44,143 nucleotides of DNA from Clostridia bacterium (GTDB lineage Bacteria; Bacillota; Clostridia; Oscillospirales; CAG-272). Shown piece after piece: positions 1 through 44,143 of this stretch; within the stretch, counting starts at the first letter, position 1, and each line of letters starts with the position of its first letter. A program made the translations under genes and the position numbers. The stretch is taken from positions 1-44,143 of the forward strand of contig JAFTIL010000082.1 in NCBI GenBank assembly GCA_017456905.1, read 5' to 3'. A model generated the notes under the pieces. That model searched no databases. It was given only the letters and a program-made list of their open reading frames with translations, and had not been told where the DNA came from.

Positions 1-94
1 CAGGGTCAGGGGTGCTGTCGTTACAGGACACCAAAGCTACGGAAAGCAGCAGAAGGGCTGACAGCAAAAGCAGTGCAACGCGAGTGAATTTCAT
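1..94 (-). CDS. Lipoprotein, N-terminal part only (runs off the window)
   Basis: The minus strand encodes 31 residues from an ATG at 94 to the window edge. A Lys/Arg-poor start (MKFTR) leads into a leucine-rich membrane segment and then a lipobox LVSC with the lipidated cysteine at residue 25, followed by the polar start of a mature protein (NDSTPDP). This is a type II signal peptide, so the product is an extracytoplasmic lipoprotein. A good Shine-Dalgarno, AAAGGAG, precedes the ATG. A promoter lies at 128-156. The function cannot be told because the mature protein is outside the window. Confidence 0.8.
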   Translation of the reverse strand, partial: MKFTRVALLLLSALLLLSVALVSCNDSTPDP

Positions 95-127
95 GGGTTG
101 GCTCCTTTCAAGAGGGGAGTTTTTTAC

Positions 128-156
128 AGTATAGCACAGATCGTGGAATTTTGCAA
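128..156 (-). promoter_or_regulatory. Sigma-A promoter of the partial lipoprotein gene
   Basis: On the minus strand: TTGCAA (151-156), 17-bp spacer, TATACT (128-133), with an extended -10 TG. It lies 34 bp upstream of the ATG. The spacer end and -10 (GATCTGTGCTATA) are nearly identical to the galactokinase promoter at 43682-43710. Confidence 0.7.
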
Positions 157-233
157 GGGAATAGAAGGAAATTTTGGCAGAACTAAAGAAAAGCCGATCT
201 GCGGTATCAAATCGGCGGAATACTTTGGGGAGG

Positions 234-590
234 TTAATTAGATTTCTTTTTGAAAATAACTTCAAGACTTCCATCAACGAAGCCGGCGGTCACATATTCG
301 ATCCGATCGGGCAAAACAATTGTGCTATCAAGAGCCTTGCCGGCTAATTTGAGGAACTTTTCCAAAGCCTGTTCCCAATTCTTTGCGCAAAAATAATACA
401 AATTTTCATGGGAGGAGTAATATGTATCGCAGGCCCAATCCTCGTTTTCTTCATCATATGCAATAGAACCAACCAGTTGTGCCGAAAACCTGAATTTCCA
501 TTTTTCCTCATATAAGTTGAAATTCAGGGCAATGATATCAGACGGTAACTTGGCAATTTGAGGATTTACCCATTTTGAAAATCTTTTCAT
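234..590 (-). CDS. Small hypothetical protein, possibly immunity-protein-like
   Basis: An acidic, aromatic-rich 118-residue protein with no signal peptide or membrane segment, so probably cytoplasmic. It starts MKRFSKWVNP and contains LVGSIAYDEENEDWACD near its middle. That acidic-Trp-Ala-Cys-Asp pattern reminds me of small immunity-like proteins found in polymorphic-toxin loci, but I cannot name a family and no toxin gene is present here. The segment is more AT-rich than the neighbouring GH43 gene, which fits an accessory gene. The Shine-Dalgarno is GAGGGG upstream of the ATG at 590. It stands alone and diverges from the GH43 gene. The gap between them (591-726) holds only a weak TATAAT-like box for this gene. 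Confidence 0.65.
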   Translation of the reverse strand: MKRFSKWVNPQIAKLPSDIIALNFNLYEEKWKFRFSAQLVGSIAYDEENEDWACDTYYSSHENLYYFCAKNWEQALEKFLKLAGKALDSTIVLPDRIEYVTAGFVDGSLEVIFKKKSN

Positions 591-726
591 AATTTACCCC
601 TCTTTTTTCTTTGTTTAGAGTCAACAACTCTTAGGTTTATTATATCATACCCAACTAAATTTGTATAGCGTCATTTTCCCCAATTCTCCCGTTCCCATTT
701 TGTTTTTTTGCACAAAGCCCTGACGA

Positions 727-755
727 TTGACAAACCCGCTTCTCCATGTTATAAT
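727..755 (+). promoter_or_regulatory. Sigma-A promoter of the GH43 gene
   Basis: Consensus TTGACA (727-732), 17-bp spacer, TATAAT (750-755). Transcription would begin just at the start of the family A leader repeat at 762, so that repeat becomes the 5' untranslated region. Confidence 0.85.
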
Positions 756-761
756 GAGATC

Positions 762-816
762 GGTCGAATTTCAAAATGTATTTGTGCCGCCGCAGCGCGG
801 CAGAATGGAGATGATT
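762..816 (+). repeat. Family A leader repeat, copy 1 (hairpin plus RBS)
   Basis: A 55-bp leader between promoter and start codon. It contains GTCGAATTTCAAAATGTATTT, cut here into GTCGAATTTC and AAAATGTATTTG, then a hairpin TGCCGC/GCGGCA (785-790 with 797-802), then GAATGGAGAT, whose GGAG is the ribosome binding site. Two further copies occur at 16179-16233 (minus) and 25972-26025 (plus). The stem changes on both sides while the flanks are kept. Confidence 0.8.
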
Positions 817-2412
817 ATGCTCACCGCTCAAAATCCCGTCCTGCGGGGCTTCAACCCCGATCCCTCTATCTGTCGTGTGGGGGAGGACTACTATATCGCC
901 ACCTCCACCTTTCACTGGTTTCCCGGGGTAGAGCTGTACCACTCCCGCGATCTTGTGAACTGGGAGCAGCTCCCTGCCCCGCTGTCCCGCGTGTCCCAGC
1001 TTGACCTCAGGGGCAACCCCAACTCGGGCGGTATCTGGGCGCCCTGCCTCTCCTACTCGGGCGGGGTCTTTTATCTGATATATACCAACGTCAAAAACTT
1101 CCACGGCATCTACAAGGACACCCACAATTACCTTGTCACCGCAACGGATATCCGAGGCCCCTGGTCGGAGCCTGTCTACCTCAATTCCAGCGGCTTTGAC
1201 CCTTCCCTGTTCCACGATGACGACGGGCGCAAGTGGTTGGTGAACATGAAGTGGGATCCCCGTTTTGGCCGTCATCCCTTCGACGGGATTCTGTTGCAGG
1301 AATACTCCCCCGAAGAAAAAAAGCTCATCGGTGAGCCCGTCAACATCTTCAAGGGCACCGACGTGCGGGTGACCGAAGCGCCCCACCTCTACAAAATGAA
1401 CGGCTACTACTATCTCATGGTGGCCGAGGGGGGTACCTCCTATGCTCACGGCATTCAGATGGCTCGATCCAAGTCCATTACGGGACCCTATGAGGCTGAT
1501 CCTCAGCCCTTGCTCACCACCCGTCATGATCCCGACTATCCTCTCCAACGGGCGGGACACGGTTGTTTCGTAGATACACCCAACGGCGATCTGTATACCG
1601 TTTTCCTCTGCAGCCGTCCCTTGGACAGGCGGAGCATTTTGGGACGAGAGACGGGCATGGCACAGCTGATTTGGAGCGACGATGGATGGCTCCGCCTCAA
1701 GGACGGCGGTATTCTGCCGCCTCTGAGCTATGCGTCAAGCCTTCCCGAAGCTCCTGTCGAACCCGTCCCTGAGATGGATGTTTTTGACATGGACACCCTG
1801 CCGCCCCGCTACAAGACCCTGCGTCTGCCCTTCACCGAGCGGACGGGGTCGCTGACCGCCCGAAAGGGGTGGCTCAGGCTATACGGGCGTGAGGCCATCA
1901 CCTCCTGGAACGAGACCACCGTAGTGGCGCGGCGGTTGCAATCCCATCGCACCGAGAGCACGGTCAAGATGGACTTTTTCCCCACTGACTATCAGCACAT
2001 GGCGGGGCTTACCGTCATGTATGATTCCTACAATTTCTTTTATCTCCACGTTCTCGGCACCGATGACGGTGGACGGGAGTTGCGGATCATCTACCGTGAC
2101 AACAAGAATTTTTTCGATCCCTTGAACGGTGGGGCGGTGGCCTTGCCCAAGGACGGCTGTCTCTGGTTGCGTGCCGAAATGGATCGCACCGCCCTCGCGT
2201 TCTCCTACTCCTTGGACGGCGAGCGATTTATCCCCGTCGGAGGAGTGCTGGATTGCGCCAATCTATGCGACGAGCATTACGCCGCCATGAGTCACGAGGG
2301 CCACACGGGCACCTTCGTGGGCATGGCCTGTCAGGATCTTTCGGGGTGCGTCACGGGAGATGTCTGCTTTGCAGATTTTGAATGGATGGAATATCGGGAA
2401 ATAGACGGATAA
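817..2412 (+). CDS. Glycoside hydrolase family 43 beta-xylosidase / arabinofuranosidase
   Basis: Predicted to cleave terminal beta-xylosyl or alpha-arabinosyl units from xylo-oligosaccharides by inversion. The product has 531 residues, the usual size for GH43 enzymes with a C-terminal beta-sandwich. The N-terminal five-bladed propeller shows the expected acids: general base in FNPDPS (Asp15), pKa modulator in SGFDPS (Asp128) and general acid in VTEAPHLYK (Glu187). Residues from about 330 on form the C-terminal GH43_C2-type domain that closes the active site. No signal peptide is seen, so it acts in the cytoplasm on imported oligosaccharides. I chose the ATG at 817 because GGAG sits six bases upstream and the protein then begins just before the conserved NPVLRGFNPDPS. 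The longer reading frame from 727 only translates the leader repeat. It is monocistronic, ending at a terminator at 2418-2450. Confidence 0.93.
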   Translation: MLTAQNPVLRGFNPDPSICRVGEDYYIATSTFHWFPGVELYHSRDLVNWEQLPAPLSRVSQLDLRGNPNSGGIWAPCLSYSGGVFYLIYTNVKNFHGIYKDTHNYLVTATDIRGPWSEPVYLNSSGFDPSLFHDDDGRKWLVNMKWDPRFGRHPFDGILLQEYSPEEKKLIGEPVNIFKGTDVRVTEAPHLYKMNGYYYLMVAEGGTSYAHGIQMARSKSITGPYEADPQPLLTTRHDPDYPLQRAGHGCFVDTPNGDLYTVFLCSRPLDRRSILGRETGMAQLIWSDDGWLRLKDGGILPPLSYASSLPEAPVEPVPEMDVFDMDTLPPRYKTLRLPFTERTGSLTARKGWLRLYGREAITSWNETTVVARRLQSHRTESTVKMDFFPTDYQHMAGLTVMYDSYNFFYLHVLGTDDGGRELRIIYRDNKNFFDPLNGGAVALPKDGCLWLRAEMDRTALAFSYSLDGERFIPVGGVLDCANLCDEHYAAMSHEGHTGTFVGMACQDLSGCVTGDVCFADFEWMEYREIDG

Positions 2413-2417
2413 AACAG

Positions 2418-2450
2418 AAAACGCTGTGCTTTTTGATAGCACAGCGTTTT
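2418..2450 (+). terminator. Intrinsic terminator after GH43, probably bidirectional
   Basis: A perfect 13-bp stem (AAAACGCTGTGCT / AGCACAGCGTTTT) with a 7-nt loop. A and T runs on the two sides would serve GH43 on the plus strand and the converging minus-strand genes. Confidence 0.85.
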
Positions 2451-2456
2451 GATTTA

Positions 2457-2580
2457 TTATCCGAAAATAGCCTCATCCACTTCCCAAAGCGACGGGAAGA
2501 TAAACGCGGGCTTCTCCCCCTCGGGCAGCTCCATGGCTTCATCAAGGGTTCCCTCCCCTGTCAGGACGAGGATGGAAACA
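2457..2580 (-). pseudogene. Detached 3' fragment of a HAD phosphatase gene
   Basis: The minus strand reads DVSILVLTGEGTLDEAMELP and continues to EVDEAIFG and a stop codon. This is the last 40 or so residues of a HAD-IIA phosphatase, without a start codon or active site. Positions 2491-2575 match 3431-3515, inside the intact HAD gene, at 82 of 85 bases. The final codons differ more (SLWEVDEAIFG here, SLAEVNEAVFG there). The fragment begins directly where the 262-residue orphan gene ends, so the orphan is bracketed by direct repeats. Confidence 0.85.
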
Positions 2581-3369
2581 TCAATTCTCAGACAAAAAGT
2601 CATTGATAGACCCGATTATGTTGAAGTCGCCAATATAATTTTCAATGTCGGATAAAAACCGTTTCTTTTCATTTCCCGTTTTACATGAGTAATACGCGAG
2701 GATTCTTTCCGTCAGCTCGTGTAAACCAACCGAATCAAAGGTCTTTAACCTTTTCTCGACTGATTCCTTGTTTTTTTGAAGCAAAAGATCACGGATACCA
2801 CTGCCCAAGAGAACATCATACAGGTACAGGGCTTTCAGAGCCGAAGTGACCTTCCGACTCACGCGCGCACCGTAACGCTTGAGAGCGCAATTCTGCCAGA
2901 GTGCAAGAGCCGTATTCGTGATGGGCATTTTTGAAAGGGCATTCATCATGAAATCCTTTGCTTCATCAGGCTGACGCTCCAGCAGAGCACATACATTAGT
3001 TTTGATTCTGAAGTCGATCACGGTTCCCAAGCGGCCGTCAAAGGTGTCTGTCTCATAGACCGTTTCCAACAACCGAGTCCCATTCGCCAGGCATGTGAGG
3101 CCGTCCGCGATGAGACATGGGTCAAGGGTCAGAAGCAGATTGATCTCGATCAACCGCAACAGCACCGCCGAGTTGACCGCGGTTTCGGCACAGCTGTCAA
3201 ACCGAGCCGTATTGATGAAAGAACTATAGCTTTTTCGGTATTCATCCAGGAATCTCTCGGGATCCTCCCGGTACATGGATCTCAATAACGCGGGGTCGAA
3301 GACCTCTTGCGATAAATCTCCCCCGGGATGATCGGTGAGAATATTCGTAAACAATTGCTTGATCTTCAT
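2581..3369 (-). CDS. Hypothetical alpha-helical protein (262 aa), orphan between direct repeats
   Basis: I do not recognise this family. The product is soluble, rich in Leu, Ala, Glu and Lys, lacks a signal peptide and membrane segments, and looks entirely alpha-helical, perhaps a TPR-like solenoid. The N-terminus is MKIKQLFTNILTDHPGGDL and the C-terminus GSINDFLSEN. The Shine-Dalgarno is weak (AGGAATTG). It lies 27 bp downstream of the HAD phosphatase and is followed at once by a detached copy of that gene's 3' end. This arrangement suggests the gene was inserted at the end of the HAD gene with duplication of about 120 bp. Codon use is less GC-rich than in the HAD gene, consistent with a later arrival. 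Function unknown. Confidence 0.75.
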   Translation of the reverse strand: MKIKQLFTNILTDHPGGDLSQEVFDPALLRSMYREDPERFLDEYRKSYSSFINTARFDSCAETAVNSAVLLRLIEINLLLTLDPCLIADGLTCLANGTRLLETVYETDTFDGRLGTVIDFRIKTNVCALLERQPDEAKDFMMNALSKMPITNTALALWQNCALKRYGARVSRKVTSALKALYLYDVLLGSGIRDLLLQKNKESVEKRLKTFDSVGLHELTERILAYYSCKTGNEKKRFLSDIENYIGDFNIIGSINDFLSEN

Positions 3370-3396
3370 TGTTTCAATTCCTACAGTCCCGCGGGA

Positions 3397-4218
3397 TCAC
3401 CCAAACACCGCCTCGTTAACCTCTGCGAGGGACGGGAAGATGAACGCGGGCTTCTCCCCCTCGGGCAGCTCCATGGCTTCATCAAGGGTTCCCTCCCCTG
3501 TCAGGACAAGGACGGAGGTAACGCCGTTTTTCGCACCAAGGGCGATATCGGTGTAGAGGCGGTCGCCGAAGATGCAGGTCTTCTCGTGGGGGATCCCCGT
3601 GACCCGCTCGATCATCTCCACCACCTCGGGGTAGGGCTTGCCGAGGTAACGGGGGGTGACGCCCGTGGAGGCGGTGATGAGGGCGGCGATGGCGCCGCTG
3701 TCGGGCATAAATCCCGTATCGGTGGGGCAGTTGAAATCGGGGTGGGTGCAGAGATATGTGGCGCCGTTTCGGATGAGGCGGCAGCCGTCGTCCAGCTTTT
3801 CGTAGGTCAGCTCGGTGTCAAAGCTGGAGACCACCACGTCCACGGAGTCCTCCTTCCCCGTGGCGAGGCGGATGCCCCCCGCACGGAACTGGGACTCCAG
3901 CTGTTTCGTGCCGATGAGATAGACGGTCTGATCCTTGTGGTAGGTGTTGAGGTAGGCCACAGTTACGTCGGCGGAGGACATGATCTCGTCCGCCGTGGGG
4001 GAGAAGCCCAGGCGGATGAGCTTGTCCAGGTAGACGTCGGTGGAGCGGGAGGCGTTGTTGGTGAAAAACAGGACGCGCTTCCCTGCCGCACGAAGATTTT
4101 CAATGAAGCGGATGGCAAAGTCGAAGACGATCTTGCCGAGGTAAATGGTGCCGTCCATGTCGAAGACGTACAGCTCTTTATCCTTGAGAATCTGAACGGG
4201 GGGATTTTGATGAGTCAT
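3397..4218 (-). CDS. HAD-IIA family sugar phosphatase (NagD-like)
   Basis: Predicted cytoplasmic phosphatase of 273 residues acting on small phosphorylated metabolites such as sugar phosphates or phosphoglycolate. Motif I is VFDMDGTIYLG near residue 17, with the nucleophilic and acid/base aspartates. Motif II is FFTNNASRS. The motif IV region is FGDRLYTDIALGAKNG. The large cap between motifs II and III is the C2 type of the NagD / p-nitrophenyl phosphatase subfamily. I start at ATG 4218 because AAGGAAT lies just upstream; the frame runs further upstream only through a repeat region. Its 3' end is duplicated at 2457-2580. The true substrate cannot be read from sequence. Confidence 0.9.
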   Translation of the reverse strand: MTHQNPPVQILKDKELYVFDMDGTIYLGKIVFDFAIRFIENLRAAGKRVLFFTNNASRSTDVYLDKLIRLGFSPTADEIMSSADVTVAYLNTYHKDQTVYLIGTKQLESQFRAGGIRLATGKEDSVDVVVSSFDTELTYEKLDDGCRLIRNGATYLCTHPDFNCPTDTGFMPDSGAIAALITASTGVTPRYLGKPYPEVVEMIERVTGIPHEKTCIFGDRLYTDIALGAKNGVTSVLVLTGEGTLDEAMELPEGEKPAFIFPSLAEVNEAVFG

Positions 4219-4267
4219 ATGTATTCCTTTCTTTGGGAAGGTAAATCGTTGTTTGTAGGGGATTACG

Positions 4268-4301
4268 CCAAGGGAAACTTTTTGCAAAAAGTTTCCCTTG
4301 G
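4268..4301. repeat. 34-bp perfect palindrome
   Basis: Arms of 17 bp, CCAAGGGAAACTTTTTG and its exact complement, with no loop bases left over. It lies upstream of the HAD gene in the 317-bp gap 4219-4535. An RNA from either strand could form a strong A/U-rich hairpin. It may be a terminator-like or miniature mobile repeat; no open reading frame is linked to it. Confidence 0.8.
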
Positions 4302-4408
4302 AACCCTTCAAAAACCTCTAACGAAGAGGTAATTGCCGAGAAATCGAACAGGGACAAAAGAGAGAAAAGCTCTTGATTCGTCGAGGGATATTCGCATCAT
4401 AACGAGAA

Positions 4409-4540
4409 CCCCGTTTACCGCCCATGTGGGGCCCCTGCCCCACAAATATATCCCCATGCCCCCTCGCGGGATGTCGTACACATGGGATATACATCCCCGA
4501 GCAATGGCCGGCGGCACTGCCGCCTAAACAACAATTTATC
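4409..4540 (-). repeat. Family B intergenic repeat, copy 1
   Basis: Read on the minus strand it begins at the stop codon of the SGNH gene with GATAAATTGTTGTTT, then the hairpin GGCGGCAGTGCCGCC, then CTCGGGGATGT and ATCCCGCGAGGGGGC, and ends GGCGGTAAACGGGG. Relative to other copies it carries an extra GTGGGGC/GCCCCAC hairpin near its end. Other copies: 10187-10293, 10416-10518, 43744-43855. Confidence 0.8.
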
Positions 4541-5621
4541 TGCCGAATATATCTTCAAAAATCGGATCCAATGCTACGGCTACGCAAGCAAAGCCCAGGT
4601 CATTGGGGTGGCATCCGTCCACGCTGCCACCGTCGCCGCCGAAGATGGCAAAGATCTGCTCACCGTCCACAACGTAGACGTTTTCACCGCGGGATTTGGC
4701 GTTATTATACGTGGTCTTGACCACCTCGCGGCGGGCTCTTTCCTCGGCGTTGTAGCGGATGCCGGGGCGGGTGATGAAGATGACGGGGGTGCCGGGATGG
4801 GTGGCGCGGATATTCAGATACATAGTCTCGTGGGTAGCCGCCAGATGCTCCACCGTGGGGGCGTTGTGATCATAGGCAAAGACGAAGGCCGACATGGGCT
4901 GGGCCGCGATATAATCCGAGATCGCCTGCTCGCCCCGTGCGCTCCCGGAAAAGCCCAGGTTACGGAAATCCACGTTAAACTTGCGGGAGAGAATATTCGG
5001 ATAGTTGTTGCCCGGACGGGAGGCACAGCCGCCCTGGGTGATAGATGAGCCGTAATAGATCACGGGCGGGATATCTCGGTACGTGTCCGACGCTTCAATC
5101 ACCGCATCGGGATCCAAGCCAACCAAAAGCTCGTTGATCCCGCCGTAAAGGGGGAGATTGATGGTAATATCCTTCATACCCTCAGGGAGCCAGACCATGT
5201 TGGTATAGCCTTGATTTTCGGTCATACGGATGGCCGCGTCATTGCCGCCCTCGGTCATGCAGGAGGCATGATAGTGGTATTCATTTCCAACCTTCAGATA
5301 AACGTCCATGCCCGCCGTGCCCACCAGGGTCATGTGGGGCATCATCCCCACCCCCGAGATCACAGCCTTCAGCGCCATATAGCGAGCGGTGGTTTTAAAT
5401 CTCACGCGGCCGCCTGAGGTATGCAGGTACAGAAATCCTACGCCCTCGTTGGTGGCTCCTGCCACATCGGCAGGGATACGGTGGAAGGGCTTACCGTCAT
5501 GGGGATCGCAAAGCCCGTATATAGCAAAGGGTGCTGAGCGAACGTTATGAAAGCACACGGGTTGGTTGCAGACGGTTTCCACGGCTAAATTCTTGTCAAT
5601 TTCGGTAATGGATGCAGGCAT
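4536..5621 (-). CDS. SGNH/GDSL-family esterase or acylhydrolase
   Basis: A 361-residue protein with an N-terminal beta-sandwich domain (about 1-170) and a C-terminal SGNH hydrolase domain (about 175-361). Block I is YYGSSITQGG with the catalytic serine, block II contains NLGFSGSARGE, block III reads FAYDHNAPT (Asn replaced by an Asp-His-Asn arrangement), and block V is DGCHPNDLGF with the Asp-His pair. Such two-domain proteins often remove acetyl or other acyl groups from polysaccharides, which would suit the nearby GH43 and GH78 enzymes, but the substrate is inferred. No signal peptide is visible. AAGGAGG sits well before the ATG at 5621. Its promoter overlaps that of coaW, and a family B repeat begins at its stop codon. 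Confidence 0.82.
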   Translation of the reverse strand: MPASITEIDKNLAVETVCNQPVCFHNVRSAPFAIYGLCDPHDGKPFHRIPADVAGATNEGVGFLYLHTSGGRVRFKTTARYMALKAVISGVGMMPHMTLVGTAGMDVYLKVGNEYHYHASCMTEGGNDAAIRMTENQGYTNMVWLPEGMKDITINLPLYGGINELLVGLDPDAVIEASDTYRDIPPVIYYGSSITQGGCASRPGNNYPNILSRKFNVDFRNLGFSGSARGEQAISDYIAAQPMSAFVFAYDHNAPTVEHLAATHETMYLNIRATHPGTPVIFITRPGIRYNAEERARREVVKTTYNNAKSRGENVYVVDGEQIFAIFGGDGGSVDGCHPNDLGFACVAVALDPIFEDIFGR

Positions 5622-5696
5622 ATAGGCTTTTCCTCCTTGAATGACGAAGACTTATATTCGAAAATCACAAAAAAACTTGAAATTTTTGTTGAATAT

Positions 5697-5725
5697 AGTA
5701 TATCATATTCTTGATTTTTTTGCAA
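5697..5725 (-). promoter_or_regulatory. Sigma-A promoter of the SGNH gene
   Basis: Minus strand TTGCAA (5720-5725), 17-bp spacer, TATACT (5697-5702). The -35 box lies inside the spacer of the divergent coaW promoter, so both cannot be occupied together. Confidence 0.7.
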
Positions 5726-5739
5726 GAGTATGTTATAAT
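5711..5739 (+). promoter_or_regulatory. Sigma-A promoter of coaW-alaS
   Basis: TTGATT (5711-5716), 17-bp spacer, TATAAT (5734-5739), 50 bp upstream of the coaW start codon. It overlaps the divergent SGNH promoter. Confidence 0.75.
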
Positions 5740-5789
5740 ATTTTGGTATATGCGCAATTCCTTTTGAATTGCTGAAAGGAGTCTGACCT

Positions 5790-6671
5790 ATGGCGACCGA
5801 AAATACGGCTAATTTTAATGAACACGGCAGTGTTGTCATTGGCATCGACGTGGGTGGCAGTACCACCAAGATCGTAGGGTTTCGTCACGATACCGACGTT
5901 TCTACCCTCATGGAGCCTCTGTTCGTACGAGCGACCGATCCCATCACCTCTATCTACGGTGCGCTGGGACGCTTTACTTCTGAAAATCAACTTTCCCTTT
6001 CGGATATACGCCGCGTCATGATGACGGGGGTTGGTTCCTCCCACATGAACGGAGGCATCTACAACCTGGAGTGCCACACCGTTCCCGAGTTTTCAGGCGT
6101 GGGTCTGGGCGGTCTTTACCTCTCGGGACTTGACGAGGCTATCATCGTCAGCATGGGCACGGGTACGGCTTTGGTTCACGCCAAGCGAGAGGCTGACGGC
6201 AAGACCGCCATCAACTACCTCGGCGGTACGGGCGTAGGCGGCGGTACCCTTCTGGGTCTGACCAAAAAGATGCTGGGTGTGGATACCGTGGAGCACATTG
6301 AGCAGCTTTGCGAGGGCGGTGATCTCTCTAAGATCAACCTGACCATCCGCGACATCTCCAAGCAGCACGACCAGTTCCCCATCGGTGCTAATTTGACGGC
6401 GGCCAACTTCGGCAAGCTCTCGGATCTGGCAACCAGTAATGATATTGCCCTGGGACTTTGCAATATGGTGGCCGAGACCATCGCCATGGTGGCCATCTTT
6501 GCTGCCCGTGGTCACGGCATCAAAAACATCGTCCTCACGGGAAATCTCACAAACATCGCGCCTATCCGGGCGGTATTCGAAGGGCTGGGCGATTCCTTCG
6601 GCGTCAACTTCATCATCCCCGACAAGGCACAGTTCGGTACGGTCATCGGCGCGGCTTTGTACGGAGGATAA
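5790..6671 (+). CDS. coaW: Type II pantothenate kinase
   Basis: Catalyses ATP-dependent phosphorylation of pantothenate, the first step of coenzyme A synthesis, in the cytoplasm. The 293-residue protein has the actin-like ASKHA fold. The phosphate-1 loop is DVGGSTTK at 20-27. A glycine-rich GTGTALVHA and GGTGVGGGTLLGLT follow in the middle, and the adenosine motif region is IVLTGNLTN near residue 250. These match the eukaryote-like (Fumble) kinase of Firmicutes, which is usually not feedback-inhibited by CoA. GAAAGGAG precedes the ATG. It lies 77 bp upstream of alaS on the same strand and probably shares its transcript. Confidence 0.93.
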   Translation: MATENTANFNEHGSVVIGIDVGGSTTKIVGFRHDTDVSTLMEPLFVRATDPITSIYGALGRFTSENQLSLSDIRRVMMTGVGSSHMNGGIYNLECHTVPEFSGVGLGGLYLSGLDEAIIVSMGTGTALVHAKREADGKTAINYLGGTGVGGGTLLGLTKKMLGVDTVEHIEQLCEGGDLSKINLTIRDISKQHDQFPIGANLTAANFGKLSDLATSNDIALGLCNMVAETIAMVAIFAARGHGIKNIVLTGNLTNIAPIRAVFEGLGDSFGVNFIIPDKAQFGTVIGAALYGG

Positions 6672-6748
6672 CCCTCCAAGGATCTCCCTCCGGGAGAGGC
6701 TAACAAAGGAAAAACAATTATCAAACATAACAAGAAAGGCAACACATC

Positions 6749-9379
<2,631 letters not shown>

Positions 9380-9392
9380 TTTCAAAAAAAGC

Positions 9393-9430
9393 AATCCTCC
9401 GATGGGCCAACGCCCGTCGGAGGATTTTTT
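9393..9430 (+). terminator. Intrinsic terminator of alaS
   Basis: A 15-bp stem AATCCTCCGATGGGC / GCCCGTCGGAGGATT with a 4-nt loop and one G-U pair, followed by a T run. Confidence 0.9.
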
Positions 9431-9628
9431 ATTCCTTCAAAACACCGTTCCCTTTTTCGACATATACTGACAGTAAAAGCCATGGTCCACGGTCAGCCGC
9501 GCCCCGCTAAAATTTTCCTGTGAGAAAATTTCCCTTCGAGTGTTTAGCACGTGGGACTCTGCGGCAAAACTATCCTTGCTCCCTTTTGGGGAGGAACATG
9601 GAAACCAACGAAAGGAACGGTCACAGTC

Positions 9629-10189
9629 ATGATGTCCGCATCTTATCAGAACAACACATCTGCCACCGTACGCAGAGGAGATATATTCTACGCCGATCTC
9701 AGTCCCGTCGTGGGCTCTGAGCAAGGGGGACTGCGCCCTGTGCTCATCATTCAAAACGACGTGGGCAACCGCTACAGCCCTACGGTGATTGCCGCCGCCA
9801 TTACCTCCCGCATGGGAAAGACCAAGCTGCCTACGCATATCGACATCTACGCTGATCGCGTGGGACTTCAGAAGGACTCTGTGATCCTTTTGGAACAGAT
9901 CCGTACATTGGACAAACGCCGCCTCAGAGAAAAAATGGGACATTTGGACGACGAAGTCATGGAGGCGGTGAACAACGCTATTGCTGTCAGCTTTGGGCTT
10001 CACGAGGGCGTGCGAGAGCCCATGCAGGCACCTGCTAAGGAAGCCGATCGGGAGCCTGTCCGAGAGCCTGCAGGCAGTCGAGTGATTCATCCTCCCATTC
10101 ATGAGCCCAAGCCCGTCCCTGCCCGCGAGCGGGTAGCGGAAGAACAGCCTGCCGCCGTGGCCAAGAAAGGACATTCGATAGAAGGATAA
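9629..10189 (+). CDS. mazF: MazF/PemK-family endoribonuclease toxin with disordered C-terminal tail
   Basis: Predicted sequence-specific, ribosome-independent mRNA interferase of the EndoA/NdoA type. Residues 14-125 form the MazF SH3-like fold: [20 protein letters not shown], then RPVLIIQND with the catalytic Arg36, and AAAITSR with the catalytic Thr59. Residues 126-186 are an added tail rich in Pro, Glu, Arg and Ala that looks disordered; ordinary MazF is about 115 residues. No antitoxin gene is visible upstream; the 249-bp gap after alaS has only a short inverted repeat (AAATTTTC/GAAAATTT, 9510-9531). I start at ATG 9629 (an in-frame ATG follows at 9632) with AAAGGA upstream. A 40-codon frame at 9599-9720 with a better ribosome site overlaps it out of frame. 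Its stop codon lies in repeat B2. Confidence 0.88.
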
Positions 10190-10293
10190 ATTGTTGTTTG
10201 CCGCAGTGCGGCAGCCAATACCGGGGATGTTCACCCCATGCAAACAATCTCCCGCGAGGGGGCGTTGGTGCGGTAAATTTTTGTTTAGCGGAG
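10187..10293 (+). repeat. Family B intergenic repeat, copy 2
   Basis: Starts at the mazF stop codon with TAAATTGTTGTTT, followed by the hairpin GCCGCAGTGCGGC, CCGGGGATGTTCACCCCATG and CTCCCGCGAGGGGGCG, and ends CGGTAAATTTTTGTTTAGCG. It faces copy 3 (10416-10518) in inverted orientation across element C1. Confidence 0.85.
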
Positions 10294-10308
10294 GTTTAAT
10301 GAAAACCC

Positions 10309-10400
10309 GTAGGGGCGGATTCCATATCCGCCCGATATAAAAAAACATTGATATTCATAGACCTTTAGGGCGAACGGGCGGATATGGAATCCGCCCCTAC
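10309..10400. repeat. Family C 92-bp inverted-repeat element, copy 1
   Basis: Perfect 26-bp arms at 10309-10334 and 10375-10400, starting GTAGGGGCGGATTCC and closing GGAATCCGCCCCTAC, around a 40-bp AT-rich centre. This is the form of a MITE-like or palindromic repeat with no coding capacity. A second element of exactly the same total length lies at 11727-11818. Confidence 0.88.
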
Positions 10401-10415
10401 AGAATCACAATAACC

Positions 10416-10518
10416 CTGTAAACAACAATTTACCTTTGCACATTCCATCACGGTATGCAGTTCGAATGGGATACACACCCCCGATATGGGAAGCCGCACT
10501 GCGGCCAACAATTTATCA
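10416..10518 (-). repeat. Family B intergenic repeat, copy 3
   Basis: On the minus strand it starts GATAAATTGTTG, has the hairpin GCCGCAGTGCGGC seen in copy 2, then CGGGGGTGTGTATCCCATTCG, split here as CGGGGGTGTG and TATCCCATTCG, and ends GGTAAATTGTTGTTTACAG. Together with copy 2 and C1 it fills the gap between mazF and fba (10190-10660). Confidence 0.82.
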
Positions 10519-10578
10519 TTGATACTGTAAAAAAGCAAGAAATATCATCACAATAACAAGAAAATACCATCAATCCCC

Positions 10579-10607
10579 TTGATTTTTCCTTTCGATTGTG
10601 ATATAAT
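10579..10607 (+). promoter_or_regulatory. Sigma-A promoter of fba
   Basis: TTGATT (10579-10584), 17-bp spacer, TATAAT (10602-10607), 53 bp upstream of the ATG. Confidence 0.82.
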
Positions 10608-10660
10608 AAATTTGATTTGAATGTCCCGTCAAAGAGCGGTTTTTAGAAAGGAATATCATT

Positions 10661-11620
10661 ATGGCACTCGTTACAACCAAGGAAATGTTCAAGAAGGCCT
10701 ACGAAGGCGGCTACGCCATCGGCGCTTTCAACATCAATAATATGGAGATCATCCAGGCCATCACCGAAGCAGCCGGTGAGGTCAAGTCTCCCGTCATCCT
10801 GCAGGTATCCGCAGGCGCTCGCAAGTACGCCAAGCACGAATATCTGGTGGCTCTGGCACAGGCTGCTATCAAGGACAGCGGCATTGATCTTGCCCTTCAC
10901 CTTGACCACGGCGCTGATTTCGAGATCTGCAAGTCCTGCATCGACGGCGGTTTCTCCTCCGTTATGATCGACGGCTCTCACCACAGCTACGAGGACAACG
11001 TGGCTCTGACCAAGAAGGTAGTGGAGTACGCTCACGCTCACGGCGTTGTCGTCGAGGGCGAGCTGGGTGTGCTGGCCGGCGTTGAGGACGACGTGGTGGC
11101 CGAGCATTCCTCCTACACCCGTCCCGAGGAGGTTGAGGATTTCGTCACCCGCACCGGCGTCGACTCCCTCGCCATCTCCATCGGTACTTCTCACGGCGCT
11201 TACAAGTTCACCGCCAAACAGTGCACCCGCAACGAGAAGGGTATCCTGGTGCCTCCCCCTCTCCGTTTTGATATTCTGGAAGAGATCGAAAAGCGTCTGC
11301 CCGGCTTCCCCATCGTGCTCCACGGTGCATCCTCTGTGCCTCAGGAGTTCGTGGCTGAGATCAACAAGTACGGCGGCGCTATGCCCGACGCCGTCGGTAT
11401 CCCCGAGGAGCAGCTCCGCAAGGCTGCTTCCATGGCCGTTTGTAAGATCAACATCGACTCTGATATCCGCATGGCTATGACCGCGGCCATCCGCCGCACC
11501 TTCGTGGAAAAGCCTGCCGCTTTCGACCCCAGAGACTATCTGGGTGCCGGTCGTGCTGCCATCAAGGAAATGGTCAAGCACAAGATCGTCAACGTGCTGG
11601 GTTCGAATAATACGCTGTAA
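10661..11620 (+). CDS. fba: Class II fructose-1,6-bisphosphate aldolase
   Basis: Cleaves fructose-1,6-bisphosphate to dihydroxyacetone phosphate and glyceraldehyde-3-phosphate in glycolysis and runs the reverse reaction in gluconeogenesis. The 319-residue protein has the zinc ligands and active-site motifs of the class II (zinc) family: GAFNINNME near the N-terminus, HLDHGADFE, SHHSYEDN, GELGVLAGVEDD, GTSHGAYK and VLHGASSVP, then KINIDSDIR near the C-terminus for phosphate binding. GAAAGG precedes the ATG. Codon bias is as strong as in alaS, as expected for a central enzyme. It is monocistronic, with its own promoter and terminator. Confidence 0.96.
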   Translation: MALVTTKEMFKKAYEGGYAIGAFNINNMEIIQAITEAAGEVKSPVILQVSAGARKYAKHEYLVALAQAAIKDSGIDLALHLDHGADFEICKSCIDGGFSSVMIDGSHHSYEDNVALTKKVVEYAHAHGVVVEGELGVLAGVEDDVVAEHSSYTRPEEVEDFVTRTGVDSLAISIGTSHGAYKFTAKQCTRNEKGILVPPPLRFDILEEIEKRLPGFPIVLHGASSVPQEFVAEINKYGGAMPDAVGIPEEQLRKAASMAVCKINIDSDIRMAMTAAIRRTFVEKPAAFDPRDYLGAGRAAIKEMVKHKIVNVLGSNNTL

Positions 11621-11631
11621 TTGAATTATAT

Positions 11632-11672
11632 CGAGCGGAGGGGGCTTCTTGGAGGCTCCCTTTGCTCGTTTT
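11632..11672 (+). terminator. Probable terminator of fba
   Basis: CGAGC and GCTCG pair at the base of an imperfect hairpin containing GGGGGC/GCTCCC, followed by TTTT. Confidence 0.6.
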
Positions 11673-11726
11673 GCGTAAAGAACCTCTGATCTTTATTTCA
11701 AAATGATCATTTTCAGCATGATCCTT

Positions 11727-11818
11727 GTATGGCGGGGGCTTGCTCCCGCCGAAATCTCCCCAAATCAAGGATAGCCATACTGTTGGACAAATAACGGCGG
11801 GAGCAAGCCCCGCCCTAC
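11727..11818. repeat. Family C 92-bp inverted-repeat element, copy 2
   Basis: Arms at 11727-11751 and 11795-11818 (GTATGGCGGGGGCTTGC opposite GCAAGCCCCGCCCTAC) with one mismatch and one indel, around a 43-bp centre. The arm sequence differs from copy 1, but the outer GTA/TAC ends, the G-rich left arm and the total length of 92 bp are the same. It ends 29 bp before the small gene at 11848. Confidence 0.8.
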
Positions 11819-11847
11819 GATTGTCTTTCCCTATGAAAGGAACCACC

Positions 11848-12000
11848 ATGGAAAAGCCCTTATTTGAACTGAACAACCACCAGCGCGCCTGTCTTGGGCT
11901 GACTCCCGTGGAGGCGCATTGGGAGATGATCCAACTGATCCCCAGCCCCTACGACATGGACGATGCCTATGCGTTATTTGATCTATGGAAAAAGAAATGA
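11848..12000 (+). CDS. Small hypothetical protein, possibly a truncated gene
   Basis: A 50-residue product, MEKPLFELNNHQRACLGLTP and on to ALFDLWKKK, with GAAAGG well placed before the ATG. The composition (aromatic, several Pro and Tyr) looks like real protein. The pattern of an N-terminal FELNNHQRACLGL block followed by a tryptophan and a PSPYD motif looks like the start of a longer protein that ends early here, so it may be a remnant. It converges with the ATPase gene, 16 bp away, and lies directly after repeat C2. No function can be assigned. Confidence 0.5.
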   Translation: MEKPLFELNNHQRACLGLTPVEAHWEMIQLIPSPYDMDDAYALFDLWKKK

Positions 12001-12016
12001 CCTAAGCCTGGGGGAG

Positions 12017-13120
12017 TCAATCTCCGAACAAGCGGCGGCAGAGGGCTTTATCAAATTGATCCTTTGCCTTGAAATCCATGGCAGTGGCGTAGATATTTTC
12101 CAATTCGAAATGATACGCTCCCGCCTTTTTCATGCTCTCGCAGGCGCAGTTTTTCATATCCTCGGCCAGCTTCAAGCGGTGACGCACCTCGCCACGGACA
12201 ACTCTGAAAGCATCCGCGTCAAGATAGCGATGGAGGGAAACTCTGCGGTGAGGATGAGAACAATCCGAAAGGCCCACGAGAAAGCAGGTGTGGCTATTCA
12301 TATCGTACAGACCGTCGATCTTTTGATGCATGACGGGATCATGGGAGACCATCACGTGGGCTCCCTTTTCTTTTGCCCGCTCGTAGATCAAAGTGAGCAG
12401 GCGGTGGCCAAGGCCGTAACAAGAGTCAATACAAATGATCTCCCCTCCGTTTTGGACGGCCAGTTGCTCGTAAGTATCAAAACGGACGCACCCCTTCATA
12501 CCCACGCCTCGGGTATGGGCCATATGCTCGATAAAGGTCTTCCCTGCCGTCAAGCCCTTCGCCAGACGTCCTGCCAGGCTGTTCAGTTTTTCGGTTTTTA
12601 TACAAGGAGTGATCAGCATATCGGCGGCGGCGATGGCTTCGCCGCAAGCGGCCAGGTCATGATAGGTCAAGGTATAACAGGTCTCCTTTTGATGATTCAA
12701 CGCCTTGATCTCTTCCTTTTTCGTTTGCAACAGGTGACCTTTCCAGAAAATACCCAAATTGATCATTTCCTCTTTGACCCCCGGGAGGGTGGGCTCCCAA
12801 ACGTGAGGTGCGGTGCCGTCTACGAAGCCCAGGGTGGGGTGCCCAGCTTTTTGGACGAGCAAGCCGTCTAAAGAGGTAGGATCGGAGGAACAGCAATAGT
12901 AAGTCGTGGCATACCCATGGGCTTCGGCAGAGCGGCCCAGTGTCCGTAAAAGATGGCTTTTTCCCGTCCCGGGGCCACCCTTGATGATATAAAGGAGATC
13001 AATACCGTTTCCTACACTAAAGCAACGGGGGAAATCGTTTTTAAAGCCCTGAGCGGAATTGGCGGAGGCGAAGTGTTTGTTTTCAAAGGTAGGGGGTGTG
13101 GGTAACAAATGATAGTTCAT
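12017..13120 (-). CDS. P-loop ATPase of the PRK06851 type
   Basis: A 367-residue cytoplasmic nucleotide-binding protein of unknown role. The Walker A motif GGPGTGKSHLL is at 48-58. The following CSSDPTSLDG and LGFVDGTAPHVWEPTLPG are typical of the PRK06851-like ATPases of Firmicutes, whose second half repeats the P-loop fold in degenerate form. The second half here (from about 190) has lost a recognisable Walker A, but retains IICIDSCYGLG and VMVSHDPV. I start at ATG 13120: GGAG lies seven bases upstream within GGAATGGAGAT, the same sequence that ends the family A leaders. An in-frame ATG at 13132 would overlap that ribosome site. It stands alone, converging with the small gene at 11848. Confidence 0.8.
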   Translation of the reverse strand: MNYHLLPTPPTFENKHFASANSAQGFKNDFPRCFSVGNGIDLLYIIKGGPGTGKSHLLRTLGRSAEAHGYATTYYCCSSDPTSLDGLLVQKAGHPTLGFVDGTAPHVWEPTLPGVKEEMINLGIFWKGHLLQTKKEEIKALNHQKETCYTLTYHDLAACGEAIAAADMLITPCIKTEKLNSLAGRLAKGLTAGKTFIEHMAHTRGVGMKGCVRFDTYEQLAVQNGGEIICIDSCYGLGHRLLTLIYERAKEKGAHVMVSHDPVMHQKIDGLYDMNSHTCFLVGLSDCSHPHRRVSLHRYLDADAFRVVRGEVRHRLKLAEDMKNCACESMKKAGAYHFELENIYATAMDFKAKDQFDKALCRRLFGD

Positions 13121-13248
13121 ATAAATCTCCATTCCGATGTACGTAACGCTTGGGAAACTTCATAATTTGCGTTTTCACGGCATCTTTCAATTAAAGACTT
13201 CGATATATACTATGCTTTTTTACCCACAGGGGTTCACATAAAAAATAC

Positions 13249-13290
13249 AAATCCCCTCACTTTCATGCTTTGCATGGCTGTGAGGGGATT
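13249..13290 (-). terminator. Terminator of the MoxR-VWA-lipoprotein operon
   Basis: Stem AATCCCCTCAC / GTGAGGGGATT with an inner CATG pair, followed on the minus strand by a T-rich tract. It lies 27 bp after the stop codon of the last gene of the operon. Confidence 0.85.
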
Positions 13291-13316
13291 GATCAGTTAT
13301 GAAGCATAACGGGAGT

Positions 13317-16178
13317 TCAATTTGTTCGTTTCAAGGTGAAATTCCCGATTTTCAAATTATAATCCTCGGTGATTGTAATGCTTACAGACATTTCATCACC
13401 TTCGATCCAAGTGAGCTGGAGACCGTCAGTCTTATATTCATAGGCAAAGACAGCGGTCGTGATCAGCTCAGTGTTGCCATTCACGGTTTTGGTTTTGTCC
13501 ACGATCTTGACGGTTCCCTTGGTAGCACCCTCGCTTTCAGGAGTAAAGTCGGCTTCCCACATGATGCTACCGTAGAAATTGGCCTTCCAATGACCTGTCA
13601 GGATATTCTCTATCTTAACAGGTTCAACCACGTGAACGACCAACATACCGTATACAGAGGGATCGGCCACAGAGGTAATCTGGATCAAATAATCTCCCAA
13701 CTCGTTAGGCGTAAAGGTAGTAACGGTGATCTGCTGACGGAGCACTTCAATGACGCTTTCTGACAGCGTACCATTCTGACTGTTACGCAAGATCACGGCA
13801 GTATAGCGATTGTCTGCATTCTCGTTCACACTGGCATTGAAATTCAGTACCTGGCCCAAATACATGGTATACTCAGAATAGGTTTTGTAGCTGCCGTCCA
13901 ATTCAAAGATCTGACCCTTAATAAACGTAGGCGCGGGATAAGTGATGTTGACCGTAATGGTCTTAACTGTTCTGTCGGTAACAAAAGAGACGGTATACGT
14001 ACCTTCTTTGCGACCGTTGATAATCATATCGCCGGTAGAGGATGCAAAGGTATACATCGCATCGGGATCATTACACTGGATGCTGATACGGTCAAAAGCG
14101 GGATCAGCCGTGGCAGGCAGAAGATCCTTTACGGATAGATTGACCTTATAATTAGCACCTGTGACCATATCGATCACATCGCCGTCTTTCACCTCGTTGC
14201 CGTTCTTATCCACAATGGTATAAGAGGAAATGAGCACCTGATCGGGATCATAGGGGTTAACGGCATCTCTCACACCCACAGTCTGCTTTACGTTAATAAC
14301 GTGAGTTGCATTGGCGGCAGAAGAACCTGTAATGATCTCAATATCTGTCATCACAAAGTCAGCGTTGACCTTAAAGGTGACCTGCACATAAAGTGTACCA
14401 TAAAAGTAGGAAAAGCTGTAGGTGTTCGCCGTTTGATCATAAAACTCGGAATAATTTGTGCAGGAAGCCGCCGAATCCGCAGAAATGGGTAAACCATACA
14501 ACTGATACACAAGATCCTCTACACCATAACAAGTGAATGCATAGGAAATGAATTCGCCCGAGAAATAATAACCATCCATGAAAACGCTTTCAGCTCCCAT
14601 GTTTCTGTAGGGCTCGTCGCCTTCCTGAGCGATGGCCAGAATAGAGTTAGTATCATAGATACCGTACCAATATTCAAAGCTGTTGTTGGTGCCACTATAC
14701 TGTTGGCTGTCAGTCATATGCAGATAGCCGTCGCCAAATTCATAGTAGACCTTACCTGTATAACCTGAAGAACCGTAGGTCATGTCAATGATACCGTTCT
14801 TGACATGAGCTGTAGCTTCATCTGAGGTAGCATTATCCACCACCACCTCCAAAGAAACGAAGCCGCCACAGGTGTCGCATTTATCGTCGCGGTTCTTATC
14901 CTCGTGCTTCACTTCTTCGCCACGGACATACTGGGGATTACATCCGCAGGAGGGCAGATAATAGTGGGTATCCGTGCCGATGGACCAGGCAGAGGTATTG
15001 AAGGTATGGGTATGGTCGTAATCCCAGGCACACACGTCACAGCATTTGTCGTTATTGGCATCCACGTGAGCCTCTTCACCGCTCTTTACGCTGTGGCTAC
15101 AAGTGGGGGCATGCCAATGACCGTTCTTGTCATGGGTCCATTCCTCGGAAAACTCGTGGGTGTGATCGTAATTCCACTCGCATACGTCGCAGATACCGTT
15201 GTTATCGGCATCCTTGTGGTCTTCCTCGTCAGCTCTCACGGCATGGCCGCAGGTAGCCTCATGGTAGTGGGCCTTTTTGTCCCATTTCCAGACCGAGGTG
15301 TCATATTCGTGCTCATGGTTATAATCATAGCCGCAAACATCACATTCTTTGTTGTCGTCGGCATCTGCGTGCTCGGTTTGATCAATACCCTCCACATCAT
15401 GACCGCAGGTGGGTGCGTGCCAATGGTGGGTATCGTTGATCGTCCACTCTGCATCTGCTTGGTAGGTGTGCTCATGATCATAGTTCCAAGCACAGCCGTC
15501 ACAGATACCGTCATTGTTCTCGTCTGTGTGAGGTGCCTGCTCGGAAACCACGGCGTGACCGCAGGAGGTATCCTTCCAATGGTTATCAGCATCGTGAGAC
15601 CAGGCCTCGGCATATTCGTGGGTATGGTCGTAGTCCCAGGCACAGCCGTCGCAGATACCATTGTTATCAGCATCCTCGTGGGCAGCCTTTCCCTTCGCCT
15701 CTACGTCATGACCGCAGGTGACCGCGTGAAAATGGTTATCGTTGTCATGGCTCCATTCCTTGGCGTAGGTATGCTCGTGATCATAGTTCCAAGCACAGCC
15801 GTCGCAGACACCGTCGTTGTTGGTATCGGCATGGGGAGCTTCATCCTTCTTCACTGCATGGCGGCACGTAGCGGCATACCAATGGTTGGTCTCATCATGG
15901 GACCATTCTTCAGCAAAGACGTGCTCGTGATCGCCGTCCCAGCCACAAATATCACAAACACCGTCATTATCGTCATCGGTGTGGGTCGCCACGTTGGCCT
16001 GCATCTCGTGGCCGCAGTTGGCGGCATACCAGTGGCCGTTTTCGTCCATGGACCACTCGGTAGCGAAGGTATGCTTGTGGGGTGCCGCGGTGGGTTCTTC
16101 ATTACCGTTGCCTTGGCAAGCGGTAAGAAGCCCTGTCAGGAGAAGTCCCGACACAAGCCAAATCAGTAATTTTTTCAT
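13317..16178 (-). CDS. Large lipoprotein with eight tandem Cys/His-rich repeats
   Basis: A 953-residue surface lipoprotein. The signal peptide ends in LTAC with the lipidated Cys21. Residues 34-439 are eight repeats of about 50 residues. Each begins H-x-H-x-F/Y, has a central HW or HY/HF, then C-x-H, a second His, and closes with an acidic loop D-x-N/D-x-D-G-x-C-D-x-C followed by W-x-Y-D. That gives three Cys and four to five His per repeat, an obvious metal-binding pattern; the acidic loop resembles a calcium loop. The last repeat is degenerate (CGCNPQYV). After it come about 500 residues of beta-rich, Ig-like sequence (VVDNATSDEATAHVKNGIID onward) and a C-terminal lipocalin-like stretch ending TLKRTN. 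I start at 16178 because the longer frame only translates leader repeat A3. It is the last gene of the MoxR-VWA operon. Substrate and ligand are unknown. Confidence 0.88.
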   Translation of the reverse strand: MKKLLIWLVSGLLLTGLLTACQGNGNEEPTAAPHKHTFATEWSMDENGHWYAANCGHEMQANVATHTDDDNDGVCDICGWDGDHEHVFAEEWSHDETNHWYAATCRHAVKKDEAPHADTNNDGVCDGCAWNYDHEHTYAKEWSHDNDNHFHAVTCGHDVEAKGKAAHEDADNNGICDGCAWDYDHTHEYAEAWSHDADNHWKDTSCGHAVVSEQAPHTDENNDGICDGCAWNYDHEHTYQADAEWTINDTHHWHAPTCGHDVEGIDQTEHADADDNKECDVCGYDYNHEHEYDTSVWKWDKKAHYHEATCGHAVRADEEDHKDADNNGICDVCEWNYDHTHEFSEEWTHDKNGHWHAPTCSHSVKSGEEAHVDANNDKCCDVCAWDYDHTHTFNTSAWSIGTDTHYYLPSCGCNPQYVRGEEVKHEDKNRDDKCDTCGGFVSLEVVVDNATSDEATAHVKNGIIDMTYGSSGYTGKVYYEFGDGYLHMTDSQQYSGTNNSFEYWYGIYDTNSILAIAQEGDEPYRNMGAESVFMDGYYFSGEFISYAFTCYGVEDLVYQLYGLPISADSAASCTNYSEFYDQTANTYSFSYFYGTLYVQVTFKVNADFVMTDIEIITGSSAANATHVINVKQTVGVRDAVNPYDPDQVLISSYTIVDKNGNEVKDGDVIDMVTGANYKVNLSVKDLLPATADPAFDRISIQCNDPDAMYTFASSTGDMIINGRKEGTYTVSFVTDRTVKTITVNITYPAPTFIKGQIFELDGSYKTYSEYTMYLGQVLNFNASVNENADNRYTAVILRNSQNGTLSESVIEVLRQQITVTTFTPNELGDYLIQITSVADPSVYGMLVVHVVEPVKIENILTGHWKANFYGSIMWEADFTPESEGATKGTVKIVDKTKTVNGNTELITTAVFAYEYKTDGLQLTWIEGDEMSVSITITEDYNLKIGNFTLKRTN
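14862..16079 (-). repeat. Coding region of eight ~150-bp tandem repeats
   Basis: Encodes residues 34-439 of the lipoprotein. Units are 50 to 53 codons. They have diverged in DNA, so the array is old or under selection for protein pattern rather than a recent slippage product. The His, Asp and Cys codons create long hydrophobic open frames on the opposite strand. Confidence 0.88.
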
Positions 16179-16233
16179 GTTAATCTCCATTCCGCCGTTT
16201 TGCAGCGGCGCAAATACATTTTGAAATTCAACA
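16179..16233 (-). repeat. Family A leader repeat, copy 3 (hairpin plus RBS)
   Basis: On the minus strand: GAATTTCAAAATGTATTTG, a hairpin CGCCG/CGGCG (16206-16210 with 16193-16197), then CGGAATGGAGAT and the ATG of the Cys/His-repeat lipoprotein. It lies in the 64-bp gap between the two lipoprotein genes, within the operon, so it may set the translation of the last gene separately. Confidence 0.8.
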
Positions 16234-16242
16234 CAGTTGAGC

Positions 16243-17757
16243 TTATTTCTCAACGTAATAACCGCAAGCGAAGAGCCATTGGTCTGCCTCGGTGGCAAAT
16301 ACGCTGATAACGTCGCTGGTTTCAACGAAGCCTTGGCCGTCACGGAACAAAAGCTGGCTGATGCTGTATTTCTGCAAGAAATCCTTCAGCTCCTGGGTCA
16401 CGGGATAGCAGCCATCTGAGTTGCAATAATCCGCATATCCCGAAGCACCGATACTTTCTTCGGGGCAAGGGGTACATTGGTCCGTACAATTCTCGCACCC
16501 TTCCACGCAGGCACCGGGACAAGCGTTAGAGGTCCAACAGGGACACCCCGAAGCACAGAAATAACCCATATCCATGGATTGACCCATAGCCATCATGGCT
16601 CCCCATCCTTCGATAAAGAGCTTATAGTTTTCAGTACCGTTGGACACCGTCAATGCTTTGTTACCGTGATATTCCAGGGTGGTAAAAGCATCATCTAAGA
16701 ATCGGCAAGGCTCAGACACCTTAGCAAACAGGATGGGGCCTGTGGGCAGTCCTGTGGTCTCGTCGATGAGATGATAGTAGCCGTCCTCCTCGTTGAGGGC
16801 AAAGCGATCGCCGTCAAAGATATTGTTGGTACCATCCTTGCTTTCGGCACCGACGAATTCATAAATGGTACTGTCGTATTCAGGCGCGTGCTTGAAATTC
16901 TCAGTGGGCAGAATGATCGTAGCTTTGGTACGATTCCAGGAGAAACCGCCGTTAAGTTGAACCACAAAGGTAACGGTAATAGGATATTTATTCTCTTTGG
17001 CATCGCCTTTGACGCCAAAGGTAAAGGCGTTACCGATATTTTCGTCCGCTACCTTCACCTCGTACTTGAAATTCTTGGTGTACTGAGAAGCGGCACCGCC
17101 GTCATCCTGCTCGTAAGCAAACTGCTTCCAGGCGGTGGTACCCATATAAACGTCCAATCTGGGGTTGACATCGTTTGCCGTAACGTCTACCCAAGATTCC
17201 ACAGAATATTGACCGTTCTGACGGGGGATGAACTCATAGAGCACCACATGGTCGGCACTGTTCAACGTCACCTGGTACACACCGGGATCCGTGAGAGAGA
17301 CACAACGATAGAGATCGTCGCCGTCACCACGGGTCTTGATGATCTCGTAGAGCTCAATCTCAATATGGCGATGGTCGTTATCGGCGGTGTAGACGTTGGG
17401 GTTATAAGCAAGCCCTGCGGGAACGGAGGAAAGGGTGACCTTATAATCTCCGTCCAGCCCTTCCACCGTCGCCTTACCGTTTTCATCAAAGGTAGCGGCG
17501 TGGAAGGAGAAGCCATCGGTCCATTGGGCGTTGAGGGGTTCGTCCTCGGCAGGGAGAAAGGGCTCCCCGTTAAGCATCAAAGTGACCGAGAAGGAGGTAT
17601 CTTCTCCTTCCTCGGTTCCCTGCTCTTCGCCTGTTTCACCCACAGGACGGGAATCTTCGGGGCGCTGGATGGGGCCGTTGTACTCCCCACAGCCCATCAC
17701 GCTCAGAAGAAGGCAAAGGGCAAGAAGCGCGGCCACTATACTTTTCAGTTGTTTCAT
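16243..17757 (-). CDS. Lipoprotein with a dense cysteine cluster
   Basis: A 504-residue lipoprotein: signal peptide with VMGC and lipidated Cys23, an acidic low-complexity linker (residues 35-55), then beta-rich domains. One of these (about 56-130) resembles a carboxypeptidase-regulatory or SpaA-like fold (GEPFLPAEDEPLNAQW; GKATVEGLDGDYKVTL). Near the C-terminus, residues 401-450 contain 11 cysteines (401, 405, 407, 413, 417, 421, 424, 428, 431, 445, 450), flanked by a Met-rich MMAMGQSMDMG. This could hold iron-sulfur clusters, several metal ions or multiple disulfides; sequence alone cannot decide. AGGAGG precedes the ATG at 17757. It lies 12 bp after the dual-VWA gene, in the same operon. 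No known family recognised. Confidence 0.85.
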   Translation of the reverse strand: MKQLKSIVAALLALCLLLSVMGCGEYNGPIQRPEDSRPVGETGEEQGTEEGEDTSFSVTLMLNGEPFLPAEDEPLNAQWTDGFSFHAATFDENGKATVEGLDGDYKVTLSSVPAGLAYNPNVYTADNDHRHIEIELYEIIKTRGDGDDLYRCVSLTDPGVYQVTLNSADHVVLYEFIPRQNGQYSVESWVDVTANDVNPRLDVYMGTTAWKQFAYEQDDGGAASQYTKNFKYEVKVADENIGNAFTFGVKGDAKENKYPITVTFVVQLNGGFSWNRTKATIILPTENFKHAPEYDSTIYEFVGAESKDGTNNIFDGDRFALNEEDGYYHLIDETTGLPTGPILFAKVSEPCRFLDDAFTTLEYHGNKALTVSNGTENYKLFIEGWGAMMAMGQSMDMGYFCASGCPCWTSNACPGACVEGCENCTDQCTPCPEESIGASGYADYCNSDGCYPVTQELKDFLQKYSISQLLFRDGQGFVETSDVISVFATEADQWLFACGYYVEK

Positions 17758-17769
17758 TTGGCTACCTCC

Positions 17770-20382
17770 TTACGCTTTTTTGCCAAACAGGCTGAGGATA
17801 TCCTTCCACTTGATCTTACGGATGAAGACGTCGACTACAAAGAGCACCACGGCAGCGATCAGCAGCGGAACGGCATAGGATACCGTATAAGTAGCGACCT
17901 CCGTGGCGTCGTTCTCGATCAGCGGAACTGCGCCTTCGGTGACGGTGCCCCTGTTGCGGATGCACTCGTGGAGGGCGGCGGCATCAAAGATCACAAAGCG
18001 GTCGTACTCAGGGGAATAGGAAATGTTGTAAACGGAATAAGCCGTAAAGGACTTGTCATCGTACTCGTAGATTATCTCGATCTGATATTTACCCAAAGAA
18101 GGGGTAGCAAAATCGTAATAGTAACGGGTAGAATCAAAGGTCAGCACCTCACGGACGGTGGTGCCGTCGGGCATGGTGACCGTGACGGTGGTCACGGCGT
18201 AGGGATTCAGGGTCACGGGGATGATCTCTACCTGTGAATAAGTACCGTCAAAGGTCACGTTCAAGGTATAGGGATAGTCAATGCGTTCCTTGGGCGTATT
18301 CGTCTCCACCATATTGGTAAAGAAACGCTGACCCTCGGTGCTTTCCCAGGCGCTCATCCATTTGCCCGTAAACGTACCTGTAAAGGAGCTGACCCGGCCG
18401 TTACCGTAGTTCCAATAAGCATACACGGGAGGATGGATGGTCACCTCGTCGTTTTTCTTATAGTCGGTGGTGAGGACCGTCGTGGCGCTGGCCTTTTCCT
18501 TGGCATAGACAAATCCCATGAGGGGCGGCAAGCTGCCGATACCCTCCAGGATACCGTCATTTTTCATGACCACGTTGACGGGGGTCTCTCCTTCGATCAC
18601 CGACTCTGTGAGATCGTCGGCGATCTTGGTGAACATCAGCTCGTCCAGGTCATTTTCGTCTTCTACGCTGTAGTAGTAGCCGCCGCCTGCCGCGGCGATC
18701 TCCTTCATGGGCGCTTCTCCCGATGTAGAAGCCGTATTAAGGACGGAGGTAAAAATGTCGATGTCACGAAGATTTTTCGCCACCTCGGGGGCATTGTTGG
18801 GCTCCATAGAGTAAGTCATACCGTCCGAGATCAGCATGACCTGCCGCTCGGAATACGGCAGAAGTGCCATGAGCTGATAGGCCTGCTCCAGGGCAAGTCC
18901 GATATACGTACCTTGAGAGGGCTCGATCTCCATGATCATACGCGCGATCTCGTCTCGGTTGACAGCCTTGGTGGGGGCTTGCACCACCGATACGTCACCC
19001 GAGAAGGCAATGACCGTAACGTAGTCTTCATCGTTCAGAATATTCAGAAGCTGTACGGCCGCGGATTTGGCGATAGCCAATCGAGAAGCATTCTGCATGC
19101 TTCGGGAAGTATCCACCACGATGCCATAGAGCTTGGCATCCTGGTCGGAGTTACCGTATTTCACAGGCAACATATCCGCAAGCTGCTGCAAAACCTCTTC
19201 CTCCTCGCCCTTGTTCTGAAGCACCAGATCACCCATGGTCATAAGGCTTTTACCGAACATGGATACGGCGGTGTCCACAGCATCAATAAAGGAAGTATAG
19301 TTTCTGAGGGTACGCACGTCCACGCTTGAGATCATGATCTCGTCGTAGCGGCACATTTCCTCAATGGTATAAGGCACGTTGGGGTCATTGACGTAAGCGT
19401 CGATGGTAGCAAAGTCACCGTAGAGTGCCTGGGCTCTATCCACGTCGGCAGGATCAGAGGTAACAAGAAGAATATTCAATTTCCCCGCCACGGTCTGGGT
19501 AAAGCGGTAGGCGTTGTTATAAGGAGATTGATCTCCGTCTGCCTCTACTCTGACCTCATAATCAAAGGAACCCGATGCCGAGGTGTCAAGATCGAAATTG
19601 ACGATATTATAGCCTCGGGACAGGGTGACCGCGGAATCCGTGACCTTTTCGCCGTTGCAGAACAAGGACACGGTGGCCTTGCCATCGAAGCCCGACTGAA
19701 GCAGGACATTAGCGGTAGATTCATGGTGGCGGTAGGTAGAAGCTGTAAAATCCACCCCTGATATCTGTACCTCAATGGCCCCCTCGGGGAGATTATCGTC
19801 CAAATAGACGGCATCGATATAGATATCGTTATTATGGAGATTTTCCACAGCGCGGATGAACTCGGCGGTAGCGTCTTTGTTTGTCTCCTTACCATCGGTG
19901 ATGAGAACGACACGTTTGATCACGTCCCCGCGGAAGAGGGTAGAAACGTAGTTCAGCGCGTTGGAGATATTGGTAGCGCTATCGTCCACTCGGGCGGCCT
20001 TAACGGTGGAGATCTCTCCGCCCATGGGGGTATGTAGGACGTAATCCTTACCGAAGCAAACCACGCCTACCTTGGAGTTTTCGGGAAGCTTATCCTGAAG
20101 CTCGGCGATGTACTGATCCACCTTATCCAGGTTTTCATGGGCAGAATAGGATACGTCGGCCACCACGTACACGTGTGTCTCGGTCATGACGGTGGTCACC
20201 ACGGTACCTGCGGCGGCCAGAATGACGACAAGAACGATGACGATATGCAGGATGATGGATATCGTCGTGCTTCTGCTCTTATTTTCCTTGCGAATGGCGA
20301 TGACGAAGGGGACGATGATGAAAAGGAGGAGGGGGATGGCCAAAAGCAAGAGATAGGGATTATCGAAGCTGATATTTCTCAT
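17770..20382 (-). CDS. Membrane-anchored protein with two VWA domains
   Basis: An 870-residue protein with two N-terminal membrane segments (about 10-30 and 41-60) and one near the C-terminus (ending WKDILSLFGKKA). The first VWA domain begins at VYVVADVSYS, with a MIDAS motif D-x-S-x-S at 76-80. The second begins at YGIVVDTSRSMQ, with D424-T-S-R-S and the downstream SDGMTYS. Between and after them lie Ig-like beta regions and a glutamine-amidotransferase-like segment (LNILLVTSDPAD). The layout resembles BatB/BatC-type or CoxE-like partners of MoxR ATPases, but two VWA domains in one chain is unusual. I start at ATG 20382, which overlaps the end of the preceding gene by 23 bp; the frame's upstream ATG at 20409 lies deeper in that gene and would precede the LLLL membrane segment with an unlikely tail. 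Confidence 0.86.
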   Translation of the reverse strand: MRNISFDNPYLLLLAIPLLLFIIVPFVIAIRKENKSRSTTISIILHIVIVLVVILAAAGTVVTTVMTETHVYVVADVSYSAHENLDKVDQYIAELQDKLPENSKVGVVCFGKDYVLHTPMGGEISTVKAARVDDSATNISNALNYVSTLFRGDVIKRVVLITDGKETNKDATAEFIRAVENLHNNDIYIDAVYLDDNLPEGAIEVQISGVDFTASTYRHHESTANVLLQSGFDGKATVSLFCNGEKVTDSAVTLSRGYNIVNFDLDTSASGSFDYEVRVEADGDQSPYNNAYRFTQTVAGKLNILLVTSDPADVDRAQALYGDFATIDAYVNDPNVPYTIEEMCRYDEIMISSVDVRTLRNYTSFIDAVDTAVSMFGKSLMTMGDLVLQNKGEEEEVLQQLADMLPVKYGNSDQDAKLYGIVVDTSRSMQNASRLAIAKSAAVQLLNILNDEDYVTVIAFSGDVSVVQAPTKAVNRDEIARMIMEIEPSQGTYIGLALEQAYQLMALLPYSERQVMLISDGMTYSMEPNNAPEVAKNLRDIDIFTSVLNTASTSGEAPMKEIAAAGGGYYYSVEDENDLDELMFTKIADDLTESVIEGETPVNVVMKNDGILEGIGSLPPLMGFVYAKEKASATTVLTTDYKKNDEVTIHPPVYAYWNYGNGRVSSFTGTFTGKWMSAWESTEGQRFFTNMVETNTPKERIDYPYTLNVTFDGTYSQVEIIPVTLNPYAVTTVTVTMPDGTTVREVLTFDSTRYYYDFATPSLGKYQIEIIYEYDDKSFTAYSVYNISYSPEYDRFVIFDAAALHECIRNRGTVTEGAVPLIENDATEVATYTVSYAVPLLIAAVVLFVVDVFIRKIKWKDILSLFGKKA

Positions 20383-22222
20383 AGCAATACACCATCCAAT
20401 CCGCCACAAAAATCAAGGCAAGCGCGATGAACACAGCCAGCAGCGCGTCATATTTTCCATCAAACCCGCCGGGGGTGGCTTCTCCCTGCAGGCTCAGCTC
20501 CAGCTCCGCTACCACGGGCAGGCGCTCTTCTTCATTCACGGCGGCGTACATCTTAAACTGTCTTTGGGTGTTGGACACATTCATGGTGACGGTATAAACA
20601 CCCACCTCAGTGGGGACGAAATAGGCGGTGGCGCTTTCGGTGCTGATATAGGAACTATCGCCCGAGGGAGCGTCAACGCGAATGCTTTCACAGTTGGCGG
20701 GGACGTTGACCGTGATCTCGTCACCACAATAGTAGGAAGAGGTCTCCATAATCTCGGGGAAGGAATAATTCACCAAATTTCTCATGAGGACCGTGAAATC
20801 GTACAAAAGGGGGAGATTGGAGCTGCGAAGGTCAAAGGCAAAGACCACCTCGCGGTTTCCAAGTGCATTGGTCCCCGCAAAGATCGCAGGGTTCCCCTGG
20901 TAAGACATAATGGTATAAAAGTTGCGGTAAAGACCGTATTTCATGAGGCGGGACACGTACACCTGATCTCCCGACATATCTTGCACGAGGGTCTTGAGAG
21001 AAGAGGCAGTCGAGGTGGACAGCTCCAGAAGTTCGCCCTTATTGAAGGTCAACTCACCCTGGACGCTGAAGCCCGAATCCTCAAGGCTGGCAGTCTGGTT
21101 AAAGAGCCAGACGGCTCCGTCGGCAGGCATGGCATCGGGAGTAAAACCATCAAAAACGTACAGTCCGTAGCCGCGTTGACCCGTATATTCCTCGGGGGTG
21201 ATCACGTCCATTCTGGCGTTGAGCAGGGCGTCCAGCATGGATTGGATAAAGAAGGGCGCTTCGCTGACGATGAGGGTATTATAAGAGTTTTCGCTTTCGA
21301 TATCGAAAATCTCCTGGCTGTTATCGTAAGCAAAGGCATCTTCCTCAGCGATATGCACGCGGAGATCAGTAAATTGGTCTACACGGGCGGTGAGCTGGAA
21401 GGGGGTGTCCTTACCCTGAGCCACCACTACCACACCCATGGTGATGGGGTCTGCGTTACCGTTGACATAAAGCTCGGTGGTAAGGGTGGTATCGCTCATA
21501 TATGAGGTCACGTAACCATTGACGGTCAGCAGCTTATCCACGTAAGTATAGGTAAGCCCTGAAACGGCGTAGTTCTCCACATCGCCGCCCACATGCAAAA
21601 GGGTCATATTATTGTTGGTCTCATAATATCTGTCGGTCACGAGATACACCAGCGACGAGGGATTTTCAGTAAAGTGTGCTTGGGCGTCACCCACGGCAGT
21701 AGTCAGTGGGATGGCACCAAAAGCAGGCTCCAGCTCAGAAAGCAGAAACAAAGCATCTTCCTTGTTGTCGATGCTGTCAAAGACGAGGGTAGTATTGTCC
21801 CCCGCATAGACGAGAGAAAAGATACTGCCATCCACGGCCTTATCAATGGTCTCGGCGATCTGTGCCTTTCCCTCCTCAAAACGGGTGAGGGTATTGCCCT
21901 CCTCATCCAAGCCGTATTCCATACGCATACTGCCCGAGCCATCAAGGATGAAGAAATAGTCGTTGGCGGAATCGGGAATGGTGATCATGGGGTGGGCGAT
22001 GGCCAAGGAGATGGCGGTCACAGCCAGGATCTGCAGGATCAAGCTAATGATACCCGTCAAGCGGTTGAGGGGGTTGCGGCGCTTGAGAAATTTCTCACTA
22101 AGGATCCAAAGATAGGTAGAGGACACCGTTTGTTCGGTGTATTTGCTCTTGATGATGTAGATAATGATCAGGACAGGGATGCCCAAAAGGCCCAAAAGGC
22201 CGAGGGGATATAAAAAACTCAT
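20360..22222 (-). CDS. BatA-like membrane protein with VWA domain
   Basis: A 620-residue protein. The N-terminus MSFLYPLGLLGLLGIPVLII is the typical BatA/Aerotolerance regulator N-terminal domain: a membrane helix (6-24), a short cytoplasmic loop with LKRRNPLNRLTGI, and a second helix (56-76). A VWA domain follows with MIDAS motif D94-G-S-G-S. A beta-rich extracellular region and a C-terminal membrane helix (LLAVFIALALIFVADWMVY) complete it. The operon position, straight after MoxR and DUF58, is classic for Bat systems. It overlaps DUF58 by four bases (ATGA), so translation is coupled. GGGGGTG precedes the ATG. Confidence 0.9.
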   Translation of the reverse strand: MSFLYPLGLLGLLGIPVLIIIYIIKSKYTEQTVSSTYLWILSEKFLKRRNPLNRLTGIISLILQILAVTAISLAIAHPMITIPDSANDYFFILDGSGSMRMEYGLDEEGNTLTRFEEGKAQIAETIDKAVDGSIFSLVYAGDNTTLVFDSIDNKEDALFLLSELEPAFGAIPLTTAVGDAQAHFTENPSSLVYLVTDRYYETNNNMTLLHVGGDVENYAVSGLTYTYVDKLLTVNGYVTSYMSDTTLTTELYVNGNADPITMGVVVVAQGKDTPFQLTARVDQFTDLRVHIAEEDAFAYDNSQEIFDIESENSYNTLIVSEAPFFIQSMLDALLNARMDVITPEEYTGQRGYGLYVFDGFTPDAMPADGAVWLFNQTASLEDSGFSVQGELTFNKGELLELSTSTASSLKTLVQDMSGDQVYVSRLMKYGLYRNFYTIMSYQGNPAIFAGTNALGNREVVFAFDLRSSNLPLLYDFTVLMRNLVNYSFPEIMETSSYYCGDEITVNVPANCESIRVDAPSGDSSYISTESATAYFVPTEVGVYTVTMNVSNTQRQFKMYAAVNEEERLPVVAELELSLQGEATPGGFDGKYDALLAVFIALALIFVADWMVYCYEKYQLR

Positions 22223-23103
22223 TTCAACACCCCCATATCTATCATATTTTCAAAGAAGATCTTACCCATGGAGTCCTCGGCAGAAACCAGCATATAGTCT
22301 GCTCCGCGGGCGGCACAGTACCCAGAGATACGATTTTGGACATAGGCCAAAGCTTCCTTATAGGCCTTGGCGATGTCTCGGTCGATGTTCTTTTTATAGG
22401 TTCTCGAAGCATTCTCTGAGTCAAAGAAATGAACACGGCCGCGGGTCATGGGATTCAGCTCTTCTTTTGAGAGCACCTGCACGCAAAATGCGTGGCGCCG
22501 CTTCCCTACCAAGTGGTCGATGGCGTCTTCATAGTTATTGTCGGTGAGAAAGTCGGAAATGATAACGGACATACCGTCACCGTAGCCCACGTTTTCGGGC
22601 AGGAGGGCGTCGCTGATATAGCTGTCACCGTCAAACTCGATCTCGTTGAGCTTGTTGATCGAGGTATAGAAGGACTCCTTCCCTACCATGCCAAGGATCA
22701 CGTCGTGGACCTGTCCCTCGCGGATGATATAGATGGAGACCTTGTCCATCTCGTTTACCGAGAGGTAGGCAATGGTGGCGGCGATCCTCAAGGCTTGCTC
22801 TGCCTTGGCGGCACTGCCGTAAGCCATGGAACGGCTGGCATCGATATAGATGCGGGTGTGCATCTGTCGCTCGTCCAGATACAGCTTGAGATACAGCTTA
22901 TCAAATCGGGCGAGAGCATTCCAGTCGATCTTAGTCACGTCGTCTCCCGCCTGGTAGTCGCGGTAATCTGCAAACTCACAGGAGGAGCCGTAGGTCTTAC
23001 TTTGGTGGTTACCGCCGAAGAGACCCGCCACGTTGTTCTTGATCAGCATTTGCAGGGTTTCCACTTCCTGCAAAAATGCCTCGTTGATGATGTTTTTTTC
23101 CAT
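22219..23103 (-). CDS. DUF58 family protein
   Basis: A 294-residue cytoplasmic protein that normally partners with MoxR ATPases. The signature DYRDYQAGDDVTKIDWNALA (residues 46-65) is the core DUF58 motif, and it leads into a VWA-like fold with a MIDAS sequence D88-A-S-R-S. No membrane helices are seen, unlike some longer DUF58 proteins. It lies nine bp after moxR and overlaps the BatA-like gene by ATGA. Its own ribosome site is weak (TTTTGG), so it probably depends on coupling to moxR translation. Confidence 0.92.
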   Translation of the reverse strand: MEKNIINEAFLQEVETLQMLIKNNVAGLFGGNHQSKTYGSSCEFADYRDYQAGDDVTKIDWNALARFDKLYLKLYLDERQMHTRIYIDASRSMAYGSAAKAEQALRIAATIAYLSVNEMDKVSIYIIREGQVHDVILGMVGKESFYTSINKLNEIEFDGDSYISDALLPENVGYGDGMSVIISDFLTDNNYEDAIDHLVGKRRHAFCVQVLSKEELNPMTRGRVHFFDSENASRTYKKNIDRDIAKAYKEALAYVQNRISGYCAARGADYMLVSAEDSMGKIFFENMIDMGVLK

Positions 23104-23112
23104 TATCCAAAA

Positions 23113-24096
23113 TTACTTCTTCTTGGTTTCCTTGATGAGCATACCGATGACGTCATCCACGGACAGGCGCTCGTTGATAGCGGCGTAGCTGACCTTGATT
23201 CTGTGGCGGAACACGGGGTATGCCAGCGCATCGATATCTGCAAAGGACACGTTGTAATTACCGTTGATCAGAGCGCGGACTTTGGCACAAGTGATGAGGG
23301 CCTGGGCAGCACGGGGAGAGGCACCGTACTTGATATACTTCTTAGCGGTATCGGAGGCCTTGTCAAGCTCGGGGTGTGTACCTGAAACGAGGCGAACAGC
23401 GTAGTCCAGCACCTCGTCGATGACGGGCACGGAGGCAGCCAAAGCGCGCATATCCAGGATGGTAGCACCGTCCACAACCGACTCGGCGGTCTCGTCCAAG
23501 GTGATCTGGGTCATCTTAACGATGTCGGCCAGCTCGTCGTTGCCGGGGAACTTCATGATGAGCTTAAAGATGAAACGGTCCATCTGTGCCTCGGGCAGAG
23601 GGTAAGTACCATCCTGCTCGATGGGGTTCTCGGTTGCCAGCACGAAGAATGGCTCGTCCAGAGCATAGGTCTCGTTACCCACGGTGATCTTATGCTCCTG
23701 CATGACCTCCAGCATGGCAGACTGGGTTTTCGGGGTGGCACGGTTGATCTCATCGGCCAGCACCAGATTGGCAAAGATGGGGCCCCTGCGGAACTCGGTC
23801 TTCATGTTGCCGTTGTCGTCACGGACGATGACGTTGGTACCCGTGACGTCGGAGGGCATGAGGTCGGGGGTAAACTGGATGCGGGAGAAGGGGAGGTTCA
23901 GCACGTGGCTGAGGGAGCGGACGAGACGGGTCTTACCGACACCGGGGACGCCCTCCAAAAGAACGTTACCACCCGCAATGATGGCAATGATGACATTATC
24001 TACGATGTCCTCCTGGCCCACCACGTCCTTTTTGAGCTCGGACTTGATCTTGGCCACGACCTGACTGAAATTCTTTACTTTTTCGATGTTTTCCAT
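23113..24096 (-). CDS. MoxR-family AAA+ ATPase
   Basis: A 327-residue AAA+ chaperone. Walker A is GVPGVGKT (49-56), Walker B LVLADE (111-116) followed by INRATPKTQSAMLEVMQEH, sensor 1 is ATENPIEQDGTYPLPEAQMDR with the arginine finger region, and the lid has YGASPRAAQAL. MoxR proteins act with VWA-domain partners to remodel or load cofactors into protein complexes (CbbQ-CbbO, NorQ-NorD, RavA-ViaA are the known cases). Here the partners would be the DUF58 and VWA proteins encoded next. GAGGAAGG sits before the ATG at 24096. It lies 43 bp after the first gene of the operon. Confidence 0.95.
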   Translation of the reverse strand: MENIEKVKNFSQVVAKIKSELKKDVVGQEDIVDNVIIAIIAGGNVLLEGVPGVGKTRLVRSLSHVLNLPFSRIQFTPDLMPSDVTGTNVIVRDDNGNMKTEFRRGPIFANLVLADEINRATPKTQSAMLEVMQEHKITVGNETYALDEPFFVLATENPIEQDGTYPLPEAQMDRFIFKLIMKFPGNDELADIVKMTQITLDETAESVVDGATILDMRALAASVPVIDEVLDYAVRLVSGTHPELDKASDTAKKYIKYGASPRAAQALITCAKVRALINGNYNVSFADIDALAYPVFRHRIKVSYAAINERLSVDDVIGMLIKETKKK

Positions 24097-24139
24097 GCTG
24101 GTTTTCCTTCCTCGTTATGTAGATGTTTTAATGAACCGA

Positions 24140-25615
24140 TCAGCTCTCGCTCTTTCTGTCAGAGCCATCGTACAGGGTCGCAAAATAATCGCTGATGAAC
24201 TGCTCAAGGGAGTCCGGGGTCTGTCCGTCGATGATCTTCTCGGATACGGCGGCGAAATATTCGTTAATAACGTCACCGTACTTGACGTATTCGTTTTTCA
24301 CGGGATCATAGATCACATCGTCACTGCCAAACAGCACCTCGGCTTCGCCGGGTGCGCCTTGATCTCCTCTTTCTTCCTCATCCTGCTTATCCTCTTCCTC
24401 TTTTTCATCGTCAGAGGGGATCTGCTGTTGTTCCTCCGCAGGGAGCTCATCCTCCGAGATTTCGAAGATCTCCATGAGGCGGGCAACAGCCATGTTCTTG
24501 ACATCTTTATTGACGTACTGGATGTAGAGCGCATCGCTGAGATTATTGGCAGCGTTATTGAAGACAGTATCGAGCTGGGTCTGCGCCCAATCACGGGTAT
24601 AGTCTGCCGCCACGCGGGAGACCTCGGAAAGATCTTTTGCCAGGGTATCCAGTGCGATATAAAGCTCGTCGTCCTCTGCCACCGTTTCGGCGACCTCGGC
24701 CATAACCGAATTCAAAGCCGTCAGGTAAGCGGCAAGAGGCTCTGCCACCTCGTCTACTTTCAAGGTGTCTCTTGCGTCAGCCAAAGCCTCTCTTGCTTCA
24801 AGGCCGTTCAGCATATCCAATGACATAGCCAGGTCCGACACCTTTTCATGCTCAGAGACCGTAAGGTAAGGACTGATCGTATTGGCGGAGTTATGCTCAC
24901 GAATGATCTTATTGAGATTAGCGATCACGGTAATGACCATAGCCTTCATATCGGCCTCGGTATCCGTCACACGGAGTGCGGCCAGAAGCACCTCCAGCGC
25001 ATCCACAGAGGCATCCTTGGGAGATGTCTCCATTTCAGAGGCCTTCACGTCCTCGATCAGCTCCAAAAGGGCGGTCTCCTGCCAGGAGCTCAGCTCAAAG
25101 GGGGGCTCGGGCTCTTCGGGGGGAAGCTCCACCGCTTTAACAGGGGTCATGATGGCCACGACAGTCACGGCACAAGCCAGCAGGGGGGCAAAGGCGTGGA
25201 GCCAGGGGTGCTTATATCGAACAGCGCGGGCGGGGGCCTTCAACAGCCGTTCGTCCGCGTCCTCACGCTGGAGGGTGAGCATATCGCTGTCCTCGTTCTG
25301 ATAGGCCAGCATGGTCTGCACCTTTTCACCGAGGGCCAGATCGCGGTCCAGCTTTTCGGCGATCTTTTTTTCGGAGGGACGCAAAATAAGGAATGCCAGC
25401 AGGCCCATGATCACAGCCACGCCTGTGCCTACGGGCAGATACAGCAACAGCTCGGGCGGAACGGTGGTCAATTTCTGATAAAGAATGACCACGGCTGCCG
25501 AGAGCAGGCCGCAGGAAAGGCCGAAGACCAAGGCTTTAAAAAAAGCACTCCTTCGTAATTTCTTTTTAAAGCGGGCAAAACCGCCGCTTTTTTTAGTCAC
25601 GGTAACGTTTTTCAT
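24140..25615 (-). CDS. Membrane protein with acidic C-terminus, DUF4175-like
   Basis: First gene of the operon; 491 residues. A basic N-terminal tail (KKLRR) precedes two membrane helices (about 26-46 and 58-78), a cytoplasmic loop and a third helix (about 140-160, HAFAPLLACAVTVVAIMTPV). The rest, about 330 residues, is alpha-helical and outside the membrane, and contains a run of Glu/Asp around residues 400-425 (DEKEEEDKQDEEE). The membrane plan matches DUF4175-type proteins that accompany MoxR and VWA genes. It ends in DGSDRKSES. It may act as the membrane platform or substrate of the MoxR complex. GAGG precedes the ATG, and the promoter lies at 25750-25778. Confidence 0.82.
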   Translation of the reverse strand: MKNVTVTKKSGGFARFKKKLRRSAFFKALVFGLSCGLLSAAVVILYQKLTTVPPELLLYLPVGTGVAVIMGLLAFLILRPSEKKIAEKLDRDLALGEKVQTMLAYQNEDSDMLTLQREDADERLLKAPARAVRYKHPWLHAFAPLLACAVTVVAIMTPVKAVELPPEEPEPPFELSSWQETALLELIEDVKASEMETSPKDASVDALEVLLAALRVTDTEADMKAMVITVIANLNKIIREHNSANTISPYLTVSEHEKVSDLAMSLDMLNGLEAREALADARDTLKVDEVAEPLAAYLTALNSVMAEVAETVAEDDELYIALDTLAKDLSEVSRVAADYTRDWAQTQLDTVFNNAANNLSDALYIQYVNKDVKNMAVARLMEIFEISEDELPAEEQQQIPSDDEKEEEDKQDEEERGDQGAPGEAEVLFGSDDVIYDPVKNEYVKYGDVINEYFAAVSEKIIDGQTPDSLEQFISDYFATLYDGSDRKSES

Positions 25616-25749
25616 TCATTCCATGCCTCTTTTCTATAAACTACACGCCATATTCAAATGTCACAAACAAGTAAGGAAAAATCTCAGCAATATCAACAAT
25701 TCTTTGTCAAAATACCAAACTTACCCTTATATGCAATACTCTGTTCAAT

Positions 25750-25778
25750 AGTATAGCATATTTTCACTGTAAAGTCAA
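25750..25778 (-). promoter_or_regulatory. Sigma-A promoter of the MoxR-VWA-lipoprotein operon
   Basis: Minus strand TTGACT (25773-25778), 17-bp spacer, TATACT (25750-25755). It leaves an AT-rich leader of about 125 nt before the first ATG. The gap 25616-26025 holds this promoter, the divergent MBL promoter and leader A2; I see nothing else in it. Confidence 0.82.
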
Positions 25779-25901
25779 GAGCAACGGTGTATTTTGTATG
25801 ATTGCGGCGTTAATTTGCGGCAACCCCAAACACCGTTTCAATATATACGGTGCGATGATCCTCCATCGGCATATTTTGGAAATTCCATGCTAAATTAGTC
25901 G

Positions 25902-25930
25902 TTGACAAACACCTCAAATGCGAGTATAAT
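25902..25930 (+). promoter_or_regulatory. Sigma-A promoter of the MBL-fold gene
   Basis: Consensus TTGACA (25902-25907), 17-bp spacer, TATAAT (25925-25930). Transcription would begin about 35 bp before leader repeat A2. Confidence 0.87.
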
Positions 25931-25971
25931 AGACTCTATAGAATATCACATTGTTTTTCTGCCTAACGGCA

Positions 25972-26025
25972 CGGTCGAATGACAAAATTTATTTATGCCG
26001 CCGATGGCGGCGGAATGGAGATATT
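25972..26025 (+). repeat. Family A leader repeat, copy 2 (hairpin plus RBS)
   Basis: CGGTCGAATGACAAAATTTA, a perfect hairpin GCCGCC/GGCGGC (25997-26002 with 26006-26011) with a GAT loop, then GGAATGGAGAT and the ATG. The stem is longer than in copies 1 and 3, while the flanks are shared. Confidence 0.8.
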
Positions 26026-26862
26026 ATGGCCAAATTGCATTTCCTCAAATCGGTGACGGATACCATCAATACGTCCTTTATTCTGGAGAGCGGTGACGAC
26101 CTGCTCATGGTGGACGGCGGCTTCCCTTCCGAGGCTCCTTATCTGTATGAATACTTAAAGTCTCTGGGCGGCCACGTCAAGGCTTGGTTCATCACCCATT
26201 TCCACATTGACCACTTCGGTGCGTTCTATACTGTTTTAAAAGAGCATCCCGACATCACGGTGGATAAGGTGTACTATAACTTTCCTTCCGACCGCTTTCT
26301 CCTTGCAGAGGGCGGCGGCAAGCAAGACGACTGGGACACCGCAGAGTTGATCGAGCAGGTTCGCTCTGCCACAGCTGACCGCAATATCCCAGTAGTAACG
26401 GTACAAACGGGAGACGTCTACGAGTTTGACAGCGGGCGTGTGGTGGTACGTATCCTCCGCACCCCTGATGAAAGCATCACCCACAATCCCATTAACAATT
26501 CCTCCATCGTGTTCCGCTTTGAGGCCGACGGCAAGCGTATGCTGTTCCTCGGTGACCTTGGGGTAGAGGGCGGCAATCAGCTCATGGGGATGTATCCGTC
26601 CGAGGAGCTGAAATCGGATTACGTGCAGATGTCCCACCATGGGCAGGGCTGTGTCACCAAGGAGTGTTACGAGGTCATCAGACCCGACTATTGTCTGTGG
26701 CCCACCCCTTCGTGGCTGTGGGACAACATGGGCCCCGGCGGGTATGACACGGGCATCTTCGGCACGGTGATCACTCGCGGGTGGATGAGCTCCCTGCGCT
26801 GTGTCAAGCGGCACTATCTGATGATCCATGGCACACAGGTGATAGATCTCACACAAGAATAA
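26026..26862 (+). CDS. MBL-fold metallo-hydrolase
   Basis: A 278-residue protein of the metallo-beta-lactamase fold, ComEC/Rec2-C-terminal-like branch. The zinc-binding motif is THFHIDHFG near residue 60; further ligands are the Asp in LFLGDLG and the His pair in MSHHGQG. HYLMIHGTQ may provide the final His. It lacks a signal peptide. Relatives include hydrolases of phosphate esters and cyclic nucleotides, but the substrate cannot be read here. I start at ATG 26026, where GGAG is six bases upstream; the longer frame only translates leader A2 and diverges from the family. It is monocistronic and converges with the ABC exporter at a shared hairpin. Confidence 0.86.
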   Translation: MAKLHFLKSVTDTINTSFILESGDDLLMVDGGFPSEAPYLYEYLKSLGGHVKAWFITHFHIDHFGAFYTVLKEHPDITVDKVYYNFPSDRFLLAEGGGKQDDWDTAELIEQVRSATADRNIPVVTVQTGDVYEFDSGRVVVRILRTPDESITHNPINNSSIVFRFEADGKRMLFLGDLGVEGGNQLMGMYPSEELKSDYVQMSHHGQGCVTKECYEVIRPDYCLWPTPSWLWDNMGPGGYDTGIFGTVITRGWMSSLRCVKRHYLMIHGTQVIDLTQE

Positions 26863-26870
26863 ATGCCAAA

Positions 26871-26896
26871 GGGCTACCCTCTGCAGAGGGTAGCCC
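26871..26896. terminator. Palindromic hairpin between convergent MBL and ABC genes
   Basis: A perfect 26-bp palindrome, GGGCTACCCTCTG and its complement. The flanking T runs are poor on both strands, so termination is likely but not classical. Confidence 0.65.
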
Positions 26897-26903
26897 TAAA
26901 AAA

Positions 26904-28841
26904 TTACATCTTTTCGCCCATGCGGTATTTCTCCGCCTGCATATTGAACATTTCAGCATACTTACCATTCTGTGCGATCAGCTCCTCATGAGAGCCCTGT
27001 TCACACAGCTTGCCGTCTGCGAAAAGGTAGATGGTATCTGCGAAACGTGTAGTGGAGAGACGATGCGAGATAAAGATAACCGTGCGCTCACGGCTATCGG
27101 CGGCGTGGAGGATGGAATGGTTCAGCTCGTACTCCGCCATGGGATCCAGAGCCGAGGAGGGCTCGTCCATGATGATGAGCTCGTAGGGACGGATAAACAC
27201 ACGGGCGATGGCCACCTTTTGGGCTTCGCCGCCCGACAGGTTCACGCCTGTTTCGTCCAGATCCTTGGCAAGGGCGGTATCCAATCCCTTGGGAAGGGTG
27301 TCAAGCCTTTCGCCAAAGGTGGCGCTCTCTAGGGCAGATATGACCGAAGCATCGGCATCTTCGCTGTGGGTATAGGGTCCGCCCACCACGTTTTCGGCCA
27401 GAGTGGCACAGAAAAGGCGGTAGTCCTGGAACACGGCGCCGATCTTGTCGCGGTATTCCTCCAGATCATACTCACGGATGTCCCGACCATTGTAGAGAAT
27501 ACGCCCCTCGGAGGGATCATAGAGGCGCATGATGAGCTTGATGAGGGTGGTCTTCCCTGCACCGTTATAGCCCACAATGGCGGTCTTTTCTCCCCGGCGG
27601 ATGGTGAGGCTGACGTTTTTGAGCACCTGGACGGGCTCGGCCTTTTGGGGCTGTTCTTCCCTCTCATCTTCCTTTTTACCGCTCTGTTTGCGTTCAAAGG
27701 CCTTCACAGCATCAGCCAAAGATACTTCATTCTCCGTAGCCATGGGAGTATAAGAAAAGCTGACGTTTTCCAGGGTAAGCGACTCAAAGGGAGGCACCTC
27801 CTCTTTGCCCGGGACCAGGGTATTCTGATGGTCCAGAAAGGAGAAATACTTTTCAATGTAGAGGGCGTGCTTGGGCAGCTCCATGAGGGTATCGCCCAGC
27901 ACGGACATGGAGTATTGCAGCATCCAGACCGCAGACACAGCCGCTGCAAAGCCGCCAAGCTGTACCCTGCCCGACATGAGATCGCTGATCATGATGAGCA
28001 CGGTGCCATAGTAAGTCCCTCTGCGGAAAAGGTTCCACAAAAAACCATAAAGGAAAGCGAACTTTTTACCGTATCTCATCTCGGTCTCGACGACGATATT
28101 GACGTTTTCCTCAAAATGCTCGGACATCATATCCGCCACCTCACCCGAGCGCATTTCCTTGGCGTAATCGGCCAGGTAGAAGGTACGGGTGTAATAATCA
28201 CTCTTGCGCCAGAGGGGATTACATTCCTCGGATTGCTTGACCCAGAGCTTATTGCCAAACTGATCTACGATCATGGCGGCGATGACACCGCAAAACATCA
28301 GGATGCCTACCCAGATATTGATATCCAGGAGGATGACCGTAATGGCGGAAACCGCACCCAAGCGGTGGATCACGGCCGCCACCTGTCCGACCACAGCGAC
28401 GGCGCGGTTGTCAGACTCGTTCATAGCCCAAACGAATTGGTTATAGAAGTCGGGGTCATCGTAGCAGGCGATGTCCATACTCTGTGCCTTGAGATACAGC
28501 TCCTCGTGGATCTTATGGCGGAGCTTGTTGTCAAGAATGGGATTGATGACCTGATGATACAGGTGATGGGGAATGAAAATAACGGTGTAGAAAATGGCCA
28601 GTGCAACAATGTATTGGGCCACGTCCCAGAACTGTCCGCTGGTGTCCAGAGCGTTGAACATGGCGTTACGAAAATACACCGCTAAGCTGTCGATAAAGGC
28701 CCACACGACCGCGTTGACAGCCAGACACACAATAAAGGAGGGCACCAGCACCCACACCTTTTTGATGATGCGAAGATCATAGATCAGCACCGACAAAGCG
28801 CCGCGCTTTTTGCTCTTGAGAGAGGTCTTATCTCGTCTCAT
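26904..28841 (-). CDS. ABC exporter half-transporter, subunit 2
   Basis: A 645-residue type IV ABC exporter half: about 330 residues of membrane domain with six helices, then a nucleotide-binding domain. Walker A is GYNGAGKTT, the signature NLSGGEAQKVAIAR, Walker B IIMDEPSSALDP, and the switch His is in ISHRLS. Between the two domains lies a highly charged insert (AFERKQSGKKEDEREEQPQK, residues about 382-401) absent from its partner. It overlaps the partner gene by four bases (ATGA), and GGGGAGGTGA precedes the start, so the two are made together as a heterodimer. Both subunits keep intact ATPase motifs. The substrate is unknown; drugs, peptides or lipids are all possible. Confidence 0.93.
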   Translation of the reverse strand: MRRDKTSLKSKKRGALSVLIYDLRIIKKVWVLVPSFIVCLAVNAVVWAFIDSLAVYFRNAMFNALDTSGQFWDVAQYIVALAIFYTVIFIPHHLYHQVINPILDNKLRHKIHEELYLKAQSMDIACYDDPDFYNQFVWAMNESDNRAVAVVGQVAAVIHRLGAVSAITVILLDINIWVGILMFCGVIAAMIVDQFGNKLWVKQSEECNPLWRKSDYYTRTFYLADYAKEMRSGEVADMMSEHFEENVNIVVETEMRYGKKFAFLYGFLWNLFRRGTYYGTVLIMISDLMSGRVQLGGFAAAVSAVWMLQYSMSVLGDTLMELPKHALYIEKYFSFLDHQNTLVPGKEEVPPFESLTLENVSFSYTPMATENEVSLADAVKAFERKQSGKKEDEREEQPQKAEPVQVLKNVSLTIRRGEKTAIVGYNGAGKTTLIKLIMRLYDPSEGRILYNGRDIREYDLEEYRDKIGAVFQDYRLFCATLAENVVGGPYTHSEDADASVISALESATFGERLDTLPKGLDTALAKDLDETGVNLSGGEAQKVAIARVFIRPYELIIMDEPSSALDPMAEYELNHSILHAADSRERTVIFISHRLSTTRFADTIYLFADGKLCEQGSHEELIAQNGKYAEMFNMQAEKYRMGEKM

Positions 28842-30709
28842 GCCGTCACCTCCCCGCTGCTTTGTGTTTCAATATAATTCTCGGCCTGCTTATGGAACAT
28901 TTCGGCGTATTTGCCGCCCTGCTTCATGAGCTCAGCGTGGCTGCCGCTCTCAATGATATGTCCATCCTCAAAGAGATAGACGGTATCGGCCAAAACGGCA
29001 GACGAGAGGCGGTGGGAGATGAAGATCAGGCCTCGATCCTCGCAGGATTTCATGATATTTTCAAAGACATGATATTCGGCAATGGGATCCAGAGCCGAGG
29101 AGGGCTCGTCAAGGATGATGTAGGGAGAATCACTTGCAAACACACGGGCCAATACCACCTTTTGTGCCTCGCCGCCCGACAGGACGATCCCCTTATCGTC
29201 AAATTCCCTCGTCAGCACCGTATCGATGCCCTTGGGCATTTTCTCAACTCTTTCGCAAGCGCCCGACAGGCGGAGCGCCTCAGTGACACGGGTACGGTCG
29301 TCCTCGTCTCTCATGGGGCGCAGGAGCACGTTCTCACCCACGGATAGGGCGAAGGTGCGGTAGTCCTGAAACACCGTCTCAAAGCAGGAACGCCATGACC
29401 TCAGCTCGTAATCGTCCACCGAATATCCATCCATGGTGATGGTACCTTCAGAGGGCTGGTAGAGATGCAAAAGAAGCTTGACAAAAGTGGACTTCCCTGA
29501 GCCGTTGTGGCCCACCAGGGCGATCTTCTCCCCGGGGCGGATGGTCACCGACACATCGGAGATAGCGTCCTTCTCCGCCCCAAGATAACGATAACTGACA
29601 CCTTCCATTTTGACAACGCCGCCCATGGCTTTGCGGCCGTCGGGCTGTGCCTTGATCTTGGGCTCATAATCCAGAAAGGTACGGAGGTTTTCAATATACA
29701 AGGCGTGGTCATGGAATTTGGTGACGGTTCCCACCACGTTGCGGAGATATCCTGATACAGAGCCGATGGAGTTCAGCACCACAACGCAATCACCAAGGGA
29801 AACGGTCCCCTTGACGGTGGCGGCATACACGGCATACAGGCTGGCGCCCAGGACGGTCAGCACCTCGTGGGAGGTTTGGATAATATATTCCAGAAGGGCC
29901 ACGCGGAGGCCGTATTTCTTTTTCAGCTTGGCGAAATCCTTGTGGTTTTGGCGGAAATCCGTCAGCATTTTTTCCTTCATGTTGGTCAAGCGCATTTCTT
30001 TGGCGTAATCGGTGAGGTAAAAGCATCGCTTGATGTAGTCACCCTGCCAGACGATCTTACTGCGCTCGTTGTTTTCATCGAAGGCCAATTTGTTACGCTT
30101 TTTGCCCAGAAAGCCCGCAAAAAAGGGGATGAGGGCGAAAAGCATGAGCACGGGGTCGATGCTGCAAAGCAAAATGGCGTTGGCCACTAACGAAAAGAGC
30201 TGGTTCATGAGGTTTTCAAAGTCATAGAGGACGTTGAAAGCCCTGTTGGAGGACTCAGCCATGGCTTTGACGTACTTTTCATAGTAGGCAGGATCCTCGT
30301 AGCAGGACAGCTCCACAGAGCGCATTTTGGCGAACATCTGTTGCTTGATCTTGCGATTGATGCCTTCGGTCATGGGAATGGACAGCACGTTGAAGAAATA
30401 GCTTTGGAACATATTCAGTCCCAAATGGACCACAAAAAGAAGTCCAACGAAAAAAAACAGCCAGCCTGTAGATGCGTTCTGTGCCTCCAGGCCATCCACA
30501 ATGACCTTAAGCATAAACGCGCCGCTGAAGAATTCGGCCACCGAAAAAGCCAATGTCAGGAAAAAGTCCACGGGCATATACCACGGGGCTGTCTCGTGCA
30601 TGATGCGAAGCATATAGACGTTATTGCTGATGATCCGCTTGAATTTGAGCTTGGGTTCTTTTTTCTTTTCTTCCCTGCTCTTTTTGATTTTCTTTTTTTG
30701 ATCGCTCAC
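28838..30709 (-). CDS. ABC exporter half-transporter, subunit 1
   Basis: A 623-residue half-transporter with a very basic N-terminal tail (MSDQKKKIKKSREEKKKEPK), six predicted membrane helices and a nucleotide-binding domain: Walker A GHNGSGKST, signature VLSGGEAQKVVLAR, Walker B YIILDEPSSALDP, and ISHRLSS. The start codon is GTG at 30709 with GAGGTGA upstream. It lies 61 bp after the XRE regulator gene, which probably heads the operon and controls it. The pair of half-transporters plus a dedicated repressor resembles drug- or bacteriocin-responsive exporters of Firmicutes; that role is inferred. Confidence 0.93.
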   Translation of the reverse strand: MSDQKKKIKKSREEKKKEPKLKFKRIISNNVYMLRIMHETAPWYMPVDFFLTLAFSVAEFFSGAFMLKVIVDGLEAQNASTGWLFFFVGLLFVVHLGLNMFQSYFFNVLSIPMTEGINRKIKQQMFAKMRSVELSCYEDPAYYEKYVKAMAESSNRAFNVLYDFENLMNQLFSLVANAILLCSIDPVLMLFALIPFFAGFLGKKRNKLAFDENNERSKIVWQGDYIKRCFYLTDYAKEMRLTNMKEKMLTDFRQNHKDFAKLKKKYGLRVALLEYIIQTSHEVLTVLGASLYAVYAATVKGTVSLGDCVVVLNSIGSVSGYLRNVVGTVTKFHDHALYIENLRTFLDYEPKIKAQPDGRKAMGGVVKMEGVSYRYLGAEKDAISDVSVTIRPGEKIALVGHNGSGKSTFVKLLLHLYQPSEGTITMDGYSVDDYELRSWRSCFETVFQDYRTFALSVGENVLLRPMRDEDDRTRVTEALRLSGACERVEKMPKGIDTVLTREFDDKGIVLSGGEAQKVVLARVFASDSPYIILDEPSSALDPIAEYHVFENIMKSCEDRGLIFISHRLSSAVLADTVYLFEDGHIIESGSHAELMKQGGKYAEMFHKQAENYIETQSSGEVTA

Positions 30710-30770
30710 GGACGCTCACCTCGCTTTCTCTGATGGATCCCGCGCTCGGCGGGTATGTCACGTGCGGCAG

Positions 30771-31199
30771 CTATTCGGGAGGGTTTTTGGTCCTTCCCTT
30801 CATATGGCGTTCGATCAGCGTGGAACGCCGATCGCCGCCGTGATGGATGAGCAGGACGGTGTCCTTGCCCTCGGTACATTCATAGATCTCTTCCCTCCGC
30901 AGACGGCGGCCTTCAAATACGGCCACACGGGTCACAGCGTCATCCTCCCACGGAAGCTCGTCGATATAGGTCTCATAGTCGGCGTCGTTGCATTTGACGA
31001 ACAGCTCGTCAATGCTCACCCCGAACACCTCCGCCATGACGGGCAGGAGCGAGACGTCGGGACAGGAGAGCTGGCGCTCCCATTTGGACACGGCTTGCGC
31101 CGAGACGCCGAGACGGTACGCCAGCATTTCCTGGGTCATGCCGATACGGCGGCGGAGTCGGGAGATGTTTTCTCCCATATTGGAAAAATCATAGCTCAT
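30771..31199 (-). CDS. XRE-family transcriptional regulator of the ABC exporter
   Basis: A 142-residue DNA-binding protein. Residues 8-62 form the helix-turn-helix domain (ISRLRRRIGMTQEMLAYRLG, then VSAQAVSKWE). The C-terminal 75 residues form a small basic beta-rich domain of no family I know (RRLRREEIYECTEGKDTVLL). I start at ATG 31199, with GGAGGGCGAGG upstream; the frame from 31277 would begin inside the promoter. It is probably a repressor that binds the inverted repeat overlapping its own promoter and senses an exporter substrate. Autoregulation of a regulator-exporter operon is the inferred model. Confidence 0.9.
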   Translation of the reverse strand: MSYDFSNMGENISRLRRRIGMTQEMLAYRLGVSAQAVSKWERQLSCPDVSLLPVMAEVFGVSIDELFVKCNDADYETYIDELPWEDDAVTRVAVFEGRRLRREEIYECTEGKDTVLLIHHGGDRRSTLIERHMKGRTKNPPE

Positions 31200-31245
31200 A
31201 GCCTCGCCCTCCTTGCTTTGGGTAAAAATTTCATACAACGTTTTT

Positions 31246-31274
31246 ATTATACATGATTTTTTCCTAATAATCAA
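31246..31274 (-). promoter_or_regulatory. Sigma-A promoter of the XRE-ABC operon
   Basis: Minus strand TTGATT (31269-31274), 17-bp spacer, TATAAT (31246-31251). The -35 box is half of the inverted repeat at 31269-31291. Confidence 0.82.
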
Positions 31275-31291
31275 CATACCATCGGTTGATT
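31269..31291. promoter_or_regulatory. Candidate operator for the XRE regulator
   Basis: Perfect inverted repeat AATCAAC-N9-GTTGATT. One arm covers the -35 box of the XRE-ABC promoter, so a bound dimer would block RNA polymerase. Confidence 0.6.
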
Positions 31292-31329
31292 TTTCTAACC
31301 TTTGCGTATAAATCCATGGTTAATGCAAA

Positions 31330-31356
31330 AAAACACCCGTTGTGAGCGGGTGTTTT
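31330..31356 (-). terminator. Terminator of the GH78-EEP operon
   Basis: Perfect 10-bp stem AAAACACCCG / CGGGTGTTTT with a 7-nt loop. It lies 33 bp after the EEP stop codon and separates that operon from the XRE promoter. Confidence 0.88.
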
Positions 31357-31389
31357 CTTCTATGGCAGGAAAAATGTACCGTGCTGTTT

Positions 31390-32088
31390 TCACGCTTCCA
31401 CCTCGGTGATCACCATATGGTGATCCGTGGTGCCGTCGTACTGGGTATCCATGGTACGGGTGTTAGAAGTTTTAATGGGGGCGACATAGAGAACGTGGTC
31501 GATAGAGCGGTCGGCGTAGGTATGCAGGCCGTTGTGGGCCAGGGTCACCCAGGGGATGTAGGTCTTGACCTTCTCGGGAGAGGTGTTAAAGTCGCCGCAA
31601 CAGAGAAATGCTCCCTTGGTATCGGCGTGATGCTTGAGGATATCTCCGAGGCAAGAGATACATTCGGTGTTAGCTTCTTCATTTTCAATGGAGAGGTGGG
31701 TGTTGAACACCGTAACGGGGATGCCGTCCACGTCCAGCACGCAGTAGCCGCAGGAGGTACCTTGGGTGGCGATCTTCACGGGAAAATTCAAGGTCTCGGC
31801 GGCGGTGATGGGGTATTTCGACAAAATGGCGGTACCGTACTGTCCGCCCTGAAAATCGCGGATCTTGATAAAATAGTGGTGAGAGATGCCCGTCAGCTCG
31901 GAGAGGCGGGCCGGCATATCCACCCCTTTAGAGCGGGCGACACCTTGGTCTACCTCCTGGAGGGCGATCACGTCAGCGCGGCTTTCGGTAATCTTCTCGG
32001 CCACAAGGCGGAGATTTTCCTCAGTGTACGCGCCCTCTTTGAAGTGGGCAGAGCAAATGTTGAAGGATGCGAGGGTGAAGGTGGGCAT
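31390..32088 (-). CDS. Endonuclease/exonuclease/phosphatase (EEP) fold hydrolase
   Basis: A 232-residue metal-dependent phosphodiesterase. Hallmarks are SFNICS at the N-terminus, IALQEVD with the metal-binding Glu, YGTAILSKYPI, FNTHLSIENE, CCGDFN with the Asp-Asn pair, and the final SIDHVLY and TDHHMV with the catalytic His. No signal peptide is present. Members hydrolyse DNA, RNA, phosphoinositides or sphingomyelin, and the compact size here gives no hint which. AAAGGAG precedes the ATG at 32088. It is last in the operon and 11 bp after the GH1 gene. Confidence 0.88.
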   Translation of the reverse strand: MPTFTLASFNICSAHFKEGAYTEENLRLVAEKITESRADVIALQEVDQGVARSKGVDMPARLSELTGISHHYFIKIRDFQGGQYGTAILSKYPITAAETLNFPVKIATQGTSCGYCVLDVDGIPVTVFNTHLSIENEEANTECISCLGDILKHHADTKGAFLCCGDFNTSPEKVKTYIPWVTLAHNGLHTYADRSIDHVLYVAPIKTSNTRTMDTQYDGTTDHHMVITEVEA

Positions 32089-32099
32089 GGTGTTCTCCT

Positions 32100-33428
32100 T
32101 TATGCTTTAATTTTCTTAATAAAATCTCTATAAAAATACGCGCTCTTTTTCCACTTGGTATCGCCCGTGGCGAAGTCGGTGGTAGCGATACCGAACTTGA
32201 AATTGGAGGCCGCAGACCACTCGAAGTTGTCCATAAGACTCCAGAGATAGTAGCCGCGGACGTCAAAGCCCTCATCGATGGCTTTTTCCAGCCACTCAAG
32301 GAAACCGCTGATATAGCGGATGCGGTCGTCATCGTGAACCATGCCGTCTGCCGCCACAGGCTCGGCACCTTCAAAGTAGGTGCCGTTCTCGGTGACGTAG
32401 ATGGGGATCTTGATATCGTACAAATCATGGAGCAGGTGGATGGCGTCGTAGACCGCCTTGGGATAGTATTCGGTCCGGTTGTTGAGGAAGTTGCCGCCCT
32501 GGGAGAAGTCCATTTGTGCCTGCTGATTGACGGTGACGGGAACGCGGTTGTAGACGTTGAGGCCAAAGTAGTCCAGCGGCAGGCCGGTCAGCTCAAAGTC
32601 GTGGGGGTGCATCTCCATGAGTGTGCCTTCTTTTTCAAGATGCTCAAGGATGTAGTCGCTGTACTTCCCTGCTAAGATGGGGTCACAGTAAAACTTCCAG
32701 TTGCGCTCGTCCTGGTCGATCATGAGGGCGATATCCTCGGGGGAATTGGTTAGGGCGTGGCGCTTCCAGATGTCGATGACCACGCCAATCTTGGCGTTCA
32801 GATTATGGGCACGAAAAGCCTCCACACCTTTACCGTGGGCGACCAGGATGTTATGTCTCGCCTGATTGCCCCACGCCTCGTTGGTGTGGCCGGGGGCAAA
32901 GCCGCCGTGGGCATAGCCCACGTAGGTGGCGATGGGCTCGTTGATGGTGGACCACATGGGGACAATGTCACCGTAGGCGGTAAACATCTTGTCGGCGTAC
33001 TCACCGAACCACTCGATAGAGTCGCGGTTGCGCCAACCGCCCTTGTCCTCCAAAACCTGGGGCAGATCCCAATGGTAGAGGGTAACGTTGGGGATGATAT
33101 TATTTTCCAGCAGAGCCTCAAAGACACGGCGGTAGTAGTCCACGCCCTTGGGGTTCAGGGGCCCGATGCCCTCGGGCATGACGCGAGACCAGGAGATGGA
33201 CAGACGGTAGGAATCCACGCCCAGAGCCTTAAGGCTGGGGAGATCTCGATCAAAAAAGCGGTGGTAGCTATCGCAGGCCACGGCAGGGGTCTCGCCGCCA
33301 TAGGTCTTGCCGGGGGTCTCCGCAAAAATATCCCAGATAGAGGGGGTACGGCCGTCCTCACGGGCGGCGCCTTCGATTTGTCCCGCGCTGGTGGCGGTGC
33401 CGAAGATAAAGTTCTTGGGGAATGGCAT
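32100..33428 (-). CDS. Glycoside hydrolase family 1 beta-glucosidase
   Basis: A cytoplasmic retaining beta-glucosidase or related beta-glycosidase of 442 residues, the usual GH1 length. The N-terminal motif FPKNFIFGTATSAGQIEGAA is typical. The acid/base Glu164 is in STINEP and the nucleophile Glu347 in YVTENG. NVTLYHWDLPQ and SLMDNFEWS supply sugar-binding residues. No phosphate-binding pocket pattern of 6-phospho enzymes is evident, so unphosphorylated substrates are likelier. I start at ATG 33428 with GAAAGGAG upstream; the frame's earlier start lies in the rluA-type gene. It is 17 bp after that gene, in the same operon. Confidence 0.95.
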   Translation of the reverse strand: MPFPKNFIFGTATSAGQIEGAAREDGRTPSIWDIFAETPGKTYGGETPAVACDSYHRFFDRDLPSLKALGVDSYRLSISWSRVMPEGIGPLNPKGVDYYRRVFEALLENNIIPNVTLYHWDLPQVLEDKGGWRNRDSIEWFGEYADKMFTAYGDIVPMWSTINEPIATYVGYAHGGFAPGHTNEAWGNQARHNILVAHGKGVEAFRAHNLNAKIGVVIDIWKRHALTNSPEDIALMIDQDERNWKFYCDPILAGKYSDYILEHLEKEGTLMEMHPHDFELTGLPLDYFGLNVYNRVPVTVNQQAQMDFSQGGNFLNNRTEYYPKAVYDAIHLLHDLYDIKIPIYVTENGTYFEGAEPVAADGMVHDDDRIRYISGFLEWLEKAIDEGFDVRGYYLWSLMDNFEWSAASNFKFGIATTDFATGDTKWKKSAYFYRDFIKKIKA

Positions 33429-33445
33429 GGAAATGCTCCTTTCTA

Positions 33446-34135
33446 TCATAAATATTCGGTGGTAAACCTCCCCCACGGCTCCGTGTCCGCAGGCGGCGTG
33501 GACTCCGCGCTGACCGTCTCCCCCGTCACGGGGTGGGTAAAAGTTAAGCGGTGCGCCCAAAGGGTGATGAATCGGCATTTGACACGGCTGCCGTACTTGC
33601 CGTCCCCTGCTACGGGACAGCCGCGGGAGGCAAACTGAACACGGATCTGATGGGTACGCCCCGTGTGGAGGGTCACCTTCACGAGGGTCAAGCCGTCGGG
33701 CAGGGTCGCCAGCACTTCATAGGTCAGCTTGGCGGCCTTGGCCCCCTTGCGGACGGAACCGTCGGAGGCGGGGGCTACCACAAAAGCCTTGTTCTGCCGC
33801 TTGTCGTGGTAGAGGTAGTCCTCCAAAACCCCTTGGGGCTCGGCAGGTGGGGCTGACAAGACAGCCAGATAAATCTTCTCATAACGCTCATGATCCCCAA
33901 ACAAGGCCGCCAGCTTTCCCGTCATGGCCGTGCTCTTGGCATAGACCATGACCCCGCCCGTGGGGGTGTCCAGGCGGTGGACAAGACCCACTTGAGGGTA
34001 TGTATCTGAAAGATACTGCAAAAGGCTCACCTGTCCCGACGGGTCAGGCTGTGAGGGCATCCCTTGGGGCTTGGAGACCAGGAGCAGGTGCTTGTCCTCG
34101 TATAGGATCACAGGCTCGCGGATGGGCTCGGTCAT
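33446..34135 (-). CDS. RluA-family pseudouridine synthase
   Basis: A 229-residue enzyme that isomerises uridine to pseudouridine in rRNA or tRNA. The catalytic Asp is in LVHRLDTPTGGVMVYAKS, a variant of the usual HRLDxxTSG; the Ser is replaced by Gly in a Thr-Gly-Gly form. GRTHQIRVQFASRGCPVAGD is the second hallmark. No S4 domain is present, so it is a short-form enzyme. It sits between sugar-related genes without clear functional link, four bp after the GNAT gene, probably as part of the operon by position. Confidence 0.93.
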   Translation of the reverse strand: MTEPIREPVILYEDKHLLLVSKPQGMPSQPDPSGQVSLLQYLSDTYPQVGLVHRLDTPTGGVMVYAKSTAMTGKLAALFGDHERYEKIYLAVLSAPPAEPQGVLEDYLYHDKRQNKAFVVAPASDGSVRKGAKAAKLTYEVLATLPDGLTLVKVTLHTGRTHQIRVQFASRGCPVAGDGKYGSRVKCRFITLWAHRLTFTHPVTGETVSAESTPPADTEPWGRFTTEYL

Positions 34136-34139
34136 GTCG

Positions 34140-34649
34140 TCACTTCCCTTCCGTGGTAAGGCTTTTTTGATAAGCGATGCGGGGATCTCCGCTTTGGAGA
34201 TAGATGATCCCGCAGCGGGTAAAGCCGTTTTTTACAAGGGCGTTTTGCATGGGAATATTGTCTCTGTGGGTGTCGATCTTCAGGTTCCCGCAGGCACCCA
34301 AGGCATAGTCAAAGCAGAAGGAGGCTACACCCACCCCGTGCTTGGCCACGGCGATGCGATGGATGACCCCATAGGGCTGATCATTCAGCCATGCGCCCTC
34401 GTAGATCTTTGTATAGGTGGGATCGGTACCCTTGAAGAAGCAGAAAACACCTGCGATCTCATCGCCGTCCATGCAGATGTGACAGCGGCCGAGGGAGATG
34501 TCCTCCTCAATGACGGTGACTTGGGGATAGCCGCCATCCCATTGTTCCATGTTGCCGTTTTCACGCATATAAGCGCGAGCATGATCGTAGATGGACATAA
34601 GGGCGGGCAGATCGGTGTAGGTGGCCTTGCGGATGGTCAGATTTCTCAT
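34140..34649 (-). CDS. GNAT-family N-acetyltransferase
   Basis: A 169-residue acetyl-CoA dependent acyltransferase. The N-terminus RKATYTDLPALMSIYDHAR is the usual first strand and helix. The acetyl-CoA site lies in GVIHRIAVAKHGVGVASFCF, and IDTHRDNIPMQNALVKNGF is the typical end helix and strand. The substrate cannot be told. It overlaps the GH78 gene by four bases and precedes the pseudouridine synthase by four. Confidence 0.9.
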   Translation of the reverse strand: MRNLTIRKATYTDLPALMSIYDHARAYMRENGNMEQWDGGYPQVTVIEEDISLGRCHICMDGDEIAGVFCFFKGTDPTYTKIYEGAWLNDQPYGVIHRIAVAKHGVGVASFCFDYALGACGNLKIDTHRDNIPMQNALVKNGFTRCGIIYLQSGDPRIAYQKSLTTEGK

Positions 34650-36871
34650 ATCTGACCCACCTTCAGCTCGCAGGAGGCTTCCGTCTGCGTGGCGGTCAGG
34701 GGCATGACCTGTCCGTCGGGCAACTCCAGGGTGGCCTTCATGGGGCTGTTTTCGGGGAGAGTGACACTGACCTTCAACTCGCCATCAGTCTTTTCCCAAG
34801 CCACGGAAATGACACCGTAAGGCGTGGGAACGGTCCCCTTGGCCCAGGTCAGACCCAGATCCGCCACGTGGGGCTTGATACGCACCGAGGCATAACCGTC
34901 CCCGGTGGGATACACACCCAGCACCATGGCGGAGAACTCATAAGCGGGAGCAGAGCTCCAGCCGTGGCACTCACTTCGGGGGGAGTCGGGGTTTTCACAC
35001 CAGGTAGTACAATGGAGATCCAGCATATGCTCCCAGCCCGCAAAGAGCTTGGGGGCATAATGATAGCGGTTGGACTTTTCCAGGGCGCGGAACATATAGT
35101 GGTTCATGGAGAAGGTACAGACAGACACGGGGACGTCACCGCTGAAGGTGCGGTCCACCAGCTTGCCTGCCTCTTCGCCGCTGACAGCGCCTGACAGGAC
35201 AGCCCACAGGGTGGTGTGCTGGCTGTATTCGCATCGGGAGGGCGTGTTCTTGTAGAGGCCTACCTCGGCATCATAACACAAACGGTTGACGTTCTCGATC
35301 ATCTCACGCGCACGGCGATCATATTCGACGGCGCGCTCGGGTCTGCCCATTTTGCTTGCCAACTCAGCGGCGGCCTTGAGGGCGGCAGCATACATAAGAC
35401 AGGTGACAGTCAAGGGCTCCTCGTTACCGCCGAGAGGGGTACCGAAGGGCCAAGCGGGGACCCAGTCCACGAAAGCCCAGTAAGGTGTGGGATCAATGAG
35501 GCCATCGGCGTTAATGAGGTTAGAGAAGCCTTCCAGGGCTTTATCAACCGTACCCATGAGCGTCCCCGCTTTGGCCATCTCTCCCGTATAGCGGAGATAG
35601 TCACGGAGCATCAGCACCCAGAAGAGGGTGAAATCGGGAATGATCTGCACGTCCACCGAGGGGTAGTTGGCTTGGAGCATACCGTCGTGGATCTGGGAAT
35701 GAGCCAGATCGGTGACGCTCTTGAAGGGCATGAGGGTATCCGAACCGAGGCGGAAGGTAAACAGCATCTCCAAGGCGCTGTCCATATCGTACTGCTGTTG
35801 CTCGTAGAAGGGACAGTCCACGTACATCTCGTGCATACAGCAGAGGACGGTGTTGCGGCTGATCTTCCACATCTCGTTGTAGCGGTCGTTGGAGCAGACA
35901 AAACTGCCTGCTTCATCCAAGGGATAGAAGTAGGTACCGTAGTTGAGGTCCTTCAATTCAAACTCGGCATCGGCGGGATATTCCAGGCGGATGAAGCGGA
36001 AGGAGCGGTACCAGAAGGGGGAGAAGGACTGATCCTTACCGGTGGCGTGCAAAGTGTCCACAACTCCGTCCAGGCGAGCGGTGGGATCGTCATAGGCATC
36101 ACGGCGTCCCTTATAGCGCTGGCCTTCCTCGTTTTCCACCGAGTAGCACTCGGAGTAGATCACACGAACAATAGACTCTGCTTTGGCCTTGAAGCTCAGG
36201 GTCACCTTGGCGGTAGTATACGTACCTGCATCCAGCTCAACAAAGCCCTCGCCCTGTCTGACCACGGTCATGGGCTTGCGGGGGAACTCCTTCATCTGGG
36301 GGATGGGGCGAGGGGCAATCGGATATTTCTCGCGGAGACCAAAGTGGCGGTAGCCGCTCTTGTTGGCAAAGGGCTCGTACATTCCCTTAACGGTTTGAGG
36401 AACGAGGACGGGGTCGCCGTAGACCTCCTCCAAGGGAGCGACGGAGGTATGAACACCGGGCCAATGGTACATCCGCACGCTATCGTCACGGACGCAGGAC
36501 CAGGTCTCGTCGGAGCCGAGATGGGTGGTCTCGCCGTTTTGGTTCAGATCGCCGTGGAACCAGAAGGCGGCCTTGGAGCCACGGTACAGAGAAATGAAGG
36601 ATCCCTCCTGCACGTGGAGGACTCTGGCGCGGAGAGTGTTCTTCCCTGCCTTCAGGCAGGGGGTCAGATCAACGGTCTCGTAGTAACGGACGTACTGGGA
36701 GCCCTGGCAGGGGCCTTCACAGACCAAGACCTCGTTAAGATACAGCTGATATCGGGTGTCGGCGCACACGTGGGCAGAAAGTGTCGCGCCTTCGGCGGCT
36801 TCAAAGGTTTTGGTAAAATCATAGAGACGGGATTGCAGGCAGATCTCGTCGGCGCAGATCCATAAGCTCAT
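34646..36871 (-). CDS. Glycoside hydrolase family 78 alpha-L-rhamnosidase-like protein
   Basis: A 741-residue multi-domain protein. The N-terminal beta-sandwich (about 1-180; YQLYLNEVLVCEGPC) is the lectin-like domain of GH78 enzymes. A second beta domain follows, and the (alpha/alpha)6 barrel begins near residue 320 (NDRYNEMWKISRNTVLCCMH). The acid region DCPFYEQQQYDMDSALEM corresponds to the DCPxRE..GD motif of the family, with Tyr-Glu-Gln in place of the usual Arg-Glu. WVDWVPAWP-like FVDWVPAWPFG and ECHGWSSAP lie further on, the latter typical of the barrel's end. A C-terminal beta domain ends the chain. No signal peptide. Removal of rhamnose from plant glycosides or pectin side chains is the likely role. 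GAAAGGAAGG precedes the ATG; it heads the five-gene operon. Confidence 0.87.
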   Translation of the reverse strand: MSLWICADEICLQSRLYDFTKTFEAAEGATLSAHVCADTRYQLYLNEVLVCEGPCQGSQYVRYYETVDLTPCLKAGKNTLRARVLHVQEGSFISLYRGSKAAFWFHGDLNQNGETTHLGSDETWSCVRDDSVRMYHWPGVHTSVAPLEEVYGDPVLVPQTVKGMYEPFANKSGYRHFGLREKYPIAPRPIPQMKEFPRKPMTVVRQGEGFVELDAGTYTTAKVTLSFKAKAESIVRVIYSECYSVENEEGQRYKGRRDAYDDPTARLDGVVDTLHATGKDQSFSPFWYRSFRFIRLEYPADAEFELKDLNYGTYFYPLDEAGSFVCSNDRYNEMWKISRNTVLCCMHEMYVDCPFYEQQQYDMDSALEMLFTFRLGSDTLMPFKSVTDLAHSQIHDGMLQANYPSVDVQIIPDFTLFWVLMLRDYLRYTGEMAKAGTLMGTVDKALEGFSNLINADGLIDPTPYWAFVDWVPAWPFGTPLGGNEEPLTVTCLMYAAALKAAAELASKMGRPERAVEYDRRAREMIENVNRLCYDAEVGLYKNTPSRCEYSQHTTLWAVLSGAVSGEEAGKLVDRTFSGDVPVSVCTFSMNHYMFRALEKSNRYHYAPKLFAGWEHMLDLHCTTWCENPDSPRSECHGWSSAPAYEFSAMVLGVYPTGDGYASVRIKPHVADLGLTWAKGTVPTPYGVISVAWEKTDGELKVSVTLPENSPMKATLELPDGQVMPLTATQTEASCELKVGQI

Positions 36872-36902
36872 GGGAAATCCTTCCTTTCATGGGATTGAAT
36901 AT

Positions 36903-36931
36903 ATTATACCGTTTTTCAGAGAGATTGTCAA
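36903..36931 (-). promoter_or_regulatory. Sigma-A promoter of the GH78 operon
   Basis: Minus strand TTGACA (36926-36931), 17-bp spacer, TATAAT (36903-36908), 31 bp before the GH78 ATG. Confidence 0.88.
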
Positions 36932-36977
36932 CGGGGTTTAAAGATTTGGGTAATCTACTTTTCTCTGCAGATAAGCA

Positions 36978-37403
36978 TTATATCAATACTCCCTTGCAAT
37001 GGTCCACTTCATGTTGAATGATCTGCGCCGTCCAGCCGGTGAAGTTTTTCGTGCGCGTTTGCATTTCGGGGGTCTGATATTGCACCTTGATGGTCTTATA
37101 GCGCTTGCACTTCCGAGGGCCACCGAGAAGCGATAGGCAACCTTCCTCGGTGTCGTATGCGCCGTCCTTCTTGATGATCTCGGGATTGAACATCACGGTA
37201 TACGTGGGAGCTCGTCCGCTCTCGTCAAGAAAGGCGATGATACGCTTGCGCACGCCGATCATATTCGCTGCCATACCGACACAGCTTTCTTTGTGCGCCA
37301 TCAGCGTATCCAGCAAGTCCTGTGCGACCTGCAAATCTTCTTTTGTTGCGACCTCAGACTTCCCTGCAAGGAAGATGGGATCGTGCATCAGTTCTTTTAT
37401 CAT
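36978..37403 (-). CDS. def: Peptide-deformylase-like protein with altered motif 1
   Basis: A 141-residue member of the peptide deformylase family, which removes the formyl group from nascent proteins. Motif 2 EGCLSLLGG and motif 3 QHEVDH supply the metal ligands and catalytic Glu. Motif 1, usually GxGxAAxQ, reads CVGMAANM: the first Gly is Cys and the conserved Gln is Met. That Gln normally helps hold the formyl oxygen, so activity may be altered; this variant form may represent the shorter second deformylase of Clostridia. GGAG precedes the ATG at 37403, which overlaps the preceding stop codon. Its first 56 bp, including the ribosome site, are duplicated at 37759-37814. It is the last gene of the operon; I see no terminator. 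Confidence 0.85.
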   Translation of the reverse strand: MIKELMHDPIFLAGKSEVATKEDLQVAQDLLDTLMAHKESCVGMAANMIGVRKRIIAFLDESGRAPTYTVMFNPEIIKKDGAYDTEEGCLSLLGGPRKCKRYKTIKVQYQTPEMQTRTKNFTGWTAQIIQHEVDHCKGVLI

Positions 37404-37735
37404 TTGTTTTCTCCAATATAATCTCCCAGACGCTCCATAGGCTCGCAACCGTCGATTTCTTCCACAGTTACAGTATCCCAAACTTCGAAAAGAGATTTTC
37501 CGTCAAATACCTTAGCGTTTGAAAACTCTTCAAACGTGGGATAATCAAATGCATTTTTGCCATCCGCGGTGAGGCCAAACCAATAAACGTCTTGGGCCGT
37601 CACTTTATCGGGCATTTTCCCCATCCAGCATGAATCAAACCTTGTGATTCCATTGACAGAGAACAATATCTCGACACAGTATTTACCTTGCGTTTCAAAT
37701 GCAAATAGTTGCTTGATTTGATTAAATGTTATCAT
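37400..37735 (-). CDS. Small hypothetical protein between direct repeats of the def start
   Basis: A 111-residue soluble protein, acidic and rich in Phe, Trp and Tyr (KVTAQDVYWFGLTADGKNAF; YPTFEEFSNAKVFDGKSLFE). I do not recognise a family; it may be a small immunity or DUF-type protein. AAGGAG precedes the ATG at 37735. Its stop overlaps the def ATG (ATGA). It is flanked by 56-bp direct repeats made of the junction sequence GGAGAAAAC and the first codons of def, so it looks inserted between the kinase and def genes. Confidence 0.75.
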   Translation of the reverse strand: MITFNQIKQLFAFETQGKYCVEILFSVNGITRFDSCWMGKMPDKVTAQDVYWFGLTADGKNAFDYPTFEEFSNAKVFDGKSLFEVWDTVTVEEIDGCEPMERLGDYIGENK

Positions 37736-37745
37736 ATATTTCTCC

Positions 37746-37802
37746 TTAACTCACCACTTTCCCTACAAGGAAGATCGGATCGTGCATCAGTTCTTTTATC
37801 AT
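37746..37802 (-). pseudogene. Duplicated 5' fragment of def (18-codon remnant)
   Basis: Encodes MIKELMHDPIFLVGKVVS and stops; the first 12 residues are identical to the start of the intact def. The DNA at 37759-37814 matches 37360-37415 at about 51-52 of 56 positions, including GGAGAAAAC upstream. The ATG overlaps the stop codon of the kinase gene, which is how the intact def overlaps its own upstream gene. Confidence 0.82.
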
Positions 37803-38293
37803 AAGTTTTCTCCATTTAAGAACGCATCGGCTTGTTCTCTGCTTTTAAAAATAACAACCGTTTTTCCGTCTTTATATTTGTCGATTAGCGCATATATCGT
37901 GGGCAGATTTTTGTTTGGAAATTCCTCGATCTCTCTTTTTAAGTTAGGATCGAGTTCGGTATCAATCCACGGCATATCGTAGCGTTCCTTACCAAGACGG
38001 GAGATTGCTCCATCAAGGCAGACCTCCACGGGTAGATCAAACAGAAAGACCGTGTCGCACACGGAAATCCGACTTTCTATCGTTCGACTATAATTCCCGT
38101 CTACGATCCAAGAATCAAGCGCAAGTATCTCCGCGAGGCGAGCATCGTATTCTTCTCTTGAAATATGGGTTCTGTCGGGCTTGTGCCAAATGGCATCAAG
38201 ATAATAAAGCGGCAGTCCGATTTTATCTTTCAGTTTCTCCGCAAAGGTCGTTTTCCCAGAACCGGGGCAGCCGATGACTATAACTTTTTTCAT
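37799..38293 (-). CDS. P-loop NMP-kinase-like protein (FlaR/topology modulator type)
   Basis: A 164-residue nucleotide-binding protein. Walker A is GCPGSGKTT (8-16). YYLDAIWHKPDRTHISREEY and WIVDGNYSRTIESRI are characteristic of the adenylate-kinase-like family often annotated as DNA topology modulation protein; IFKSREQADAFL is the typical end. The biochemical substrate is unknown. I prefer ATG 38293, which overlaps the upstream stop codon by one base (TGATG), over the GTG one codon earlier. It ends in GENL, whose codons are part of the repeated junction shared with def. Confidence 0.88.
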   Translation of the reverse strand: MKKVIVIGCPGSGKTTFAEKLKDKIGLPLYYLDAIWHKPDRTHISREEYDARLAEILALDSWIVDGNYSRTIESRISVCDTVFLFDLPVEVCLDGAISRLGKERYDMPWIDTELDPNLKREIEEFPNKNLPTIYALIDKYKDGKTVVIFKSREQADAFLNGENL

Positions 38294-38763
38294 CACAATT
38301 TGCTCTCAATAAATCTGATTTTATCGGCATCCTTTTTCTGCCGTACGTTCACACGGTAGCCGTCTTTACTCGATTGTTTATACACAGCAAGATACTGCTC
38401 GAGTGACAACAATAAGAAGCGAACGCCGTCTACTTCGTGCACCTCAATATCTTCTGTGTTGATACCTGCAAAGAATTCGAGATCCTCGATATCGGCATAG
38501 GAATATGTCACGCAGTCACGAACAAATGCATGCTCATGCTCATCCGCAAGCACATATCCATGTTCTTCTAAAACTGCCTTAAACCCCTGCCAACGATCGG
38601 TGATAAATACGCGCGGAACAAGTATGTCGATATCGTCCGCATCGAGAGCATCGCCTGTCAGATACTCCAACCCAAGCGAACCGTACAGCAGAGGAACAAT
38701 ATTAAACTTGTCCGACAGAAGTCGGGCGTTTTCAAAAAAGAGATTGAATTTGTTTGTACTCAT
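38293..38763 (-). CDS. Nucleotidyltransferase-like protein
   Basis: A 156-residue protein with the pattern LLYGSLGLEYLTGDALDADD then IDILVP, which matches the GS...DxD core of minor nucleotidyltransferases (MNT/AbiEii-like fold). The order and spacing of the acids support metal binding, but the family is broad and some members have no known activity. C-terminal sequence YRVNVRQKKDADKIRFIESK resembles the helical end of such proteins. It overlaps both neighbours by one to four bases, in a tight operon. Confidence 0.75.
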   Translation of the reverse strand: MSTNKFNLFFENARLLSDKFNIVPLLYGSLGLEYLTGDALDADDIDILVPRVFITDRWQGFKAVLEEHGYVLADEHEHAFVRDCVTYSYADIEDLEFFAGINTEDIEVHEVDGVRFLLLSLEQYLAVYKQSSKDGYRVNVRQKKDADKIRFIESKL

Positions 38764-39131
38764 TTTCGGCAGTAAACGTCGATAGCGGCAGAAGCAAACA
38801 CGGCAGTTCCTTCTCCATGCTTATCAATGTTCTTCTTGAATCGTTCGTCAGCAATATACATCTTGCCAAGCCCTGCAAGGATCTCGTCTGTACAGGTATA
38901 GTAGTTGGTGGTAATGTGCGCCTGAAGCTTGGCAACAAGCGCCTGTGCCTCGGTAGAATCGGCACTTACACCGTTCTCCTTGCACGCGGCAAACTCGGCA
39001 AAGATCGCCATCATGCCATCGTTTGCTTCTCCCCACTTCTCTTTTGTGTAGTTTTTTGTTTTCCGCTCGTACTCGCGATAGGCATCAGTGTTACCCCAAC
39101 GAGAGCGAGCTTCGGTTTCATAGTTCTTCAT
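38760..39131 (-). CDS. TipAS-type antibiotic-recognition domain protein
   Basis: A 123-residue all-helical protein matching the TipAS domain, which in TipA regulators binds thiopeptide antibiotics. The hallmarks are a WG-N-T-DAYREYERKTKNYTKEKW stretch (cut here), the NDGMMAIFAEFAACK helix and HITTNYYTCTDEILAGLGKMY. No DNA-binding domain is attached, so it may work as a drug-sequestering protein. I start at ATG 39131, overlapping the Nudix stop codon by four bases; the longer frame lies in antisense of a different reading frame and lacks support. Confidence 0.87.
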   Translation of the reverse strand: MKNYETEARSRWGNTDAYREYERKTKNYTKEKWGEANDGMMAIFAEFAACKENGVSADSTEAQALVAKLQAHITTNYYTCTDEILAGLGKMYIADERFKKNIDKHGEGTAVFASAAIDVYCRK

Positions 39132-39514
39132 TTGTAGACCTCGCAAATCTTTGCAAGTATTTCTTCGTCTGCCGGGCAGAACTCGTAATTCGGAATTTCG
39201 CTCGGCGTGATCCATTGGATATCGTTGTGCTCCAGCTTCTGCGGTTCACCATCGGCTATGGTGGCATTGAACAGCGTCAGATGCACTGTCAAGTCAGGAT
39301 ACTCGTGTACGACATCCATAAATGCATCACCAACGGACAGCGTCACGGCAAGCTCTTCTCTGCACTCGCGGATAAGAGCTTGTTCTTTTGTTTCTCCCGG
39401 CTCAACCTTACCACCGACGAACTCCCAAAGAAGTCCTCTTGCCTTATGCGCCGGGCGTTGACAGATCATAAATTTATCACCCTGCCAAATGAGTGCAGCT
39501 ACTACTTCAGTCAT
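39128..39514 (-). CDS. Nudix hydrolase, MutT-like
   Basis: A 128-residue enzyme likely to hydrolyse oxidised or other nucleoside triphosphates to monophosphates (8-oxo-dGTP type). The Nudix box is GGKVEPGETKEQALIRECRE then ELAVTLS, with the last Gly replaced by Ala. The flanking RGLLWEFVGGKVEPG is characteristic of MutT-like proteins. GGAGGTG lies before the ATG at 39514; the earlier in-frame ATG lies in the promoter. It heads the operon, with a promoter at 39545-39573. Confidence 0.92.
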   Translation of the reverse strand: MTEVVAALIWQGDKFMICQRPAHKARGLLWEFVGGKVEPGETKEQALIRECREELAVTLSVGDAFMDVVHEYPDLTVHLTLFNATIADGEPQKLEHNDIQWITPSEIPNYEFCPADEEILAKICEVYK

Positions 39515-39544
39515 GCCAACACCTCCAATTTTTTCTGATAAATC

Positions 39545-39573
39545 ATTATACCACAAAAATCTTAACTTTTCAA
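39545..39573 (-). promoter_or_regulatory. Sigma-A promoter of the Nudix-TipAS-kinase operon
   Basis: Minus strand TTGAAA (39568-39573), 17-bp spacer, TATAAT (39545-39550). Confidence 0.8.
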
Positions 39574-39654
39574 TGCTTACAAGGCAATTCACCTTTTACG
39601 TTTTTGGCCGTTTCATCGTATTGAGTTTCTATCAATTTATCTCCCCTTCCCGCA

Positions 39655-39683
39655 TTGACAAAATCCTCGTTTTGTGCTATCAT
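39655..39683 (+). promoter_or_regulatory. Sigma-A promoter of nth
   Basis: TTGACA (39655-39660), 17-bp spacer, TATCAT (39678-39683), 27 bp before the ATG. It diverges from the Nudix operon promoter. Confidence 0.82.
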
Positions 39684-39710
39684 ATCATCATCATAGAAAA
39701 GGAGCCCATC

Positions 39711-40472
39711 ATGCCCTCTAAAGCTGTTAAAAAGAAAGCCTACACATCCCAAAAAGCCGCCCGGGAGAAAGCGGCTATGGCTGTTGATATACTGAAAGAC
39801 CTTTACCCCGCCGCCGTCTGTGCCCTGGAATGGTGCGGCGAGGGTTACCGTACCACCACACATGAAAGCCCCACCCGTGACGAGGGCTACGTTCCCTCTC
39901 CCGAGCTTCTGAAGGAAAGCTGGAAGCTTCTGGTCATGGGACGGCTGTCGGCTCAATGCACCGACGCACGGGTGAACATCGTTTGCAAGGAGCTTTTCGA
40001 AAAATTTCCCACGGTGGAGTCCATGGCCGAGGGGGATATCCTCGACATTGAGGCCATCGTCCGTCCCTGCGGGCTATACCACACCAAGGCCCAGAACATC
40101 AAGGATGCTTGCAACATTTTGGTCAAGGAATACGGTGGTATTGTCCCTTGCGATATGGACGCTCTCCTTTCCCTGCCCGGGGTGGGGCGCAAGATTGCCA
40201 ATCTCCTCATGGGGGACGTCTATCGGGTTCCCGGTGTGGTGGCTGACACCCATTGCATCCGCATTTGCGGGCGTCTCGGTTTTTATCCCGAGGACGTAAA
40301 GGATCCAACCAAAGTGGAGATCATCATGTCGGGATTCATTGAGCCTCGGGAGCAGAGTGATTTCTGTCACAGGATCGTTCAGTTCGGACGTGATGTATGT
40401 ATGGCACGGAGTCCTGCTTGCGAGGGGTGTCCGATGCGGGAGATTTGTAAGCATCATAAAAGCCCAAAATAA
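39711..40472 (+). CDS. nth: Endonuclease III
   Basis: A bifunctional DNA glycosylase/AP lyase that removes oxidised pyrimidines in base excision repair. The HhH motif is LPGVGRKIANLLMGD with the catalytic Lys161, and Asp179 is in VVADTH, the expected 18 residues later. The C-terminal iron-sulfur cluster is complete: Cys230, 237, 240 and 246 (C-x6-C-x2-C-x5-C). At 253 residues it is about 40 longer than usual, because of a basic N-terminal extension and an insert (TTHESPTRDEGYVPS) before SAQCTD. AAAGGAG precedes the ATG at 39711. Confidence 0.95.
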   Translation: MPSKAVKKKAYTSQKAAREKAAMAVDILKDLYPAAVCALEWCGEGYRTTTHESPTRDEGYVPSPELLKESWKLLVMGRLSAQCTDARVNIVCKELFEKFPTVESMAEGDILDIEAIVRPCGLYHTKAQNIKDACNILVKEYGGIVPCDMDALLSLPGVGRKIANLLMGDVYRVPGVVADTHCIRICGRLGFYPEDVKDPTKVEIIMSGFIEPREQSDFCHRIVQFGRDVCMARSPACEGCPMREICKHHKSPK

Positions 40473-40476
40473 GCGA

Positions 40477-40503
40477 AAAGCAGAAGGCTTGCCTTCTGCT
40501 TTT
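40477..40503. terminator. Bidirectional terminator between nth and rlmH
   Basis: Stem AAAGCAGAAGGC / GCCTTCTGCTTT around a 2-nt loop with A and T runs on both sides, four bp after nth and just before the rlmH stop codon. It serves both convergent units. Confidence 0.88.
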
Positions 40504-40505
40504 AC

Positions 40506-40991
40506 TTATTTGTGATATTTCGTTCCCTTACTGATCTGGCAGCAGCGATACACCGCCTCGTACAGCACCACCCGCATAAGCTGGTGGGGGAAGGTCAGCT
40601 TGGACACCGAAAGCCGAAGTTTGGCGGCGTTTTTAACCTCGGGGGCAAGTCCATGGGACGAACCGATGACAAAGCACAATTCGCTTGCCTCCTGCCCTGC
40701 TCTCTCCAAAAGGACCGAAAGCTCGGGAGAATCGTACTGCTTTCCTTCCACGCAGAGAGCCACGAGATATGCGCGAGGCGGGACGGCGGCAAGGATGGCT
40801 TGGGCCTCCTTGCTGAGAGCGGTTTTGATCTCAGTTTCAGAGGGATCGTCGGGGAGCTTACACTCCTTCAACTCGATCTCCTCCACGCGGCACATACCCG
40901 ACAAACGCTTTTTATATTCGGCGGCGGCCTCGCGGAGATAGGACTCCTTGAGATTGCCCACGGTGATAAACTTGATGGGCGTGTTGATCAT
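40506..40991 (-). CDS. rlmH: 23S rRNA pseudouridine1915 N3-methyltransferase
   Basis: A 161-residue SPOUT methyltransferase that modifies pseudouridine 1915 in helix 69 of 23S rRNA. SELCFVIGSSHGLAPEVKN is the trefoil knot with the SAM site; the family's usual G-G-x-x-G is here G-S-S-H-G. KLTFPHQLMRVVLYEAVYRC with the final YHK is the highly conserved C-terminus. It overlaps the walJ-like gene by ATGA, a pairing seen across Firmicutes. GGAGGTG precedes the ATG. Confidence 0.96.
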   Translation of the reverse strand: MINTPIKFITVGNLKESYLREAAAEYKKRLSGMCRVEEIELKECKLPDDPSETEIKTALSKEAQAILAAVPPRAYLVALCVEGKQYDSPELSVLLERAGQEASELCFVIGSSHGLAPEVKNAAKLRLSVSKLTFPHQLMRVVLYEAVYRCCQISKGTKYHK

Positions 40992-41833
40992 ACAGACACC
41001 TCCGCACGATGCTTTTCTATGGGCATATGGGGATCACCCACCAACATGGTCACGTCCACAGGAGAGGCCACCATCAAACGGACGGGTAAGCCTGCCAGGG
41101 CGCAGGAGGTCTCGTCGTAGGCGATATCGGGGACATTGTTGTGCTCAGACAGATGCGCTAAAAGCAACTGTCTCATGCCGTGCTCATAAAGCTCACAGGC
41201 AAAATAGGCACAGTCGCGATTAGACAGGTGACCCTTACGGGAAAGGATACGCACTTTAAGATCGTAGGGATACAAGCCGTTTTTCAGCATTTCCTCGTCA
41301 TGATTGGACTCCAGCACCACGGTCTCACAGCCAAAGAGACCTTTTTTGATATCCTCCGAAACGTAGCCGATATCCGTGGCGTAGCCCACGTGATGATCTC
41401 CGTCCTCGGCGGCAACGGTGAAGCGGAAGCCCATAGAGTCACGGCTGTCATGAGGAGTCTTGAATGCAGTAACGGTCACGTCTCCGATGTGTACGTTGAC
41501 CTCCTCGGGCGTGCGGTACATTTGCAGGCAGGAACAAAGCGCCTCGGGCTGTGTATCTCTGTAGCGCAGGGCGCTCTTATAGAGCATATGTACGGGAATG
41601 GGATGCTTTTTGGTCAGCACCTCCAAGGCACCCACGTGGTCATTGTGGTCGTGGGTGATAAAGATCGCGTCGATGGTGTCAACGTCCACCCCGATAGACT
41701 TAAGAGCGCCTATCAAAGTGCGGGTACACTTTCCTGCATCAATGAGGATACGGGCGTGGGCTGTTTCCAGATAGGCGGCGTTGCCCGTGGAGCCAGAATA
41801 GAGGGTACATAAGCGGTAAGGTGTCGTGCTCAT
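40988..41833 (-). CDS. walJ: MBL-fold hydrolase of the WalJ/YycJ type
   Basis: A 281-residue metallo-beta-lactamase-fold protein. LYSGSTGNAAYLET at the N-terminus, THDHNDHVGAL with the zinc ligands, then PHDSRDSMGFRF, GYATDIGYVS, ESNHDEEML and KGHLSNRD are all hallmarks of the YycJ/WalJ family, which in Bacilli lies downstream of the WalKR cell-wall regulators and has 5'-3' exonuclease-like activity. Here walRK are not nearby, but rlmH follows at once, as in other Firmicutes. It lies 10 bp after the membrane protein gene. Confidence 0.93.
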   Translation of the reverse strand: MSTTPYRLCTLYSGSTGNAAYLETAHARILIDAGKCTRTLIGALKSIGVDVDTIDAIFITHDHNDHVGALEVLTKKHPIPVHMLYKSALRYRDTQPEALCSCLQMYRTPEEVNVHIGDVTVTAFKTPHDSRDSMGFRFTVAAEDGDHHVGYATDIGYVSEDIKKGLFGCETVVLESNHDEEMLKNGLYPYDLKVRILSRKGHLSNRDCAYFACELYEHGMRQLLLAHLSEHNNVPDIAYDETSCALAGLPVRLMVASPVDVTMLVGDPHMPIEKHRAEVSV

Positions 41834-41843
41834 AGATAGCCTC

Positions 41844-42284
41844 TCAGTTCAGGAAGAAATTGGACAACCAGCCATCCCACACAAAAAGATAAAGTGCCTC
41901 GGCCATAAAGACCACCACAAAGGGAATGATCAGCACCATCATCCAACGAGACTTCTCTGCACGTCGCTTGTTGGCCGCCACAAATTCCTTCTTTTTTTCC
42001 TCGCTCCAGGACTCAGGCAGCATTTCCTCGGTCACGTCTTTGTTGACAAATCCACGGTTATAAGCGATATACGACACCAAGAGGACGGCAAAGACCAGCA
42101 TATAAGCGCCCATGACGGCCATAGTGATCAGTTCTCCGGGGAAAACTGTCATGATACCATAATAAAGCACCAGCAAAACAATGCTCATGATCAAAACAAC
42201 GATGGCCCGTTTTTTTGCTTCGGGAGTGATGGGCTTTTTTTCGGGGATAGGACGTTCGGGGCGGTTTGATTTAGGAAAAAACAT
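41844..42284 (-). CDS. Small membrane protein
   Basis: A 146-residue protein with a basic, Pro-rich N-terminus (PERPIPEKKPITPEAKKR), two central membrane helices (about 28-48 and 53-73), a charged cytoplasmic loop (SEEKKKEFVAANKRRAEKSR) and a third helix near the C-terminus (about 115-135). No known family recognised. I start at ATG 42284 because GAAAGGA lies just upstream; the longer frame extends into galK. It is 17 bp after galK and probably cotranscribed. Confidence 0.82.
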   Translation of the reverse strand: MFFPKSNRPERPIPEKKPITPEAKKRAIVVLIMSIVLLVLYYGIMTVFPGELITMAVMGAYMLVFAVLLVSYIAYNRGFVNKDVTEEMLPESWSEEKKKEFVAANKRRAEKSRWMMVLIIPFVVVFMAEALYLFVWDGWLSNFFLN

Positions 42285-42301
42285 GAAATGATCCTTTCGT
42301 A

Positions 42302-43648
42302 TCAGTAAATTCTGGCAGCACCCACGGGGCGGATGGCCAAACACTTGCAGGCTCCGCGGCCAAAAGCGGCATCCATGGTAGAGGTGAAGGTGTCCACCAG
42401 GTCATTGGGCACGTAGGCCTGAACCGTACCCGCAAAGCCGCCTCCATGGACGCGCCACGCGGCCTTGGTATCACCGAGAATGGCTTCACAAAGGTTAAGT
42501 GCCAAGGAGAGTCCCTGCTCGGAGACGTTAGCGGTGGTATAGACGTTCTGAAGGTAGCAGAAGGAAGAGCGGCCCGAGGCCAGGACGTTTGCAAAATAAG
42601 TATCCAGTGCCTTGGCGGTAACAGCGGCATCGGCGGAGGAACAGGCTGTCAGCAGGGCTTCCTTCTGGGTGGCCACGCGGCGGTTCTCTGCAAAGAAGTG
42701 GAGTGCACGGAGGACGGCACGGTCACCCACACGCTCACGAAGGGTGGGGATGCTGTTTCTGACCACGGTTTCATCCAACTGACGGAGAACGGGTTTACCG
42801 AAAACAGCGGCCACAGCCTTCATTTCGGCGGGAACCGAGGCGTAATCGGCGGTAAGATCGGCGTGGTTGCCGCCCGTATCTACAATGCAGAGGCGGTAGC
42901 CTGCTGCGGTCATATCAAAGGGAACGGGAGTGATGACAGGCGCCGAGGGATCTTCAAAATCAATGGCCACAATGCCGCCCACGGCACAAGCCACTTGATC
43001 CATGAGACCACAAGGCTTTCCAAAGAATTGGTTTTCGGCATACTGTGCCAGCTTTGCCACGGTGACGTTATCCACTTCACCGTTGTTGTAGAGGTGGGAT
43101 TCGATGGTACCGATCATATCTTCAAAGGCGGCGGAGGAGGAAAGGCCTGAACCGATCATGACAGAGGAAACGGCGCAGGCATCAAAGCCGCCTACCTTGT
43201 AGCCGTCACGCATAAGGCCTGCACACATACCTGCGATAAGAGATTCGGAGGATCCGTATTTCGCTTCATCGGGCTTGGTATATAAGGCAAGATCTACCAC
43301 GTCCTCGGGAAAACCAATGCTGGTCAGGCGGATAGTGCTATCCTCACGGGGAGAGGCCACAGCCAGGATCTCCAGGTTGATGGAAGCTGCGATGACGCAA
43401 CCGTAGTTATGGTCGGTGTGGTTGCCCGAAAGCTCGCTTCTGCCTGCAACGGTCAGGAGTGCCACTTCTCTATCCTCGCCATAGGTTTTGGCGAAGGTGT
43501 CGATGAGTTCAATGATGCGGGATTTTTCGGCCTCCAGGCCGCCCACGGGAATAAGGGCGTCAAGCGTTGTATCTAATTTGCCGTTCAAAACGGCGTTTTT
43601 CAGTTCGTTTACGGTATGAAGGGGGGTGCCTTTTTGATTGATGCTCAT
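42302..43648 (-). CDS. galK: Galactokinase
   Basis: A 448-residue GHMP kinase that phosphorylates galactose at C1 in the Leloir pathway. The galactokinase signature is GRSELSGNHTDHNYG (69-83), the Clostridial variant of GRxNLIGEHTDYN. The ATP-binding motif MIGSGLSSSAA is at 164-174. The C-terminal GHMP motif is WRVHGGGFAGTVQAYVP. It is longer than the E. coli enzyme by about 65 residues because of an N-terminal extension. No galT or galE is in view. AAAAAGGAG precedes the ATG. It heads the operon with the membrane protein, walJ and rlmH. Confidence 0.92.
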   Translation of the reverse strand: MSINQKGTPLHTVNELKNAVLNGKLDTTLDALIPVGGLEAEKSRIIELIDTFAKTYGEDREVALLTVAGRSELSGNHTDHNYGCVIAASINLEILAVASPREDSTIRLTSIGFPEDVVDLALYTKPDEAKYGSSESLIAGMCAGLMRDGYKVGGFDACAVSSVMIGSGLSSSAAFEDMIGTIESHLYNNGEVDNVTVAKLAQYAENQFFGKPCGLMDQVACAVGGIVAIDFEDPSAPVITPVPFDMTAAGYRLCIVDTGGNHADLTADYASVPAEMKAVAAVFGKPVLRQLDETVVRNSIPTLRERVGDRAVLRALHFFAENRRVATQKEALLTACSSADAAVTAKALDTYFANVLASGRSSFCYLQNVYTTANVSEQGLSLALNLCEAILGDTKAAWRVHGGGFAGTVQAYVPNDLVDTFTSTMDAAFGRGACKCLAIRPVGAARIY

Positions 43649-43681
43649 GGTGATGACTCCTTTTTCGGCAATATTTAGTTT

Positions 43682-43710
43682 ATTATAGCACAGATCAAAG
43701 AAAATTGCAT
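43682..43710 (-). promoter_or_regulatory. Promoter of galK operon (extended -10)
   Basis: Minus strand ATGCAA (43705-43710), 17-bp spacer, TATAAT (43682-43687) with an extended TG. The block GATCTGTGCTATA is shared with the promoter at 128-156. Confidence 0.65.
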
Positions 43711-43743
43711 GAAGGGGGTGTGAATTTTTTGGTGTAGAAACAT

Positions 43744-43855
43744 ATAAATTGTTGTTTGGCGGCAGTGCCGCCGGCTATCGCTCGGGGATGTGCATCCTAT
43801 GTCAACTGTATCACGCGATGGGGTGTTTGTTCAGGTAAATTGTTGTTTAGCGGGG
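43744..43855 (+). repeat. Family B intergenic repeat, copy 4
   Basis: Starts ATAAATTGTTGTTT, hairpin GGCGGCAGTGCCGCC (43758-43772), then CTCGGGGATGTGCATCCTAT, and ends GGTAAATTGTTGTTTAGCGG, so the starting motif is repeated at the end. Its hairpin is identical to that of copy 1, while copies 2 and 3 share a different one. Confidence 0.82.
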
Positions 43856-43892
43856 CAACCTCCGAATCTTTCGGGGGTCAGATGATCCGGGG

Positions 43893-43919
43893 GGTTCAGG
43901 GGGCGTAGCCCCCTGAACC
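43893..43919. repeat. 27-bp inverted repeat, GC-rich
   Basis: Arms GGTTCAGGGGGC / GCCCCCTGAACC around GTA. It follows repeat B4; no coding gene is near. Confidence 0.8.
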
Positions 43920-44143
43920 TATGATGAATGGCCGGCGGGTTCGGGGGCGGCCTTGAGCGCCCTGAAAATAATCAAATTGTTTTGCGGAGCAAAACTTCCT
44001 TTTTCCACAAGAGAATTTTTGTGGGTTCTACTTTTTCGGAAACACCAATTTTGTTTTTCGAAAATTTTCTTGCGGCTTCCGCCGCGCGCCGAGGCGCTCA
44101 CGGCCGCCCTCGGCACTGCCGGCCACCCGCATGAGGTGCAGGG
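43920..44143. other. Non-coding tail of the window
   Basis: No convincing gene on either strand. The sequence holds short hairpins (TTTTGC/GCAAAA near 43980; CACAA/TTGTG near 44008-44024) and a GC-rich end. Open frames here lack ribosome sites. Confidence 0.55.

Follow-up and report, generated by a model that had tools for sequence, protein, structure and literature searches.

The window analysed here is a stretch of 44,143 nucleotides from a Clostridia bacterium (contig JAFTIL010000082.1), and on its minus strand, where all the features described below lie, seven open reading frames were confirmed between positions 13317 and 25615. From gene 1 to gene 7 they are separated by gaps of 43 and 9 nt, overlaps of 4 and 23 nt, and gaps of 12 and 64 nt, in agreement with the close or overlapping arrangement described by a previous sequence-only reading of this DNA. 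One promoter and one terminator had also been claimed, and both proposals hold up. The putative extended −10 promoter (TTGACT-17-TGCTATACT; 25750..25778) has 10 of 12 consensus matches, in a region where promoter-like matches are common (22 observed vs. 16.7 expected), and the site is kept in register, as TTGACT-17-TATAAT with the TG, in two of the three relatives aligned (G001 and G004; the row of G002, being out of register, is uninformative). The predicted intrinsic terminator (13249..13290) folds at −27.9 kcal/mol (z −5.3), a value equalled by none of 200 shuffles. AAA_3, DUF58, BatA and VWA domains were found above the Pfam cut-offs in the operon proteins, and these domain calls match the order proposed earlier, namely membrane protein, MoxR, DUF58, BatA-like VWA, dual-VWA and two lipoproteins.

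Genes 1–5 are the clostridial core, made of a three-TM protein, MoxR, DUF58, a BatA-type VWA protein and a dual-VWA membrane protein. Gene 1 (24140..25615) encodes a membrane protein with three TM helices; a sub-threshold likeness to DUF4175 was observed in 2 of 18 scanned members of its family (best E 0.0053), the protein of the window not being among them. Gene 2 (23113..24096) encodes a MoxR AAA+ ATPase, with AAA_3 at 204.6 bits (cut-off 27), the Walker A motif GVPGVGKT at residue 49 and LVLADE at residue 111; the nearest solved chain is 2r44 and, judged by its context, the protein probably belongs to the MRP subfamily. The DUF58 protein of gene 3 (22219..23103) shows DxSxS at residue 88, and no TM helices were found when they were looked for. 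Gene 4 (20360..22222) is of BatA type, with two N-terminal TM helices, one C-terminal TM helix and a single VWA domain (DxSxS at 94). Gene 5 (17770..20382), for which the start ATG 20382 was preferred over TTG 20409, encodes the dual-VWA membrane protein; both its MIDAS sites (DxSxS, T, D) are conserved in all the 14 operons of the type described below. Past its second VWA domain, a GATase1-like segment is weak (18.8 bits vs. a cut-off of 27), and GATase1_like scores above the cut-off in two relatives of gene 5, L159 (47.9 bits) and L160 (41.5 bits). Upstream of these distant clostridial cores, ABC ATPase and permease-like genes were noticed by eye. The C-terminal tails of the membrane VWA proteins are alike. 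Hydropathy and flanking charges would place MoxR and DUF58 inside, and the VWA domains of the BatA-type and dual-VWA proteins, together with the C-terminal part of gene 1, outside; for the BatA-like protein BB0173, a periplasmic VWA domain is described (PMC5700661).

The last two genes encode predicted lipoproteins, LP1 (gene 6, 16243..17757) and LP2 (gene 7, 13317..16178; start ATG 16178, MKKLLIWLVSGLLLTGLLTAC, preferred over GTG 16343), with the lipoboxes LSVMGC and LLTAC, respectively, each recognised by eye behind one hydrophobic helix. Neither protein has a Pfam match over the cut-off; against the PDB, LP1 gave no match and LP2 a single one (E 0.089). The extreme Cys and His content previously attributed to them is a real enrichment: Cys reaches 3.2% in LP1 as well as in LP2, vs. 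0.3–1.0% in the proteins of genes 1–5, and His 5.6% in LP2, vs. 0.65–2.0%. Nine Cys of LP1 fall in an insertion at residues 401–431 (16465..16557), and in LP2 eight Cys/His repeats, each about 50 residues long, stand in tandem (14865..16079); they are putative metal-binding units. The C-terminal domain of LP1 is marked by the motifs NEEDGYYH...PVTxEL...QWLFACGYY.

The gene of LP1 stands directly after the dual-VWA gene in all 14 operons of one clade, with the core order intact. Each of the 14 is that of the window or was first met through the LP1 search; a search of the same genome samples that started from the dual-VWA protein recovered those of G290, G609 and the genus members on its own. 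For G420 and G423, the LP1 search had turned up nothing but distant relatives at other loci of the genome, and the operon itself came from the dual-VWA search. At 781 bits or more, this search found matches in 7 of 58, 2 of 394, 2 of 301 and 5 of 9 genomes, overlapping sets that all include or add to the 14 operons, and LP1 was next each time. At 383 bits or less, LP1 was absent in 19 of the 19 rows examined; since the profile (A2) was made from LP1-type members, this gap in score favours the LP1 type. The MoxR and DUF58 trees, which are independent of the A2 score except for rows picked at >150 bits, both recover the 14 operons as one clade (27 rows, 100/100, and 28 rows, 100/98, respectively). 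Moreover, the frames of LP1 and the dual-VWA protein overlap by 4 nt in G290, G423, G420, G416 and G417, and the identities of the two proteins vary together (13 operons, 78 pairs, r = 0.975; G415 was omitted as its LP1 is cut). By gene context, LP1 is supported as a strict partner of the machine, and so is the claim that the lipoproteins are part of the MoxR operon.

No convincing lipoprotein is found next in 12 of the 19 rows without LP1; in L068 a lipoprotein was counted on the basis of a lipobox, SSVAC, behind a later start. Homologous BspA-LRR lipoproteins occupy the slot of LP1 in L080, L081, L083, L133 and L139, and the three of these five rows present in the trees group by themselves. 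In L081, BatA adjoins gene 1, with no MoxR or DUF58 between, and L083 is cut inside DUF58. The LRR lipoproteins of L133 and L139 were considered as further Cys-rich clients and rejected because their 26–27 Cys go with the BspA LRR_5 repeats, an example of how Cys count alone misleads. The lipoproteins of L135 and L140 are mutually unrelated, that of L135 lying 183 bp off, and were not counted as partners; the lipobox calls in L079 and L082 looked spurious and were discarded. A plasmid search with DUF58 returned matches all below 60% identity.

The explanation that we prefer, with belief and doubt about evenly balanced, is a MoxR/VWA machine that spans the membrane and whose VWA domains, facing outwards, would act on LP1 as a dedicated surface lipoprotein. 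MoxR and its cytoplasmic VWA-like partner DUF58 might pull or twist the two membrane VWA proteins by their conserved cytoplasmic tails, a coupling of the cytoplasmic ATPase to the outside domains that is assumed here, and LP1 would be kept at the outside of the membrane by the outward MIDAS sites. ATP work could go into the assembly, display, release or upkeep of LP1 and of whichever surface lipoprotein comes after it, here LP2; LP1 would be a dedicated extracytoplasmic subunit or client, and LP2 a swappable payload. Since many cores are without LP1, lipoprotein handling need not be the basic job of the core. It also counts against this explanation that the C-terminal domain of LP1 is found, with no link to MoxR, in redoxin lipoproteins and neighbouring proteins in L093–L097 and in the window's own genome, and that L093 holds an LP1 relative (57.5 bits) in a genome where no dual-VWA match was found. 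More speculatively, and with doubt clearly prevailing, the MoxR-DUF58-BatA-dual-VWA complexes may represent a class of systems, not described before, that use ATP to assemble or display surface lipoproteins, each clade being locked to its own lipoprotein (LP1 or BspA-LRR) with a further hypervariable lipoprotein slot behind. LP1, found beside every examined member of its clade, offers a concrete candidate for what the machine handles outside, and for this branch it makes surface proteins, rather than metal loading, the focus of interest.

Metal loading was the function originally proposed: the operon would be a metal-loading or redox-maturation system comparable to NorQ/D, CbbQ/O and CoxD/E, with the Cys/His-rich LP1 and LP2 as its clients. 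MoxR/VWA pairs are described as inserting metal in NOR (PMC13036017), and the ligands of the LP2 repeats are invariant in 21 repeat pairs and mostly kept, with a His/Cys swap at position 24, in 63 repeat matches, which take in 13 from four LP1-type operons plus some overlapping loci. In addition, in G416 a redoxin lipoprotein directly follows LP1 and the second gene beyond encodes a Fer4_5-redoxin protein. Against this, the Cys cluster of LP1 is an insertion confined to the genus, present in 7 of the 14 LP1 and absent in the other seven beside the same machine, and gene 7 has no repeat match in 5 of the 14 operons. Of the 394 genomes searched in the order, 54 have repeats of the LP2 type, and an LP1-type operon was not found in 52 of these 54, where, as in all the genome searches, 3 to 12 candidates were scored per genome, so few that absences are not proof. 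Furthermore, MoxR should be intracellular and the lipoproteins outside. The patchy cluster and the widespread repeats thus weaken metal loading as the core function, a reading set aside as unsupported, and we consider the lipoproteins unlikely to be clients of this kind. The expected co-occurrence with the MoxR genes stands for LP1 and fails for LP2, which may well bind metal as a property of a swappable module.

It is also improbable that the operon works as an inward sensor, in which LP1 would bind an outside ligand and the VWA proteins would signal to DUF58/MoxR, so that a cytoplasmic target is changed. The conserved domain of LP1 could bind a ligand, and in a comparable bifidobacterial cluster, PFNA, a kinase is encoded together with MoxR, DUF58 and an FN3 protein of the cell surface (PMC8430577); however, a Pfam scan found no kinase, phosphatase or regulator domains among the seven proteins, and AAA+ ATPases typically remodel a substrate (PMC13036017).

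The C-terminal domain of LP1 brings in a further reading, an extracytoplasmic thiol relay maintained by the machine, with LP1 as partner or disulfide client of redoxin lipoproteins. The domain has a homologue in redoxin lipoproteins (hhalign 98.6%, E 5e-16) that show the two invariant Cys of a CxxC, the Cys of its final WLFACGYY-like motif is present in all 14 LP1, and a redoxin lipoprotein adjoins LP1 in G416, as mentioned above. Nevertheless, the link beside the operon is limited to the sister pair G416/G417, and in G417 it is based on the likeness of a cut protein to that of G416. In the window's own genome, the redoxin lipoprotein sits on a different contig. A relay of this kind appears very unlikely. 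That both lipoproteins simply ride along as passengers of the transcript, at the tail of a common operon, has little probability as well, given that LP1 is linked in 14/14 operons, overlaps its neighbour gene in some of them, diverges in step with the dual-VWA protein and marks a single clade, even if, with 12 non-LP1 rows lacking a convincing lipoprotein and the repeats of the variable LP2 common elsewhere, it is a fair reading for LP2.

Several known systems resemble the machine that we propose. A role in defence was discarded, as MoxR was the one protein of the seven with PADLOC matches, all of them weak and of AAA type (best 23.8 bits). As to MoxR-vWA ternary conflict systems, no VMAP, iSTAND, FtsH or beta-propeller match was found among the seven proteins; the MoxR of the window passes the bpMoxR cut-off (60 bits vs. 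27), its AAA_3 score being far higher. Bacteroides-type Bat operons share MoxR, DUF58 and a BatA-type VWA membrane protein, as described in PMC5700661 and PMC11834572, but here lipoproteins stand instead of BatD, TPR and SH3, none of which was found by Pfam among the seven proteins (for BatD and TPR, at E 0.1). In the open-access literature we found no described Bat operon with such lipoprotein partners, as the sequence-only reading had anticipated. In Bifidobacterium, PFNA includes an MRP MoxR and DUF58 beside a secreted surface FN3 protein; by contrast, its named genes include a kinase and a transglutaminase-like protein, neither of which the present operon has, and the accessible portion of its description mentions no VWA membrane protein (PMC8430577). 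In archaeal operons, a MoxR-type ATPase, a secreted vWA protein, a GldG-like protein and surface proteins are described as a predicted secretion system (PMC5898192), which speaks for the explanation preferred here. This complex (arCOG01314, COG0714 ATPase, secreted vWA) resembles ours in the MoxR-type ATPase, the outside vWA and the surface proteins, and the ABC ATPase- and permease-like genes noticed by eye before L159 and L160 are a further point of likeness, but a DUF4350 match was not found here and the archaeal system has itself only been predicted.

NorQ/NorD, CbbQ/O and CoxD/E have in common with the window a MoxR plus VWA with MIDAS. Their targets, however, are enzymes (NOR, Rubisco and CO dehydrogenase), whereas the domain scan recognised no enzyme domain in the seven proteins and three VWA domains are predicted outside here; judged as NorQ/NorD-type clients, the lipoproteins have Cys/His features that are not conserved with the machine. 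The operon RL3499-RL3502 of Rhizobium leguminosarum reportedly contains DUF58, a BatA-N/DUF4159 protein, a GATase1-like protein and, often, a DUF4175 protein. If this content is correct, the two gene 5 relatives with GATase1_like above the cut-off and the sub-threshold DUF4175 signals in the gene 1 family would recall that operon, while the two VWA domains of gene 5 and the two lipoprotein genes that follow it set the clostridial one apart. RL3499 is described as an MRP-type MoxR on which cell morphology and the integrity of the membrane depend to an important degree (PMC3893208).

Seven co-directional genes, overlapping or closely spaced, occupy 13317-25615 on the minus strand. Pfam matches over the cut-off were AAA_3 (gene 2, MoxR), DUF58 (gene 3), a BatA N-terminal domain together with one VWA (gene 4) and a pair of VWA domains (gene 5, the dual-VWA protein), with none on gene 1, encoding a membrane protein, or on genes 6 and 7, encoding the lipoproteins LP1 and LP2; better placed starts are ATG 20382 for gene 5 and ATG 16178 for gene 7. 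The terminator is strong. Taken alone, the promoter match is not significant (the region has 22 such sites vs 16.7 expected), but an equivalent site is in register in two related genomes; the third row was itself misaligned, out of register. Back to back with the operon promoter stands a perfect consensus promoter (12/12; 25902-25930, plus strand), ahead of a divergent metallo-beta-lactamase-fold gene (~25951-26862), past which two adjacent genes with ABC transporter ATPase domains lie upstream on the operon's strand (26904-30709, minus). Directly beyond the terminator, the product of 12017-13132 (minus) has 371 residues, a P-loop-like GGPGTGKS motif and no Pfam match at E 1e-5.

LP1 is tied to the MoxR/VWA machine. 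The LP1 search of 58 relatives gave 8 matches, 7 full length and all within the genus, the eighth (G049) being weak and partial; full-length LP1 is present in 7/12 genus genomes, counting that of the window, and the same seven, among the 58, have the dual-VWA protein at ≥56% identity, with identical gene order, while neither LP1 nor an LP1-type dual-VWA protein was found in genus genomes G003, G005, G006, G008 and G009. The LP1 profile matched 8 of 394 genomes of the order, strongly in the window's own genome (G000) and G290 (the other six at ≤23 bits), and 4 of 301 genomes of the class, strongly in G000 and G609 (the other two at 19.6 bits). At ≥781 bits the dual-VWA search retrieved the seven genus members of the 58, G000 and G290 of the 394, G000 and G609 of the 301, and G415, G416, G417, G420 and G423 of a set of 9. 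LP1 is the next gene after every one of these dual-VWA genes (14/14), and was missing from each of the 19 rows inspected at ≤383 bits, which are partly non-independent (L075 and L076 are near-identical contigs). The 14 operons come from two or more families of the class (f1 and f90 among them) and form one clade in the trees of MoxR (100/100) and DUF58 (100/98). Moreover, LP1 and dual-VWA identities are correlated (r=0.975, 78 pairs from 13 operons), and in five operons the two genes overlap by 4 nt. The LP1-bearing genomes are partly metagenome-assembled; that of the window is put at 94.7% completeness and 8.8% contamination, but the operon recurs in relatives.

A strict rule linking LP1 to the machine is counted against by locus L093, where a protein 25% identical to LP1 (57.5 bits) adjoins a redoxin lipoprotein in a genome, G418, with no dual-VWA match; this LP1 relative is perhaps an out-paralogue. 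The LP1 C-terminal domain has weaker relatives in L094, L096 and L097, in whose genomes the LP1-type dual-VWA protein was not found.

A second copy of the core (genes 1-5) was observed in the window's genome on contigs C110 and C125, with identical scores on both, which is probably strain redundancy in the assembly; on C125, BatA is split across two ORFs (L076:7632-9062 and 8963-9502).

The conserved part of LP1 is not its Cys cluster. The nine Cys at residues 401-431 form a cluster present in 7/7 genus members and in 0/7 other LP1 proteins (that of G415 scored on its C-terminal piece only), and QWLFACGYY or a close form ends LP1 in 14/14. The LP1 C-terminal domain shares homology with one found in redoxin lipoproteins (hhalign 98.6%, E 5e-16), one of which is encoded on contig C30 of the own genome; in G416 such a lipoprotein immediately follows LP1, with a Fer4_5-redoxin gene two places downstream of that of the redoxin lipoprotein. 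On C30 (L131, 14001-30000) a redoxin lipoprotein and a lipoprotein with the LP1 C-terminal domain lie side by side (9251-12094 and 7831-9366), and similar pairs were seen in L093-L097; they possibly represent an undescribed extracytoplasmic thiol relay. In two genomes a membrane Fer4_5-redoxin fusion is found near redoxin and LP1-like lipoproteins (L091:15430-17475 and L098:13833-15938), and C13 and C77 of the own genome match its Fer4 part at 63%.

The LP2 position is a variable slot. It holds a gene with at least one LP2 repeat in 9/14 operons (the seven genus members, one being a contig-end fragment, G290 and G423), other lipoproteins in four (G420, G609, G416 and G417) and, in G415, a 716-residue protein without lipobox. 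LP2 matched 16/58 relatives, mostly through repeats alone, and the repeats occur in 54/394 genomes of the order, among which the LP1-type operon was found in G000 and G290 only. The C-terminal half of LP2 has relatives in G290, G423 and G420 (79, 79 and 51 bits, the composition corrections being large); in the other genus subclade, as in G609, G416 and G417, none was detected. Within the 50-residue repeat, comparison of 21 repeat pairs (three orthologues) showed H1, H3, H16, C22, H33, C42 and C45 to be invariant. Over 63 hits from 20 loci, some overlapping and 13 hits coming from four LP1-type operons, H1, H3, C42 and C45 reach 100% of rows with a letter there, H33 92%, C22 89% and H16 87%; at position 24, 32% have His and 30% Cys, an interchange that would suit a metal ligand more than a disulfide.

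Some other dual-VWA cores show a comparable arrangement with a different lipoprotein. Mutually homologous BspA-LRR lipoproteins directly follow the dual-VWA gene in L080, L081, L083, L133 and L139 (LRR_5 by Pfam shown for L133 and L139), and the three of these cores present in the MoxR and DUF58 trees (L080, L133, L139) group together; in L081, BatA has no MoxR and DUF58 next to it, and a contig end cuts L083 short. A further very large lipoprotein was seen behind the BspA-LRR one in L081, L083 and L133. In L140 (8354-10285) the following lipoprotein is itself dual-VWA-like (93 bits), apparently without membrane helices. In L159 and L160, two distant cores from Clostridia, no lipoprotein follows the dual-VWA gene, and an ABC ATPase and permease, apparent by eye, precede.

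Topology was evaluated from hydropathy and flanking charges. A positive loop joins the first two helices both in BatA and in the dual-VWA protein, and the tail after the last helix is strongly positive in the latter and weakly so in the former; therefore, their VWA domains should face outside. For the BatA-like BB0173, a periplasmic VWA has been reported (PMC5700661). The gene 1 protein should have an outside C-terminal end, and DUF58 has no helix by hydropathy. DUF58 and BatA of the window each carry a DxSxS motif, and the dual-VWA protein has DxSxS, T and D at both MIDAS sites in 14/14 operons; its GATase1_like match is below cut-off in the window and over it in L159 and L160.

The sequence-only reading made the Cys/His-rich lipoproteins clients of an envelope metal-loading or redox MoxR system. 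Metal loading as the core task was not supported, and nothing observed links the conserved part of the operon to metals. On the simplest reading, MoxR and the VWA proteins would form a machine that spans the membrane, turns its VWA domains outwards and has a surface lipoprotein particular to its clade as partner or client. Among the relatives considered, metal insertion by NorQ/D is the best-described mechanism (PMC13036017). Other known relatives of the machine point to the envelope: membrane integrity and morphology are reported to depend on RL3499 (PMC3893208) and stress tolerance on the Riemerella Bat operon (PMC11834572), the PFNA cluster joins a surface protein with MoxR and DUF58 (PMC8430577), and archaeal operons of a MoxR-type ATPase and vWA were predicted to encode a secretion system (PMC5898192).
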